Positions 1 to 64,000 of a DNA stretch of 64,000 nt are shown in pieces; position 1 is the first letter of the stretch; every line of letters starts with the position of its first letter. The DNA is from Sedimenticola hydrogenitrophicus (GTDB taxonomy: Bacteria > Pseudomonadota > Gammaproteobacteria > Chromatiales > Chromatiaceae). The notes beneath the pieces are model-generated. The model was given only the letters and a program-made list of their open reading frames with translations. It was not told the DNA's origin and ran no database searches. Position numbers and translations under genes: made by a program. The DNA is taken from the NCBI RefSeq assembly GCF_029017505.1, contig NZ_JAQGEI010000021.1, forward strand, positions 1 to 64,000, read 5' to 3'.

Positions 1-88
1 CCGGGATAGGCGCTGCCCGCCTTGGTTGATCCAAATTAATAGAAAAAAACGCCAACGCTGATCCATTGCGGAACCGCCCGACAGACTC

Positions 89-1153
89 CTAGCCCTCGCT
101 CAACAGGTTGCGCAGGTCGATCACGGCGGCATTGGCCCGCGAGATGTAGGAGGTCATGACCAGCGAGTAGTTGGTGACCAGTCCGAAACCGCCGCCGTTG
201 AGCACCATCGGACTCATCACCGACTGCTGGCTCGCCTCCAGCTCGCGGATGATCTGACGCAGGCTCACCAGGGCGTTCTTCTTCACCAGGATGTCGTGGA
301 AATCCAGCTCCACGGCGCGCAGAAAATGGACCAGTGCCCAGCTCGATCCCCGCGCCTCGTAAAACACGTCATCGATCTCCAGCCAGGGCGTGCGCACACC
401 AATCCGGGCCGGCGCCTGGGTGGATTGGATGGCATTCGGATCACCGGCCAGGTCGGTGTTGAGCCGCTCCTGTCCGACGCTGGCGCTGAGGCGCTGGGAG
501 AGACTGCCGAGACGCTTCTCCACCACCGAAAGCCATACCCTCAGATTGTCGGCGCGGGCGTAGAACTGGGTGTTCTGGGCGTCGTTTTTCGCCAGTTCCG
601 AGAGGTAGCGGCGCAGCGCCTTCAGGCCCTCACGGTACTCACCTTCGGTCGAGGGAAGTATCCAGGAGTCGTTACTGAAGTTGAACTGCGGTTCGGCGAT
701 GGACAGGTCCAGGTTTTCCGTGGACTGTGACTGGGAGCGGCTGATGTCGTTGCGCAGGACACGGGCCAGGTCGCGTGACTGCACCAAGGCGCCGAACTCC
801 CAATTGGGGATGTTGTCCAGCAGCACGCTGGGCGGCATGACATCGTTGCTCAGGTAGCCGCCCGGTTTATCCAGCAGGGTCTCCATTACCCGAATCAGCG
901 CCGCCGTGGTATGCGCCCCGGTGACCCGCTCCGCGCCGCTCAGTTCCCAGCGGGTGTTTTCCAGGATGTCGAAGCTCTCCGGCTCCTGGCTCCAGTAGAT
1001 GCTGAATGCGTAGAGGATAATCAGCAACGTGACCGCCGCCAGCCCACTGGACCAGAGCCAGCCTTTTTCGCGCATAGTCCGCGGATGGTAGAGCAGGGTA
1101 ATGCGACGCACCAGGTCGCCCAATCTTGATCCCAGGGAGGTTAGAAAATTCAT
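89..1153 (-). CDS. DUF2333 family inner-membrane protein
   Basis: A protein of about 354 residues that I recognise as DUF2333, a family of unknown function in gammaproteobacteria. The N-terminus is basic, followed by one hydrophobic segment at about residues 34-54; the remainder is hydrophilic and probably periplasmic. A GTG lies directly before the chosen ATG, and I used the ATG. It is transcribed away from gorA across a 157-bp gap. No catalytic motif is visible, so no function is proposed. Length is in the normal range for the family. Confidence 0.75.
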   Translation of the reverse strand: MNFLTSLGSRLGDLVRRITLLYHPRTMREKGWLWSSGLAAVTLLIILYAFSIYWSQEPESFDILENTRWELSGAERVTGAHTTAALIRVMETLLDKPGGYLSNDVMPPSVLLDNIPNWEFGALVQSRDLARVLRNDISRSQSQSTENLDLSIAEPQFNFSNDSWILPSTEGEYREGLKALRRYLSELAKNDAQNTQFYARADNLRVWLSVVEKRLGSLSQRLSASVGQERLNTDLAGDPNAIQSTQAPARIGVRTPWLEIDDVFYEARGSSWALVHFLRAVELDFHDILVKKNALVSLRQIIRELEASQQSVMSPMVLNGGGFGLVTNYSLVMTSYISRANAAVIDLRNLLSEG

Positions 1154-1310
1154 CACTTGCGATTATTCCATATAATTAAGGTTGTCCAACGGCGGCGCAT
1201 CTTGGGACAATAGGCCCGGATGCAGCACCCGGCCGCCTGTCGACGCGGCCGCCACGGACCGGTAGCGGTCCGCCAGGCTGCCAAGTATCCCATATCTGAA
1301 GGAGTGATGT

Positions 1311-2663
1311 ATGGCCAAAACCTATGATCTGATCGCCATTGGTGGCGGAAGCGGCGGGCTCTCCGCGGCCGAGCGGGCGGCGAAATACGGGGCGCGCACG
1401 GCGGTGGTGGAGGCGGGCAGGCTGGGCGGGACCTGTGTCAATCTGGGCTGTGTGCCGAAAAAGATCATGTGGTACGGCGCATCCATCGCCCACACCCTGG
1501 AGGACGCCGCGGCCTACGGTTTTGCGCTGAAGCGGGAGGGTTTTGACTGGGGCCGGCTGGTGGCCGAACGCAACCGTTACGTGGCCAATATCAACAACTG
1601 GTACCACACCTATCTGGCCGATTCCAATATCGACGAGATCAACGGCTTTGCCCGGTTTGTCGACAACCACACCCTGGAGGTGGACGGCGAACGCTATCAG
1701 GCCGAGCACATAGTGATCACCCCGGGCTCCTCCCCGGTGGTGCCGGAGATCGAAGGGGCGGAGCTGGGGATCACCTCGGACGGCTTTTTCGAGCTCGCGC
1801 AACAGCCCCGCCGGGTCGCGGTGGTGGGCAGCGGTTATATCGCCGTGGAGTTGGCCGGCATGCTCAATGCGGTCGGCTGTGAGGTGACCATGTTCCTGCG
1901 CGGTGAGCATCTGCTGCGCCGCTTCGATGACATGCTGCGCGAAAGCCTGATGGAGGAGATGCTCAATGACGGGGTCAATATCATCTCCTCTTCCCGTATC
2001 GAACGGGTGGGGCGGGCCGATGATGGCACCCTCGATCTCTATTGCAACGGCAGTGGCCAGCTGCAGGGTGGCTTTGATCAGCTCATCTGGGCCATCGGAC
2101 GCCGCCCGGCATCGGCCGGACTGGCGCTGGAAAATACCGAAATCGTCCGCGACAGCGAGGGCTACATCGGCGTGGATGCCTTCCAGAATACGGCGGTATC
2201 CGGTGTCTATGCCCTGGGGGATGTGACCAACGCGCCGCAGTTGACGCCGGTGGCCATCGCGGCGGCGCGACGCCTCTCCGACCGGCTGTTTGGCGGCATG
2301 GCGGAGCGTCGGCTCGATTATTCGCTGGTTCCCAGCGTGGTGTTCTCGCACCCGCCGATTGCCACCGTCGGTCTGACCGAGAATGAGGCCAGGGCCTCCC
2401 ATGGCGAGGCGGTCAAGGTGTACCAGACACGTTTCACCCCCATGTATCACGCCTTTACCGAGCGTCAGAGCAAGGTGGCGATGAAGCTGGTCTGTGTCGG
2501 TGCCCAGGAGAAGATCGTCGGCTGTCATATCATTGGCTTCGGTGCCGATGAGATGTTGCAGGGTTTTGCCGTGGCCATCCGCATGGGGGCCACCAAGCGG
2601 GACTTCGACGACACCATCGCCATCCATCCCACCGGGGCGGAAGAGCTGGTGACCATGCGCTGA
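1311..2663 (+). CDS. gorA: Glutathione-disulfide reductase
   Basis: Reduces oxidised glutathione with NADPH in the cytoplasm. The 450-residue length equals the usual bacterial Gor length. The N-terminal FAD-binding GGGSGG motif is at residues 11-16. The redox-active disulfide is GTCVNLGC, Cys42 and Cys47. The second nucleotide-binding loop is [10 protein letters not shown], followed by an Arg-containing stretch ([10 protein letters not shown]) of the kind that gives NADPH rather than NADH specificity. The C-terminal HPTGAEE motif supplies the catalytic His-Glu to the partner subunit. A strong AAGGAG ribosome site lies before the ATG. The gene is monocistronic as far as can be seen. Confidence 0.95.
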
Positions 2664-2750
2664 AGGTTGCGATTACGTTGCCTCGTCTCCTGCCCCGAAA
2701 CCGGTTATCGGGCGCCCCTGGCTGGGTGATGCGCGACCGACCGTAACCGA

Positions 2751-2887
2751 ACCACGGAATCACACGGATGGACACGGACGGCTCACCGTGCAACGCGCGG
2801 TCGGGCACCTCCATGCCCACTTGCACGGCCGGCCTCCCGTTGGACGGCTTTCGATCAACATCCGTGTGTCTTCGTTCCATCCGTGGT
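2751..2887. repeat. Imperfect inverted CCACGGA-type repeat in the gorA-rsgA gap
   Basis: The roughly 310-bp gap after gorA has no gene. It holds two oppositely oriented arms, 2751-2781 and 2859-2887, both built on ACCACGGA and ACACGGATG words. The arms match only in blocks, so any hairpin is imperfect. Such CCACGGA words occur as dispersed intergenic repeats in other proteobacteria; function unknown. Confidence 0.5.
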
Positions 2888-2908
2888 GCCTCCTCAGCCA
2901 TACGGCAT

Positions 2909-2937
2909 CCCATGGGCGCCGTCGGCGGGCACGGCCC
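2909..2937. repeat. 29-bp dispersed repeat, copy 1
   Basis: This stretch (starts CCCATGGGCGCCGTC, ends GGGCACGGCCC) matches 23293-23321 at 28 of 29 positions. Both copies lie close to the 3' end of a neighbouring gene, here rsgA and there deaD and efpL. No coding role is evident. Confidence 0.65.
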
Positions 2938-2973
2938 GTCCTATGCTTCGAGCATCTCCAGCGTAGACATCGA

Positions 2974-3990
2974 TCAGCCCTGGCCGTGGGGTGCGTTCAT
3001 CCCCGCGGCCATGTGCAGGTAATTGGCCAGGCGCTGGGGGGCGATCTTCCCGCTCGCCACCGCCGCTTGCAGGGCGCAGCCGGGTTCGTGCTGGTGGCTG
3101 CAATTACTGAACCGGCAGTGGCCCAGAAAGTCATGGAATTCGATGAAGCCGCCGGCCAGCGCATCCAGGCTCAACTGTCCCAGGCGGAAACTGCGCACCC
3201 CCGGGGAGTCGATCAGCTGACCGCCCGTAGGCAGGTGGTAGAGGGTAGTGGCGGAGGTGGTGTGGCGGCCCAGGCCGGAGGCCACGGAGAGGCGGCCGAT
3301 CTGGATCTCGATATCCGGCAGCAGTGCCATGACCAGGGAGGACTTGCCGACTCCGGATTGCCCCACCAGGATGCTGGTCTGGTCTTTCAACTGCGCGATC
3401 AGCGGGTCCAGTCCATGCTCGAATTTGGCGCTGATCTCGATCAGCGGATAGCCAATCCCGGTATAGTGGCCGAACTGCTGCTTGAACCGGTGCAGGGCGT
3501 CCCGGTCCATCAGGTCGCGTTTGTTGAGTGCGATCAGGGTGTTCACACCGATCTGTTCCGCCGCCACCAGGTACTGGTCCACCAGATAGGGGGTGGGGGC
3601 AGGCTCGGGGGCCAGCACGATGACCAGCTGGCTGATGTTGGCCGCCAGGGCGCGATCCTCACCGCTGTAGTTGGGGCGGATCAGGGCCGTTGCGCGCGGC
3701 AGGATGGCGGTGACCACCCCCTGGTTGTCACCGGTCGCCTGCCAGACCACCCGGTCACCGCAGACAACCTGGCCGATATTCTGTCTGGAGAGACAGTGGG
3801 TGTAGTGGCCCGAGTCGTCGGTCACCACCAGGTTCTGGCCGTGACGCGTCACCACCAGCCCTTCCCGGGACTGACCCTCGTCGGCCTCGCTGAGCGCCAG
3901 ATCCGTCTGCTGTTCCAGCTTGTCTCGCCGTCGCTCCTGGATCGCCTTGATGCGCTCCCGCTGCCGCTGGGTCAATCTCCGTTTTGCCAT
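2974..3990 (-). CDS. rsgA: Ribosome small-subunit biogenesis GTPase RsgA
   Basis: GTPase that checks late maturation of the 30S subunit. The circularly permuted motif order typical of RsgA is visible: NKRD (G4), then SA (G5), then GQSGVGKSS (G1) and DSPGVRSF (G3). An N-terminal OB-fold region precedes the GTPase part. The C-terminal zinc knuckle is present as C-x4-C-x1-H-x4-C (CRFSNCSHQHEPGC). At 338 residues it is of normal length. The basic N-terminus (KRRLTQRQRERIK) suits ribosome binding. Confidence 0.95.
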   Translation of the reverse strand: MAKRRLTQRQRERIKAIQERRRDKLEQQTDLALSEADEGQSREGLVVTRHGQNLVVTDDSGHYTHCLSRQNIGQVVCGDRVVWQATGDNQGVVTAILPRATALIRPNYSGEDRALAANISQLVIVLAPEPAPTPYLVDQYLVAAEQIGVNTLIALNKRDLMDRDALHRFKQQFGHYTGIGYPLIEISAKFEHGLDPLIAQLKDQTSILVGQSGVGKSSLVMALLPDIEIQIGRLSVASGLGRHTTSATTLYHLPTGGQLIDSPGVRSFRLGQLSLDALAGGFIEFHDFLGHCRFSNCSHQHEPGCALQAAVASGKIAPQRLANYLHMAAGMNAPHGQG

Positions 3991-4000
3991 GCGAAAGCGG

Positions 4001-4288
4001 CTACTCGCTGAAGTGGTAGTAGGTTTGATTCAGATGTTCGGCGCTGTTTTCCACCTCGTCCTCAAACCAGTTGAGATCGAGCGACAGTTGACAGCGTTGC
4101 ACCTGGGTGGAGAGTCCCTGGCGGCCGGTCACCCGCCGCTCCTTGCGGGTATAGACCTCACTGCCATGGCAGGCGGTGCAGTTTTCCTCTACCTGTGCCT
4201 TGCCCGCTGCAAGGTCGAAGGCGTTGGCCTGGCCCAGGGCCAGGCCTGTCAGGCAGATGGTGCCGATCAGCGTGGTTAACGGTCTCAT
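4001..4288 (-). CDS. Small periplasmic monohaem c-type cytochrome
   Basis: A 95-residue protein with a cleavable signal peptide (residues 1-23, ending QANA) and a single haem-attachment motif CTACH at about residues 37-41. It resembles small cytochromes annotated as green haem protein in purple sulfur and related bacteria; that comparison is from memory and would need a search. Its start overlaps the end of the upstream M48 protease gene by four bases (ATGA), so the two are probably translationally coupled. The electron partner is unknown. Confidence 0.7.
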   Translation of the reverse strand: MRPLTTLIGTICLTGLALGQANAFDLAAGKAQVEENCTACHGSEVYTRKERRVTGRQGLSTQVQRCQLSLDLNWFEDEVENSAEHLNQTYYHFSE

Positions 4289-5559
4289 GCGGTCTCCTTG
4301 TCCGGTGTGGAACCAGGGGGAATTTTAGCTGACAAATGGGCCACCCGTACCGGTGCCGGGGGGTGGCTGTCATGGAATGCCGAGTACAGCGGGTCGGGGG
4401 TCAGGGTGCTGGCGTTTTCCCGGTAGAGCTTGACCAGGGCCTGGATCATCGGCTCCGCGCCCGCCTGTGCCACGGCATAGTCGTCCGCCTCAAACTCGTG
4501 GCGCCGCGACAGGATCGCCATCAGCGGGTGCAGGAACTGGGTGAAGACCGGCAGCGCGAGCATGAACAGCAGCAGCGCCAGGGCGCTGCTCTGACCGCTT
4601 ACCCCCAGTGCCTGGTAGAACCAGGGTTGGCCGGCAAACCAGCCGAGCAGGGCAAATCCGAGCAGCGACATGGTGGTTGAGAGCAGCAGATGCTTGAGGA
4701 TATGGCGGCGCTTGAAATGGCCCAGCTCGTGGGCCAGTACCGCCTCCATCTCGTCGCCATCCAGGCTCTCTGCCAGGGTGTCGAAGAAGACGATGCGCTT
4801 GTATTTGCCGAAGCCGGTAAAGTAGGCGTTGCCGTGCCCCGAACGTTTCGAGCCATCCATGATGAAGATGCCCTTGCTGGTGAAGCCGCAGCGCTCCAGC
4901 AGGCCCTGGATGCGCTGTTTCAGCGGCCCCTCTTCCAGGGGGGTGAACTTGTTGAACAGCGGCGCGATCAGGGTGGGGTAGACCCAGATCATCAACAGCA
5001 TGAAGCCCATCCACACCGCCCAGGCGGCGAGCCACCAACTGTCGCCGGCCCGCTCCATCAGCCAGAGGATCACCCAGAGCAGGGGGAGGCCGAGCAACAG
5101 CGCCAACAGCAGTTGCAGCAGCAGGTCGGTGATGAAACGCCGCGGCGTGGTCCGGTTGAAGCCGAAGCGCGCCTCCAGCACAAAGGTGTTCCAGATGCCC
5201 AGGGGGAGTTCCAGCAGCGCCGAGATGAGCGAGACCGAGAAGATCAGGCCGATGCCGCCCCAGAGCGAATCAACCGGCCACTGCTGCCACTGCCGATGGA
5301 GCAGATCGATGCCGCCACCGAGGGTCCAGAACAGCAGCAGGCCGGTCCCGATCAGCAGGCCGATGTGGCCGATGGCGAGTTTTGCGCGGGTGTAGTCGGC
5401 GGCTTTCTGGTGCTCTTCCAGGGTCACGCGGTCGGCGAAGGCGGAGGGTACCTGGGCGCGATGGGCCGCCACGTGCTGCCGCTGCCGCTGCATCAACCAG
5501 AGTTGCAGCAGCACCCCAATGGCAATGGCGGAAATGAACAGGAGCGTGAATAGGTGCAT
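4285..5559 (-). CDS. M48 family membrane metalloprotease (Ste24-like)
   Basis: A 424-residue zinc protease with several membrane segments: about 1-21, 64-82, 102-122, 148-168, 176-196 and further ones after the active site. The zinc motif HELGH is at residues 277-281, and a downstream EFEADDYA supplies the third ligand, as in Ste24/HtpX-type enzymes. The N-terminal half corresponds to the CAAX-protease N-terminal domain. Bacterial members probably act in membrane-protein quality control. It forms a two-gene unit with the overlapping cytochrome gene. Confidence 0.88.
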   Translation of the reverse strand: MHLFTLLFISAIAIGVLLQLWLMQRQRQHVAAHRAQVPSAFADRVTLEEHQKAADYTRAKLAIGHIGLLIGTGLLLFWTLGGGIDLLHRQWQQWPVDSLWGGIGLIFSVSLISALLELPLGIWNTFVLEARFGFNRTTPRRFITDLLLQLLLALLLGLPLLWVILWLMERAGDSWWLAAWAVWMGFMLLMIWVYPTLIAPLFNKFTPLEEGPLKQRIQGLLERCGFTSKGIFIMDGSKRSGHGNAYFTGFGKYKRIVFFDTLAESLDGDEMEAVLAHELGHFKRRHILKHLLLSTTMSLLGFALLGWFAGQPWFYQALGVSGQSSALALLLFMLALPVFTQFLHPLMAILSRRHEFEADDYAVAQAGAEPMIQALVKLYRENASTLTPDPLYSAFHDSHPPAPVRVAHLSAKIPPGSTPDKETA

Positions 5560-5657
5560 CCCGACAGGATACAGAGATAGCGGCGCTTCTGCTAGAATGC
5601 CGCAGCTTAACAGATACCTGAATCCGCAGCTTGACCGCCAACCCTATGTATTCGCGT

Positions 5658-5759
5658 GCATATCCCGGAAGCCTTGGGTGAGACGCCGTGAATACATCCC
5701 TGTAGGCTTGGATGCCGCATCCCTGCGGCATACACTCACCCAAGACCTCCGGGACATGC
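5658..5759. repeat. Cruciform-type dispersed repeat, copy 1
   Basis: Two arms of about 25 bp (5658-5682 and 5735-5759) are inverted copies with few mismatches, including CCTTGGGTGAG and CTCACCCAAG. Between them lies an inner hairpin, ATGCCGCA-TCCC-TGCGGCAT. The core GTGAATACATCCCTGTAGGC recurs in reverse orientation, with small changes, inside 24034-24196. It lies in the promoter region of orn. Confidence 0.7.
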
Positions 5760-5803
5760 CTTGAAGTCACGGATTCAGGAGATAATCAACCGCGGGGAAT
5801 GAG

Positions 5804-6376
5804 ATGGCGCAGGATTCGACAAACTTGATCTGGATCGACCTGGAGATGACCGGTCTCGATCCTCAAAACGATTGTATAATCGAGATCGCCACCATCGTCA
5901 CCGATGCCGATCTCAATACCGTTGCCGAAGGGCCGGTGATCGCGATCCGTCAGCCGCGGGAGGTGATGGCGGCGATGGACGAGTGGAACACCAACCAGCA
6001 CGCCAAATCGGGCCTCACCGAGCGGGTGCTGGCCAGTGACCACAGCGAGGCGCAGGCGGAGCGGGAGACCCTGGAATTCCTGCGTCAATATGTGCCCAAG
6101 GGGGCCTCGCCCATCTGCGGCAACAGCATCTGTCAGGACCGCCGGTTTCTGGCTCGCTGCATGCCCGAGCTGGAGGATTACTTCCACTATCGCAATCTGG
6201 ACGTGAGTACCCTCAAGGAGCTGGCCAAGCGTTGGGCGCCGGCAATCGCCAAGGGCGTGGTGAAGAGCGGCCGGCACCTGGCGATGGACGACATCCGCGA
6301 TTCCATCAACGAACTGCGGCACTACCGTGAACACTTCCTGAGGATTCCGCCGGCCGCCGAGCCCACGGAGCAGTAG
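5804..6376 (+). CDS. orn: Oligoribonuclease
   Basis: 3'-5' exonuclease that degrades RNA fragments of two to five nucleotides, including pGpG from cyclic-di-GMP breakdown. The DEDDh residues are visible: IDLEMTGLD near the N-terminus, SICQDRRF in the middle, and [10 protein letters not shown] near the C-terminus. The 190-residue length is close to the E. coli protein's. Its role in pGpG turnover links in principle to the GGDEF-EAL protein at 41.4-43.7 kb. It converges with queG. Confidence 0.95.
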
Positions 6377-6528
6377 CGGCCGGTCCGGGGCGGGCCTCCC
6401 GTATCCCCCGGTTTGGGGGTATTACACAATTGTCCTGAATTCGCGGTGGAGGACAAACCTGTAATGCTCCCCCCGATTTCCTCTCGATGGCGGCAATTCA
6501 GGCAGAACGTCGCCGTCTCTCCCGGTCG

Positions 6529-7590
6529 TTACCCGCTGTGCCGTGCCAGCGCCCAGCGCACATGCTCCCGGACCAGTTCCGACGGGTCGTCGCGCCGGCT
6601 ATTGAGGGCGGTGAGGATCGCCGGCGTGGTCTCGGCATTGCCCAGGGCGACGGCGATGTTGCGCAGCCAGCGTTGATGGCCGATGCGGCGGATGGGCGAG
6701 CCTTCGAGGCGCTTCAGGAACATGGCCTCATCCCAGGCGAACAGGTCGCACAGGCTGGCACTGTCCAGGCCGTTGCGGGGGCTGAAATCGGCCTCGGCCG
6801 CCGGGGTGGCGAAGCGGTTCCAGGGGCAGGCCATCAGGCAATCGTCACAGCCGTAGATGCGGTTGCCCATGAGCGGCCGCAACGCCTCCGGGATCGCCCC
6901 GTCCAGCTCGATGGTCAGATAGGAGATGCAGCGGCGCGCATCCACCTGGTAGGGGGCGACGATGGCCCGGGTGGGGCAGATGTCGATACAGGCGCTGCAG
7001 CGGCCGCAGTGGTCCGCTTCCGCCCGGTCCACGGGTAGCGGCAGGGTGGTGTAGAGTTCGCCGAGAAAAAACCAGGAGCCGGCCCGGCGGTTGACAATAT
7101 TGCTGTGCTTGCCGGTCCAGCCCAGTCCCGCCTTCTCCGCCAACGCCCGCTCCAGTACCGGTGCCGAATCGACGAAGGCACGATAGCCGAAGGGGCCGAC
7201 GGCGGCCTCGATTTGGTCGGCCAATTTCTGCAGCCGGCTGCGCATCAGCTTGTGGTAGTCGCGGCCGAGGGCGTAACGGGAGATAAAGGCGCGCGCGGAG
7301 TCCGCCAGAACGGCCTCCGGATCATCGCCGGGCGGCAGGTAGTCCATGCGTACCGAGATGATGCGCAGGGTGCCGGGCACCAGTTCGGCCGGACGTGACC
7401 GCTTCAGGCCATGGCTGGCCATGTATGCCATATCGCCGTGCATGCCACGCTCCAGCCACTGATGGAGGTGCCGCTCGGCCAGGGTCAGGTCGGTGTCGGC
7501 AATACCGACCTGCTGGAAGCCGAGTGCGGCCCCCCAGTCGCGGATCTGCTCGGCGAGGGCCTGGTAGTCTGTGCAATGCGGGTCTGACAT
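6529..7590 (-). CDS. queG: Epoxyqueuosine reductase QueG
   Basis: Cobalamin-dependent reductase for the last step of queuosine synthesis in tRNA. It has two ferredoxin-type cluster motifs, CGRCSACIDICP and CDDCLMACPW, in the middle of the 353-residue chain and a HEAT-like C-terminal region. It lies back to back with nnr, the usual arrangement in gammaproteobacteria. The 3' end converges with orn, and a weak five-pair C/G hairpin at about 6405-6418 could serve as a shared terminator. Confidence 0.93.
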   Translation of the reverse strand: MSDPHCTDYQALAEQIRDWGAALGFQQVGIADTDLTLAERHLHQWLERGMHGDMAYMASHGLKRSRPAELVPGTLRIISVRMDYLPPGDDPEAVLADSARAFISRYALGRDYHKLMRSRLQKLADQIEAAVGPFGYRAFVDSAPVLERALAEKAGLGWTGKHSNIVNRRAGSWFFLGELYTTLPLPVDRAEADHCGRCSACIDICPTRAIVAPYQVDARRCISYLTIELDGAIPEALRPLMGNRIYGCDDCLMACPWNRFATPAAEADFSPRNGLDSASLCDLFAWDEAMFLKRLEGSPIRRIGHQRWLRNIAVALGNAETTPAILTALNSRRDDPSELVREHVRWALARHSG

Positions 7591-7702
7591 GGTGGGGGGC
7601 TATCATAGCATCGATAGCGCTGAGAATAGCATCCGCCGGGTGAGACAAAAGCCCGCTGGAAACCCTACAATAGGCAAAAAGTCACGCCGGATTCATTTCA
7701 GC

Positions 7703-9205
7703 ATGCTGATCACCGACCCATCACAGCTTCCCGCAAGACTCTACCTGGCGGAACAGGTCCGCGCCCTGGACCGTTGTGCCATCGAGCAGCACGGCATCCC
7801 CGGCCTGACCCTGATGGAGCGGGCTGGTGGTGCCGCCTTCGAGCTGCTGCGGGCACGCTGGCCGGAAGCGCGCTCGATCACCGTGCTGTGCGGTACCGGC
7901 AATAATGGCGGTGATGGTTTCGTGGTGGCGCGACTGGCGCGGCAGGCCGGGCTGACGGTACGCCTGCTGCAGCTGGGGGGCAGCGCAAAACTGCGGGGTG
8001 ATGCATTGGCCAGTGCCGAGCGGTTTCTCCAGGCCGGTGGCACCATCGAACCCTATGCCGATCTGAATTTCCCCGCCGACCTGATTGTGGATGCGGTGCT
8101 GGGAACCGGCCTGGAACGTGCCGTCAGCGGGCCTTGGGCAGAGGCCCTGATGGCCGCCAACCGGCATCCGGCGCCGCTGTTTGCCCTGGATATCCCGTCC
8201 GGTCTCCACGCGGATAGCGGCCGGATCCTGGGCTGCGCCATCCAGGCGCAGGCGACCATCAGCTTTATCGGGCTCAAGCAGGGCATGTTCACCGCGGAAG
8301 GCCCGGCCTGTTGCGGGGCAATCGCCTTTGCCGACCTGGAGGTGCCGTCCGAGGTGTATCGGGCGGTGGAGGGGAGTGCCCGCCTGCTGCGCTGGCAGGC
8401 CTTTGCCGAGCGTCTGAAGCCGCGTGCCCGTTCCCTGCACAAGGGTGATTGCGGCCATCTCCTGCTGGTGGGGGGGGAGACGGGTCTTCTCGGTGCCATC
8501 CGCATGGCGGGGGAGGCGGCGTTGCGCACCGGGGCCGGCCTGGTCTCTATCGCCACCCGCCCCGAGCATGCGGCGCTGATCGCCAGCCAGCGCCCGGAAC
8601 TGATGTGTCATGGAGTGGCGCAACCGGAGGAGCTGCTGCCGCTGCTGGCGCGGGCCGATGCGGTGGCGGTCGGGCCGGGTCTGGGGCAGGGACCCTGGGG
8701 GCAGCGCATGTTGCGCCGGGTGCTGCAGTGTGATCTGCCCCTGGTGGTGGACGCGGATGGATTGAACCTGTTGGCCCAGGAGCCGGAACGGCGCGACGGC
8801 TGGGTGCTGACGCCCCATCCCGGAGAGGCGGGGCGACTGCTCGGGTGCTCGGCCCGGGAGATACAGTCCGACCGGTTCGGCGCGGTTTCGCGGCTGCGAC
8901 GGCGTTATGGCGGGGTGGTGTTGTTGAAGGGGGCCGGCACCCTGATCGCGAGTGAGGCGGAAGCGCTCACCGGGCTCTGCCGTGAAGGCAATCCGGGCAT
9001 GGCCAGCGGCGGGATGGGCGATCTGCTGACCGGTGTGATCGGGTCTCTGATCGTCCAGGGTGAACCGATCGAAATGGCGGCGGAGATGGGTGCCTGCCTG
9101 CATGGGGCGGCGGCCGATCTGGCGGCCGGGGGTGGTGAGCGGGGGATGCTGGCGACCGACCTGTTGCCCGCGATCCGCCGCCTGATGAATCCGGAGGCCG
9201 GCTGA
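7703..9205 (+). CDS. nnr: Bifunctional NAD(P)H-hydrate epimerase / ADP-dependent dehydratase
   Basis: Repairs damaged NAD(P)HX. The N-terminal YjeF epimerase domain (about residues 1-215) carries GTGNNGGDGFVVARL. The C-terminal dehydratase domain has the conserved HPGE and NPGMASGGMGD stretches near the end. The ATG at 7703 was chosen because it begins the conserved sequence; the frame stays open further upstream into the queG promoter. The stop codon is immediately followed by the tsaE start, so the genes are coupled. Length 500 residues, normal for the fusion. Confidence 0.93.
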   Translation: MLITDPSQLPARLYLAEQVRALDRCAIEQHGIPGLTLMERAGGAAFELLRARWPEARSITVLCGTGNNGGDGFVVARLARQAGLTVRLLQLGGSAKLRGDALASAERFLQAGGTIEPYADLNFPADLIVDAVLGTGLERAVSGPWAEALMAANRHPAPLFALDIPSGLHADSGRILGCAIQAQATISFIGLKQGMFTAEGPACCGAIAFADLEVPSEVYRAVEGSARLLRWQAFAERLKPRARSLHKGDCGHLLLVGGETGLLGAIRMAGEAALRTGAGLVSIATRPEHAALIASQRPELMCHGVAQPEELLPLLARADAVAVGPGLGQGPWGQRMLRRVLQCDLPLVVDADGLNLLAQEPERRDGWVLTPHPGEAGRLLGCSAREIQSDRFGAVSRLRRRYGGVVLLKGAGTLIASEAEALTGLCREGNPGMASGGMGDLLTGVIGSLIVQGEPIEMAAEMGACLHGAAADLAAGGGERGMLATDLLPAIRRLMNPEAG

Positions 9206-9685
9206 ATGCTGCGGATCACGGCCGCTACCGAGCAGGAGCAGGAGACGCTCGGGGCAGCGCTCTCCCGGGTGGCGCCAACCGCCTGTCTGATCTATCTGAC
9301 CGGGGACCTGGGTGCGGGCAAGACCACCCTGACACGGGGCTTTTTGCGTGGACTCGGGTACAAGGGATCGGTCAAGAGTCCGACCTACACCCTGATCGAG
9401 CCCTACGAGATCGGCGCGCGACGCTGTTATCACCTGGATCTCTATCGACTCGCCGATCCGGACGAGATTGAGTATCTGGGCCTGCGGGATATGTTGCAGG
9501 AGGATGCGGTGATACTGGTGGAGTGGCCCGAGCAGGGGCGGGGCGCGCTGCCGCCGCCGGATCTGATGGTGCGCATCCGCTATCGTCAGGGGGGGCGGGA
9601 ACTGACCTTCGAGGCGGAGACCGGGGCCGGTGCGGAAACCCTGGAAAAGTTACGCGGGGTGCTGGAGCTACAAGTTAAGAGTTGA
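9206..9685 (+). CDS. tsaE: tRNA threonylcarbamoyladenosine biosynthesis ATPase TsaE
   Basis: ATPase partner of TsaB and TsaD in making the t6A modification of ANN-decoding tRNAs. The Walker A motif GDLGAGKTT is near residue 35, followed by the SPTYTL and HLDLYRL stretches typical of the family. At 159 residues it is a normal size. It starts on the base after the nnr stop codon. Order nnr-tsaE-amiB-mutL is conserved in gammaproteobacteria. Confidence 0.94.
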   Translation: MLRITAATEQEQETLGAALSRVAPTACLIYLTGDLGAGKTTLTRGFLRGLGYKGSVKSPTYTLIEPYEIGARRCYHLDLYRLADPDEIEYLGLRDMLQEDAVILVEWPEQGRGALPPPDLMVRIRYRQGGRELTFEAETGAGAETLEKLRGVLELQVKS

Positions 9686-9791
9686 ATGTAGGTTAGCTTC
9701 CTATCTTATAGATATTTCTGGTATTTATTAATTCCACATGCTATCTTTTCCCTGCATCAGGTCACTTGGCACGGGAACCAACGACAAGAAC

Positions 9792-11093
9792 ATGAGGAAG
9801 ATAGCCGCAATCCTGCTGATGTTGGTCTGCTGGCCGCTGTTGGCGGGCCAGACTGTGGTCAATAATCTGCGTATCTGGGCGGCACCGGACCATACCCGAC
9901 TGGTGTTCGATACCAGCCATCCGGTCAATCACAAACTCTTTACCCTGAAAAAGCCCGACCGACTGGTGATCGATATCAAAGGCGCCCGATTGACCGGCCC
10001 CATGCCGGCGGTGAGCGACAATCCCCTGATCAAACAGTTGCGCAGTGCGCAGCGCGAGGACGGCTCCCTGCGGGTGGTGCTGGATCTCGATACCCAGATT
10101 CATCCAAAGAGTTTCGTCCTCCGGCCAAACAGTCAGTACGGGCATCGACTGGTGGTGGATCTGTATGGCGAAGCGGCGCGTAAGCCGGGTGAGGCCGTGC
10201 AGAAACCGGTAAAGCAGCTGGACAGCAACGGCATGCGGGATGTCATCGTGGCCATTGACGCGGGACACGGCGGTGAAGATCCGGGTGCCATTGGGCGACG
10301 CGGAACCTATGAAAAGCAGGTGGTGCTCGCCATAGCCCGCAAACTGGCCGGATTGATCGAAAAAGAGCGCGGGATGAAGGCGGTGATGATCCGGGATGGT
10401 GACTATTATCTCGGCCTGCGCAAGCGGATGGACCTGGCCCGTTCGCATCGCGCGGATCTGTTCGTTTCCATTCACGCCGATTCCTTCCGCGATCCCAAGG
10501 CGCGCGGCTCGTCGGTCTATACCCTCTCCAAGCGTGGCGCGTCGAGCGAGGCGGCACGCTGGCTGGCCGAGAGTGAAAACAGTGCCGATCTGATCGGCGG
10601 CGTCAAGCTGGAAGACAAGGATGATGTGCTCGCCTCGGTGCTGCTGGATCTCTCCCAGACCGGTACCGGCCAGGCCAGCCATGAAGTGGCCGGCAACGTC
10701 CTGGGTCGGCTGAGACGGGTTGGCAGAACCCACAAGCCGACGGTGCAGCAGGCCGGGTTTGCGGTCCTGAGATCGCCCGATGTGCCTTCGATTCTGGTGG
10801 AAACGGCCTTCATCTCCAATCCGGAAGAGGAGCGCAAGCTGCTGGACCCGAGGCATCAGCAGAAGGTGGCGGGCGCCATCATGGACGGTCTGCGCGGTTA
10901 CTTCCACGGTAGCCCGCCGCCGGGCACGCTACTGGCCCAGTTGAAATCCAGGCAGCACACCATTACCCGGGGCGATACCCTGGGGGCGATCGCCGATCGC
11001 TATAACATCAGCCTGGCCAGTCTGAAATCCGCCAACGGCATCGCCGACGATGTGATCCAGGTCGGTCAGGTGCTGGTGATTCCGGGTACCTGA
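9792..11093 (+). CDS. amiB: N-acetylmuramoyl-L-alanine amidase (AMIN-Amidase_3-LysM)
   Basis: Periplasmic amidase that cleaves peptide stems from peptidoglycan during cell separation. The chosen ATG begins a clear signal peptide ([19 protein letters not shown]); an upstream in-frame start would place 18 odd residues before it. An N-terminal AMIN domain spans about residues 25-130. The zinc amidase domain follows, with the [19 protein letters not shown] and VETAFISN motifs holding the ligands. A single LysM domain closes the protein (HTITRGDTL to VLVIPG). Placement between tsaE and mutL matches amiB by synteny. Confidence 0.92.
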
Positions 11094-11461
11094 GCTGCCC
11101 AGCGCGGCCGAACCACCTTGCTTGCCCAGGGTTCCTTCCCGGCCCCGAATCGGTAAGGAATTTTTACTCTTGCCAAGCGCGCCTAGGAAAGCCAACCCTT
11201 GTCTTTAAACCTTTGCGTGCTTGGCGACTTGGCGAGAGTCCATCTGCCAACTTCATTCAGCGGCGCTCGATCGATGCATGGGTCAAAGCTGATGGATCCC
11301 CCGGTAATGCCGGGGGATTACCTCTGTCACCCGATAAACGCCCCGACACCTCACGCCCGCTTCTTATTACTGGTTATAATCCAGTATTCAATCCGTACAT
11401 CAGGTCCGGGAAGCGGTTGGCCGCTGCAGGCGTCGCGTCCCGGCCAATCGACAAGGTTTAT
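11094..11461. other. Non-coding gap upstream of mutL with hairpin and -10 candidate
   Basis: About 370 bases with no convincing gene. A perfect 9-bp hairpin (ATCCCCCGG-TAATG-CCGGGGGAT) lies at 11296-11318 but has no T-run after it. A TATAAT at 11375-11380 is a candidate -10 element for mutL, without a clear -35. A stretch near 11211-11237 (GCGTGCTTGGCGACTTGGCG) resembles dispersed repeats seen in other proteobacteria. The frame open upstream of mutL is not conserved-looking protein. Confidence 0.45.
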
Positions 11462-13267
11462 ATGCGCATACAGGCACTTCCCGCACAATTAATCAACCAG
11501 ATCGCTGCCGGTGAGGTGGTGGAGCGTCCCGCCTCCGTGATCAAGGAGCTGGTGGAGAACAGTCTGGATGCCGGCGCCACCCGCATCGAGGTGGATATCG
11601 AGCAGGGCGGGGGGAAACTGATCCGGGTACGTGACAACGGCGGTGGGATCCATCCCGAAGATCTGCGGCTGGCATTGTCGCGCCACGCCACCAGCAAGAT
11701 CGGCACACTGGAAGAGCTGGAACGGGTCAGCAGCATGGGGTTCCGGGGAGAGGCGCTGCCGAGCATCGCCTCCGTCTCGCGTCTCACCATCGCCTCCCGG
11801 GCCAGCGGGCAGGAGAGTGGTTGGAGTGTCAGCGGCGATGGCGGGGAGCAGATCGCCGACCCGGCGCCAAGCGCCCATCCCCAGGGCACCACGGTGGAGG
11901 TCAGGGATCTCTTCTACAACACCCCGGCGCGGCGCAAGTTCATGCGAACTGAGAAGACCGAATTTGCGCACATCGAGACCCAGCTGAAGCGGCTCGCCCT
12001 GAGCCGGTTCGATGTCTCGTTCACGCTCTCGCACAACCGCAAAGAGCTGTTTACCCTCCCGCTGGCCGAACAGTTGCAGGAACAGGAGCGGCGGCTCGCC
12101 GGTCTGCTGGGGCCCGCGTTCCTGGAACAGGTGATTCATCTCGATCGGGACCAGGCCGGACTTGCCCTGCGTGGCTGGGTGGCCCGTCCGGTGTTTTCCC
12201 GCAGCCAGGCCGATATGCAGTACTTCTATGTCAACGGACGCATGGTCAGGGACAAGCTGGTGACCCACGCCGTGCGTCAGGCGTTTCAGGATGTGCTGTT
12301 TCACGGTCGCCACCCGGCCTATGTGCTCTATCTCGATCTCGATCCACTGCAGGTGGACGTGAATGTGCACCCGGCCAAACATGAGGTGCGTTTCCGTGAC
12401 GGCCGAATGGTGCATGGCTTTATCTATCGCACCCTGCACCAGGTGCTGGCGGATACCCGGCCGGGACAGGAGGTCGACCGCACCACCGGGGAGATCCGCC
12501 TGCTGGAGGTGGAACAGCCGACGTCCCCGGTATCCGGCACCGCTCCGGTTGCCTACCAGCGCCCGCTGGGCTTTCAGGTACAGGAGCGCCAGGCCGGTTA
12601 TCAGCCGGGCTATCAGTCCAGTTTTGAAATGCAGCGGCCGTCCCCGGCATCGTTGGCCGCGGTGGATGAGTCGGCCGATGAAGTCCCGCCCCTCGGGTTC
12701 GCCCTGGCGCAGCTGAAGGGGATCTATATCCTCGCCGAGAACGCCACCGGCCTGATACTGGTGGACATGCATGCCGCGCACGAGCGGATCACCTATGAAC
12801 GCTTCAAGCGGGCGGTGCTGGAGGGGGGTATCAGTCGCCAGCCGCTGCTGGTGCCCGTCTCGGTTGCGGTGAGTGCCCGGGAGGCCGACCTGGCGGAGAC
12901 CCATCGGTCGTTGTTCAGTGAACTGGGCATGGAGGTCGACCGGCTCGGCGCCGAGACCCTGGTGGTGCGCGCCATACCGGTGCTGCTGCAGGGGGCGGAC
13001 GCGGAGAAGTTGTTGCGGGATATCCTCTCGGACCTTGTGGTGCATGGCAGCAGCGAGCGCATCCGCGACGAGATCAACCAGGTGCTGGCCACCATGGCCT
13101 GTCACGGTTCGGTCAGGGCCAATCGACGCCTGACCGTCGAGGAGATGAACGCCTTGTTGCGGGACATGGAGCGCACCGAGCGCAGCGATCAGTGCAATCA
13201 CGGGCGTCCCACCTGGGTACAACTGGATCTGGCCCGGCTCGATAAGCTGTTTCTGCGGGGGCAATAG
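11462..13267 (+). CDS. mutL: DNA mismatch repair protein MutL
   Basis: 601-residue mismatch-repair ATPase. The GHKL motifs are intact: [20 protein letters not shown] and GFRGEAL. The C-terminal domain carries [12 protein letters not shown], a DQHA(x)2E(x)4E endonuclease motif with Met for Gln, and ACHGSVRA near the end. This form fits MutL proteins that nick DNA themselves in organisms without MutH, as in Pseudomonas. The ATG at 11462 starts the conserved MRIQALP stretch; about 80 extra upstream codons are discounted. The stop codon overlaps the miaA start by one base. Confidence 0.95.
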
Positions 13268-14226
13268 TGACCGATCGGACCACTGACCGGACACTGCCGC
13301 CGGCCATCTTCCTGATGGGCCCCACCGCCTCCGGCAAGACCGCGCTGGCCATTGAGCTGGTCCGGCATCTGCCCTGTGAGATCATCAGTGTCGATTCGGC
13401 GCTGGTCTATCGCGGCATGGATATCGGCACCGCCAAGCCGGATGCCGCCGAGCTGGCCCTGGCCCCACACCGCCTGATCGATATCTGCGATCCCGCCGAG
13501 GCCTACTCGGCGGCCCGCTTTCGCGCGGATGCGCTGGCCGAAATGACCGAAATCAGCGCCAGTGGGCGCATTCCCCTGCTGGTGGGCGGCACCATGCTCT
13601 ACTTCAGGGCGTTGGAGTACGGACTCTCGCGTCTGCCGGAAGCGGATCCCGATATCCGCGCTGACCTGGAACGGGAGGCGGGGGAATCGGGATGGGAGGC
13701 GCTGCATGCCCAGCTGATGCGGGTCGACCCCGCGGCGGCGGCGCGGATTCATCCCAACGATCCGCAGCGAATCCAGCGGGCACTGGAGGTCTATCGTCTG
13801 ACCGGGCAGCCCCTGTCCCGGCTGCAGCGGCAGGCGGAGCGGAATGAATTACCCTATCGGCTGGTCAAACTGGCCCGGGCACCCCAATCGCGGGCGGTGC
13901 TGCACCGGCGGATTGCCGAACGCTTCAACCAAATGCTCGCCGAGGGGTTCGAGGCAGAGGTGCGGCAGCTACTGGAAAGGGATGATCTGCGGCCCGAGAT
14001 GCCCTCCCTGCGTTCGGTGGGATATCGCCAGATGATCCGCTACCTGCGGGGAGAGTGGGATCGGGAAACCATGATCGAGCGGGGCATTATCGCCACCCGG
14101 CAGCTGGCCAAGCGCCAGTTCACCTGGCTGCGCTCCTATCCGGATGTGCACTGGCTGGATGAAGAGGCGGGGAATATTTTACAGCAGGCCTTGAAAATAG
14201 TCCGTTCCGGCCTCAGTTTGGGCTAA
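13267..14226 (+). CDS. miaA: tRNA dimethylallyltransferase MiaA
   Basis: Adds the isopentenyl group to A37 of tRNAs reading UNN codons. The P-loop [11 protein letters not shown] and the [16 protein letters not shown] stretch are near the N-terminus; DNP-type substrate-binding sequence follows. The start is GTG, overlapping the last base of the mutL stop codon. 319 residues, normal length. Order mutL-miaA-hfq-hflX is as in E. coli. Confidence 0.95.
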
Positions 14227-14274
14227 CAGTGTGAGCTGTGCGTGAAAATACTGGCGAATTATTGGACTTTTTTC

Positions 14275-14292
14275 TGGTACAAGCTTGTACCA
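14275..14292. promoter_or_regulatory. 18-bp perfect palindrome upstream of hfq
   Basis: TGGTACAAGCTTGTACCA is its own reverse complement and lies 50 bp upstream of the hfq ATG, just after the miaA stop. It could be an operator or a transcript hairpin; no known site family was recognised. It is followed by an AT-rich stretch (CTATTTTTTAAATA) that could hold a promoter. Confidence 0.5.
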
Positions 14293-14341
14293 TAAGCTAT
14301 TTTTTAAATACCGACGCGATATTACAATAAGGAGAATTCCG

Positions 14342-14596
14342 ATGTCCAAGGGGCAAAGTCTACAAGACCCTTTCCTCAACACGCTGCGAAAAGAGCGTAT
14401 ACCCGTTTCGATCTTCCTGGTGAATGGAATCAAGCTGCAGGGGCAGATCGAATCATTTGATCAGTTTGTGGTCTTGCTGAAGAACACCGTCAGCCAGATG
14501 GTGTATAAACATGCCATCTCGACGGTGGTCCCCGCCAGGAATGTGCGTTTGCAGATGCCGACCGGTGACGAACCGATTGAGCCTGGTAACAGCTGA
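14342..14596 (+). CDS. hfq: RNA chaperone Hfq
   Basis: Sm-like hexameric RNA chaperone that pairs small RNAs with mRNAs. The Sm1 region ([20 protein letters not shown]) and Sm2 motif ([11 protein letters not shown]) are intact, within 84 residues. The start at 14342 gives the standard [14 protein letters not shown]-terminus, with a TAAGGAG ribosome site eight bases upstream. The acidic C-terminal tail is short compared with E. coli. It belongs to the miaA-hfq-hflX order but has intergenic space on both sides. Confidence 0.97.
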
Positions 14597-14928
14597 TCAA
14601 CCTGGTAAAGCGACGACGACCTGCCGTTGTGGCGAAGGCGTCAACGGCAGGCGTCGCAACACACCCGCGCCGAATCCGACCGCCACTGCTGGATATCGGT
14701 TATAATCTGGGATGTCATTTTCTCCATCTCGTTCTGTGGTTAGAGGCGATACGGTCCAAAGCCGGTTCAGAACAGATGCCAATCTTCAGATCTCCAAGAA
14801 CGCTCCCATCTATCGTCCGCTTCAATCAGACATTATGCCCTTGATCATTTGTTTCCCAGCGTTAAAAAAGTGTTTACCCGGTTCCAGGGTCGATCGGTCC
14901 ATAGCTCCAGGTCCGCGTGAGGTTGGTA
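14597..14928 (+). other. hfq-hflX intergenic region with stem-loop
   Basis: This gap of about 330 bases contains no convincing gene. A strong stem-loop lies at 14610-14657: CCTGCCGTTG pairs with CAACGGCAGG, and GCGACG pairs with CGTCGC outside it. There is no T-run, so it may protect the hfq mRNA 3' end rather than terminate. A TATAAT at 14701-14706 is a candidate -10 element for hflX. Confidence 0.5.
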
Positions 14929-16215
14929 GTGTTTGAACGTCCAAAAGTAGGCGAGAAGGCGATCCTTGTTCATGTGGATATGCAGGCCAAGGCCGATCCT
15001 GAAGAGCTCGACGAGTTCCGGGAACTGGTGGTTTCCGCCGGAGCGACGCCCGTCGGTCTGGTCAGCGGCAGCAGGCGGTCGCCGGACCCGCGTCTGTTTG
15101 TAGGGAGTGGCAAGGCGGATGAGATCAGGGATCTGATCCAGGCCGAGGAGGCGGAGCTGGTGATTTTCAACCATCAGCTGTCGCCAAGCCAGGAGCGCAA
15201 TCTGGAACGCGAATTCAAGTGTCGGGTGGTCGACAGAACGGGATTGATCCTGGATATTTTTGCCCAGCGCGCCCGCTCTTTCGAGGGCAAGCTGCAGGTG
15301 GAGCTGGCACAGTTGCGGCATCTCTCCACCCGTCTGGTGCGTGGCTGGACTCACCTTGAACGCCAGAAAGGTGGTATCGGGCTGCGTGGTCCAGGTGAAA
15401 CCCAGCTGGAAACCGACCGGCGCCTGCTCAATCACCGCATTGCCCAGATCCGCAGACGACTGGAAAAAGTGGATAGCCAGCGGAATCAGGGCCGCAAGGC
15501 CCGCAGCAAGGCCGAGATCCCGACGGTTTCACTGGTCGGCTACACCAACGCCGGCAAATCGACCCTGTTCAACATGCTGACCGATGCGGAGGTCTATGCC
15601 CAGGATCAGCTGTTTGCTACCCTGGATCCGACCCTGCGCCGCCTGGACCTGCCGGGCGAGGGTGGCTGCATCCTGGCGGATACGGTAGGCTTCATCTCCC
15701 ACCTTCCCCATGAACTGGTAGCCGCTTTCAAGTCGACCCTGCAGGAGACCTCCGAAGCCTCACTGTTGCTGCATGTGATCGACGCGGCCAGCGCGCAGCG
15801 GGCGGTCTGTGTCGCGGAGGTGAATGACGTACTGAAACAGATCGGTGCGGAGCGGATCCCGCAGATCGAAATCTACAATAAAATAGACCTCCTGGACACG
15901 GAGGCGCCGCGAATCGAACGTAGTGAAGATGGTCTGGTCAAACGAGTCTGGCTGTCGGCGCTCAGCGGTGCAGGCGTGGAACTGCTGATGGAGGCATTAG
16001 CGGAGTTTTATCATCAGGAACATGTGCACAGGTTGCTGCAACTGCAACCTGCCGATGGCCGCCTTCGCGCGCGCCTTTTCGAGCTGGGCGGGGTCATCTC
16101 GGAACAGGTTACCGATACGGGTGGCTGGGATATGGAGATCGATCTGCCGAAAGTCGCCTATGACCGTCTGCTGCAGCAGGAGTCGGCCCTGGAGAGCCGC
16201 CTGGTGATCAGATAA
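14929..16215 (+). CDS. hflX: Ribosome-associated GTPase HflX
   Basis: GTPase that splits stalled or heat-damaged ribosomes. The N-terminal HflX domain and the LRGPGETQLETDRR linker precede the G-domain, with GYTNAGKST (G1), DTVGF (G3) and NKID (G4). I took the GTG at 14929 because it yields MFERPKVGEKAILVHV, matching the E. coli N-terminus, and has a GTGAGG site seven bases upstream. A GTG at 14917 is the alternative. 428 residues. Confidence 0.93.
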   Translation: MFERPKVGEKAILVHVDMQAKADPEELDEFRELVVSAGATPVGLVSGSRRSPDPRLFVGSGKADEIRDLIQAEEAELVIFNHQLSPSQERNLEREFKCRVVDRTGLILDIFAQRARSFEGKLQVELAQLRHLSTRLVRGWTHLERQKGGIGLRGPGETQLETDRRLLNHRIAQIRRRLEKVDSQRNQGRKARSKAEIPTVSLVGYTNAGKSTLFNMLTDAEVYAQDQLFATLDPTLRRLDLPGEGGCILADTVGFISHLPHELVAAFKSTLQETSEASLLLHVIDAASAQRAVCVAEVNDVLKQIGAERIPQIEIYNKIDLLDTEAPRIERSEDGLVKRVWLSALSGAGVELLMEALAEFYHQEHVHRLLQLQPADGRLRARLFELGGVISEQVTDTGGWDMEIDLPKVAYDRLLQQESALESRLVIR

Positions 16216-16333
16216 GCAATAAAGTGTTCGCTGTTGGCCCTGGGAATGTTAAGTTAAGAGAAATTCGCTGCCCGGATGTTTGTGAAGTATCCTCCGGGTG
16301 TATTGTTTAATACGAGAAAGACTGGAGTTATCA

Positions 16334-17482
16334 ATGGCCTGGAATGAACCGGGGGGAGACAATAAAGATCCCTGGAGTGGCAAGGGTGGTGATCAAGGCC
16401 CGCCTGATCTGGATGAAGTGGTCAAGAAGATGCAGGACAAGCTGGGCGGACTGTTCGGCGGCAAGGGCGGAAACGGTGGTAACCGTTCCGGCGGCGGCCC
16501 GGTGGGCGGTCCCGCGGGCACCAAAGGGATCATCGGTCTGGTGCTGCTGGGTCTGATCGTGCTGCTCGGTTTCAAGAGCTTCTATACCATTGCCCCGGCC
16601 GAGCGCGGGGTGGTACTGCGTTTCGGCGCCTATCATGATGTGACTCAACCGGGTCTCAACTTCCTTGTTCCGGTAGTGGACGACGTCATCAAGGTGAACG
16701 TGGATCGGATCTCCACGTTTCCGTTGAAAGACACCATGCTGACCCGGGACGAGAATATTGTCGATATCGAACTGACGGTACAGTTCCGGGTGCAGGACCC
16801 GGTGGAATACCTGTTCCAGGATCGTGAGCCGGACAAGACCATTCGTGACGCAACCGAGACAGCACTGCGTGAAACCATCGGTAAGAGCAAGCTCGATTTC
16901 ATCCTCACCGAGGGGCGTGGTTCGATCGCCAGCGATATCAAACAGCGTATCCAGGATTTGATCAGCTTTTACAAAACCGGCCTCGTCGTGACCAGTGTGA
17001 ACACCCAGCCGGCAAAACCGCCCGAGCCGGTGAAGAGTGCGTTTGACGACGCGATCAAGGCGCGCGAGGACAAGGCTCGTCAGGAGAACCAGGCTGAGGC
17101 CTACGCCAACGATGTGGTGCCGCGCGCGCGTGGTGCCGCTGCGCGCGTGGTCGCTGCGGCCAAGGCGTATAAGCAGCAGGTGATCGCGGAGGCCGAGGGT
17201 GAAACCTCGCGTTTTCTGGCGGTGCTGAGAGAGTACGAGAAGGCGCCGGAAGTCACCCGGCAACGCCTCTACCTGGAGACAATAGAACAGGTTATGGGAA
17301 GTACCAACAAGGTGATTATGGATGTGAAGGCCGGGAATAGCCTGATGTATCTGCCTATCGACAAACTGATCGAGGCAAGGCCGGAGACCAGCAGAAGCAA
17401 CACCCGCGCGCAGACACCGTCTGTGAGCGAGTCCGTGGATACCTCGCGGCTTGATGACGGCCGCAGCAGGAGGGTTCGCTAA
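16334..17482 (+). CDS. hflK: FtsH protease activity modulator HflK
   Basis: SPFH-domain membrane protein that forms, with HflC, the periplasm-facing cage around FtsH. A glycine-rich cytoplasmic N-terminus (about residues 1-70) precedes one membrane segment (IIGLVLLGLIVLLGF) and the SPFH/band-7 domain. A long helical, Ala/Glu-rich region follows. The ATG at 16334 has a CTGGAG site. The stop codon overlaps the hflC start (TAATG). Confidence 0.95.
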   Translation: MAWNEPGGDNKDPWSGKGGDQGPPDLDEVVKKMQDKLGGLFGGKGGNGGNRSGGGPVGGPAGTKGIIGLVLLGLIVLLGFKSFYTIAPAERGVVLRFGAYHDVTQPGLNFLVPVVDDVIKVNVDRISTFPLKDTMLTRDENIVDIELTVQFRVQDPVEYLFQDREPDKTIRDATETALRETIGKSKLDFILTEGRGSIASDIKQRIQDLISFYKTGLVVTSVNTQPAKPPEPVKSAFDDAIKAREDKARQENQAEAYANDVVPRARGAAARVVAAAKAYKQQVIAEAEGETSRFLAVLREYEKAPEVTRQRLYLETIEQVMGSTNKVIMDVKAGNSLMYLPIDKLIEARPETSRSNTRAQTPSVSESVDTSRLDDGRSRRVR

Positions 17483-18366
17483 TGAACAGTGGAAAGATCG
17501 GTATCTTTTTTATCGGCATTGTCCTGCTGATCGGGCTGGCCCTCTCAACCCTGTTTGTGGTGAATCAGTGGGAGATGGCAATCAAGCTGCAGTTTGGCCG
17601 GATTGTCGATTCCGACTATTCACCCGGCCTCCAGTTCAAGATTCCCTTTATTCAGAACGTGAAAAAGTTTGATGGCCGCATCCAGACCCTGGACTCGAAT
17701 CCGGAGCGATTCCTGACCAACGAGAAGAAGGATGTGATCGTCAACTCGTACGCCAAGTGGCGCATTGTCAATCCGGCGCAGTATTTCCGCGCCACCGGTG
17801 ACAATGAGGCCAATGCTACACGCTTGTTGTCGGAACGGATCAATACCAGTTTGCGTGATGAATTCGGCAAGCGCACCATCCAGGAGGTGATATCGGGCGA
17901 ACGTGCCGAGATCATGGCCCTGCTGACCAAGGACGCCGATGAAAAGGCCGCGGAGCTGGGAATTGAAGTCCTGGACGTGCGGGTAAAGCAGATCGATCTG
18001 CCCAAAGAGGTGAGTCAATCGGTCTATGATCGCATGCGCGCGGAGCGTGAGCGGGTGGCGGCCGACCTGCGCGCCCTGGGTGCCGAGGAGGCGGAGAAGA
18101 TCCGTGCCAACGCCGACGCCGAACGGGTGGTGATCCTGGCCAATGCCTACAAGGAGTCGGAAGAGACCCGAGGTGAGGGGGATGGCCTGTCGGCGGAAAT
18201 CTATGCCCGGGCATTTACCGAAAATGAGGAGTTCTATTCCTTCTACCGCAGTCTTAACGCCTATGACAAGACCTTCAACAACAGCGGCAATATGATGGTG
18301 CTGGATCCGGAGTCGGAATTCTTCCGCTACTTCAAAAATGCGGAAGGTAGAAAAATAGAAAACTGA
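17482..18366 (+). CDS. hflC: FtsH protease activity modulator HflC
   Basis: Partner of HflK. It has an N-terminal membrane anchor at about residues 7-27 and a band-7 domain, with the conserved DLPKEVSQSVYDRMRAERER helix near the middle and the FYRSLNAY stretch near the C-terminus. 294 residues is normal. An AGGAGG ribosome site lies inside the end of hflK. A rho-independent terminator follows at 18459. Confidence 0.95.
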   Translation: MNSGKIGIFFIGIVLLIGLALSTLFVVNQWEMAIKLQFGRIVDSDYSPGLQFKIPFIQNVKKFDGRIQTLDSNPERFLTNEKKDVIVNSYAKWRIVNPAQYFRATGDNEANATRLLSERINTSLRDEFGKRTIQEVISGERAEIMALLTKDADEKAAELGIEVLDVRVKQIDLPKEVSQSVYDRMRAERERVAADLRALGAEEAEKIRANADAERVVILANAYKESEETRGEGDGLSAEIYARAFTENEEFYSFYRSLNAYDKTFNNSGNMMVLDPESEFFRYFKNAEGRKIEN

Positions 18367-18458
18367 GGCGTATCCACCTGCCGCTCGCGGCAGAAATGGA
18401 CAAGTGGGGCCTGGTTTGGCAGAATCAGCCCCCCTGTCCAAACAAACCAGAATATTCC

Positions 18459-18486
18459 GGCCGGGTTATTCCCCCGGCCTTTTTTT
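18459..18486 (+). terminator. Rho-independent terminator after hflC
   Basis: GGCCGGG and CCCGGCC form a stem around an 8-nt loop, followed directly by seven T residues. It ends the hflX-hflK-hflC unit. Confidence 0.85.
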
Positions 18487-18509
18487 GTCCAGGGATGGAC
18501 TTATAACGC
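18487..18509. repeat. Terminator-linked dispersed repeat, partial copy
   Basis: GTCCAGGGATGGACTTAT followed by AACGC begins right at the end of the hflC terminator T-run. The same words occur, longer, at 31279-31320 and on the other strand at 54197-54244. Confidence 0.6.
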
Positions 18510-18548
18510 GAAGCACGATATTGCGCGGGAGCGTATGCGGACAGTGAT

Positions 18549-18734
18549 ATGTGGCACGACTTGTTGATCGCCTTGGCGCTGGTGATGGTGATCGAAGGGA
18601 TTGTTCCCTTTCTCAGTCCCGGTGCAACCAAGGGTATGATGTTGACTATTGCCAAGATGGACGACAAATCCTTACGGGTCAGCGGCTTGGTCAGTATGGT
18701 CCTGGGCGTGCTGACACTCTATCTTGTGAATTAG
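18549..18734 (+). CDS. DUF2065 family small membrane protein
   Basis: 61-residue protein with two hydrophobic segments (about 3-21 and 43-60), recognised as DUF2065 (YjeT in E. coli). Function unknown. Its place between hflC and the hisZ-purA pair is conserved in gammaproteobacteria. It ends 12 bases before the hisZ start, so it probably leads that transcript. An overlapping frame offset by two bases is a shadow. Confidence 0.8.
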   Translation: MWHDLLIALALVMVIEGIVPFLSPGATKGMMLTIAKMDDKSLRVSGLVSMVLGVLTLYLVN

Positions 18735-18746
18735 ATTGAGAAAACC

Positions 18747-21265
<2,519 letters not shown>

Positions 21266-21288
21266 GGTGACAGACTCCTAGCGTGCGC

Positions 21289-21312
21289 AACGGGGCCCGC
21301 GCGGGCCCCGTT
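21289..21312 (+). terminator. Terminator hairpin after purA
   Basis: A 24-base perfect palindrome (AACGGGGCCCGC and its complement GCGGGCCCCGTT) followed by a short TTTG. Very GC-rich stem, short T-run. It ends the hisZ-purA transcript. Confidence 0.7.
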
Positions 21313-21480
21313 TGCTGCCTGATACGTCGTCGGCAGCGTCGCTCCGAGGGCTGCGCAGCGGTCGTGGCCGCGATAAAGCTACCCATCCATCCGTTTAGCC
21401 TGTACAATCCCGCGCCTTCCTCATATCCTGACTCCATTGAGCTTCTTCGGTGGATCCAACACCCGCCAGAGGTAATCTCC

Positions 21481-23280
21481 ATGGACTCCGTTCCCGCTAC
21501 CGCAGGTTTCGACACATTTGGCCTGTCGCCGGCCGTACTCAAGGCGATTCAGGATCAGGGGTATGAGACCCCGACGCCGATCCAGGCAGCCTGTATTCCC
21601 GAACTGCTGGCTGGTCGTGACCTGCTGGGACAGGCCCAAACCGGAACCGGGAAGACCGCCGCCTTTGCCTTGCCGCTGTTGAGCAAGCTCACCCTCGGTT
21701 CCCGGGATCCACAAATCCTGATTATCACCCCAACCCGGGAACTGGCGCTGCAGGTGGCCGAGGCGTGTAAGAGTTACGCCCGGCATATGGGCGGATTCCA
21801 TGTCCTGCCGGTCTATGGTGGTCAGGGGATGAGTCTGCAGCTGCGCCAGTTGCAGCGCGGGGCCCATGTGATCGTGGGCACGCCGGGGCGGGTGATCGAT
21901 CACCTGAAAAGGGGCACCCTGAAGCTTGAGAACATCAAATGCCTGGTGTTGGACGAGGCGGACGAGATGCTCAAGATGGGCTTCAGCGAGGAGATCGAAT
22001 GGATCTTCGAACAGGCCCCGGAACAGCGCCAGGTCGCGCTCTTCTCCGCCACCATGCCGGACGCGATCCGCAAGGTGGCGAAGAAATATCTGCGTGATCC
22101 GGTCGAGATCAAGATCAAATCGAAAACCGAGACGGTGACGGCGATCGACCAGGTGCACTACGTGGTCAGTCGTGACCATAAAATGGATGCGATGACGCGC
22201 ATCCTGGAGGTGGAAGAGTTTGACGGCATGCTCGTGTTCGTCCGCACCAAGCTGGCCACGGTCGAGGTGGCGGATAAGCTGGAGGCGCACGGCTTTGCCG
22301 CCGAGGCGCTCAACGGCGACATGAACCAGGCGATGCGCGAGCGCACCGTGGACCGGTTGAAGCAGGGCAAGCTGGATATCGTGGTGGCCACCGATGTGGC
22401 GGCCCGCGGACTGGATGTGGAGCGCATCAGTCATGTGGTCAATTACGATATCCCGAATGACCCGGAGTCCTACGTGCACCGTATCGGGCGAACCGGACGG
22501 GCCGGGCGCAAGGGCAAGGCGCTGCTGTTCGTGCAACCCCGGGAAAACCGCCTGCTCAAGGCCATCGAACGTTCGATCCGACAACAGATTCCGGCCGTGG
22601 AGCTGCCCTCAGCCGGTGACCTGAGCGAACACCGGATTGACCGTTTCACCACCCTGATCCGGGAAACCCTGACTCAACAGGATCTGGATTACTACTATCA
22701 GCTGGTCCAGCGGATGGCTCAGGAACAGGAGATGAGCGAGCTGGATATTGCCGCGGCGCTCACCTATCTGGGACAGAAGGAGCGGCCGTTTATTGTCCAG
22801 GAGGTGGCCGATTCAGGTGCCAAACGCGCCAGGGCCAAGGGCAAGAATGAGTCAGCGACCTATCGGGCTGAAGGTTCACAGGAAAAGGCAAAACGTAAAC
22901 CCAAGGCCAAGACCGAGCGCGGTCCCCGCAAGAGCGATGTCCCCATGGAGACCTATCGTTTGCAGGTGGGCTCGAAGCATGGGGTGACGCCTCGTGAAGT
23001 GGTTGGTGCACTGGCCAATGAAGCGGGGCTGGACGGAGCCCATATCGGCCAGATCCAGATTGCCGAGGATCATACCCTGGTGGATCTGCCGGAGGGGATG
23101 CCGGGTGATGTCTATAAGCACCTGCAGCGGGTCTATGTGTGTAACCAGCCGTTACGACTGAAGCCGGTGAAGCCGCACCAGGCGGGGGCGAAAGTTCAGC
23201 CGGACAAGGCCAAAATGGCCAAGAAGCGCGATAAGAAACCGAAGCACAAAAAGGCCGTGCCGCCGGCCGCCGAAGGCTAG
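21481..23280 (+). CDS. deaD: DEAD-box ATP-dependent RNA helicase (DeaD/CsdA type)
   Basis: 599-residue RNA helicase acting in ribosome assembly and mRNA turnover, especially in the cold. All helicase motifs are visible: Q-motif region TPTPIQAA, AQTGTGKT, PTRELALQ, DEAD, SAT, ARGLD and HRIGRTGRAG. A basic, low-complexity linker (KAKRKPKAKTERGPRK) leads to a DbpA-type RNA-binding domain (QVGSKHGVTPREVVGAL onward) and a Lys-rich tail. The start at 21481 has an AGAGG site; about 66 upstream codons are rejected as non-conserved. Confidence 0.93.
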   Translation: MDSVPATAGFDTFGLSPAVLKAIQDQGYETPTPIQAACIPELLAGRDLLGQAQTGTGKTAAFALPLLSKLTLGSRDPQILIITPTRELALQVAEACKSYARHMGGFHVLPVYGGQGMSLQLRQLQRGAHVIVGTPGRVIDHLKRGTLKLENIKCLVLDEADEMLKMGFSEEIEWIFEQAPEQRQVALFSATMPDAIRKVAKKYLRDPVEIKIKSKTETVTAIDQVHYVVSRDHKMDAMTRILEVEEFDGMLVFVRTKLATVEVADKLEAHGFAAEALNGDMNQAMRERTVDRLKQGKLDIVVATDVAARGLDVERISHVVNYDIPNDPESYVHRIGRTGRAGRKGKALLFVQPRENRLLKAIERSIRQQIPAVELPSAGDLSEHRIDRFTTLIRETLTQQDLDYYYQLVQRMAQEQEMSELDIAAALTYLGQKERPFIVQEVADSGAKRARAKGKNESATYRAEGSQEKAKRKPKAKTERGPRKSDVPMETYRLQVGSKHGVTPREVVGALANEAGLDGAHIGQIQIAEDHTLVDLPEGMPGDVYKHLQRVYVCNQPLRLKPVKPHQAGAKVQPDKAKMAKKRDKKPKHKKAVPPAAEG

Positions 23281-23292
23281 CTTATAGGGCGC

Positions 23293-23321
23293 CCCATGGG
23301 CGCCGTTGGCGGGCACGGCCC
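23293..23321. repeat. 29-bp dispersed repeat, copy 2
   Basis: Matches 2909-2937 at 28 of 29 bases. The left end joins with the preceding bases into a hairpin, GGCGCCC-CAT-GGGCGCC, just after the deaD stop codon and next to the convergent efpL stop, so it may act as a bidirectional transcript end. No T-run. Confidence 0.65.
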
Positions 23322-23342
23322 TCCAGCAGCATCGGTGTCGGA

Positions 23343-23909
23343 TCAGGCGCGGGAGATAAACTTTCCGGTCCCGGTATTGATCTTGACCGTCTCTCCAGGT
23401 TCCAGGTACTCGGGTACCTGGATCTCCAGGCCGGTGGTCAGGGTGGCCGGTTTGGTGCGCCCGGTGGCCGTGGCGCCCTTGATCCCGGGGGTGGTGTCGG
23501 TGATGGTGAGGGAGACCGACTGGGGCAGTTCGATGCCCAGCAGTTTCCCGTCCACGATCAAGGCGGTGATGCCCTCCAGCCCTTCGGTCAGGTAACCGGT
23601 CTGATCCTCGATATCCTCCCGGTTGATGGCATACTGGCTGTAGTCCTCGGTATCCATGAAGACATACTGATCCCCATCCAGATAGGAGTACTGCACCTGG
23701 GGCCGCAGGCAGTCGATACTCTGCAGCATATCATCCCCCTTGAAGGACTCGTCCAGCTTTTGATGGGTCTGCAGATTGGTGAAGCGGATCTTGTACAGGG
23801 TCGCGGCACCCCGCGATGAGGGGCTTTTCGCCTCCACCTGTTTCACCACATGGGGCGCGCCATTGATCTCGACAATGACGCCTCGTTTTAAATCACACGC
23901 TTTCGGCAC
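23343..23909 (-). CDS. efpL: Elongation factor P-like protein EfpL (YeiP)
   Basis: EF-P paralogue that helps ribosomes through difficult peptide motifs. It has three beta-barrel domains in 188 residues. The loop that carries the modified residue in EF-P is SPSSRGAATLYK here, close to SPTARGAATLYK in E. coli YeiP, so it belongs to the arginine-bearing subgroup. GTG at 23909 was chosen because it gives MPKACDLKRG, aligned with E. coli MPRANEIKKG, and has a GGAG seven bases upstream; a TTG at 23924 is unlikely. Confidence 0.93.
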   Translation of the reverse strand: MPKACDLKRGVIVEINGAPHVVKQVEAKSPSSRGAATLYKIRFTNLQTHQKLDESFKGDDMLQSIDCLRPQVQYSYLDGDQYVFMDTEDYSQYAINREDIEDQTGYLTEGLEGITALIVDGKLLGIELPQSVSLTITDTTPGIKGATATGRTKPATLTTGLEIQVPEYLEPGETVKINTGTGKFISRA

Positions 23910-24033
23910 GGCACGGCTCCGCAATTAGATTCGGGGCGGCGATTATATCAGACGACAGGTTTTCGGGATCGGTTTTACTGTTGGAAATCGGTAGCCACAC
24001 ATACGCGAAACGTAACCTGAATAGCTGTCTTTA

Positions 24034-24196
24034 CTCAAGTTTCGGAGCTCAGTTTCATATGCCGGGCGGGCCGCCCCCTTTCCGGGACCGTCGGAGGCAT
24101 GGATGCCGACGCCGAGCGTACAGGGACGTATTCACAGCGTGTCCCGGAGAGGGGGTGGACCGCCTGAACGACGCCTTGTGAACTCCGAAACTCGAG
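24034..24196. repeat. Large cruciform-type dispersed repeat, copy 2
   Basis: Most of the 326-bp gap between efpL and nsrR is one nested inverted repeat. Outer arms: CTCAAGTTTCGGAGCTCA and TGAACTCCGAAACTCGAG. Middle arms: about 24 bp each around 24065-24089 and 24138-24163 (CCCCCTTTCCGGGAC with GTCCCGGAGAGGGGG). Inner arms: CGTCGG and CCGACG. The core, read on the minus strand as GTGAATACGTCCCTGTACGC, matches the repeat at 5658-5759. It has no coding potential of note. Confidence 0.75.
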
Positions 24197-24235
24197 ATCT
24201 TTAAAGAGTGCCTGCCCGATCGGGATGATGCCTGA

Positions 24236-24673
24236 TCAGGCGTGGCCGGAAAGCAGGTGATCCAGGGCGCTGGCGTTACTGATCAGATCGGCCAGCGTGT
24301 ACTTTTCCAGTACCTTGAAGAACGCCTCCTGGGCCTCGCTCAGCACGCCTGCCAGGCGGCAGGCGGGCAGTATCCGGCACTGGCTACTCTGCGGGCTGAA
24401 ACACTCGACCAGGATGCTGTTCTGCTCCGTCTGTCTGATCAACACCCCGATATTGACCAGCTCGGGGCTCAGGGCGAGGCGCATGCCGCCCCCTTTGCCG
24501 CGAATCGTCTCGATATAGCCCTGTTGGCCCAGGTAATGAACCACCTTGGTCAGGTGATTGTGGGAGATGCCGTAGCTGTTCGCCAGTTCGCCCGCTGTCG
24601 CCAGTTTTTCCCGATCCAGGGCGAGATAAATAAGCACCCGGATGGTGTAATCTGTGAAGGTGGTCAGCCGCAT
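24236..24673 (-). CDS. nsrR: Rrf2-family nitric-oxide-sensing repressor NsrR
   Basis: 145-residue Rrf2 regulator. The winged helix (ELANSYGISHNHLTKVVHYL) and the GKGGGMRLA wing match NsrR more than IscR. Three cysteines, Cys91, Cys99 and Cys105, sit where NsrR binds its Fe-S cluster; spacing is C-x7-C-x5-C, with ILPACRL like the ITPACRL of E. coli. It is divergent from a DUF59 gene over a promoter with a perfect inverted repeat. NsrR represses NO-detoxification genes until NO attacks the cluster. Confidence 0.85.
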   Translation of the reverse strand: MRLTTFTDYTIRVLIYLALDREKLATAGELANSYGISHNHLTKVVHYLGQQGYIETIRGKGGGMRLALSPELVNIGVLIRQTEQNSILVECFSPQSSQCRILPACRLAGVLSEAQEAFFKVLEKYTLADLISNASALDHLLSGHA

Positions 24674-24688
24674 TGTGGCCCGTCCTTT

Positions 24689-24707
24689 AATATGTATTTA
24701 ACATATT
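24689..24707. promoter_or_regulatory. Candidate NsrR operator
   Basis: AATATGT-ATTTA-ACATATT is a perfect 7-bp inverted repeat around a 5-bp spacer, in the divergent promoter between nsrR (ATG 16 bp away) and the DUF59 gene. The AT-rich ATGyATTT half-site fits the NsrR pattern. Suggests autoregulation plus control of the three-gene set to the right. Confidence 0.7.
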
Positions 24708-24773
24708 GATTATCTCAGATCGCCATGCTAGATTAAACATGCAAATGAAATATAGCTTATGGAAATATCCGAC

Positions 24774-25100
24774 ATGAACGACAACCCCAGCCGCGAAGGC
24801 GTTTCCCGTGAGGCCGTCTATGATGCCTTGCGGGGTGTCATTGATCCCGAGGTCGGGATCAACATCGTGGAGCTGGGACTGGTCTATGACGTGATCGCCG
24901 AGGCCGACCGGGTTGCCGTGACCATGACCCTGACATCTCCCGCCTGCCCGATGGGCGCGCATCTCGCCGAGGAGGGCCGGCAGGCGATTCAGGGCATTGT
25001 GCCGGCGGGGGTCGGTGTGGATGTCAGGCTGGCCTGGGAGCCGGCCTGGAATCCGGAAATGATGTCGGATGAGGCCAAAAGGCTATTGGGCTGGAATTGA
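24774..25100 (+). CDS. DUF59 (MIP18-type) metal-sulfur cluster assembly factor
   Basis: 108-residue DUF59 domain protein, related to PaaD, SufT and MIP18, which help to assemble Fe-S clusters. The core IDPEVGINIVELGLVYDV and the LTSPACPMGAHL stretch with its conserved cysteine are present. An in-frame ATG at 24759 could extend it by five residues. Its position divergent from nsrR suggests repair of NO-damaged Fe-S proteins or an NO-response role; that is inference from context. Confidence 0.8.
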   Translation: MNDNPSREGVSREAVYDALRGVIDPEVGINIVELGLVYDVIAEADRVAVTMTLTSPACPMGAHLAEEGRQAIQGIVPAGVGVDVRLAWEPAWNPEMMSDEAKRLLGWN

Positions 25101-25129
25101 ACTGTTTAATCTGACTGGAGACCGATGAT

Positions 25130-25375
25130 ATGAGTACACCAACCGCAAAGAGCACCGTGGACGTCCGCACCATTGAGCCGAGATTTCGCCATCCGATGAT
25201 TTTCAACACCTTTGAGGATCTGCAGCCGGGAGAGTTTCTGCTGCTGGTGAATGACCACGACCCGGCCCCCCTGCGCTATCAGTTCGAGGCGGAACGGGCC
25301 AACCAGTTCGACTGGGAATATATCGAGCAGGGGCCCGAGGTGTGGCAGGTGCATATCACCAAGAAGGCTGCCTAG
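25130..25375 (+). CDS. DUF2249 domain protein
   Basis: 81-residue single-domain protein recognised as DUF2249, with the signature VDVRTIEPRFRHPMIF and a C-terminal WEYIEQGPEVWQVHI. The molecular function is unknown. DUF2249 proteins recur in denitrification and NO-response gene clusters. It starts 29 bp after the DUF59 gene and probably shares its transcript. Confidence 0.8.
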   Translation: MSTPTAKSTVDVRTIEPRFRHPMIFNTFEDLQPGEFLLLVNDHDPAPLRYQFEAERANQFDWEYIEQGPEVWQVHITKKAA

Positions 25376-25562
25376 CGAACCAGGATTTACCCGGGCCTGG
25401 GCACGCGAGGGTGGGGCAGAGGCGACGGAGCGGCATGCTGCGGATCTCCTTTACCGCCCTGTTGTATTCGCTTACAGGGACGTAAGCAAGGGGGGACGCA
25501 AGCTTTGCAATAGAATTTAAAACATCGGCTGACAACGCGGCGCCGGTGCTCGGGGGAGTACG

Positions 25563-26660
25563 ATGTGGAGTGATCTCAAGCCTGTTTACCGTTATCCAAT
25601 CCTGATTCTCGGCATGCTGTCACTGGTAATCGGTACGCTCGCCGGCCTGGCCCGGCTGGGATCGCTGGTGCCCGAGATTGCCCTGCAGCAGGCCGCCCAG
25701 CACGGGGTGCTGATGATTCCCGCCTTCTTCGGCACGGTGATCGGGCTGGAGCGGGCGGTGGCGATTGGCCAGCACTGGGCCTATACGGCGCCGCTACTGA
25801 CCGGTGTCGGCGGTGTGGTGCTGTTGTTGGGCGCGCCACCCGCTATGGCGATTGCCCTGTTGACCCTCGGCAGCCTGGTGTTTTTGATCGCCTCGATCAA
25901 GGTGCTGCGGATTCAGCAGGCGGTCCATAACTGGATCCTGCTTGGCGGCGTGAGCGGTCTGTTCATCGGCAATCTGCTGCTCCTGAATGGCCAGGCGGTG
26001 AGCCAGCTGTTGTACTGGTGGATCGCCTTCCTGGTCTTGACCATTGCCGGCGAGCGGCTGGAGCTGAGTCGCCTGGTGATTCGGGACCCGCGCAAACGCC
26101 TGGGGCTCGCGCTGCTCTCGGTGATCCCGCTGGCCGGTGCCGCCATCGGCACGTTCAGCCCCTCGATCGGGCTGATCCTTTTTGCCCTGGGGCTGGCGGG
26201 TATCGGGGTCTGGCTGCTGCTATTCGATATCGCCCGGCGCACCGTGCGCCTCGACGGGCTGACCCGCTTCACCGCGGTCTGCATGCTGGCCGGCTACGGC
26301 TGGTTGCTGCTCTCCGCGCTGCTGTTCCTGGGGCTGGCCCTGGGCGGGAGTGGTGTCGGCCGGGATGCGGCGCTGCACGCCATTTTCCTCGGTTTCGTCT
26401 TCTCCATGGTGATCGGGCATGCCCTGATCATCTTCCCCGCGGTGACGCGCCTGAAGATTCCCTACTCGCCGCTGTTCTACCTGCCTCTGTTGCTGCTGCA
26501 GCTGTCGCTGCTGCTGCGCGTCGCCGGTGGACTCGGCGGTCATGCCGGCCTGCTGATCCACGGTGGTCTGCTGAATGCGCTCACCCTGGGCCTGTTTATC
26601 CTCATCCTGGTGGGGAGTATCTTGCGTGGACAGTGGGGGCGACGGACCGCCAATTCCTGA
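25563..26660 (+). CDS. Polytopic membrane protein, NnrS-like
   Basis: 365-residue protein with about ten to twelve hydrophobic segments spanning nearly its whole length. Conserved-looking histidines lie in or near membrane segments: AAQHGVLM, GQHWAY, and HAIFLGFVFSMVIGHALIIFP near the C-terminus. The last resembles the histidine-rich segment of NnrS, a haem- and copper-containing membrane protein that counters NO stress. Context (nsrR, DUF59 and DUF2249 genes) agrees. The assignment is tentative; it might be a related uncharacterised family. A partial repeat lies in the gap upstream, about 25450-25490. Confidence 0.6.
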   Translation: MWSDLKPVYRYPILILGMLSLVIGTLAGLARLGSLVPEIALQQAAQHGVLMIPAFFGTVIGLERAVAIGQHWAYTAPLLTGVGGVVLLLGAPPAMAIALLTLGSLVFLIASIKVLRIQQAVHNWILLGGVSGLFIGNLLLLNGQAVSQLLYWWIAFLVLTIAGERLELSRLVIRDPRKRLGLALLSVIPLAGAAIGTFSPSIGLILFALGLAGIGVWLLLFDIARRTVRLDGLTRFTAVCMLAGYGWLLLSALLFLGLALGGSGVGRDAALHAIFLGFVFSMVIGHALIIFPAVTRLKIPYSPLFYLPLLLLQLSLLLRVAGGLGGHAGLLIHGGLLNALTLGLFILILVGSILRGQWGRRTANS

Positions 26661-26724
26661 ACGGGCCGACACGGCGGGTTGATTCCGCGGACTAAACCGT
26701 CCGCGCGGGGGGGCGGCGATTGTT

Positions 26725-26997
26725 TCACGCCGCCTTAATCTCCAGCTCGACCTTCATGCCCACCCTCACTGCCAGATTCACCAGCGCATCCAGACTGAAC
26801 TTGCCGATGCGGCCCTTGAGCAGGTCGTTCAGGCGGGGCTGGGTCAGGCCGAAACGCTCCGCCTTTTCAGCCTGGGTGCCCTCCATCTCCTCAACACGCC
26901 GGACAATACCCATCATCAACGCCGAGCGCATCTTCATGTTGGTTGCCTCTTCGGGGGTGTCACTGATGGCATCCCAAACGCTCTGATATTTACTCAT
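26725..26997 (-). CDS. XRE-family antitoxin
   Basis: 90-residue protein with a helix-turn-helix of the XRE type: MEGTQAEKAERFGLTQPRLNDLL, followed by FSLDALVNLAVRVGMKVEL, the hallmark of the short antitoxins paired with Gp49-like toxins. It would neutralise the toxin and repress the operon. The antitoxin is the second gene, its ATG overlapping the toxin stop by four bases. Confidence 0.85.
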   Translation of the reverse strand: MSKYQSVWDAISDTPEEATNMKMRSALMMGIVRRVEEMEGTQAEKAERFGLTQPRLNDLLKGRIGKFSLDALVNLAVRVGMKVELEIKAA

Positions 26998-27311
26998 TTC
27001 TCTATCTCCTGGTAGTGCCGTTTGGCCATATCGATATGGCTCTTTGGGGTCTTTTGGCTCTTCTTCTGAAACGCGCTTAATACGTAGACGGTGTTTCCGA
27101 ACCGGGCCACGTAAATGGCCCGGAAGGTGCCATCCTCTGTGCGGACCCGGATCTCTTTAACCCCCAGGCCGACCGATTTCATCGGCTTCCAATCTCTCGG
27201 CTCCAGCCCACGCTGCACCCGATCCAGCTCATACCCCGTTTGCTGGCGCGCCTCTTCCGGAAAGTCCCGGATGGCCTCCAGTGTCCGTCCTTTGAATACG
27301 ATCTCCTTCAT
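26994..27311 (-). CDS. RelE/HigB-type toxin (phage-derived Gp49-like)
   Basis: 105-residue toxin of the Gp49-like RelE/ParE superfamily: VKEIRVRTEDGTFRAIYVARFGNTVYVLSAFQKKSQKTP is split by standard family motifs (EIR, FRAIY, VLHAF-like VLSAFQKKS, KTP). It probably cleaves mRNA on the ribosome. Toxin-first order resembles higBA. The AT-rich promoter with direct repeats stands out from the GC-rich surroundings and suggests horizontal acquisition. Confidence 0.85.
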   Translation of the reverse strand: MKEIVFKGRTLEAIRDFPEEARQQTGYELDRVQRGLEPRDWKPMKSVGLGVKEIRVRTEDGTFRAIYVARFGNTVYVLSAFQKKSQKTPKSHIDMAKRHYQEIEK

Positions 27312-27328
27312 GGGGAAATCATATTCAC

Positions 27329-27358
27329 ACTGATATAATTATACAAGTACTGATATAA
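27329..27358. promoter_or_regulatory. Direct-repeat operator and -10 of the toxin-antitoxin operon
   Basis: ACTGATATAA occurs at 27329-27338 and 27349-27358, exactly 20 bp or two helical turns apart. On the minus strand a TATAAT -10 element (27338-27343) lies between them, upstream of the toxin start. This is a plausible binding site for the XRE antitoxin. Confidence 0.6.
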
Positions 27359-27602
27359 ACGAAATTGCTCCCGCCAGACACGTAATCGCAACACCGAGGA
27401 AGAAGAGGACGGTTGGAGTGTGGCGCCTGAGGATGGCTGGAAATAGATACAGCCCCGATTGGAGTTCCCGGCGAGGGTTTTTTGTGCCTGGAACGTGAGC
27501 CGCGAGTGGTCACACATTGGTCACATGTTGTTTTTTTGTGTGATCAGAGCAAAAACAGCAACCCAGTAATTTGAGTATGTTGCTGTATTTGCTGGTAATA
27601 TT

Positions 27603-27677
27603 TGGTGGGCGCGCCTGGGATCGAACCAGGGACCCCTACCGTGTGAAGGTAGTGCTCTCCCGCTGAGCTACGCGCCC
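27603..27677 (-). tRNA. tRNA-Val (CAC anticodon)
   Basis: 75 nt including an encoded CCA end. The acceptor stem GGGCGCG/CGCGCCC, anticodon stem CTACC/GGTAG and T-stem with GGTTCGATCCC are all paired. The anticodon loop TTCACAC gives CAC, reading GTG. It is divergent from gltX, 122 bp away. Confidence 0.95.
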
Positions 27678-27798
27678 CCTGAGTGGAGGAGCGCAATTCT
27701 AGAGATTTGTCGCCGCCAGGTCAAATGCTCCATACGCAGATCCATACACATCTGCTAGAATGCGCCTCTTTCCGATATTGGCCGCCTGGTAGTGAGTT

Positions 27799-29211
27799 AT
27801 GACCACCATCCGTACCCGTTTTGCCCCCAGTCCGACAGGTTACCTCCACCTGGGAGGTGCCCGCACCGCGCTCTTCTCCTGGCTCTATGCCCGGCATCAC
27901 GGCGGCGCCTTTGTCCTGCGCATCGAAGATACCGATCTGGAACGCTCCACGGAGGCGGCGGTCAATGCCATCCTGGAGGGGATGACCTGGCTGGGGCTGG
28001 AGTACGAGGAGGGGCCCTTTTACCAGACGCACCGTTTTGAACGCTATAACGAGGTGATCGACGAACTGCTGGTGAGCGGCCACGCCTATCGCTGCAACTG
28101 CAGCAAGGCGCGGCTGGACGGCCTGCGCGCCGCGGCCGAAAAGAGTGGCGGCATGCGCGGCTACGACGGCCACTGCCGGGACAAATTCGTCAGTCCCGAT
28201 GAGCCTCACGTGGTGCGTTTCCGCAACCCGGAGATCGGTGTGGTGGTGTTCGATGACCAGGTCCACGGCAAGGTGCTGGTCAACAATTCGGAGCTGGATG
28301 ACCTGATCATCCGCCGCAGTGACGGTGCCCCCACCTACAATCTGAGCGTGGTGGTGGATGATCACGACATGGGAATCACCCACGTGATCCGTGGTGATGA
28401 CCACAAGCGCAACGCCTCGCGGCAGCTCAATATCTTCAAGGCGCTGGGCTGGGATATTCCCCGGTATGCCCACGTCGCGCTGATCATGGGTGACGACGGC
28501 GCCAAACTCTCCAAGCGGCACGGTGCGGTCAGCGTCATGCAGTACAAGGAGGACGGCTTTCTGCCGGAGGCGCTGCTCAACTACCTGGTGCGCCTGGGCT
28601 GGTCTCATGGCGACCAGGAGATCTTCTCGGTGGATGAGTTGATCCAGCTGTTCGATATCGAGGATGTGAACAAGGCCGCCTCCACCTTCAACACGGAAAA
28701 GCTGCTGTGGTTGAACCAGCACTATATCAAGGTGGGCGATCCGGCCCATCTGGCCCATCTGCTGAGCTACCATATGGGCAATCTGGGGATCGATCCGTCC
28801 CAGGGACCGGACCTGGGCGAGGTGGTGAAGGCGCAGCAGGAGCGGGCGCGCACCCTGGTGGAGATGGCCGAGATCAGCGCCTTCTTCTACCGGGATTTCG
28901 ATGAATTCGACGAGGACGCGGCAAAGAAACACCTGCGTCCGGTGGCGCGCGAGCCGCTGGAGCGGATGCGTGCCGCCCTGGAGACCCAGGCGGACTGGTC
29001 GCCGGAGGCGCTGCATCAGCTGGTGATGGATGTGTCGGCCGGGCTGGAGCTGAAGATGGGCAAGGTGGCCCAGCCGTTGCGGGTGGCGGTGGTGGGACGG
29101 GCCGCCTCGCCCGGTATCGATATCACCCTCAGCCTGGTGGGGCAGGCAGCCTGCCTGCGACGTATCGACCGGGCGCTGGATTACATCGGCAAACGGGAAG
29201 CGAACGCCTGA
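27799..29211 (+). CDS. gltX: Glutamyl-tRNA synthetase
   Basis: Class I synthetase charging tRNA-Glu. The HIGH-type signature is [14 protein letters not shown] near the N-terminus, and the KMSKS-type motif is KLSKRHG. 470 residues with a helical C-terminal anticodon-binding region. Two tRNA-Glu genes lie downstream in the same window. A TAGAAT -10 element lies at about 27755. The start ATG has no strong ribosome site. Confidence 0.95.
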
Positions 29212-29262
29212 TCCGGGCGCTATGATCACCAGAACAACAGCAACTCTTTGGCACAACAGGCT

Positions 29263-30951
<1,689 letters not shown>

Positions 30952-30975
30952 AGGGGAAAAATTACCTGGAGAGTC

Positions 30976-31004
30976 TGGACAAAAGGCATCTGTTACCTTA
31001 ATAT
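30976..31004 (+). promoter_or_regulatory. Promoter of the first tRNA-Ala/tRNA-Glu operon
   Basis: -35 TGGACA (30976-30981), 17-bp spacer, -10 TAATAT (30999-31004), then a GC-rich TCGCGCC discriminator typical of stringently controlled stable-RNA promoters. The tRNA begins 13 bp later. Confidence 0.75.
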
Positions 31005-31017
31005 TCGCGCCTCGTTT

Positions 31018-31093
31018 GGGGCCATAGCTCAGCTGGGAGAGCGCTACACTGGCAGTGTCGAGGTCGGCGGTTCGATCCCGCCTGGCTCCACCA
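31018..31093 (+). tRNA. tRNA-Ala (GGC anticodon), copy 1, with 28-42 mismatch
   Basis: 76 nt with encoded CCA. Loop CTGGCAG gives anticodon GGC, reading GCC. It differs from copy 2 (43938-44013) at one base: position 42 is C here and A there. T28 therefore faces C42, leaving a mismatch in the second pair of the anticodon stem. All other stems are paired. It heads a two-tRNA transcript with tRNA-Glu. Confidence 0.93.
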
Positions 31094-31163
31094 AACAACG
31101 CGGGGGCAGGGAGCCCATCGGACCGGCAGCCAGCAGCCCGGTCATGTAATGGAGACGATCCAA

Positions 31164-31239
31164 GTCCCCTTCGTCTAGAGGCCTAGGACACCGCCCTTTC
31201 ACGGCGGTAACAGGGGTTCGAACCCCCTAGGGGACGCCA
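31164..31239 (+). tRNA. tRNA-Glu (TTC anticodon), copy 1
   Basis: 76 nt with encoded CCA. Anticodon stem CCGCC/GGCGG, loop CTTTCAC, anticodon TTC. It appears identical to copy 2 at 44081-44156. It is 70 bp after tRNA-Ala and followed at once by a terminator. Confidence 0.95.
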
Positions 31240-31242
31240 TGT

Positions 31243-31278
31243 AAAAAAGCCCGATCAGGTGACTGATCGGGCTTTTTT
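31243..31278 (+). terminator. Terminator of tRNA operon 1
   Basis: Stem GCCCGATCA/TGATCGGGC around GGTGAC, flanked by A6 and T6, so it can work in both directions. Very like the terminator at 44160-44196. Confidence 0.92.
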
Positions 31279-31320
31279 GTCTATCAGGGAGGGACTTATG
31301 CCGCGGAGCCGGGAGCGGCG
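31279..31320. repeat. Terminator-linked dispersed repeat, copy
   Basis: Starts directly after the terminator: GTCTATCAGGGAGGGACTTA then TGCCGCGGAGCCGGGAGCGG. The same series of words occurs on the minus strand at 54197-54244, and in part at 18487-18509 and 44365-44395. Confidence 0.65.
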
Positions 31321-31481
31321 TTCTCAATCCGCTGCCGTGATTAAGGTTCCCCTGAAGAGGCCTCGACACCCACCACAGCGCATGTGGGTGAGTATCTCGA
31401 GTCCTGAATATCCTATGGAATGATTCGTTTCAAGACCGTACTCTTGAGTCTGGAGATTTCATTGGGGTGAGGCGGAGCAGT

Positions 31482-33245
31482 ATGCAGGCGGTCAGATCAT
31501 TGAAACAGGGCGAGCGTGTGCGTGCGCGTATCCTGCTGCCATTCACCCTGGTGTTGCTGTTCGTGATCGGGGCCTTTGTCCTTGCCACCTACGTGGTGGG
31601 GGGGCGTGAACAGGAGGCGGAGCTGGCCAGTCGGGTCAGGGACATGGAGAAGTTGTTCGCTCGCCAGATTGAGAACGACGCGTCGATGATGCAGGCGGCG
31701 TTGATCGCCATTTCGCGTAATGAGGCTATTCGGCGTTCCTTCATGCGTCGCGACCGGGAAGCGCTGCTGCAGCAAACCTGGCCACTGTTCGACACCTTGC
31801 GAGAGAATAATAACGTCACCCATTTCTATATCACCGAACCGGACCGGGTCAATTTTCTGCGTGTCCATCAACCGGACCAGTCTGGTGACACCATCGACCG
31901 GGCGACCACGCGACAGGCCGCCGCGCAACGCACCGTGGTCCGGGGGGTCGAGCTCGGACCCCTGGGAACGCTGACCCTGCGTGTGGTATTACCCTGGTAC
32001 CGCGGCGATCAGTTGATCGGCTATCTGGAACTGGGTGAGGAGATAGAAAATATCACCGACGAAATCCGCCGTATTCTGGGGGTCGGGCTGCTGGCGATGG
32101 TTGACGGCGAGCTGCTGGGACCGCCCCTGCGCGACCCGTCGAAGAGACTCAAGGGACACTTCAATATTCCCGAGCGGATCGGGAGCTCGGTGATAGTGGC
32201 AAAGTCGATCGAGCGGATACCCGAGGCGCTGCTGCGGCGATTACGTGAGGGCACTGCCAAGGGCCGCGAGACCCTGCGGATTGAGGAGGCGGACAAGGAG
32301 TTCCATGTCACCCTGCTTCCATTCTCCGACATCTCCCAGCAGGTGGTGGGCCGACTGGCGGTGGTCCATGATGTCACCGGCGTCCAGGACAACCTCTATC
32401 AGGCACTGGGGATGGTGACGCTACTCTCGGTGGCGGCCAGTGGGGTGGTGTTTATAATCTTCTATATCATCCTGGGACGGGTCGAACGGGATGCCCTGCG
32501 CCAGCGGGAGGTAGAGTTGAAACTGACCCGGATGAACACCGAACACCAGAAGGTGGTACAGCTGGAAAAGTTGTCCGCCATGGGGTTGATGGTCGGGGAG
32601 ATCGCCCATCAGCTGAACAATCCCCTGGTGGGGGTGGTCAACATGGCCCAGCTGGCCGAGCGCAAGCTTGATGCCCCGGATCAGCTCAAGGGGTTGCTTG
32701 GGGAAATCGGCCGGGCCGGCAAGGATTGCCACTCGTTTGTGCGGCGCATGCTGGATTTTACCAAGATCTCCTGTTTTGAACTCAAGGAGAGTGACCTGAA
32801 CAACCTGGTGAACGAGACCCTGTTATTGAGTCAGCGCAGCATTGGCCGTCAGGTGAGGCTGGAGGCCGAGTTGCCGGAACATCCGACAATCCTCACCGTG
32901 GATCCGGTATTGATCCGCCATGCCCTGTTCAACCTGCTGGCCAATGCGATTCAGGCAAGCCCGGCCGGCAGCGTGGTGAAGATGGGTCTGTTTCCTCACA
33001 CGCGGGGAGGACTGCCGGGCTGGTGTCTTGCTGTCCGTGATCAGGGTTCGGGGATCGACCAGGCGTTGTTTGAGAAGATATTCACGCCGTTTTTTACCAC
33101 CCGGCCTGATGGCACGGGGTTGGGTTTACCGGTAGTGCAGCATGTAGCCATATTGCATGAGGGTGAGGTGTGGGCCGAAAATGCCGAGGAGGGTGGGGCG
33201 GTGTTCCACCTCTGGCTACCGCAAACAGGTGGAGTTACGGAATGA
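31482..33245 (+). CDS. Membrane sensor histidine kinase of a sigma-54 two-component system
   Basis: 587 residues. A first membrane segment is at about 18-40 and a second at about 309-331. They enclose a periplasmic Cache-like sensor domain with HFYITEPDRVNFLRVHQPDQ and a GD motif, as in dCache ligand sensors. A HAMP-like linker is not evident; a coiled coil leads to the H-box GEIAHQLNNPL with phospho-acceptor His376. The ATP-binding domain has an NAIQAS N-box, DQGSGID and GTGLGL. The ATG at 31482 has a GGAG site; GTG at 31467 is an alternative. The end overlaps the response regulator gene (ATGA). The ligand is unknown. Confidence 0.9.
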   Translation: MQAVRSLKQGERVRARILLPFTLVLLFVIGAFVLATYVVGGREQEAELASRVRDMEKLFARQIENDASMMQAALIAISRNEAIRRSFMRRDREALLQQTWPLFDTLRENNNVTHFYITEPDRVNFLRVHQPDQSGDTIDRATTRQAAAQRTVVRGVELGPLGTLTLRVVLPWYRGDQLIGYLELGEEIENITDEIRRILGVGLLAMVDGELLGPPLRDPSKRLKGHFNIPERIGSSVIVAKSIERIPEALLRRLREGTAKGRETLRIEEADKEFHVTLLPFSDISQQVVGRLAVVHDVTGVQDNLYQALGMVTLLSVAASGVVFIIFYIILGRVERDALRQREVELKLTRMNTEHQKVVQLEKLSAMGLMVGEIAHQLNNPLVGVVNMAQLAERKLDAPDQLKGLLGEIGRAGKDCHSFVRRMLDFTKISCFELKESDLNNLVNETLLLSQRSIGRQVRLEAELPEHPTILTVDPVLIRHALFNLLANAIQASPAGSVVKMGLFPHTRGGLPGWCLAVRDQGSGIDQALFEKIFTPFFTTRPDGTGLGLPVVQHVAILHEGEVWAENAEEGGAVFHLWLPQTGGVTE

Positions 33246-34627
33246 GCACAAATGATCTGTTGAAGCATTCGAGGATCCTGATTGTCGATGACGATCATTA
33301 TGTACGCACCCTGCTCCAGGAGCTGTTTTCCGATGGACCCGTCGAGGTCACGGTGGCGGAGGATGCGGCCACGGCACGGGGGTATTTCGAACATGAAGAT
33401 TTCAACCTGATCATCATGGATCAGCGCCTGCCCGACGGTAATGGACTCGACCTGCTGCGTGAAATACGCCAGATCCAACCGCAGCAGATGGCCATCCTGA
33501 TCACCGGTTATGCCGATGTGCGTGACGCGTTGCGTGCCGTACGCGAGGGACTGTTCGACTATCTGACCAAGCCGTTTGAGAACCTGGAAGAGCTGGAGGC
33601 GGTGATTGCCAAGGCACTGGAACTGGATCGCGCCTATCGGGAGATCAACGATCTCAAGCAGACGCTGGATAGCCGCTCGTCACAGCCCATCTATATCGGG
33701 CAATCGCCGTCGACTATTGCCTTGCAGAAACAGATCAGCCAAGTGGCCGCACTGGATGTCACCGTGTTGATCGAGGGTGACAGCGGTACCGGCAAGGAGT
33801 TGGTGGCGAAAAGCCTGCACGCCCAGAGCCCAAGGAACGAAAGCGGCCGCTTCATGGAGATAAACTGCGGTGCGCTCTCCGAACAGCTGCTGGAAAGTAC
33901 CCTGTTCGGTTATGAAAAGGGGGCCTTCACCGGTGCGGTGAAGATGACCCGGGGCTACCTGGAGGAGGCCGACGGCGGCACCCTGTTCCTCGATGAGATC
34001 GCCGATATGAGCACCAAGCTGCAGAGCAGCCTGTTGCGGGTTCTGCAGGAGCACACCTTTTCACGCATCGGCAGTACCGAGCTGCGTTCCAGCGACTTCC
34101 GCCTGATCTGTGCCACCAACAAGCGGCTGAGCGACGAGGTGCGCGCCGGTCGCTTCAGGGAAGATCTGTTCTACCGCATCAACGTGGTCTCCCTGGAACC
34201 GATGCCGTTGCGGGAGCGGCGTGAGGACATCGTGCCCTTGACGGTCCACTTTCTCGAACATTTCAATGCGAAGTTCGCCAAGCGGGCCGGTCCCTTGACC
34301 CCCGAGGCCCTCTACGTACTGGAGAACTTCTCCTGGCCCGGCAATGTGCGGCAGCTGCAGCACGCCATTGAGCGGGTGGTGGCGCTGCACGGCGACGGCC
34401 CGATCAGCGCCGCCGACCTTGCCTGCCTGGCAGAGGATATCGCCGATGCGGGGGAGGGGACGGAAGACGCGCTGCTCTCCTATCAGAAGGCCCGGGAGAA
34501 CTTTGAGCGGGACTACCTGGAGCGACTGATGGAGCAGGCCAAAGGCAATGTCTCCGAGGCGGCCCGGCTGAGCGGCATACCACGGCAGAACCTCTATGTG
34601 CGGATGAAACGCTGGGGAGAGTCGTAA
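33242..34627 (+). CDS. NtrC-family sigma-54-dependent response regulator
   Basis: 461 residues. The N-terminal receiver domain has an acidic VDDD pocket and phospho-acceptor Asp60 (IIMDQRLPDG). The AAA+ domain follows with GDSGTGKE (Walker A), the GAFTGA loop that touches sigma-54, and GGTLFLDEI (Walker B). A C-terminal Fis-type helix-turn-helix (GNVSEAARLSGIPRQNLYVRMK) ends it. All parts needed to activate a -24/-12 promoter are intact, and one lies 317 bp downstream before the cytochrome operon. Cotranscribed with the kinase. Confidence 0.93.
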   Translation: MSTNDLLKHSRILIVDDDHYVRTLLQELFSDGPVEVTVAEDAATARGYFEHEDFNLIIMDQRLPDGNGLDLLREIRQIQPQQMAILITGYADVRDALRAVREGLFDYLTKPFENLEELEAVIAKALELDRAYREINDLKQTLDSRSSQPIYIGQSPSTIALQKQISQVAALDVTVLIEGDSGTGKELVAKSLHAQSPRNESGRFMEINCGALSEQLLESTLFGYEKGAFTGAVKMTRGYLEEADGGTLFLDEIADMSTKLQSSLLRVLQEHTFSRIGSTELRSSDFRLICATNKRLSDEVRAGRFREDLFYRINVVSLEPMPLRERREDIVPLTVHFLEHFNAKFAKRAGPLTPEALYVLENFSWPGNVRQLQHAIERVVALHGDGPISAADLACLAEDIADAGEGTEDALLSYQKARENFERDYLERLMEQAKGNVSEAARLSGIPRQNLYVRMKRWGES

Positions 34628-34639
34628 AAACCAGACAGT

Positions 34640-34657
34640 TGTCGTATTTTTATGACA
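34640..34657. promoter_or_regulatory. Candidate upstream activator site
   Basis: TGTCGTATTTTTATGACA is an inverted repeat (TGTCrTA-N4-TAyGACA, one mismatch) in the 382-bp gap before the cytochrome operon, about 300 bp upstream of the sigma-54 promoter. Further TGTCG half-sites lie at 34752 and 34852. A plausible binding site for the adjacent response regulator; no gene lies in the gap. Confidence 0.45.
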
Positions 34658-34943
34658 CTTTCGCAGATCCCGGCGACCGGCAACGCCAATCCTTGACCGA
34701 ACCGCTGATCCCGATGCTGGCCATCAGACCCCCGCTGACATCCCGGAAGTGTGTCGAAAAATGCATCTATCGCGTTGAAAAATAAGTTAAATATCTCGTA
34801 ATAGGGGGAATTCCCATTTTTAGGATAAGTTTTCCTGGAGTTAAGAAAATCTGTCGCTATCCCAACCGATCGTACCCCTGGTCGAACCTTTCCGTGATCT
34901 CAATCAATTGAATCAACAGGCTTGGTGCCTATAACCGTATATA

Positions 34944-34959
34944 TGGCACGGGTACTGCA
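34944..34959 (+). promoter_or_regulatory. Sigma-54 (-24/-12) promoter
   Basis: TGGCACGGGTACTGCA matches the RpoN consensus TGGCACG-N4-TTGCA except for C in place of the first T. The invariant GG and GC are exactly 10 bp apart. The predicted transcript start is about 40 bp before the cytochrome ATG at 35010. It is the only such promoter I noticed in the window. Confidence 0.85.
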
Positions 34960-35009
34960 CCTGTCCTGGTGTATCGTCATTCAAGTTCGTTAATCGCTGG
35001 AGGGGAATC

Positions 35010-36311
35010 ATGAAAAAAACCGCAATTGCAATGGCCGTCTCGCTGCTGACCGCCACCCCGGTATTCGCCATGGAACCGGCCGATGTAGACTGGAGCAAGG
35101 TTCCGGCCAATGAGCTGGTCCTGTTCTATCCCGGCCAGTCCACCTATCAATGGCTGCGTTCAAAAGATCACAAACGTGCCTTCATGCAGACCCAGGATGG
35201 TCAGGCCTGCGTCGCTTGCCATTTGAATGAAGAGGAGGTATTGGGAAATACACTGGTCAAGGAGGGACGTCTGGAGCCGACCCCTGTCGAGGGCAAGAAC
35301 GGTTCGATCAAGCTGGGTTTCCAGGTGGCCTACGACAACGACAACGCCTATTTCCGCTTCCAGTGGAAGACCCTTAACGACTACGCCGGCACCGCCCACC
35401 CCTATTGGCGCTATGACGGCAAGGCGTGGAAGGCCTTTGGTGGCCCGAAGCTTAATGAGAATGTGCAGAGCGGCGAGCAACCGGGCATCTATGAAGACCG
35501 CATGTCGATCATTATCGATGATGGCAAGGTGCCGATGTTCAAGGAGCAGGGCTGCTGGCTGACCTGCCACAATGGCGAGCGCGACAACCCTGATATCCCG
35601 GAAACCGCCGACGTCACGGAAAACCCGCTGTTCAAGCACCTGAAGAAAAAAGACGTACGCAAGTATCTACCCTCCAGCCGTACCGACGAGGACGCCTCCT
35701 GGGATATGGGCAAGACTCCGGAAGAGATCGCCCAGTTGAAGGCCGATGGTGTATTCCTCGATCTGATGCAGTGGCGCGGTCACCGCTCCAACCCGGTGGG
35801 CATGGCGGATGATTTCAATGTCATGGAGTATCGCAACGGCGACGCCGGCAAGAACCCCTTCGGCAAGAACTGGGACAAGGAGGCCAAGCAGCCGAAGTTC
35901 ATGTACGACCCCGCCAAGTTCGGCAGCAAGTCGGTCAAGTTCGAGGATATCCGCAACAAGCCGACGACGCTGATCCGTGAACAGAATGCCGTGCCGTTCG
36001 ATCCGAATGCCGGCTGGCAGGAGGGGGATCTGATTCCCGAGTATGTGGTCAGCCGCGAGGATGCCAAGGGTTCGGCCGCCGACAACAGCCAGGCGCACGG
36101 TGAATGGAAGGATGGTGTCTGGACCGTGGTCTGGGCGCGCAAACTCAACCTGGCCAATCCGGATGACAAGGCATTGAGCGACGGCAACAGCTACAACTTC
36201 AGCTTTGCCACGCACGACGACAACATCACCACGCGCGGTCACTTCGTCTCCTTCCCGGTGACGGTGGGCTTTGGTGCCGACGCAACCATCAAGGCGACCA
36301 AGCTCAATTGA
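35010..36311 (+). CDS. Periplasmic cytochrome with ethylbenzene-dehydrogenase-type (EB_dh) haem domain
   Basis: 433 residues with a signal peptide (cleavage after VFA, residue 20). A CVACH haem-c motif is at residues 67-71. A second motif, Cys182-WLT-Cys186-His187, has three residues between the cysteines. The rest matches the EB_dh haem-binding domain: YFRFQW, RMSIIIDD, MQWRGHRSNPVGMADD, VWTVVWARKL and a C-terminal NYNFSFATHDD-like region. EB_dh domains are best known as haem-b subunits of type II DMSO-reductase enzymes (ethylbenzene, selenate, chlorate). Here it leads an NrfD-type operon instead. GGAGGGG ribosome site. First gene after the sigma-54 promoter. Confidence 0.82.
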   Translation: MKKTAIAMAVSLLTATPVFAMEPADVDWSKVPANELVLFYPGQSTYQWLRSKDHKRAFMQTQDGQACVACHLNEEEVLGNTLVKEGRLEPTPVEGKNGSIKLGFQVAYDNDNAYFRFQWKTLNDYAGTAHPYWRYDGKAWKAFGGPKLNENVQSGEQPGIYEDRMSIIIDDGKVPMFKEQGCWLTCHNGERDNPDIPETADVTENPLFKHLKKKDVRKYLPSSRTDEDASWDMGKTPEEIAQLKADGVFLDLMQWRGHRSNPVGMADDFNVMEYRNGDAGKNPFGKNWDKEAKQPKFMYDPAKFGSKSVKFEDIRNKPTTLIREQNAVPFDPNAGWQEGDLIPEYVVSREDAKGSAADNSQAHGEWKDGVWTVVWARKLNLANPDDKALSDGNSYNFSFATHDDNITTRGHFVSFPVTVGFGADATIKATKLN

Positions 36312-36396
36312 TCGGTAACAGCTGCCCGGATCATATCGTCCTATGCCGATATGATCCGGGGTCATCTCCGAGTAACGTCACAGAGTGGAGGGGCTG

Positions 36397-37014
36397 GTGA
36401 ACATCTCCCTTTTAAAGAAGCATCCGCTGGTTTCCGCCGCCGGCATCCTGGTACTGGTGGTGATACTGGCCTGGGTAATTGCCTACGAACCGGTGACACG
36501 CAATCTGATTGCCAGTGATGGCTTGTGCAACTACTGCCATCTACCCTGGGAGTTCAATCCCGACGAGCGCTTGACCGCGACCCGGCCGCATCCGGCCACC
36601 TCGAAGGAGCAGGAGCAGGAGCAACAGGCCCAGGCCCGTTGCGTGGAGTGTCACCTGCCCGAAGGGTGGTGGAATACCACCTACGCCTATACCCATTTTC
36701 TCAGTATCACCGACCTGTTTGGCCACTTTCGTGACCGCGACGGGGAACGGGCGGGAGACTGGATACCGGCACGCGCGGCCACCGCCTACCGGGTTCGCGA
36801 TCGCCTGTTCGAGTATGACAGCAACACCTGTCGGGGCTGCCATATCGAGGACGAAATCAAACCCAAACGGGCACGTGGCGTGAATGCACACAAGCTGGCC
36901 AAGGACGAGGAGAAGACCTGTATTGAGTGCCACACCAGCCTGGTGCATCGCTATGTAGAACCGCGCAAGGATGCATTCAAGAAGGCGGACGCCGCAGATG
37001 CGCCCAAGGGTTGA
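36397..37014 (+). CDS. NapC/NirT-family tetrahaem c-type cytochrome (quinol dehydrogenase)
   Basis: 205 residues with one N-terminal membrane anchor (about 10-30) and four CxxCH motifs: CNYCH (44-48), CVECH (82-86), CRGCH (145-149), CIECH (175-179). This is the NapC/NirT pattern of an enzyme that takes electrons from membrane quinol and passes them to periplasmic partners. GTG at 36397 is preferred because GGAGGGG lies six bases upstream; GTG at 36385 is an alternative. It is the only NapC-like gene in the window and is not part of the nap operon. Confidence 0.88.
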   Translation: MNISLLKKHPLVSAAGILVLVVILAWVIAYEPVTRNLIASDGLCNYCHLPWEFNPDERLTATRPHPATSKEQEQEQQAQARCVECHLPEGWWNTTYAYTHFLSITDLFGHFRDRDGERAGDWIPARAATAYRVRDRLFEYDSNTCRGCHIEDEIKPKRARGVNAHKLAKDEEKTCIECHTSLVHRYVEPRKDAFKKADAADAPKG

Positions 37015-37037
37015 ACCAGAGTCAGTGGGAGTTCGTT

Positions 37038-37805
37038 ATGAATGATCAAGAAAAACCGGACACCAGCCGCAGGGGGTTCGTCCAGCTGCTGGCCGGCGGT
37101 GCGGTGGCTGCGACCGCGGCCTCTGCGTTAGGCAGCCTGGCCCCGGCCGGCGGCGCGGAATCAACCGCAAAGCAATCCAGGATACAGTACGGAATGCTGA
37201 TTGATACCCGGCGCTGCATTGGTTGCCACAGCTGTTCGGTGGCCTGCAAGGCGGAGTTTGATGTGCCGCTGGGCGTCAACAAATCCTGGGTTGAGTATAC
37301 CGAAAAGGGTACCTTCCCCAATGTTAATCGCCACTTCCTGCCACGCCTGTGCAATCACTGCAGCGAACCACAATGTGTGGCCGTCTGTCCTACCGGGGCC
37401 ACTTACAAGCGCCCGCAGGATGGCATTGTGGTGGTCGACAGCGGGCTCTGTATCGGCTGCAAATACTGCATCCAGGCCTGCCCCTACGATGCGCGCTTCC
37501 TCAATCCGGTGACCAATTTTGCCGACAAGTGCGACTTCTGTATCCATCGCGTATCCAAGGGGCTGCTGCCCTCCTGTGTCAACTCCTGTATCGGTGGTGC
37601 ACGGATCTTCGGTGATGTGAATGACCCCGAGAGTGAGATCTCCCGACAGATCGCCGCCAATGCGGTGACCGTGTTACGGCCAGGCAAGGGGACCGAACCC
37701 AATGTCTACTATATCGAGGCGGATATTACCGAGGAGGCCGAGAACAGCGATGGCAGTTACCGGGTACGGGTCTCCACTCACCGATCAATCAAGGAGAGGC
37801 GATAG
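37038..37805 (+). CDS. Tat-exported four-cluster ferredoxin subunit (PsrB/TtrB type)
   Basis: 255 residues. The N-terminal DTSRRGFVQLL and a hydrophobic Ala-rich stretch form a Tat signal. Four 4Fe-4S motifs follow: CIGCHSCSVAC, CNHCSEPQCVAVCP, CIGCKYCIQACP and CDFC with a later CVNSC. This is the electron-transfer subunit of membrane-bound molybdoenzymes such as PsrB, TtrB and SrdB. It lies before the NrfD and catalytic genes, the B-C-A order of ttrBCA and srdBCA. GGGAG ribosome site; an in-frame upstream extension into the tetrahaem gene is rejected. Confidence 0.9.
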   Translation: MNDQEKPDTSRRGFVQLLAGGAVAATAASALGSLAPAGGAESTAKQSRIQYGMLIDTRRCIGCHSCSVACKAEFDVPLGVNKSWVEYTEKGTFPNVNRHFLPRLCNHCSEPQCVAVCPTGATYKRPQDGIVVVDSGLCIGCKYCIQACPYDARFLNPVTNFADKCDFCIHRVSKGLLPSCVNSCIGGARIFGDVNDPESEISRQIAANAVTVLRPGKGTEPNVYYIEADITEEAENSDGSYRVRVSTHRSIKERR

Positions 37806-37807
37806 TC

Positions 37808-38740
37808 ATGCATGAACTCAACTGGGGTTTGCCGGTCATCTTATACCTGTTTCTCGCCGGTCTGGGTGCCGGTGCCGTCACTGTCAGTGGCTCGGTGTTG
37901 CTGCGCAAGGGGGGCTTCCATGACAGCCGCATGGACATTGCCCGCTATGGCGCACTGATCGGGCCGATACCGGTGATGCTGGGCACCTTCCTGATTGTCT
38001 TTGAACTGGGGCAGCCGTTTCGTGCCCTGAACCTGTTCAAGATGCTCAACCTCTCGCCGATGTCAATCGGCACCTGGGCGCTGGCGCTGTTTATCATCCT
38101 GAGCGGACTTTATGCCATCTGCTTCATTCCACGCCAGGCCACCTGGCCATGGCTCGGCAAGGCCCGCCGTGTGCTGGCGTGGCTCTGCGTGCCCTTGGGT
38201 ATCAGTGTGGCGATCTATACCGGGGTGTTGCTCGGGGCCATGCCGGCGCGGCCGTTCTGGAATTCACCTATCCTGGCCGGACTGTTCGTATTGTCGGCGC
38301 TCTCTACCGGAACTGCGGCGATCATGTTGATGGTGGCGCTGTTCGGGGAAAAGAGTGCCGAACATCGGGAAGGCCGTGAAAATGATCAGTATCTGCTGGT
38401 TTCATCGGACGCCCTCCTGTTGGGTGGGGAGATGTTGGTGATCTTCCTGTTCCTGATGTTTGCCCACCTGACCATCGGTGATGTACGCCATGCGGTTGAG
38501 GTGATCCTGCCCGGCGGCTCCCTGGCGTCGCTCTTTTGGTGGGGCGTGGTACTGATTGGGATCCTGTTCCCCTTTGTTATGGAGTTGTTTCAGGTGGTAC
38601 CGAAACTGCTTTATGGACGGACCTTCAGGAGCAGTCTGGTGCTTGAGGTGGCTGTCGCCTTATCGGTCCTGGCGGGTGGATTCGCCCTGCGCTACATCAT
38701 TGTGGTCGCGGGTCAAGTCACCGGTCCGACCACCCTATAG
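37808..38740 (+). CDS. NrfD/PsrC-type membrane subunit
   Basis: 310 residues with about eight to nine hydrophobic segments, beginning HELNWGLPVILYLFLAGLGAG, typical of NrfD-family quinone-reactive membrane anchors. It starts two bases after the stop of the ferredoxin gene. With the ferredoxin and molybdenum subunits it would form a three-subunit complex: quinone site in the membrane, Fe-S chain and periplasmic active site. The presence of both an NrfD protein and a NapC-type cytochrome gives the operon two possible quinone connections. Confidence 0.9.
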   Translation: MHELNWGLPVILYLFLAGLGAGAVTVSGSVLLRKGGFHDSRMDIARYGALIGPIPVMLGTFLIVFELGQPFRALNLFKMLNLSPMSIGTWALALFIILSGLYAICFIPRQATWPWLGKARRVLAWLCVPLGISVAIYTGVLLGAMPARPFWNSPILAGLFVLSALSTGTAAIMLMVALFGEKSAEHREGRENDQYLLVSSDALLLGGEMLVIFLFLMFAHLTIGDVRHAVEVILPGGSLASLFWWGVVLIGILFPFVMELFQVVPKLLYGRTFRSSLVLEVAVALSVLAGGFALRYIIVVAGQVTGPTTL

Positions 38741-38758
38741 GTTTGATTGGAGGCTGAT

Positions 38759-41293
38759 ATGATTAACCGCAGAAAATTCCTGCTCTCCGCTACTGCGGCC
38801 ATCTCGGCGCCCCTGCTGCCGGCGGCGGCTGAGTCGGCGGAAAAAAGCCCTCCCATGACCGAAGGGGGGGTGGAATACTCCACCTTCAGCGGTGCCGAAC
38901 TGGAGGCAGTGCCCGGAATTTGTGGGGAGTGTCCCAGTCATTGCGCCATTATCGGCTATAGTGACGAGGGCCAACTGGTCAAGGTTGAGGGGAACCCCAG
39001 CTCCATCCGCAACCTGGGCCGGATCTGTTCCAAGGGCCAGGCCGGCATGACCAAGGTGTACGACCCTGATCGGCTGTTGCAGCCGATGCATCGAACCGGT
39101 AAGCGTGGTGAGGGGAAGTGGCAGACGATCTCTTGGGAGGCCGCAATCGAGCAGATCCGCGAGCGCCTGGCGCGTCTGCGTGATCAGGGAAAACCGGAAC
39201 GCTTCCTGTTCCAGCACGGCTGGATATCCAGCAGTGCCGAAAAGCTGATCGGCGGTATCTTCATGCCGGCCTTCGGCAGTGCCTCAATCCTGGATCAGCG
39301 ATGCAACAGCCTTAGCGCCAGGCGCGTCGCCCAGCAACTGACCTGGGGTGGGGCCCTCGATAGCCCGGATCTGGAACGTGCGCGTCTGGTGGTGAATTTT
39401 GGCAGCAATCTGCTGGAGGCCGATACCAATATGGTCGCACTGGCCAGGCGCTTGACCCTGTCGCAGGTTGATCGGCGCATGAAGATGGTTACCTTCGATG
39501 TGCGGTTGTCGAATACGGCGGCAAAATCGGATCAGTGGGTGCCGGTCAAACCGGGTACCGACCTGGCGGTGATACTGGCGATGTGTCATCAACTGGTCGC
39601 CGATGAGGGCTATCGGGGGGCGGGTGAGCGTTTCCTGGAGTTCTGCCAGGTGAGTGAGCAGGCCACCGCCACGGTGGAGGAGAAGATTGCACATCTGCGT
39701 GCGCATCTCGAGTCCTACACCCCCGAGTGGGCACAACAGGTCAGTGGTGTGGATGCGGAGTTGATTCGCCGGTTAAGCGCCGAGATTGTGGATTCCGGAC
39801 CGACCTGTTTCCTCAGTTCGCGCGGCGCCACTGCCCGTTACAATGGCGTGGAGACCGAGCGGGCACTGATGTTGCTGGCCGCCTTGAGCGGCAATATCAA
39901 TAACCCGGGGGGACGCTCCGAGGCGGTCCTGCCGGAGTGGCAGTTTCCGCAAGGCCCCGAAGACAGGCAACCGGCGCGGCGGCTGGGCTTCCTCGGCAAC
40001 GAGGAACGGGGTGCCAGGCTGCAGATGTTCGATGCCGGGGATAACGTGCTGAAACGGATCAAGGAGGTAGGGGAGCGGCCGGAACTCTACCTTTGGTATC
40101 ATCACAATCCGCTCTTCGCCAATGCCGATACCGGGGCGATGCGCAAGATTATGAAAGATGAGTCGCTGCTGCCCTTCACGGTCGCGGTAAGCTCCGTATA
40201 CGATGAGTCGGCCGCCCTGGCCGACCTGATCCTGCCGGACACCACACCGCTCGAGTGCTTCGGGATTGAACTGGGGATTTCGCCCAATCGGATCGCTGAA
40301 TACAGTCTGCGTCAGCCGATGGTCGCGCCACAGGGTGAGGCCAGGGATTTTGTCGATGTGTGCTGTGAACTGGGGGAAAAGCTGGGATTGAATATCGGTT
40401 TCAGCAGCCATGAGGCGTTTGTCGAGGCGGCCTGCAAGGAGACGCCCGTGGTCAAGCGCAAGGCGCGGGGATTTCGCGGTTTGACCAAGAGCGGCGTCTG
40501 GCATGACAAGAAACTCCAGCCGCAATTTAATGCTCACCAGGTGGAGGTGCCGGGTGATCTGCTGCAAGGTGAAACGGTGCTGTTCGATGAGGTGACCGGG
40601 GTTTACTGGGATTGGCGTCTGGCCGGCGTTACGGATCCCGCAGCGGCGGAACGCCAGGGTTATAGCGGCACCGCGGGTGCCGGCAGGGGGTATCTCGGAC
40701 AACGGATCGGTGACAAGGTCTATCGCGGTTTTGCCCCCGGCCAACTGGACAAGAGCGGGTATCTGGAACTCTACTCGCCAATCCTGGCGGCCGCGGGGCT
40801 GCCCGGACTCCCAAGCTATCAGGCGATTCCCTCGCACCAGCAGCTCGAACCGGGGCAGTTCATGCTCAGTACCTTCAAGGTCAATGTGCAGACAAGCAGC
40901 GCTACGGGCAATGCCGCCTGGCTGAGCGAGATTCATCACGACAGCGAGGTGTGGATCAATCCGCTGAGTGCGGCCGAACAGGGGGTGACAGAGGGCTCCA
41001 GGATCAGCCTGAGATCGGCGGTTGGTGAAGTGGAAGCGGTTGCCCGCCTGACCCAGGGGATTATGCCCGGTGCGATTGCCATTTCGATCCACTCGGGGCG
41101 CTGGGAAGGCGGACGCTATGCGAGCGACCAGCGGACGCCGCAAGCCATTGATGACCGGCATCATGATGCCTACAAGTGGTGGCAGGGCGTGGGGGTGCAT
41201 CCCAATGATCTGATCGCTGACAGCACCGAGCCGGTGGCGGGGCAACAGTGCTGGATGGATACGGTGGTCAGTCTCTCGGCAAAGTCCGGGTAA
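38759..41293 (+). CDS. Tat-exported molybdopterin oxidoreductase, catalytic subunit (Psr/Ttr/Srd-like, substrate unknown)
   Basis: 844 residues of the DMSO-reductase superfamily. MINRRKFLLSATAA is a Tat signal. A 4Fe-4S site is formed by Cys55, Cys58, Cys62 (CGECPSHC) and Cys90. Cys182, in LDQRCNSLSAR, occupies the place of the molybdenum ligand. The C-terminal dinucleotide-binding domain has the SATGNAAWLSEIH and VWINPLSAAEQG stretches. TGGAGG ribosome site before ATG 38759. Subunit order resembles ttrBCA and srdBCA, but the N-terminal cluster sequence fits no characterised reductase I can name, and it is shorter than TtrA. Selenate, tetrathionate, polysulfide, arsenate or another substrate are all possible. 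Confidence 0.88.
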   Translation: MINRRKFLLSATAAISAPLLPAAAESAEKSPPMTEGGVEYSTFSGAELEAVPGICGECPSHCAIIGYSDEGQLVKVEGNPSSIRNLGRICSKGQAGMTKVYDPDRLLQPMHRTGKRGEGKWQTISWEAAIEQIRERLARLRDQGKPERFLFQHGWISSSAEKLIGGIFMPAFGSASILDQRCNSLSARRVAQQLTWGGALDSPDLERARLVVNFGSNLLEADTNMVALARRLTLSQVDRRMKMVTFDVRLSNTAAKSDQWVPVKPGTDLAVILAMCHQLVADEGYRGAGERFLEFCQVSEQATATVEEKIAHLRAHLESYTPEWAQQVSGVDAELIRRLSAEIVDSGPTCFLSSRGATARYNGVETERALMLLAALSGNINNPGGRSEAVLPEWQFPQGPEDRQPARRLGFLGNEERGARLQMFDAGDNVLKRIKEVGERPELYLWYHHNPLFANADTGAMRKIMKDESLLPFTVAVSSVYDESAALADLILPDTTPLECFGIELGISPNRIAEYSLRQPMVAPQGEARDFVDVCCELGEKLGLNIGFSSHEAFVEAACKETPVVKRKARGFRGLTKSGVWHDKKLQPQFNAHQVEVPGDLLQGETVLFDEVTGVYWDWRLAGVTDPAAAERQGYSGTAGAGRGYLGQRIGDKVYRGFAPGQLDKSGYLELYSPILAAAGLPGLPSYQAIPSHQQLEPGQFMLSTFKVNVQTSSATGNAAWLSEIHHDSEVWINPLSAAEQGVTEGSRISLRSAVGEVEAVARLTQGIMPGAIAISIHSGRWEGGRYASDQRTPQAIDDRHHDAYKWWQGVGVHPNDLIADSTEPVAGQQCWMDTVVSLSAKSG

Positions 41294-41348
41294 CGACTGG
41301 CGGGCGGTGAGTCGGGAGTGAATTTCACCCATGCGGAGTCATGTGAAG

Positions 41349-41375
41349 ACCCGGTTGTCAGGGTGACAACCGGGT
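41349..41375. terminator. Terminator after the molybdoenzyme operon
   Basis: ACCCGGTTGTCA-GGG-TGACAACCGGGT, a perfect 12-bp stem followed by TTGTTT. It lies between the operon and the convergent GGDEF-EAL gene. Confidence 0.85.
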
Positions 41376-41420
41376 TTGTTTCCAGCTGTTGCCCCGTGCG
41401 CCGCCGCGCTTTGAAAATGG

Positions 41421-43667
41421 CTATCTCCTGATGATTCCGTCATGGGTGGTGGCGAATGCCGCCGCGTCGGCGTCGCTCAGGGGCGGGCTGAAGTAGTAGC
41501 CCTGCATGTAGTCGCAGGCAAGCGCGGAGAGGTAATCCGACTGGGTCTTGTTCTCCACCCCTTCGGCGATTACCTCAAGTCCCAGATTGTGCGCCAGGCC
41601 GATAGTGGCGGTGCAGATGGCCGCGTCATTGGGATCGGTCTCAATATCCATGACAAAGGCACGATCCAGCTTCAGCCGGTCGATCGGCAACAGCTTGAGG
41701 TAGGCGAGGGAGGAGTAGCCGGTACCGAAATCGTCAATCGAGAGCTTCACCCCCAGCGCCTTCAACTCCAGCAGTATCTCCACCGTGGCGACCGGATTCT
41801 CCATAGCCACGCTCTCGGTGATCTCCAGTTCCAATAGGCGCGGGTGGATGCCGGTCTGGGTCAGGATATCATCCACCTGATCAATGAGGGTCTCGTCCTT
41901 CAGTTGCCGCGCGGAGAGGTTGACCGAAACCGAGAGCTCCTGCATGCACTCGATTGTGTGCCAGGCGGCCAGGGTCATGCAGGCGGTTCTAAGGACCCAT
42001 TGGCCGATCGGCACGATCAGTCCGGTCTCCTCGGCCAGGGGAATGAACTTCATGGGCGCCACCAGCTCACCATCCGCTTTCTGCCAGCGCACCAGCGCCT
42101 CGAAGCCGATGATCCGGCCATTGCTTGCACGGATTTGCGGCTGGTAGTGGAGGACCAACTCTTTTCTCTCCAGCGCCAGGCGCAACTCACCCTCCAGCCG
42201 CAGCCGCGCTTCCGCCGATTGGGTCATCCGGGCATCAAAGAAACGGAAACAGTTGCGTCCGGCCGACTTCGCGGAATACATGGCGATGTCGGCGTTCTTC
42301 ATCAGGGTGACCCGCTCTCTGCCGTCATCGGGAAAGATGCTGATGCCCAGTGAGGCGGAAGGCACCACCTGATGCGGTCCGAGCTGCAGCGGCAACGACA
42401 GGGCCTGCAGTATTTCGCTGGCCAGGATGGCGGCCGTGGTACTCTCATCCAGATCGGTGATGGCAATGACAAACTCATCCCCCCCGGGCCGACCGACGAT
42501 GTCGTTGCCGCGCACGCATTGCAAAAGACGCTGGGCGATCTCGATCAGGAACTCATCACCCACGGCATGTCCGAGGGAGTCGTTGATCGCCTTGAAGTTG
42601 TCCATGTCGATAAAGATCAGGGCCAGCTGTTTGTGATGGCGCTGCATATCGGCCAGCGATTGATCCAGCCGCGCCTCCAGGGTGTAACGGTTGGCCAGGC
42701 CGGTGAGGGCATCTTCATGGGCCAGTTTCTCGATCGCCTCGGCTGCCCGTTTATGTTCCGTAACGTCACTGTAGATGGTGACGAAGCCACCGCCGGGGAT
42801 AGGGGCACCGCGGATCTCGATGGCGGTGCCGTCCGGTCGGGTGCGTTCCATCCGATGATGCGTGGGGTTCTGGGCCAGGTGGAGCATCTCAGCCACCTTG
42901 CTCTCCACGTCCACATCGCCATACTCACCGCGCTCCGCATTACTGCGTATAACCTCGCTGAAGTGGGGATGTTTGCTGGCAAAAGCCGGTGAAACATCGA
43001 GCATCTGCAATACTTCATCGTTATACAGGATCATGCGCAGGTCGGGTCCGAATACGGTGATACCGCCGGGCATGTTGTCCACCAGGGTCTGTAGCAGGGC
43101 ATTTTTGCTCTGCATCGCCTCTTCGGCACGCTTGCGGTCGGTTATGTCGGTATAGCTGGTGACAAAACCCACTACCTTGCCGTTCAGCAGCATCGGCTTG
43201 CCTTCCACCAGGTGCGTTCTGCCATTTGGCCGGGTGCGCTCAAAACGGTGCGGCAGGAACTTGAGTGCCAGGTCCCGCCGTGCCGCCACCAGCTCTTTCG
43301 GGTCGCCCGGTCCATACTCTCCCCGCTTGGCGGGGTACATGATCAGATCTTCGAACGGCACGCCGTCATAGAGGCTTTCCGGGGGCAGTTCCAGTACATC
43401 CGCCAGCACCGCATTCCAGCAGCGCAGGCGCAGTTGATCATCGAAAACCGAGATGCCCTGAGGCATATGATCGACAACGGATTGCAGGTAGTCGACCTGG
43501 TGCCGGGCGTTGGCCGTCCGGGCTTGTGGAATGGCCGCCGGGACGCTGTCGGCCGCGCTTGTTGCGGCGTTGTCCCGCAGCCCTTGAATATGTCGCTGCA
43601 ACTGGCGCAGGCGCCACAGGGCGGCAGCGAGGGCGACCAGTAAAACGAGCATGATTAATGTATTCAT
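41421..43667 (-). CDS. PAS-PAS-GGDEF-EAL cyclic-di-GMP protein
   Basis: 748 residues. An N-terminal membrane segment (about 1-18) is followed by two PAS domains, each with a VDHMPQGISVF or VDNMPGGITVF start. The GGDEF domain has an intact GGDEF (RPGGDEF) and the EAL domain has an intact EAL (GFEALVRW), ELEITES and DDFGTGYSSL. Both synthesis and breakdown of cyclic-di-GMP are therefore possible. It converges with the molybdoenzyme operon inside the tRNA-flanked segment, so a sensory link is possible but unproven. Confidence 0.92.
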   Translation of the reverse strand: MNTLIMLVLLVALAAALWRLRQLQRHIQGLRDNAATSAADSVPAAIPQARTANARHQVDYLQSVVDHMPQGISVFDDQLRLRCWNAVLADVLELPPESLYDGVPFEDLIMYPAKRGEYGPGDPKELVAARRDLALKFLPHRFERTRPNGRTHLVEGKPMLLNGKVVGFVTSYTDITDRKRAEEAMQSKNALLQTLVDNMPGGITVFGPDLRMILYNDEVLQMLDVSPAFASKHPHFSEVIRSNAERGEYGDVDVESKVAEMLHLAQNPTHHRMERTRPDGTAIEIRGAPIPGGGFVTIYSDVTEHKRAAEAIEKLAHEDALTGLANRYTLEARLDQSLADMQRHHKQLALIFIDMDNFKAINDSLGHAVGDEFLIEIAQRLLQCVRGNDIVGRPGGDEFVIAITDLDESTTAAILASEILQALSLPLQLGPHQVVPSASLGISIFPDDGRERVTLMKNADIAMYSAKSAGRNCFRFFDARMTQSAEARLRLEGELRLALERKELVLHYQPQIRASNGRIIGFEALVRWQKADGELVAPMKFIPLAEETGLIVPIGQWVLRTACMTLAAWHTIECMQELSVSVNLSARQLKDETLIDQVDDILTQTGIHPRLLELEITESVAMENPVATVEILLELKALGVKLSIDDFGTGYSSLAYLKLLPIDRLKLDRAFVMDIETDPNDAAICTATIGLAHNLGLEVIAEGVENKTQSDYLSALACDYMQGYYFSPPLSDADAAAFATTHDGIIRR

Positions 43668-43894
43668 TCGCCGTCACAAGCTGTCTCTGGTTATAAAGAG
43701 TCGCGCCATCCGCACACCATCGCGGGGTCACCCGCGAGCCGGTCGCTTCATTGCTCAAGTGTAGCGATAGTTTCACAAGAGGTAAAATCGTCCCCCAGCG
43801 GTGTCCCTTGTCGCTGTGGATCCGGGGCGTTTACCGGTGCGATCCGGGGTGTCCGGCAGGCGACGACGGAACTCCAGGATTTGCCATCAGTAAC

Positions 43895-43923
43895 TAGACA
43901 AATCCTGGCGGATACCTTACCAT
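43895..43923 (+). promoter_or_regulatory. Promoter of the second tRNA-Ala/tRNA-Glu operon
   Basis: -35 TAGACA (43895-43900), 17-bp spacer, -10 TACCAT (43918-43923), then a GCGCGCC discriminator. Weaker hexamers than copy 1 but the same spacing and discriminator. Confidence 0.65.
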
Positions 43924-43937
43924 GCGCGCCTTGTTAC

Positions 43938-44013
43938 GGGGCCATAGCTCAGCTGGGAGAGCGCTACACTGGCAGTGTAGAGGTCGGCGGTTCGATCCCG
44001 CCTGGCTCCACCA
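43938..44013 (+). tRNA. tRNA-Ala (GGC anticodon), copy 2
   Basis: 76 nt with encoded CCA. Anticodon stem CTACA/TGTAG fully paired, loop CTGGCAG. Differs from copy 1 only at position 42 (A here). Confidence 0.96.
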
Positions 44014-44080
44014 AACATTACAGGGCAGGAGGCCTGAGTGACTGTGACACCAGCACAGTCATGCAATGGAGATAGTCCAG

Positions 44081-44156
44081 GTCCCCTTCGTCTAGAGGCC
44101 TAGGACACCGCCCTTTCACGGCGGTAACAGGGGTTCGAACCCCCTAGGGGACGCCA
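44081..44156 (+). tRNA. tRNA-Glu (TTC anticodon), copy 2
   Basis: 76 nt with encoded CCA, apparently identical to copy 1. It follows tRNA-Ala by 67 bp. The spacer resembles that of copy 1 mainly in its last part (GTCATG-AATGGAGA-TCCA). Confidence 0.96.
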
Positions 44157-44159
44157 ATC

Positions 44160-44196
44160 AAAAAAGCCCGACCGGGTCACCGGTCGGGCTTTTTTT
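44160..44196 (+). terminator. Terminator of tRNA operon 2
   Basis: Stem GCCCGACCGG/CCGGTCGGGC around GTCA, with A6 before and T7 after. The stem sequence is closely related to that of tRNA operon 1. Confidence 0.92.
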
Positions 44197-44219
44197 GTCC
44201 AGGGAGCGGCCTTGCAAAT

Positions 44220-44295
44220 GGTGGATGCGCCTACCGGCTTATCCACCCTACGAAAAAAGTCGAACGCAGGGTGGATAAGCGTCAGCGCATCCACC
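44220..44295. repeat. Inverted GGTGGATGCGC repeat
   Basis: Arms 44220-44248 and 44267-44295 pair through GGTGGATGCGC/GCGCATCCACC and GCTTATCCACCCT/AGGGTGGATAAGC. Such GTGGATAAGC repeats occur between genes in many proteobacteria. No gene lies between tRNA-Glu and the araC-type gene. Confidence 0.7.
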
Positions 44296-44364
44296 AACTA
44301 ATGCCGTGGAGGTCACGCCGCCAGGGATGGCGGTGGCAGACAATGTCGGGAACATATTGTTGAG

Positions 44365-44395
44365 GAGCCAGGGCCGAGGGATGGCCGGGAGCGGC
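44365..44395. repeat. Terminator-linked dispersed repeat, partial copy
   Basis: GAGCCAGGGCCGAGGG then ATGGCCGGGAGCGGC matches the second half of the repeat at 54197-54244 (minus strand). A short first-half remnant, GTCCAGGGAGCGGCC, lies at 44197-44211 directly after the tRNA terminator. Confidence 0.55.
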
Positions 44396-44433
44396 TTTGG
44401 CGGGGGAGCGCCAGTCTTGAGAAATGACCGGTA

Positions 44434-45348
44434 TCACTGCATGCCGGCCACGCCCCGCTTATGGTACTCCCGCGGTGAGCAACCGAAAAAGTCACGGAAG
44501 CGTCGACTGAAGTGGCTGGGGTTGGTGAAACCCAGATCGTAGCAGACCCGGGTGACCGGCTCACCGCGCTTGAGTCTCCGGGATGCCAGCTTCAGGCGAA
44601 GCTGTTGCTGCAGTTCACTGGGAGAGCAGCCAGTTTGGGTCTTGAACTCGGCATACAACCGGCTGCGGCTCATACAGGCAACGCGCGAGAGTTGGTCGAT
44701 ATCGAGCGGTTCCGCAAGATGCTTTTCCAGGTGGTTCAGGGCCGCCGTGATGCCACTTGAATCCGGCGCATCACGGCAGTAGCTGAGCAGTAACTCGCGC
44801 TCCTGATGACGCAGCATCCGTATGATCAGCTCGGAGACGCCGAGATCCACCAGCACGTCACGGTCCGGGTGATTTTCGGTAAAACAGGAGACCAGGCGCG
44901 CCAACAGGTGCTGGGTGGCCGTGGTGTGGTGGGTGTGCAGTATGGTGCTGCTGTGTTGCCATCCCTCCAGCCCGGACTCGATCGGATTGAGATCGCTCAG
45001 GCGTTCGGAGATTTTTGCCACCTTCTCCTTGGAGATTTCTATCGTCAGGCAGGTGGTGGGGGATTGGGACGTGGCATCGGGAAAATCGATCTCGACATGT
45101 TCGCCGGGCGCCATCACGAAGGACTCATGGGGCAGGAAGATCTGCTCTCCCGGGTGATGGGCATCGTGCATGATCTTGCGACCCTGGATCATGCCGCAGT
45201 AGAGCAGCTGATCGGCATCCAGTCCCACGCGAGAGGCGGCCTGGTAAGTGTCATAGATGCTCAGCTCCGCCTCCGGACCCGCGAAACTGACGCGGTTTTC
45301 CACCAGCCTTTGTGGTTTTCTGAGTGCACTCAACTCCGCAGAACGCAT
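44434..45348 (-). CDS. AraC-family transcriptional regulator
   Basis: 304 residues. The N-terminal part is a cupin-like ligand region (HHPGEQIFLPHESFVMAPGEHVEIDFPDA). Two helix-turn-helix motifs at the C-terminus are typical of AraC (SRVACMSRSRLYAEFKTQTG and VCYDLGFTNPSHFSRRFRDF). ATG 45348 was chosen for its GAGGAG ribosome site; an upstream extension of about 80 codons is not credible. It is divergent from an aldehyde dehydrogenase gene, its likely target. Confidence 0.88.
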   Translation of the reverse strand: MRSAELSALRKPQRLVENRVSFAGPEAELSIYDTYQAASRVGLDADQLLYCGMIQGRKIMHDAHHPGEQIFLPHESFVMAPGEHVEIDFPDATSQSPTTCLTIEISKEKVAKISERLSDLNPIESGLEGWQHSSTILHTHHTTATQHLLARLVSCFTENHPDRDVLVDLGVSELIIRMLRHQERELLLSYCRDAPDSSGITAALNHLEKHLAEPLDIDQLSRVACMSRSRLYAEFKTQTGCSPSELQQQLRLKLASRRLKRGEPVTRVCYDLGFTNPSHFSRRFRDFFGCSPREYHKRGVAGMQ

Positions 45349-45548
45349 CTTCGGCTCCTCGCTCCTATCTGTTTTAAGGAATTTAATTAAACTTAAATTC
45401 AGAGGTCTTACGCCCCTTTTGTACCCGACAGCATGCGTTGGGATTGGATGCTGAGTCAAGTGATGTGGAATTTCAGTCAAGTTTTCCCTTTGGTGTGGAG
45501 TTAGCCTAAGCGTCCGAACTATTACTCGAAAACACCCTAGGAGGAAGT

Positions 45549-47069
45549 ATGATATTTGCACAACCTGGAAAAGAGGGCGCCGTTGTTTCATTTAAACCGC
45601 GGTATGAGAATTTTATTGGCGGGGCCTGGGTGCCACCGGTCAAAGGCGACTATTTCGATAACCTTACCCCCGTTACGGGCGAGAAATTCTGTGAGATTCC
45701 CCGTTCCGGCGTCGAGGATATTGAACTGGCGCTGGATGCCGCCCATGCCGCCAAGGCGGCCTGGGGCAAGACCTCGGTGACCGAACGCTCCAACCTGCTG
45801 CTGAAGATCGCCGACCGTATCGAGCAGAATCTTGAGATGTTGGCCGTTGCCGAGACCTGGGACAATGGCAAGGCGGTACGTGAAACCATGGCGGCTGATG
45901 TTCCTCTGTCCGCTGATCATTTCCGCTATTTTGCCGGTTGTATCCGTGCCCAGGAGGGGGGGATAAGTGAGATCGACAATGGCACGGTAGCCTATCATTT
46001 CCATGAGCCGCTGGGTGTGGTGGGGCAGATCATTCCCTGGAACTTCCCGCTGCTGATGGCAGCCTGGAAGGTCGCACCGGCACTGGCGGCAGGCAACTGC
46101 ATTGTCCTCAAACCGGCCGAGCAGACACCGGTATCGATCCTGAAACTGATCGAAGTGATCGAGGACCTGCTGCCTGCGGGCGTTCTGAACATTGTTAACG
46201 GTTACGGTCGCGAAGCGGGCCAGGCGCTGGCTAACAGCACCCGCATCGCCAAGCTCGCCTTCACGGGTTCGACACCGGTTGGTACACACCTCCTGAAATG
46301 CGCCGCCGAAAATCTCATCCCCTCCACGGTGGAACTGGGTGGCAAGTCCCCTAATATCTTCTTCAATGATGTGCTGGATCAGGAAGATGAATTCGTCAGC
46401 AAATGTATCGAGGGTGCGGTGTTGGCCTTCTTCAACCAGGGTGAGGTCTGCACCTGTCCCTCCCGTCTGATGATTCAGGAAGACATCTACGAGGAATTCA
46501 TCGCCAAGGTGATTGAGCGCTCCAAGCAAATCAAACGCGGCAATCCACTGGACAGCGACACCATGGTGGGTGCCCAGGCTTCCCAGCAGCAGTACGACAA
46601 GATCCTCAGCTATATGGAGATCGGCAAGAGCGAGGGTGCCGAGGTGCTGATCGGTGGCGGTATTGAGAATGTTGAAGAGGGCTTGGGTGATGGGTATTAC
46701 ATCCAGCCGACCCTGCTCAAGGGCTCCAACAAGATGCGCGTATTCCAGGAAGAGATCTTTGGTCCGGTAGTCTCGGTCACTACCTTCAAGGATGAGGCCG
46801 AGGCGCTGGCTATCGCCAACGACACTCAGTATGGCCTGGGTGCCGGCGTCTGGACGCGCGACATGAATACCTCCTATCGCATGGGTCGGGGTATAGAGGC
46901 CGGTCGTGTCTGGACCAACTGCTACCACCTCTATCCGGCTCATGCCGCCTTTGGTGGTTACAAGAAGTCCGGCATCGGCCGCGAGAATCACAAGATGATG
47001 TTGGATCATTATCAACAGACCAAAAACCTGCTGGTCAGCTACGATATCAACCCGCTGGGCTTCTTTTAG
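45549..47069 (+). CDS. NAD-dependent aldehyde dehydrogenase (ExaC/AldB type)
   Basis: 506 residues. NAD site GFTGSTPVG-type sequence ([10 protein letters not shown]), general base in ELGGKSPN and catalytic Cys in NQGEVCTC, as in the ExaC/AldB acetaldehyde dehydrogenase group. AGGAGGAAGT ribosome site. The divergent AraC gene suggests induction by an alcohol or aldehyde. First gene of a run of four co-directional genes, though a large stem-loop separates it from the next. Confidence 0.93.
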
Positions 47070-47092
47070 TCACTGATTAGTTCTAAACGATT

Positions 47093-47135
47093 CAGGGAGC
47101 GACCTGCCATTATCGCAATGGCTGGTCGCTTCCTG
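47093..47135 (+). other. 43-nt stem-loop between aldehyde dehydrogenase and PNPOx-like genes
   Basis: CAGGGAGCGACC-T-GCCATT-ATCGC-AATGGC-T-GGTCGCTTCCTG folds into a nearly perfect stem of about 18 pairs. There is no T-run, so it may be an mRNA-stabilising or processing element rather than a terminator. Confidence 0.65.
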
Positions 47136-47160
47136 ATGCCAGTTGAATAAGGAGGTTCAG

Positions 47161-47787
47161 ATGACTAAAAAGCAGGATCAACCATCTAGTGATATCGCAT
47201 TTACCCCGTCGGTCAAGGCAGTGCAGAAACGCAAGGGCTCGCGTGTGGAATTTCTCGAACAGGAGGCCGAAGGGGGCTGGGCCACAGCAATAACTCCAAG
47301 CCTGGCTGAGTTCATTTCACAAGTCAGGACATGCTATCTGGCTACAGCCACGGCGGAAGGCCAACCTTATGTGCAACACAGGGGTGGAGCGCCGGGCTTT
47401 CTGCAAGTGCTGGACCCCCATACCCTGGGCTTCGCCGATTTCAGGGGGAACCGGCAATACGTGACCACCGGCAACCTCGACGAAAATCCCCGCGCTTTTC
47501 TCTTTCTGATTGACTATATCCGAAGCCGCCGCGTGAAGCTTTGGGGCACCGCCCGTGTGGTGGAGAACGATCCGGAGCTCAGCGATCGTCTTCTGTTAAA
47601 AAACTACCCCGCCGATGCGGAGCAGGTGATCCTGTTCACGGTAAAGGCGTGGGATGTCAACTGTCCCAGACATATCCCTACCATGGTCCCTATGGAAGAG
47701 GTATCCAAGCTATGCAAGCGGTTTGAGACACGGATCGAGGAACTGGAGCGTGAAAATGCCTCGCTCAAGGAGGGCACGACCAACTGA
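47161..47787 (+). CDS. Pyridoxamine-5'-phosphate-oxidase-like flavin-binding protein
   Basis: 208 residues of the PNPOx-like split-barrel family. The core has TCYLATATAEGQPYVQHRGG, LGFADFRGNRQYVTTGNL, and VKLWGTARVV, which form the FMN-binding barrel. A C-terminal coiled coil (RFETRIEELERENASLKE) could mediate pairing. AAGGAGG ribosome site before ATG 47161. Specific substrate unknown. Often found beside flavin- or aldehyde-related oxidoreductases; here it precedes a double flavodoxin-fold protein. Confidence 0.82.
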   Translation: MTKKQDQPSSDIAFTPSVKAVQKRKGSRVEFLEQEAEGGWATAITPSLAEFISQVRTCYLATATAEGQPYVQHRGGAPGFLQVLDPHTLGFADFRGNRQYVTTGNLDENPRAFLFLIDYIRSRRVKLWGTARVVENDPELSDRLLLKNYPADAEQVILFTVKAWDVNCPRHIPTMVPMEEVSKLCKRFETRIEELERENASLKEGTTN

Positions 47788-47878
47788 CCCAGTGGTTTCA
47801 GAAAAATAGGATTGATTTTCCAAGCCTGATCAAACAAAAAAATATCAGGTGGATCAAGGGATACACAAGGAGCGTTAG

Positions 47879-49456
47879 ATGGAGTTAATAGATCGCAGGC
47901 CCTTCGTTATTGGCATTTCGGGAAGCACTCGCAGCATCTCCGGTAAGCCGCGAAAGGGCACAATTATTGATATTGTCAATCAATCTGAAGACGAAACAGC
48001 GTTGCGCAGAGCCTTCTGTGAAGACGATCAGCTCAATACCGTAGACCGACATGTCAAACAACTCGGTATCCGGGACGGTGATGGTTTCAATCTCTATAAG
48101 AGTGAACGCAAGAAAACCAAGCGAAATAAAACATTCAGCAATACCGAAGTGGCGCTGGCTACCGCTTTGTATGGTGCCAAGGAGGCCGGCGCCGACATAG
48201 ATCATCTGCAGTTAAACCGCTTTTTTTATCCTACACCCCGGGCGGAGAAGTTACGGGATCTGAAGGAGGCGCTGCTACGTGCGGACGGAATCGTGCTGGC
48301 CACCCCGGTATATTTTGGCGACCGAAGTTCTCTTATCAGCAAGCTCATTGACTTCATTCGCAGTGATGCCGAGCTGAAGGAGGCACTGAGCGGAACGATC
48401 ATGGGCGGTATTGCCGTGGCGGCGAAGCGGAACGGCGGCCAAGAGACCTCACTGATCTACCAACTCATGGATATGCTGGAGATTGGTTTTCTCGGTGTGG
48501 GTAATGACTGGCGTACCACGGCCCAATACGGGGGGACATGCCATGCCGGCGACGTTGGCATGATGGCGAGTGATCATGTTGGGATTGAGACTGCCATGGG
48601 GGTAGGCCGGCGAGTGGGGAACGTCGCTCGGATGTCTTTCATGGGAGAGGATCACCAATTGTTAGGAAGGCATCGAATCATTTTCCTGGTGACCCAGGAT
48701 AAGGACGAGATTGCGCTGCAGTACGTGAAAGCGCTGACACGGCGGATATCAGAGGCTGAATCCACTGTAATCAACGTTACCAAGCTGCAGATTCACCCCT
48801 GCCAGGCGTGCGATCTTTGCCCGGCAACCGTCGGGCCTGACAAGGATTCGCGTTGTGTCGTAACGAGTCCCGACGATGACATGCAGGGCGTGTACGACCT
48901 GCTGATGAATGCCGACGTTGTTGTCCCGGTAACCTACAACCCGACAGACCGCACAGGACTGGAAAGCGCGTACCAGTCGTTGATGGAGCGTCTCCGTTTC
49001 ATGCGACGCTCAAACTACATGCTGAGTGACCGATTAATTGCACCGCTGGTGCTGGAAGAGATTGGGGCTGGCCAGAATATGCATATCCGAATGATCACTT
49101 CACTCATTCGTCAGCACTCCATCGTGGCAAGGCCTATGCAGGCCTACTTCCATAATGGTGTGCCGCTGAATGAACTGGATATCACACGGCAGTTCGCGAC
49201 GCTCAATCAGGCAGTACGCAATATTACCCGTGGCCGGCTGCTGCTCTACGCAAACCCCGAAGAGTCCATCGAGTATCAAACTGTAGGGTATTTTTCGGAT
49301 CAGTTTGAGGATGCCGAAGAGAAGGCGAGGGTCAGCCGTCTGATCCACGATGATCGTGTCCGGCGCTACCAAGCTGAAGCCAATAAGCGACTCAAACCGC
49401 TACAAGAGACAATGAGGCGTAATTCGTACGGAATTAAGCGCGTCTCCCCGGTCTAA
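47879..49456 (+). CDS. Double flavodoxin-fold (NADPH-dependent FMN reductase-like) protein
   Basis: 525 residues, about twice the usual size. The N-terminal half starts VIGISGSTRS and has LATPVYFGDRSSLISKLIDF, the FMN-phosphate and isoalloxazine loops of the FMN-reductase/iron-sulfur flavoprotein family, plus GGIAVAAKRNGGQE. The second half starts RIIFLVTQDKD and repeats the plan with CQACDLC (C-x2-C-x2-C), a further Cys 14 residues later, and VPVTYNPTDRTGLESAYQSLMERL. The second copy looks degenerate at its first loop. GGAG ribosome site. No function can be assigned; base use looks slightly more AT-rich than the core genes. Confidence 0.7.
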   Translation: MELIDRRPFVIGISGSTRSISGKPRKGTIIDIVNQSEDETALRRAFCEDDQLNTVDRHVKQLGIRDGDGFNLYKSERKKTKRNKTFSNTEVALATALYGAKEAGADIDHLQLNRFFYPTPRAEKLRDLKEALLRADGIVLATPVYFGDRSSLISKLIDFIRSDAELKEALSGTIMGGIAVAAKRNGGQETSLIYQLMDMLEIGFLGVGNDWRTTAQYGGTCHAGDVGMMASDHVGIETAMGVGRRVGNVARMSFMGEDHQLLGRHRIIFLVTQDKDEIALQYVKALTRRISEAESTVINVTKLQIHPCQACDLCPATVGPDKDSRCVVTSPDDDMQGVYDLLMNADVVVPVTYNPTDRTGLESAYQSLMERLRFMRRSNYMLSDRLIAPLVLEEIGAGQNMHIRMITSLIRQHSIVARPMQAYFHNGVPLNELDITRQFATLNQAVRNITRGRLLLYANPEESIEYQTVGYFSDQFEDAEEKARVSRLIHDDRVRRYQAEANKRLKPLQETMRRNSYGIKRVSPV

Positions 49457-49492
49457 GCCACTCCTCATGCAAATCAATTGGAATTGAATAAA

Positions 49493-51013
49493 ATGAACGA
49501 GAATATTTACGCCATACTTTCCCGCGGTTTTCCGCAGAATGCGGATACCCCGTTTTTGATTCTTCCCGATAACGAGCAGTATTCATATCGCCAGCTCGAG
49601 CAGGAGTCGGCACGCTATGCGAACGTTCTGGTTGCCTGCGGTTTGGAACCAGGCGATCGTGTTGCTGTTCAAGTGGATAAGTCCCCAGCAGCGCTTTTTC
49701 TCTATTTGGGTTGTGTACGCGCCGGATTGGCCTATGTCCCCATCAATCCCGGATATCAGTGTGATGAAGTTGAGTATTTTCTGAAGGATGCCGATGTTTC
49801 GGTATTTATATGTCGTCCGGATTTTTTGGAGGATGCCAGAAAACTGCAATGGAATAGTGAAGAGAGCTGGACCTTTGACCTGGGGATCGACAATACAGGG
49901 TCTCTGATAGAGGCCGTTCGAAAACAGCCGGATACCTTCAGTACTGCCCAGAATGCAGCGGATGACCTGGCGGCAATCATGTACACATCCGGCACCACTG
50001 GCCGCTCTAAAGGAACGATGTTATCCCATCGTAATCTGTCATCGAATGCCCTGGTGCTACATAGCTACTGGGAATTTGTCCCGGGTGATGTGATTCTGCA
50101 TATGCTGCCGATTTACCATACGCACGGGCTATTTGTGGCGACCCATTGTGCCATGCTCAACGGTAGTCCACTATTGTTTGAACCCCGATTTGATGCGAAG
50201 CGCGCCCTGCGACTGATGCCGAAAGCAACCGTCCTTATGGGAGTGCCACCCAACTACGCCGCGCTATTGAATGAATCAGGTCTGACTCCTGAGACCTGCG
50301 AACAGATGCGTCTGTTTATTTCCGGCTCGGCACCGCTGCTTCCAACAACGTTTGAAGAGTTTCGGCGACGCAGCGGGCACGCGATACTCGAGCGTTACGG
50401 TATGACCGAAGGAGGTATGTTGGTGTCAAATCCGACTAACGGCGAGCGTCGCTGCGGAACAGTCGGTTTTCCGTTACCCGGAACACAGGCCCGCATAGTC
50501 GACGACCAGGGACGCCCTGTGGCAGCGGACGTGATCGGCCATATCCAGGTAAAAGGCGAAAATCTCTTTTCCGGTTATTGGCGGATGCCGGAGAAGACCC
50601 GGGATGAGTTTACCCCTGACGATTACTTCAAAACTGGGGATGTGGGGCATTATGATCGTGATGGCTACCTGACCATCGTGGGTCGTTTCAAGGATGTCAT
50701 CACTGTTGATAACCGGGAGGTATATCCGAAATCGATCGAGACCGCCATTGATCTTATGCCTGGGGTTGCGGAGTCTGCCGTTATCGGTTTGTCGGACCGC
50801 GCTAACGGGATCACCGTCGCTGCGGTGATTGCGTATCGACAGCACGGGCCGCGCCCCACAGCAGAGGGTATTACCTCGACTCTCAAGGAGTCGTTTGATG
50901 ACTTTCAGGTACCAGGCGCGGTGTATTTTGTAGACCAGTTGCCACGTAACGGTATGGGCAAAGTGCAAAAGAGTGTGCTGCGGGAACGCTATCAGGACCC
51001 GATAAACCGGTAG
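49493..51013 (+). CDS. Acyl-CoA synthetase, malonyl-CoA synthetase (MatB)-like
   Basis: 506 residues of the ANL adenylating superfamily. The phosphate loop TSGTTGRSKG, the A5 region RYGMTEGGM, TGDVG and GRFKD are intact, with a C-terminal Lys in NGMGKVQK. MLPIYHTHGLFVATHC resembles MatB, so a malonate-like acid is the best guess. The hinge-following stretch is ITVDNREVYPKSIE; most relatives have GGxNVYP there. Starts 36 bp after the flavodoxin-fold gene. A strong terminator follows. Confidence 0.8.
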   Translation: MNENIYAILSRGFPQNADTPFLILPDNEQYSYRQLEQESARYANVLVACGLEPGDRVAVQVDKSPAALFLYLGCVRAGLAYVPINPGYQCDEVEYFLKDADVSVFICRPDFLEDARKLQWNSEESWTFDLGIDNTGSLIEAVRKQPDTFSTAQNAADDLAAIMYTSGTTGRSKGTMLSHRNLSSNALVLHSYWEFVPGDVILHMLPIYHTHGLFVATHCAMLNGSPLLFEPRFDAKRALRLMPKATVLMGVPPNYAALLNESGLTPETCEQMRLFISGSAPLLPTTFEEFRRRSGHAILERYGMTEGGMLVSNPTNGERRCGTVGFPLPGTQARIVDDQGRPVAADVIGHIQVKGENLFSGYWRMPEKTRDEFTPDDYFKTGDVGHYDRDGYLTIVGRFKDVITVDNREVYPKSIETAIDLMPGVAESAVIGLSDRANGITVAAVIAYRQHGPRPTAEGITSTLKESFDDFQVPGAVYFVDQLPRNGMGKVQKSVLRERYQDPINR

Positions 51014-51105
51014 AAAACCTCGTCTGGAGCGACTTTCCGGTTCATACAGGATGCCTGCTGTGTTGGGGTTAATGTGGATTGACAGCAGTCCCGGCGGCCC
51101 AATTG

Positions 51106-51136
51106 CCAAGATGCCCGGTTGATCCGGGCATCTTGG
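51106..51136. terminator. Bidirectional terminator
   Basis: CCAAGATGCCCGG-TTGAT-CCGGGCATCTTGG, a perfect 13-bp stem, sits between two convergent genes. TTTG follows on the plus strand. Confidence 0.8.
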
Positions 51137-51167
51137 TTTGTCGGTTCTGCAAAAGAAGGAGTGGCGT

Positions 51168-52178
51168 CTAGCGGCCTTGCAGATACTTCTCGATGGCTGC
51201 GACGAAGACGTTGGCGGGCTGCGCGCCGGAGAGCAGTTCGCCCTCCACGGTGCCCTTGTCCGGGTCGTGGTAGCCGATAATGAATCCGGGCGTCCCGGTG
51301 ATCCCGGCGGATTGGCCGGCTGCCATGTCGTTGGCCACCCGCCCGGCATAGGTGTCATTATCCAGGCAGCTGTTGAACCGCTCCAGGTCCTTGATATTGA
51401 TGCGTTGGGCGATCGCTTTCAGCTCGGGTCGGAACAGGTTGTCCGGCTGATTGAACAGAACCTCGTGCATCGCCTCGAAGCTCCCCTGGTCGCGGGCACA
51501 CTCGACCGCTATGGCGGCGTCATCGGCTTCCTTATGAAAGGCGAGCGGGAAGTGGCGGTAACCGAAAGCGACCCGCTCACCATACTGTCCGATCAGCTCC
51601 TTGACCGTACTCTGGGCCCGTTTACAGAACGGACACTGGTAATCGGAGAACTCCATGACCATCACCCCGGCCTGGTCGTTCCCGCGCATAAAGGCACTGT
51701 CGACGGCGAGCTTAAGCAGCATCTCCTTCGGCTTGACCAGACGCGAGGTGATATCGCCCTTGATCGCCGCGCGTTGATAGATCTGGATATCGTGCTGGGC
51801 CTTGGCCATGCCTTCCATGTATTCCCGGATCATCGGGGCCAACTGCTCCAGGGGACCCCGGCTCTGCAGCTTGTTGTTGAGATAGAAGGTCTCGATCTGC
51901 TCCTCGGAGATGGCGGCGGGCGCGGCGGCCGGGTAATCTGTCGAATCGGTGGTCAGCTGGGTTACGGCGTGCTGGATGAAGGCCTCCTGCAGTGCGTCAT
52001 GGAGCTGGATGCGCAGTTCATTGATCTTGCGGTTCTCGATATCCGACAGCTGGATGGATTTACCACTCACCGTACCGACGACACTGCCCTCGGTCAGCAG
52101 GGCGTCGGCGGCGGCGTGAACGGTGGCGGTTGCCGTGAACAGGGCCAGGGTGAATGGGATCAACTTGATTGGCTTCAT
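51168..52178 (-). CDS. Periplasmic DsbA-family thioredoxin-like protein with N-terminal extension
   Basis: 336 residues. Signal peptide 1-22 (cleavage after VHA). An N-terminal region (about 30-150) begins GTVSGKSIQLSDIE and looks like the SurA/PpiC N-terminal helical fold. The thioredoxin-like domain follows with CPFC (Cys182-Cys185) in EFSDYQCPFCKRA and a cis-Pro loop TGTPGF. It probably forms, isomerises or reduces disulfides in the periplasm. ATG 52178 has an AAGGA site; long upstream frame rejected. The neighbours say nothing about substrates. Confidence 0.85.
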   Translation of the reverse strand: MKPIKLIPFTLALFTATATVHAAADALLTEGSVVGTVSGKSIQLSDIENRKINELRIQLHDALQEAFIQHAVTQLTTDSTDYPAAAPAAISEEQIETFYLNNKLQSRGPLEQLAPMIREYMEGMAKAQHDIQIYQRAAIKGDITSRLVKPKEMLLKLAVDSAFMRGNDQAGVMVMEFSDYQCPFCKRAQSTVKELIGQYGERVAFGYRHFPLAFHKEADDAAIAVECARDQGSFEAMHEVLFNQPDNLFRPELKAIAQRINIKDLERFNSCLDNDTYAGRVANDMAAGQSAGITGTPGFIIGYHDPDKGTVEGELLSGAQPANVFVAAIEKYLQGR

Positions 52179-52306
52179 TGATAATCCTTGGTGAGGGTAA
52201 GCCCGGTGGGCATTTTTGGTCTGTATAGCTCGGACAGCGTGCCCGGAAGCGAGTTCCGGAGGCGGTCCATCCCGTGTGGCGCTGGGAGAGGGCCTCTGGT
52301 TGTCAC

Positions 52307-53254
52307 TCATGATACGGGATCCGGCTGGACCGCGGCGCGGGCAAGCCTGACCGCCAGCATCGAGTCGACAAACAACTGCAGGAAATGGAACAGGATGCAG
52401 GCCACCAGCGCCACCCCGACCGGCTGATTGAGTGCCGCCAGCACGCTGACGGCAACCGGCAGGGTTTTCTGCGACGCGGTGAACAGCAGGGCGATCCATT
52501 CAGCGCGCTCCGGCCGGTTGATCCGGCGTGAACCGAGACAGAGCAGCAACAGTGCACCATGCAGCAACAGGGCCGCGGCGATCATACTGCCGATCAGCGG
52601 CAGGCTGATCTCCCTGAGGGTGTCACTGGATGCCGAGACCGACATCCACACCGTAAGAACCACGCAACTGGAGGGCAGATAGCGGATCAGCCAGTGGCGT
52701 GGCGGGAGTTGTATGATCCGGCGGCCCAGCATCCCCGTTACAAAGGGGATCAGGACAATGATCAGCAGTTGTTGAAGTAGTGGCCAGGGGGGGGAGTGGG
52801 TGAGGTTCCCGACATTTTCCAGTACCACCGGCAGCAAAAACGGGATGGTGAAGACGCCGAGCAGATTGAGCAGGATGGTCAGAAACAGCGCCTTGAATCT
52901 GTCGCCCTCCGCCAGCTGGGTCATGACAATCCCGGAGGAGAGGGTGGTCGGGACCGTTGCGGTCACGATCAGGCCGAGAGCGGCGCCGGCGGGCAGTGCC
53001 AGCAGTGTAGCCGTTGCCAGTCCGAGAAAGGGGCTGATCAGCAGATTGATCAGGATGGCGATCAGCGCGGTGGACCAGAGTTTTCCGGACAGCGGCATCC
53101 GACTCAGTACCGTCTGGTAGCCGTTGATCAGAAAGATGGTGACCACCATCCAGGGAATCATCCCCATCTCCTGAAGCGCCATACCCGGCGCCGGGGCAAG
53201 CCACGCCGTGAGAAACGCGAGCAACAGGCCGACCGGGAGAAAATAGCCGTTCAT
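52307..53254 (-). CDS. Bile acid:sodium symporter-like transporter (SBF-like)
   Basis: 315 residues with about nine to ten membrane segments. VPTTLSSGIVMTQLAEGD and LLFTASQKTLPVAVSV are the conserved helix-break motifs of the SBF-like (YfeH) branch of the bile-acid:sodium symporter family. The substrate in bacteria is usually an unknown organic anion. It ends 128 bp before the DsbA-like gene start; no operon partner is clear. Confidence 0.87.
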   Translation of the reverse strand: MNGYFLPVGLLLAFLTAWLAPAPGMALQEMGMIPWMVVTIFLINGYQTVLSRMPLSGKLWSTALIAILINLLISPFLGLATATLLALPAGAALGLIVTATVPTTLSSGIVMTQLAEGDRFKALFLTILLNLLGVFTIPFLLPVVLENVGNLTHSPPWPLLQQLLIIVLIPFVTGMLGRRIIQLPPRHWLIRYLPSSCVVLTVWMSVSASSDTLREISLPLIGSMIAAALLLHGALLLLCLGSRRINRPERAEWIALLFTASQKTLPVAVSVLAALNQPVGVALVACILFHFLQLFVDSMLAVRLARAAVQPDPVS

Positions 53255-53278
53255 GCGGGCGGAAGCTCGGCGCCAGAC

Positions 53279-54028
53279 TCAGTTGGGCGCCGGGGAGGCC
53301 GTTTCCGTCACCGGGGGTGTGGGCTCGGTTGGCGGGGCGTCGGCGTCCCCTGGCGCGGGTTCAGCGGCCGGCTCGGCTTTCGGTTCCAACTTCGCGACCC
53401 GGCTTATCAGGATCAGCGCCCCGAGCCGGGGGTGATCGATATAGTGCAGTTCGCCGCTGCGCATACGCCGGCTGGCCTGAAACCGGATACTGCCCCGGGT
53501 GGGACTGGGTAGCGCATCGGGGCTGGCCGGCGGGAGCGCGCGGTTCGCGCCCCGCAACAGGATATCCAGGTCGACATGCAGGTAGCGGTTGACGCTGATC
53601 CTGATCAGGCCCTCGAACCGGGGCAGCGGACCCGCGTCGCTGTGCCGCGGGCCGGGCCCCAGGTAGATGGCCTTGGCCCCCGCGCTGGTGGCTACCGGTT
53701 GACGCCAGGCCTGATGATATAGTGGCTCCATGGCGCCACGCGTCCGCTGCAGGGCGTCGAACTGCGCGGCCAGTCGCCGGCTCGAGCTGGGCCGCAGGGT
53801 GTAGGGCTGTGACGGAGCAGACGCCGGCGGCTGCAGTGTCACGGTTTCCGACCAGTCCGGGCTGCCCGGGTCTTCCGACCACATCTCCGTCGCCGCGCCG
53901 CCGGAGGAGCCCTGTTTGAACAGAATCAGTTCAATGTCATACCAGGGGGGCTCTTCCGCGGCCTGTACGGGGTGCGCCAGGGCGGAGAGACTCAATACGA
54001 TTGCCACGAAGTATCGGACCAGTTTCAT
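53279..54028 (-). CDS. CsiV-like periplasmic protein
   Basis: 249 residues with a signal peptide (cleavage after VQA, residue 23). YDIELILFKQ opening and the FEGLIRISVNRYLHVDLDI and ELHYIDHPRLGALILI stretches fit CsiV, described in Vibrio as a partner of peptidoglycan-stress SLT-type signalling. The C-terminus is a Pro/Ala/Glu-rich tail. Usual neighbour of mfd, as here, though a 210-bp MITE-like element separates them. ATG 54028 chosen from the signal peptide. Confidence 0.78.
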   Translation of the reverse strand: MKLVRYFVAIVLSLSALAHPVQAAEEPPWYDIELILFKQGSSGGAATEMWSEDPGSPDWSETVTLQPPASAPSQPYTLRPSSSRRLAAQFDALQRTRGAMEPLYHQAWRQPVATSAGAKAIYLGPGPRHSDAGPLPRFEGLIRISVNRYLHVDLDILLRGANRALPPASPDALPSPTRGSIRFQASRRMRSGELHYIDHPRLGALILISRVAKLEPKAEPAAEPAPGDADAPPTEPTPPVTETASPAPN

Positions 54029-54119
54029 AAAGATTGCACGTGCGGATGAACCATTTATACACCACAGCCGGTAATTGTCCCTTTCACGGGAAAAAATGTA
54101 TAGGGGTATTTTGTGATTA

Positions 54120-54329
54120 GGGCTCGCGCAAGAATAATTTCGTAATACCGAGGGCGTCACTGGGCCATGCCGGCAAGGCACGCTTTGCAGGCAATGGCCG
54201 CTCCCGGCCATCCTTGGCCTCGCGGCATAAGTCCATCCCTGGACAAAGCTGCTCCCTTGCCAAAAAGCGTAACGCCGGCGGCGGGGTCCAGTGGCGACCG
54301 AATACCGGAACTTATTTTTGCGCGAGCCC
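54120..54329. mobile_element. MITE-like element abutting the mfd stop codon
   Basis: 210 bp with terminal inverted repeats: left GGGCTCGCGCAAGAATAATT, right (complement) GGGCTCGCGCAAAAATAAGT, 18 of 20 identical. TTA flanks both ends (54117-54119 and 54330-54332), as a 3-bp target duplication would. The right TTA is the mfd TAA stop codon. There is no transposase frame inside. The interior carries a minus-strand copy of the terminator-linked repeat (54197-54244). The transposase family that mobilised it is not identified. Confidence 0.75.
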
Positions 54330-57300
54330 TTAGCCACAGACCTCATCCAGGATATTCCCCACCTGCTGGATACGCCCCTGCTGATCGCTGAGATCCTTGA
54401 AGAAGCGCAGCTTCTCCCCGCCGTCCAGCTTGTACTCCCGGGGCCGGGTCTGGATCAAGCGGATGATCTGGCCCGGGTCGATCTTCGGTTGTCCATCAAA
54501 CAGGATGCGGCCGCCGGCCGGTCCGGCCTCGATCTTGCGGATGCCCAGCGGGTTGGCCTTCAGCTTCAGGCCGGTGATGCCGAACAGATTCCGCGTCGGT
54601 TCCGGCAGCAGGCCGAAACGGTCGATCATCTCGACCTGCAGTTCACGCAACTCGGCATCGGAGCCGGCACTGGCGATGCGTTTATAGAGTACCAGACGCG
54701 AATGGACGTCGGGCAGATAATCCTCCGGCAGCAGGGCCGGGAGTTGCAGGTCGATCTCGGCGCCGTGATCCAGCGGGCGGTCCAGGTCGGGATGTTCGCC
54801 GGCCTTGAGCGCCTTGACGGCGCGTTCCAGCAGATCGCTGTAGAGGCTGAAGCCGACCTCGTGTATCTGGCCGCTCTGACCTTCGCCCAGCAATTCGCCC
54901 GCGCCGCGGATCTCGAGGTCGTGCGTTGCCAAGGTGAATCCGGCACCTAGATCTTCAAGTGATTCAATGGCTTCCAGGCGTTTCTTCGCGTCAGCAGTAA
55001 GCGTCTTCGGCGGCGGTGTAATCAGATAGGCGTAGGCCCGGTGATGGGAGCGCCCGACCCGTCCCCGCAGCTGATGCAGCTGCGCCAGGCCGAGCTTGTC
55101 GGCGCGGTTGATGATCATGGTGTTGGCGCTGGGGACATCGATACCGCTTTCGATAATGGTGGTGCAGACCAGAATGTTGAAGCGCTGGTGATAGAAGTCG
55201 CGCATGACCTCTTCCAACTGGCGCTCGCGCATCTGTCCATGGGCCACCCGCACCCGGATGCCGGGCAGCAGCTGCTCCAGCTTGTGGGCGGTGTTCTCGA
55301 TGGTGCTGACCTCGTTGTGCAGGAAGTAGACCTGGCCGCCGCGTTTGATCTCGCGCTGGCACGCCTCGACGATCAGCGCCTCATTCCATTGGCTGATAAA
55401 GGTCTTGATCGGGTGCCGGGCCGCCGGCGGGGTGGCGATGATGGATAGATCGCGCATCCCCGACATGGCCATGTTCAGGGTCCTGGGGATGGGGGTGGCG
55501 GTGAGGGTCAGCATGTCCACCTCGCTGCGCAGCGCCTTGAGTCGCTCCTTGTGCCGCACCCCAAAGCGGTGCTCCTCGTCGATCACCACCAGCCCGAGAT
55601 TTTTATAGCGGATACTCTCCTGCAGCAGTTTGTGGGTCCCCACCACGATATCCACGAGGCCGGCTGCCAGGCCGTCCGTGATCGACTTCTGTTGTTTGGC
55701 GGTGCGGAAGCGCGAGAGGCTTTCCACCTTGATCGGCCAGTCGGCGAAGCGGTCGGAGAAGTTCTCATAATGTTGTTGTGCCAGCAGGGTGGTGGGCACC
55801 AGTACCGCGACCTGTTTTCCCCCCTGTACCGCCATGAAGGCCGCGCGCATGGCCACCTCGGTCTTGCCGAAGCCGACGTCGCCGCACACCACCCGATCCA
55901 TGGGGTGGGGAGATGTCATGTCGGCAATCACCGATTCGATGGTCTGCTGCTGATCCGGGGTCTCCTCAAATTCGAACGAGGCGGCAAACGACGCATACTC
56001 CTCTCCGGGCGGGGGAAAGGCGTAACCCTGGTGTGCCGCCCGGCGGGCATAGATCTCCAGCAGTTCCGCCGCGACATCGCGTGCCTTCTCCGCCGCCTTG
56101 CGCTTGACCCGCTCCCACTGGTCGCCGCCGAGGCGGTGCAGCGGCGCATTTTCCGGGGTCGCACCGGCATAACGGCTGATCAGGTGAAGCGACGAGACCG
56201 GGACATAGAGCTTGTCGCCCCGGGCATATTCCAGGGCCAGGAACTCGGTGGTCATGCCACCCACCTCCAGCACCTGCAGACCAAGATAGCGGCCCACGCC
56301 GTGGTCTTCATGGACCACGGGTGCACCGATATGCAACTCCGTCAGGTTGCGGACAATCTGGTCGGCATCGCGTTGCCTGGACTTGCGGCGCCGTTCCTGG
56401 CGGACCCGTTCGCCCAGCAGTTGGCTTTCGGTGATGATCACCAGCCCGGCGTGATCCAGCCAGATCCCCTGTTCCAGCGGGGCGACGGTCAGCATCAGCG
56501 GCTGATCGGCATCGAGAAACCCCTGCCAGCCCTCCACCGGGCTGGGGCGGATGCCGTATCCGGCCAGGGTCTCCTTCAGCATCTCCCGGCGTCCGGCACT
56601 CTCCGCGATAAACAGGATTCGCCCCGGGGCACGCGCGATGAACGCCTGCAACGCCGCCGCGGGGCGTTCGGCCCGTGCCTGAAAACTGAGCGGCTCGGGG
56701 GCGCGGGTGGCAAAGTTGTAGAAGTCGCTGTAGCCCTTGTTGCGGGTCTCGATTTCTGTCCGCTGCAGCGAGATCGACATCCCCCGGTTCAGGTTTGCCA
56801 GCAGGTGATCGCTGTCCAGATAGAGCCGTTCGGGTGCCAGCAGGGGGCGTTCCGGGTCATATCTGCGCTGCTCGTAACGGGTCTGGACCTGCTGCAGAAA
56901 CTGCGCGGCGTAATCCCGGGTCTGCGCACTGCGAATGGTCAGCAACTGGTCGGGCAAAAAGTCGAACAGGGTGGCCGTCTGCTCAAAGAAGAGCGGCAGG
57001 TAGTACTCCAGTCCGCCCGGCGTGTTGCCGTTGGATACCTCCCTGTAGATGAGGCTGCGTTGCGGGTCGCCTTCGAAGGTGTTGCGGTAAGCCTGACGAA
57101 AATGGGTAATCCCGGCCTCATCCAGCGGATACTCACGCGCCGGCAGCATCTCGATGGCGTCCACATGCTGCAGGGTGAGCTGGGTTTCCGGATCGAAGGT
57201 CCGGATGCTCTCCACCTCCTCATCAAAAAGATCAATCCGGTAGGGGATGCCGCTGCCCATGGGGTAGATGTCCAGGAGCGAACCGCGAATGGTGTATTCC

Positions 57301-57821
57301 CCATGCTCCACCACCTGTGACACAGAGCGGTAACCGGCCTGTTCGAACTGACGCCGCATCTGCTCCAGCGACAGGGTATCTCCCGGTTTCAGCATCAGGG
57401 TGTTGGCCTGCAGGTAGCCCTTCGGTGGCAGTCGTTGCAGCAGCGTACTAACCGGAACGATCAATACCCCCCGGTTCATCCGCTCCAGCTGGTAGAGCGT
57501 CAGCAGCCTCTGGGAGACCAGTTCGGGCAGCGGCGAGAAGATATCGTAAGGCAGGGTTTCCCAGTCGGGGAAACCAAACACGGGAATGGCGGCGTCGAGA
57601 AGGAAAAACCGCAATCCGTCCTCCAGTTTCGCCGCCGCCTGGGCGTCATCGGCGACCACCATGGTGACGCCGGAAAAGGCCTTTGCGGCGGCGGAGATCG
57701 CCAGGGCATCACTCATGCCATAGAGACGTCCCCACTGGATACGTTCATCTTGCCGGGCGGGAAGCGGTGGCTGCAGCGGTTCAAACCGCGTGGCGGTGTC
57801 GGGGGTTTGCGGATCGGTCAT
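54330..57821 (-). CDS. mfd: Transcription-repair coupling factor Mfd
   Basis: 1163 residues. Removes RNA polymerase stalled at DNA lesions and recruits UvrA. N-terminal UvrB-homology region, RNA-polymerase-interacting domain around the VPVSSLHLISRY stretch, then helicase motifs CGDVGFGKTEVAMRAAF, DEEH, LTATPIPRTL and the C-terminal TRCF domain. Full length compared with E. coli (1148). Its TAA stop codon coincides with one side of the MITE-like target duplication. Divergent from the nap operon. Confidence 0.96.
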   Translation of the reverse strand: MTDPQTPDTATRFEPLQPPLPARQDERIQWGRLYGMSDALAISAAAKAFSGVTMVVADDAQAAAKLEDGLRFFLLDAAIPVFGFPDWETLPYDIFSPLPELVSQRLLTLYQLERMNRGVLIVPVSTLLQRLPPKGYLQANTLMLKPGDTLSLEQMRRQFEQAGYRSVSQVVEHGEYTIRGSLLDIYPMGSGIPYRIDLFDEEVESIRTFDPETQLTLQHVDAIEMLPAREYPLDEAGITHFRQAYRNTFEGDPQRSLIYREVSNGNTPGGLEYYLPLFFEQTATLFDFLPDQLLTIRSAQTRDYAAQFLQQVQTRYEQRRYDPERPLLAPERLYLDSDHLLANLNRGMSISLQRTEIETRNKGYSDFYNFATRAPEPLSFQARAERPAAALQAFIARAPGRILFIAESAGRREMLKETLAGYGIRPSPVEGWQGFLDADQPLMLTVAPLEQGIWLDHAGLVIITESQLLGERVRQERRRKSRQRDADQIVRNLTELHIGAPVVHEDHGVGRYLGLQVLEVGGMTTEFLALEYARGDKLYVPVSSLHLISRYAGATPENAPLHRLGGDQWERVKRKAAEKARDVAAELLEIYARRAAHQGYAFPPPGEEYASFAASFEFEETPDQQQTIESVIADMTSPHPMDRVVCGDVGFGKTEVAMRAAFMAVQGGKQVAVLVPTTLLAQQHYENFSDRFADWPIKVESLSRFRTAKQQKSITDGLAAGLVDIVVGTHKLLQESIRYKNLGLVVIDEEHRFGVRHKERLKALRSEVDMLTLTATPIPRTLNMAMSGMRDLSIIATPPAARHPIKTFISQWNEALIVEACQREIKRGGQVYFLHNEVSTIENTAHKLEQLLPGIRVRVAHGQMRERQLEEVMRDFYHQRFNILVCTTIIESGIDVPSANTMIINRADKLGLAQLHQLRGRVGRSHHRAYAYLITPPPKTLTADAKKRLEAIESLEDLGAGFTLATHDLEIRGAGELLGEGQSGQIHEVGFSLYSDLLERAVKALKAGEHPDLDRPLDHGAEIDLQLPALLPEDYLPDVHSRLVLYKRIASAGSDAELRELQVEMIDRFGLLPEPTRNLFGITGLKLKANPLGIRKIEAGPAGGRILFDGQPKIDPGQIIRLIQTRPREYKLDGGEKLRFFKDLSDQQGRIQQVGNILDEVCG

Positions 57822-57935
57822 GTCACCAGTCGTTCAGGTAAACCAAGCGGGTAATTTTCGCATAGCTGGCGAAGGTATCGAAGGCATATTTCCAGGCATA
57901 TGAAGAATCACTTATTTTCCCATAAAAGGAATTTG

Positions 57936-57949
57936 TTGATGTAGGTCAA
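57936..57949 (+). promoter_or_regulatory. FNR/Anr-type box 1 (distal)
   Basis: TTGAT-GTAG-GTCAA matches the TTGAT-N4-RTCAA form of the FNR/Anr/Dnr site. Centre about 80.5 bp upstream of the predicted nap transcript start and 39 bp upstream of box 2. Confidence 0.75.
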
Positions 57950-57974
57950 CAATACCGGAGGGTGCCAGGAAAAC

Positions 57975-57988
57975 TTGATATAGGTCAA
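57975..57988 (+). promoter_or_regulatory. FNR/Anr-type box 2 (proximal, class II position)
   Basis: TTGAT-ATAG-GTCAA. With the -10 candidate TATAAA at 58011-58016 and a start near 58023, the box centre falls at about -41.5, the classic activating position. The predicted leader before the napF ATG is about 38 nt. Confidence 0.8.
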
Positions 57989-58060
57989 CGATAGTCTCGG
58001 GGGGCAGGTCTATAAAGCCCCTTAAATTAAGTGGGTAATTATTATCTCAAGCTTCAGCTT

Positions 58061-58579
58061 ATGAAACATAACGTCAGTCGTGCGCAACTGTTGAGTGGGG
58101 ACTTGGAAGGGGAAGCGATCCCTTTTCGACCTCCCTGGGCACTGACTGAGGTGGATTTCGTCGATCGATGCAACAGCTGCGGGGATTGCATCACCGCCTG
58201 TCCCGATGCGCTGATCCTCGCCGGTCGCGGCAGGCTTCCGCAGATGGAGTTTGTCCGTGGCGGCTGCGATTTCTGTGCAGCGTGCGTGGACATCTGTAAA
58301 ACCGGGGCACTGTGTCGGGACGCGGACTCATCCGCGCCTCCCTGGCGCATCAAGGCGACCATCCAACCCGGTTGTCTCTCCCTGAATGCCGTCATCTGCA
58401 GATCCTGTGGCGAGGTGTGCGACGAGCGGGCCATCCGCTTCAGACTGGCGACCGGTGGCGTCGCGGTTCCGCTACTGGATGCCGATCGGTGTAGCGGCTG
58501 CGGTGCCTGCTTTGCCGTCTGTCCCATTCAGGCAGTAACCCTTTCTTCAATGAACGAATCGCGCAACCAGGCCGCGTAA
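58061..58579 (+). CDS. napF: Ferredoxin-type maturation protein NapF
   Basis: 172 residues, cytoplasmic, helps mature NapA with its Fe-S clusters. Motifs CNSCGDCITACP, CDFCAACVDICK and CSGCGACFAVCP bind three 4Fe-4S clusters; an additional CRSCGEVC stretch looks like a partial fourth. ATG 58061 chosen because it gives MKHNVSRAQLLSGDL, like other NapF N-termini, and suits the predicted transcript start; a GTG at 58031 is the alternative. First gene of napFDAGHB. Confidence 0.9.
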   Translation: MKHNVSRAQLLSGDLEGEAIPFRPPWALTEVDFVDRCNSCGDCITACPDALILAGRGRLPQMEFVRGGCDFCAACVDICKTGALCRDADSSAPPWRIKATIQPGCLSLNAVICRSCGEVCDERAIRFRLATGGVAVPLLDADRCSGCGACFAVCPIQAVTLSSMNESRNQAA

Positions 58580-58602
58580 ATCTTAAGGAGCGAATAACCA
58601 AA

Positions 58603-58860
58603 ATGAATATCTGCAGCGCCATTGTACACGCCCGGCCCGAGGTGGCTAGCGTCGTGCAGGCACATTTAGAAGCATTCGAGGGTGTCGAAGTCCATGGTGG
58701 GGCCGATGCCGGCAAGCTGATCGTTACCCTGGAAGGGCAGGGTGATGACGCGCTGGCCGACACCATGGCCAAATTCAATGAAGTAACCGGTGTAATCAAT
58801 ACGGTGATGATCTATCACTATTGCGGGGAAGAACCTGCTGATAAGGAGGTAATGAAGTGA
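58603..58860 (+). CDS. napD: Nap chaperone NapD
   Basis: 85-residue ferredoxin-fold chaperone that binds the NapA Tat signal. [13 protein letters not shown] and [13 protein letters not shown] match the family. AAGGAG ribosome site 14 bases upstream. The stop codon overlaps the napA GTG start by four bases. Confidence 0.9.
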
Positions 58861-61418
58861 AACTAACCAGGCGTGACTTTGTAAAGAACAATGCGGCCGC
58901 GGCGGCTGCCGTGGCGGCGGGTGTGACGTTGCCGGCCATCCAGGTGGCCCATGCCGCCACCGGCGACGGCGTGGACGCCGACGGTATCCGTTGGGATAAG
59001 GTGGCCTGCCGCTTCTGCGGTACCGGCTGTTCCGTCCTGGTCGGCACCAAGGGCGGCAAGATGGTAGCCAGCCAGGGCGATCCGGACGCACCCGTCAACA
59101 AGGGACTCAACTGCATCAAGGGTTACTTCCTGCCCAAGATCCTCTACGGATCAGATCGCCTGACCCAGCCGCTGTTGCGCAAAAAAGGCGGGCAGTTTGC
59201 AAAGGACGGCAAGTTCGAGCCGGTCTCCTGGGATGAGGCCTTCGATGTGATGGCCGAGAAGTGGAAAGTGGCACTGAAGAAGGACATGGAGAAAAACGCC
59301 GGTCAGCCGGTGGACAAGATGATCTCCTCGGTGGGCATGTTCGGCTCGGGTCAGTGGACGGTATGGGAAGGCTATGCCGCCTCCAAACTGATGAAGGCCG
59401 GTTTCCGTTCCAACAACCTCGACCCCAACGCCCGTCACTGCATGGCTTCGGCGGTGGGCGCCTTCATTCGTGCCTTCGGTATCGATGAGCCGATGGGTTG
59501 TTATGATGATCTGGAACACGCCGATGCGTTTGTGCTCTGGGGCGCCAATATGGCGGAGATGCACCCGATTCTCTGGTCGCGTCTGACGGATACCCGTCTG
59601 ACCCGAGCGGATTGCGAAGTGCATGTGCTCTCCACCTACGAGCATCGCTGTTTTGAGCTGGCCGACAACGGCATGGTGTTCCATCCGCAGTCGGATCTGG
59701 CGATCGCCAACTACATCGCCAACTACATCATCCAGAACAAGGCGTACAACGAAGAGTTCATCGGCAAACACGTCAATTTCACCAAGACCCCGACCGATAT
59801 CGGTTATGGCCTGCGTCCCGAGCATCCGCTGGAGAAGGCGGCCAAGAATGCGGCCAAGGGCAAGTTGTCCAAGATCAGCTTCGAAGAGTATGCCGCATCG
59901 GTCGCACCCTATACCGTGGAGAAGGCTTCCGAACTCTCCGGTGTGCCGGCGAAGAATCTGGAACGTCTGGCCAAGCTCTACGCTGATCCCAACAAGAAGG
60001 TCTCCTCGTTCTGGACCATGGGCATGAACCAGCACACCCGCGGTGTCTGGATGAACGGCCTAGTTTACAACATCCACCTGCTGATGGGCAAGATTTCCGA
60101 GCCGGGCAACAGTCCGTTTTCGCTCACCGGTCAACCCTCCGCCTGTGGTACCGCCCGCGAGGTGGGCACCTTCTGTCACCGCCTGCCCGCCGACCTGGTG
60201 GTGGCCAATCCGGCCCATCGCAAGTTCTCCGAGCAGATCTGGAAACTGCCGGAAGAGACCCTCAACGGCAAGGTCGGCTACCACGCGGTGCTGATGCACC
60301 GCATGCTCAAGGACAGCAAGCTGAACACCTTCTGGGTGATGTGCAACAACAATATGCAGGCGGCCGCCAATCTGAATGAGGAGTCCTATCCCGGCTGGCG
60401 CAACCCGGCCAACTTCATCACCGTCTCCGATCCCTATCCCACGGTCTCCGCCATGGCGGCTGACCTGATTTTGCCGACCGCCATGTGGGCGGAGAAAGAG
60501 GGCGCCTATGGTAACGCCGAACGGCGCACCCAGTTCTGGCGTCAGCAGGTGAAGGCTCCCGGTGATTCCAGGTCCGACCTGTGGCAGCTGATGGAGTTTG
60601 CCAAGCGCTTCCAGATGGAAGAGGTGTGGCCGGCCGAACTGCTGGACAAGGTACCCGAATACAAAGGCAAGACCCTGTTCGATGTGCTCTATGCCAATGG
60701 CCAGGTGGATAAGTTCCCGCTTCAGGAGGTCAAGGACAGCCAGGGCAACGTCTACGACAACGACGAGATGGCGCACTTCGGTTTCTATCCGCAGAAGGGC
60801 CTGTTTGAAGAGTACCGGATGTTCAATTCGGCCGACAACATCATCAAGAAAGGCCATGAGATGGCACCGTTTGATGACTATCACAAGGCACGCGGCATTC
60901 GTTGGCCAGTGGTGAATGGCAAGGAGACCCTGTGGCGTTTCCGTGAAGGTTATGACCCGCACGTGGCCAAGGGTGAAGGCGTCAAGTTCTACGGCAAGCC
61001 GGATGGCAGGGCCAACATTATTACCGCGCCTTTCGAGCCGGCAGCCGAGAGCCCGGACAAGGAGTTCGATCTCTGGCTCTGTACCGGTCGTGTACTGGAA
61101 CACTGGCATTCCGGTTCCATGACCCGCCGCGTTCCCGAGTTGCACCGCGCGGTACCGGATGCGGTGGTGTTCATGCACAAGAATGACGCCAAGAAACGCA
61201 GACTGCGTGACGGTCAGATGGCCAAACTGCAGTCCCGGCGGGGTGAACTGCTGGCACGTGTCGAAACACGGGGACGCAACCGTCCGCCCGAGGGGCTGGT
61301 GTTTATCCCCTGGTTTGATGCGAGCCGCCTGGTCAACAAGTTGACCCTGGATGCCACCGATCCGCTGTCCAAAGAAACGGACTACAAGAAGTGTGCGGTG
61401 AAGATCATCAAGGTGTAA
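58857..61418 (+). CDS. napA: Periplasmic nitrate reductase, catalytic subunit NapA
   Basis: 853 residues. Reduces nitrate to nitrite in the periplasm. Tat signal [20 protein letters not shown]. The 4Fe-4S site is Cys51, Cys54, Cys58 and Cys86 ([15 protein letters not shown]). Cys195 in [10 protein letters not shown] is the molybdenum ligand. The [11 protein letters not shown] and [22 protein letters not shown] stretches are as in NapA, not Nar or Nas. GTG start, AAGGAGG site overlapping napD. Full length. Confidence 0.96.
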
Positions 61419-61507
61419 TGGGTCGTTGCAGGTTCGGCCGGCGACAACCGGTTGAACCGACAAACTGGAAGAGTGGAATACCGGATCGATAACAGAGCAG
61501 TAACGAG

Positions 61508-62374
61508 ATGTCAGATTCAGGTGATGGTAAAGGCAAAGGCGTAAACCGCCGGCAGTTTTTGAGTCAAACACTCAAGACGGCCTGCGGGGTGGGTCTTATG
61601 GGTATGGGACTCGGCTTTTATGCCAAACAGGCCGAGTCCCTGCCGGCGATGGCGATCAGACCACCGGGGGCACTGCCGGAGAAGGATTTTCTCGGTGCCT
61701 GCATTCGCTGTGGTCTGTGTGTACGGGATTGCCCGTACGACATTCTGTCGCTGGGGCAGTTGGGGGATACGGTGGCTACCGGCACACCTTACTTTTATGC
61801 ACGGACGGACCCGTGCGAGATGTGTGAGGACATCCCCTGCGTGGTCGCCTGCCCGACCAACGCCCTGGACCATGGATTGACCAACATAAACGATGCCCGC
61901 ATGGGTCTCGCCGTGCTGGTTGATCAGGAGACCTGCATCGCCTTTCAGGGATTGCGCTGTGAAGTCTGTTTCAATGTCTGTCCGATTCGGGGGAAGGCGA
62001 TCTCACTGGAGTACGAGCACAACGTGCGTTCGGGAAAACACGCGAGGTTTCTACCCATCGTGCATTCCGACGCCTGTACCGGCTGCGGACTCTGTGAGAA
62101 AGCCTGCATCCTCGAAGAGGCGGCGATCAAGATCTTCCCGACCCATCTGGCGAAGGGAGAGTTGGGCGGACATTATCGACTCGGATGGAAAGAGAAGGAG
62201 AAGGCAGGAAAGTCACTGGTAACACCGGACGTGGAGCACCGTTACAACCTTCCCGAAGGGGTGCGCTACGACCTGCAGGGTAAGGGCCTGATCGTGGAAC
62301 CCGAGGGGCAGCAACCGATGCCGCTTCCCTCCAATCCACTGGATAGGCTCAACCGTGGACTGGAGAATCAATAA
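61508..62374 (+). CDS. napG: Nap electron-transfer ferredoxin NapG
   Basis: 288 residues. Tat signal NRRQFLSQTL. Four 4Fe-4S motifs: CIRCGLCVRDCP, CEMCEDIPCVVACP, CEVCFNVCP and CTGCGLCEKACI. With NapH it forms a quinol-oxidising unit delivering electrons towards NapB/NapA. The end overlaps the napH ATG by one base (TAATG). Confidence 0.93.
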   Translation: MSDSGDGKGKGVNRRQFLSQTLKTACGVGLMGMGLGFYAKQAESLPAMAIRPPGALPEKDFLGACIRCGLCVRDCPYDILSLGQLGDTVATGTPYFYARTDPCEMCEDIPCVVACPTNALDHGLTNINDARMGLAVLVDQETCIAFQGLRCEVCFNVCPIRGKAISLEYEHNVRSGKHARFLPIVHSDACTGCGLCEKACILEEAAIKIFPTHLAKGELGGHYRLGWKEKEKAGKSLVTPDVEHRYNLPEGVRYDLQGKGLIVEPEGQQPMPLPSNPLDRLNRGLENQ

Positions 62375-63288
62375 TGGCTGATAAATCAGTTGCCGGCGCC
62401 GACGCCATTGCCACCAAGGGGTGGTGGAAGGCACATCAGTGGTTGATTCTGCGTCGTGTAAGCCAGCTGTCTATTTTGGCCCTGTTCCTGCTGGGTCCGT
62501 TGGCAGGGGTGTGGATAGTGAAAGGTAATCTGGCCGCCAGTATGACGCTGGATCTCCTGCCGCTGACCGATCCCCATGTCCTGTTGCAGTCGGTGCTGTC
62601 GGGTGTGGTGCCGGAGTTGTCGGCTATTGCCGGTGTGGTCATTGTGATTGTCTTCTATCTGCTGGTAGGAGGAAGGGTTTACTGCTCCTGGGTATGCCCG
62701 GTGAACATGGTGACCGATACCGCCGCCTGGTTACGTCGAAAACTCGGTATCAAAGCCGCCTCACAGATGGCGCGGTCGACCCGTTACTGGATGTTGGGAC
62801 TGACCTTGGTCCTGCCTCTGGTAACCGGCTCGCTGGTCTGGGAGTTGTTCAATCCGGTATCGATGCTGTTTCGTGGCATTGTGTTCGGAATGGGCATGGC
62901 ATGGCTTCTGATTGTGGGTGTGTTCCTGTTCGATCTGTTCATTGTGAAGAACGGATGGTGTGGACGTCTCTGCCCGGTAGGCGCGTTTTATAGTCTGCTG
63001 GGTACCGGGAGCGCAATCAGAATCGTTGCGGCCGATCGGGAGCGCTGTAACGACTGCATGGACTGCTTTGTGGTCTGTCCGGAGAAGCAGGTGATCAGAC
63101 CCACTTTGAAAGGGGCGGACAAGGGGGTCGGGCCGGTTATCCTTGCTGCCAACTGCACCAATTGTGGTCGCTGTATCGATGTCTGTGCAAAAGATGTATT
63201 CCAGTTTGGTACCCGTTTTAACAACCTGATGGTGAACGCATCCGGAAACCCGGCTGATGACGGAAAACAACATACCGTCCAGCCTTAG
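62374..63288 (+). CDS. napH: Nap quinol-oxidising membrane ferredoxin NapH
   Basis: 304 residues with about four membrane segments. Cytoplasmic CSWVCP and CGRLCP (CxxxCP) motifs are characteristic of NapH, and CNDCMDCFVVCP and CTNCGRCIDVCA bind two 4Fe-4S clusters. In bacteria lacking NapC, NapGH is the only route from menaquinol or ubiquinol to NapAB, which may hold here. Confidence 0.94.
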   Translation: MADKSVAGADAIATKGWWKAHQWLILRRVSQLSILALFLLGPLAGVWIVKGNLAASMTLDLLPLTDPHVLLQSVLSGVVPELSAIAGVVIVIVFYLLVGGRVYCSWVCPVNMVTDTAAWLRRKLGIKAASQMARSTRYWMLGLTLVLPLVTGSLVWELFNPVSMLFRGIVFGMGMAWLLIVGVFLFDLFIVKNGWCGRLCPVGAFYSLLGTGSAIRIVAADRERCNDCMDCFVVCPEKQVIRPTLKGADKGVGPVILAANCTNCGRCIDVCAKDVFQFGTRFNNLMVNASGNPADDGKQHTVQP

Positions 63289-63345
63289 ATGACTTGAACC
63301 GTCAAGCATCCGGATATCATGATTTAGAGCTTTATGGAGATCGAG

Positions 63346-63774
63346 ATGAAAAAAGTAATCGTAACCCTGCTGGTTGCCATGGTGACACTCGTGTTCGCCG
63401 GGGGCGCCTTCTCTGGAGTCACCTCGCTTCGGGGGGATAGGGATCTGACGGCGGATGCGGATGAAAATCCCATGCGCAAGCAGGTCATCACCGAGGGCGG
63501 CGTGGAGCGCAGTTACAAGATCCAGCCACCGGTGATTCCGCATAAGATTGACAAAGAGACCATCAATCTGAAGACCAATACCTGCATGAAGTGCCATTCT
63601 GAAAAGACCTATGAGCAGAAGAAGGCGCCCAAGGTTGGCGATTCACACTATGTTGCACGGGATGGCAATGTACTGGAGACCATCTCAACGCGGCGCTACT
63701 TCTGTAATCAGTGTCATACGCCTCAGCTGAATGCCGAACCGATCGTGACAAATCGTTTTGAAGGTGCAAAGTAA
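63346..63774 (+). CDS. napB: Dihaem cytochrome c subunit NapB
   Basis: 142 residues with a signal peptide (MKKVIVTLLVAMVTLVFAGG). Two haem motifs, CMKCH and CNQCH, with the NPMRKQ and YFCNQCHTPQ stretches of NapB. Takes electrons from the membrane unit to NapA. ATG 63346 chosen for the signal peptide; a start at 63334 adds four residues. A terminator follows, so napC is not next. Confidence 0.93.
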   Translation: MKKVIVTLLVAMVTLVFAGGAFSGVTSLRGDRDLTADADENPMRKQVITEGGVERSYKIQPPVIPHKIDKETINLKTNTCMKCHSEKTYEQKKAPKVGDSHYVARDGNVLETISTRRYFCNQCHTPQLNAEPIVTNRFEGAK

Positions 63775-63801
63775 GCCGCTGCACTAGCGGTGGAACCAGT
63801 T

Positions 63802-63831
63802 CCCCCGATTCAGCCAACGCTGAATCGGGGG
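63802..63831 (+). terminator. Terminator after napB
   Basis: CCCCCGATTCAG-CCAACG-CTGAATCGGGGG, a perfect 12-bp stem followed by TATTTCTT. Ends the nap operon. Confidence 0.85.
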
Positions 63832-63881
63832 TATTTCTTGGCTATATACCAGTTAGGTGTTGCATGAGGGACGGTGCTTTT

Positions 63882-63929
63882 GTAGGAGTGGCTTCGCCGC
63901 GAAAAGCTTCGCGCCAGAGGCGCTCCTAC
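63882..63929. repeat. REP-like GTAGGAG hairpin
   Basis: GTAGGAGTGGCTTCGCCGCGA opens and GAGGCGCTCCTAC closes an imperfect hairpin of the kind called REP in Pseudomonas and relatives. A single copy is visible in this window. The last 70 bases of the window hold no recognisable feature. Confidence 0.6.
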
Positions 63930-64000
63930 GGGGTGATTCACCTAGCTTGATCAACACCAACAACTAACTGGGATAGAGCCTATTTCTTGATCATAGGCAA

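Follow-up and report, generated by a model that had tools for sequence, protein, structure and literature searches.

What kind of respiratory complex is formed when a molybdoenzyme of the FeS-NrfD-Mo type is encoded together with an EB_dh-domain cytochrome, a NapC-type cytochrome and a two-component system? This question is raised by a locus in a 64,000-nucleotide stretch of DNA from Sedimenticola hydrogenitrophicus (hereafter the window; genome G000), which a sequence-only reading had interpreted as a sigma-54-controlled operon joining two modules not normally found together. Pfam matches, haem motifs and the promoter sequence identified all the parts that this reading had named at 31482-41293. 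These are a sensor kinase, an NtrC-type regulator, a -24/-12 promoter and, downstream of it, genes for an EB_dh dihaem cytochrome, a NapC tetrahaem cytochrome, a Tat FeS subunit, NrfD and a Tat molybdoenzyme, in that order, with a strong hairpin closing the unit (Table 1). The operon is likely one predicted transcript.

Table 1. Features of the locus and its borders, in window coordinates, with genes given from their likely start codons (L013 is the corresponding locus in the same-genus genome G001).
Feature	Position	Strand	Support
tRNA-Ala and tRNA-Glu pair, left island border	31018..31239	+	ARAGORN
Sensor histidine kinase with periplasmic dCache_3	31482..33245	+	PF14827 3.4e-14, PF00512, PF02518; L013 94% identical
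NtrC-type response regulator (receiver, sigma-54 AAA+, Fis HTH)	33242..34627	+	PF00158 2e-66
-24/-12 (sigma-54) promoter TGGCACGGGTACTGCA	34944-34959	+	11/12 consensus letters; identical in L013
EB_dh-domain dihaem c-type cytochrome	35010..36311	+	PF09459 7e-52; one CxxCH, one CxxxCH
NapC/NirT-type tetrahaem cytochrome (quinol dehydrogenase type)	36397..37014	+	PF03264 1.3e-20; four CxxCH
Tat-exported FeS subunit	37038..37805	+	Fer4_11 PF13247 2.2e-30; TSRRGF motif at start
NrfD-type membrane quinone subunit	37808..38740	+	PF03916 1.3e-43
Tat-exported molybdoenzyme catalytic subunit, displaced-Cys clade	38759..41293	+	PF00384 5.3e-35
Codons Cys182-Asn183-Ser184 (new Cys and replaced Mo-ligand position)	39302..39310	+	alignment
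Terminator-like hairpin and U-rich tail	41347-41377	+	51-nt fold -25.1 kcal/mol, z -4.36
PAS-GGDEF-EAL gene	41421..43667	-	Pfam; L013 copy at 76%
Second tRNA-Ala and tRNA-Glu pair, right island border	43938..44156	+	ARAGORN

Gene content, promoter and genomic setting

Profile matches placed the Mo, FeS and membrane quinone subunits of an NrfD-type iron-sulfur molybdoenzyme (CISM) within one gene cluster, and the FeS-NrfD-Mo order was as first described. NrfD and NapC are two different quinone-reactive membrane proteins, in agreement with the earlier proposal of two quinone entry points. The N-terminus of the catalytic subunit has a PF04879 match, and its [4Fe-4S] cysteines (C55, C58, C62 and C90) and twin-arginine (R4, R5) were invariant in four aligned rows. 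The haem motifs of the EB_dh cytochrome, C67xxCH71 and C182xxxCH187, were invariant across ten. The likely start of the NapC gene is a GTG at 36397, with 36385 also possible, and the gap between the EB_dh and NapC genes is 73-85 nt. The same seven-gene locus was found in G001 (L013), with proteins 93-99% identical to those of the window.

Sigma-54 control, also proposed in the sequence-only reading, is supported by the features expected of a sigma-54 two-component operon, an NtrC-type regulator gene and a -24/-12 site. The element TGGCACGGGTACTGCA sits 50 nt before the EB_dh start and is the sole one-mismatch -24/-12 site in the window; when the 382-nt leader was shuffled 5000 times at the mononucleotide level, six of the shuffles had an 11/12 site on the promoter strand. 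Since a scan of the window allowing two mismatches found eight sites against a shuffle mean of 12.45, which is not above chance, the case for the promoter leans on this single site, its position, its identity in L013 and the sites found downstream of two related regulators, both of them matching the regulator of the window at 63% identity. These are a 12/12 site in L027 and an 11/12 site in L024 that departs in the -12 GC. L170 had a 10/12 site, and no convincing -24/-12 site was found in L142, L140, L114, L168 or L169 (best 8/12). A sigma-70-type scan did no better than shuffles (four found, mean 3.8), and the hairpin at the end of the operon was not listed by a simple terminator scan.

The operon is part of an island between the two tRNA pairs. 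The same left pair forms the edge of an insert in L013 and L188, and was also found at the empty sites L186 and L187. In G001 the same cargo, consisting of the operon and the GGDEF-EAL gene, is flanked by the same tRNA pairs; the GGDEF-EAL gene, on the opposite strand of the same island, probably stands outside the operon. At the empty sites the pairs were 258 bases apart in G003 (L186) and 165 in G004 (L187), and G002 (L188, L189) had an insert of ~23 kb between the pairs in which none of the window's genes was matched. These empty, differently filled and island-filled sites among Sedimenticola genomes identify window positions 31239-43938 as an insertion hot spot, with the island present in two sister Sedimenticola species. 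Fourfold-site differences between G000 and G001 were 0.04-0.23 for eight island genes, and 0.09 and 0.11 on the left flank and 0.04 on the right (44434-45591), two further flank rows being left out as overlapping or opposite-strand frames. That the island passed recently from one of these species to the other is unsupported, as island and flank had diverged to a similar degree, which is compatible with one insertion preceding the species split.

A displaced cysteine in the molybdenum-ligand loop

The most unusual feature of the locus, missed by the earlier reading, is the changed Mo-ligand site of the catalytic subunit, and this is a stronger finding than the gene set. At position 184, that of the Mo ligand, Cys was present in 40 of 40 near homologues and in none of the eight members of the clade that contains the window enzyme; the window and L013 have Ser at this position and the other six have Gly. 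Cys182, in turn, was found in all eight clade members and in none of the 40. The 40 near homologues all have His180, Arg155 and Lys157, whereas in the clade position 180 is Gln or Asn, position 188 is Arg, and Trp155 and Ser157 occur in seven of seven readable members (L127 is masked at ~148-176, and counts for 153-157 are therefore out of seven). Cys is also present at position 184 in the ArrA and PsrA segments. An alignment slip as the source of the shifted Cys was ruled out, since Gly173 to Trp196 spans 24 residues without an indel in 47 of 47 readable rows (40/40 and 7/7), and the constant length of this segment indicates that the Cys has moved and is not misaligned.

The remainder of the enzyme has changed far less. 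Of 255 columns conserved at 90% or more in the 40, 150 were retained in all eight clade members and 14 in none, and six of those 14 fall in 153-157 and 180-188, the latter being the ligand loop. Because the 40 and the eight were split by the motif itself, the counts of 40/40 and 8/8 describe the sets, and independent support comes from full-length trees uniting the eight. The clade was monophyletic with an SH-aLRT of 100 and a sister support of 95, and reference PsrA/PhsA and ArrA/ArxA sequences fell outside it in a tree in which the PsrA and PhsA references were on long branches, the PsrA sequence was partial and SoeA, TtrA and SrdA had no rows. A plasmid search supplied references for PhsA, a DmsA-type enzyme and an ArxA-like enzyme, the last of which we take to be such from its gene order.

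The 40-row set excluded L118 (a near-copy of L117), L083 and L170 (partial), L039 (the same record as L119), the L119 fragment, L026's second Mo gene (which corresponds to the second one in L140) and L195-L197; these rows had the ordinary Cys wherever readable. L195-L197 are extra loci from the phylum-level search and were without EB_dh or NapC. More distant homologues were kept as a separate set.

Enzymes with the displaced Cys are rare. They were identified in two of 369 genomes of the class (G000 and G364; ten genomes matched at E 1e-150), three of 53 in the order of G364, two of 385 in the class of G450 (G450 and G504; five matched), and one of 398 of the phylum, the window's own genome (four matched at E 1e-180). 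Within the genus, the catalytic subunit was found in G000 and G001 only, and G003, which has an empty island site, had no close relative of it (best E 6.4e-108). In searches of open-licence PMC papers, no title or abstract opening described the clade or its gene set. For S. selenatireducens, the consulted part of the genome paper names enzymes resembling Nar, Nap, Clr, Ser and Pcr (PMC5052931), and the word NapC does not occur in the consulted part of a review of NrfD proteins (PMC8076601).

The Mo ligand is the residue used to sort the DMSO-reductase families. In the parts consulted of two surveys, a Cys ligand is reported throughout the sulfur/arsenic/selenium branch (PMC7331816, PMC10100899), and the authors of one of the two checked each sequence for its family's expected ligand. 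A clade such as the one described here would tend to be set aside at that step.

The EB_dh-NapC module in other genomes

The sequence-only reading had regarded the operon as a one-off joining of two modules, which our comparison of the 6 kb (or available contig) before the FeS gene on the same strand contradicts. EB_dh and NapC genes preceded FeS-NrfD-Mo in seven of seven assessable loci of the clade and its sister group, from two proteobacterial classes, and neither gene was found in the 14 other FeS-NrfD-Mo loci for which 2 kb or more of preceding sequence was available. Within the clade, EB_dh was present in all four loci with enough upstream DNA (the window, L013, L114 and L142), and NapC in these and in L127 and L130 (~1 kb); L025 and L128, which lack upstream DNA, fall outside the clade count. 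In the sister group both genes were present in 3/3 assessable loci (L026, L140 and L170; L108 is without upstream DNA). The EB_dh gene of L026 reads as two frames, and the Mo gene of L170 is cut by the contig end and is 86% identical to that of L108. The upstream count omitted L017, L116, L108, L025 and L128, for which the available DNA was too short, and L141, which has FeS and Mo genes with no NrfD between them and neither EB_dh nor NapC upstream. The count also excluded the FeS-Mo loci that encode ten- to eleven-haem cytochromes, in which there was no EB_dh match. In these related operons a cytochrome of ~500 residues is encoded upstream (L016, L031-L034, L036-L038, L040, L044, L046, L047, L080, L120, L121, L144 and L145), some with eight-haem cytochromes nearby; we found no name for this operon type.

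The gene set is thus a conserved association of the clade and its sister group, and it is more modular than the first reading held. In L114, the EB_dh and NapC genes are separated by genes for a decahaem MtrA-like protein and MtrB/PioB, and the Mo gene is followed by another NapC gene. Downstream in L142 are genes for a six-haem cytochrome, a NapC and a TorD-family chaperone; there is no TorD gene in the window operon. The window's own genome has 18 PF00384 and seven EB_dh matches, and one of its other EB_dh loci, L024 (G000:C15), is a kinase-regulator-EB_dh-NapC unit with no molybdoenzyme and its own -24/-12-like site. EB_dh was also found with NapC alone (L169), and with none of kinase, regulator, NapC or MtrA/MtrB (L167). 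In L168 (G115) an EB_dh gene whose product is 60% identical to that of the window lies directly before MtrA-/MtrB-like genes, with no molybdoenzyme in the stretch. Relatives of the window EB_dh at E 1e-30 were present in 10 of 369 genomes of the class. Based on these contexts, EB_dh-NapC is a movable module for electron transfer.

The assignment of EB_dh to the type II DMSO-reductase enzymes did not survive this comparison. The protein of the window is a c-type dihaem cytochrome, L024 and other EB_dh contexts are without a molybdoenzyme, and the catalytic subunit scored 129.5 against a type II alpha-subunit cut-off of 984.75, with Ser or Gly, not Asp, at position 184 in the clade; EB_dh as a type II marker was therefore ruled out. 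The predicted EB_dh model is weak (pLDDT 53.8), and its core resembles NxrC and EbdC (7b04_C, 2ivf_C). No MtrB/PioB match was found in the window's own genome, and among nine Sedimenticola genomes eight had none and the ninth a weak one. An outer-membrane route is therefore not general, and the EB_dh of the window probably serves a periplasmic partner.

Two further molybdoenzyme loci were observed. On a plasmid of Azoarcus sp. KH32C (L146) there is a related FeS-NrfD-Mo-TorD operon with a PhnD-type binding protein, a kinase and a sigma-54 regulator, near arsA/arsB. The window itself has a second molybdoenzyme gene at 58857-61418 (853 aa), followed by apparent FeS and membrane subunit genes, in a region (58031-63288) that presumably resembles a nap operon.

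Proposed function and comparison with known systems

Loss of the usual ligand raises the question of whether the catalytic subunit is a live enzyme. As a control, two QrcB sequences above the QrcB cut-off were scored at 56 widely shared columns; QrcB is listed without a Mo cofactor in the consulted part of a published table (PMC8076601). The controls kept 42 and 43 of the 56, with D247 and D268 changed to Glu and R518 lost. The five complete, unmasked clade members kept 50-53, having lost 155, 180, 184 and up to three more, and the incomplete rows kept 49 of 53 readable (L127), 44/56 (L128) and 34/56 (L130), gaps being scored as losses. The direction of this difference suggests a live enzyme, but the difference is modest, and as the Mo-less QrcB still keeps 42-43 columns, retention separates live from dead poorly.

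A second ligand-less clade (L065, L084, L087 and L022), in which the Mo-ligand Cys was lost independently, kept 48-50 of the 56 columns and has also lost R355 and R518 (R355N and R518T). Its genes lie beside NapC-type genes, a five-haem one right after the Mo gene in L065, L084 and L087 and a weak NapC-like match in L022. A third group, with Gly at position 184, was observed in Nitrospinae and Nitrospirae MAGs (L055 and L070). Ligand loss has thus occurred repeatedly in this part of the superfamily. Such repetition makes a loss of Mo plausible; yet among these groups only the displaced-Cys clade has Cys182 in every member.

The main rival to a live molybdoenzyme is that the Mo-type subunit is catalytically dead and Mo-free, and that the complex is a Qrc- or alternative complex III-like quinone:cytochrome c oxidoreductase with EB_dh/NapC (or MtrAB). 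The replacement of the Mo ligand and its neighbouring residues, the independent ligand loss beside NapC-type genes in the second clade, and the richness of the operons in haem proteins are all consistent with such a scaffold. However, the subunit scored 175.5 bits in QrcB against a cut-off of 440, and the clade keeps D247 and D268, which are Glu in both QrcB controls, as well as R518 and R355, which the second ligand-less clade has lost. The moved Cys (8/8) and Trp155 (7/7 readable) are held as though selected, and L142 encodes a TorD-family chaperone. We therefore consider a dead scaffold unlikely.

It is also conceivable, but distinctly improbable in our judgment, that the enzyme is an ordinary PsrA/PhsA/TtrA/SrdA/SoeA/ArrA-type oxidoreductase of S, Se or As in which the ligand site is a local quirk. 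The FeS-NrfD-Mo order is in keeping with this, as are the best NCBIfam match of the Mo subunit (PhsA, 319 bits), the scores of the FeS subunit (best for TtrB, 241.6 with a cut-off of 416, and above the cut-off for DsrO, 216.9 against 200) and the presence of ArrA and PsrA among the closest folds of the predicted Mo subunit. Against it, the Mo subunit missed the cut-offs for PhsA (694), ArrA (159.3 against 1600) and TtrA (116.6 against 1750), the last of which leaves a ttr-like identity unsupported. The PhsA/PsrA and ArrA/ArxA references fall outside the clade in the tree described above (without SoeA, TtrA and SrdA), and all of the families in question have Cys in the consulted part of Table 1 of PMC10100899. 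Least probable, in our view, are two adjacent but functionally separate modules, with NapC-EB_dh serving other periplasmic reductases and sharing the promoter only. The EB_dh-NapC pairs of L024 and L169, which have no molybdoenzyme, the EB_dh with MtrA/MtrB in L168, and the related regulators that precede either half alone (L024 and L027) argue for this separation, but the association in 7/7 assessable loci from two classes, and its absence from 14/14 other FeS-NrfD-Mo loci, argues against it.

Of the first interpretation, the regulation, the gene order, the two quinone proteins and a catalytic subunit outside the characterised clades tested (by tree and NCBIfam cut-offs) are retained, and the type II link, the one-off joining and the likeness to ttr are not. 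The reading we prefer, to which we give about an even chance, is of an inducible periplasmic molybdoenzyme of the NrfD-type iron-sulfur kind that is linked to quinone, has a non-standard predicted Mo site and belongs to a small clade. From the parts present, the kinase would sense a periplasmic signal, which, as the sequence-only reading proposed, may be the enzyme's own substrate, and the regulator would open the sigma-54 promoter, and the signal motifs suggest that the FeS and Mo subunits are exported folded via Tat. Two pyranopterin cofactors would still bind molybdenum, and its protein ligand may be the moved Cys, the Ser or none; in AioA and IdrA there is no protein ligand on Mo. Electrons would pass between the Mo site and quinone via the FeS protein and NrfD, a route established for Psr and Arr. 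A further path, from or to quinol and involving periplasmic partners (outer-membrane ones in one relative), would be provided by NapC and EB_dh; in it NapC may draw on or feed quinol and EB_dh, from its pairing with NapC or MtrA/MtrB, is the candidate next carrier. Substrate, quinone and cytochrome c would thus be joined in one inducible chain. We lean slightly towards an enzyme that oxidises a reduced donor of the sulfur or metalloid type and whose electrons exit via NapC and EB_dh, since NapC would be superfluous in a pure reductase supplied by NrfD.

The catalytic subunit may perform chemistry not known for its relatives. Somewhat short of an even chance, we place a more specific proposal: that it represents a new kind of active site in the S/As/Se branch, in which Mo (or W) either is held by a Cys that has shifted by two residues or has no protein ligand, within a complex with NapC and EB_dh that links substrate, quinone and cytochrome in a chain (extracellular in the MtrAB relative), acting on a substrate that no known member uses. 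A clade in which the ligand loop has been rebuilt and most of the enzyme retained would offer a direct test of the role of the protein ligand, and the recurrent EB_dh-NapC module provides a way into the wiring that connects periplasmic enzymes, quinones and outer-membrane conduits.

Compared with known systems, the clade differs from PsrABC, PhsABC and SrrA in the changed Cys ligand and aligned His, its separate branch in the tree and the addition of EB_dh and NapC, and from ArrAB and ArxAB in an ArrA score far below the cut-off and in the position of ArrA/ArxA outside the clade. QrcABCD and alternative complex III are like the window set in having a MopB-type subunit with FeS, NrfD and multihaem cytochrome partners and a lost Mo ligand, but QrcB changes columns that the clade keeps, and the clade scores below the QrcB cut-off. 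The type II enzymes EbdABC and NXR share the EB_dh fold with the window cytochrome, as far as its weak model indicates, and differ in the score of the catalytic subunit, in the c-type haem motifs of the window EB_dh and in the presence of NrfD in the window set. Porin-cytochrome conduits of the MtrAB/PioAB type are absent from the window and present inside the operon of its relative L114, an arrangement to which we take DmsEF of Shewanella to be a parallel.
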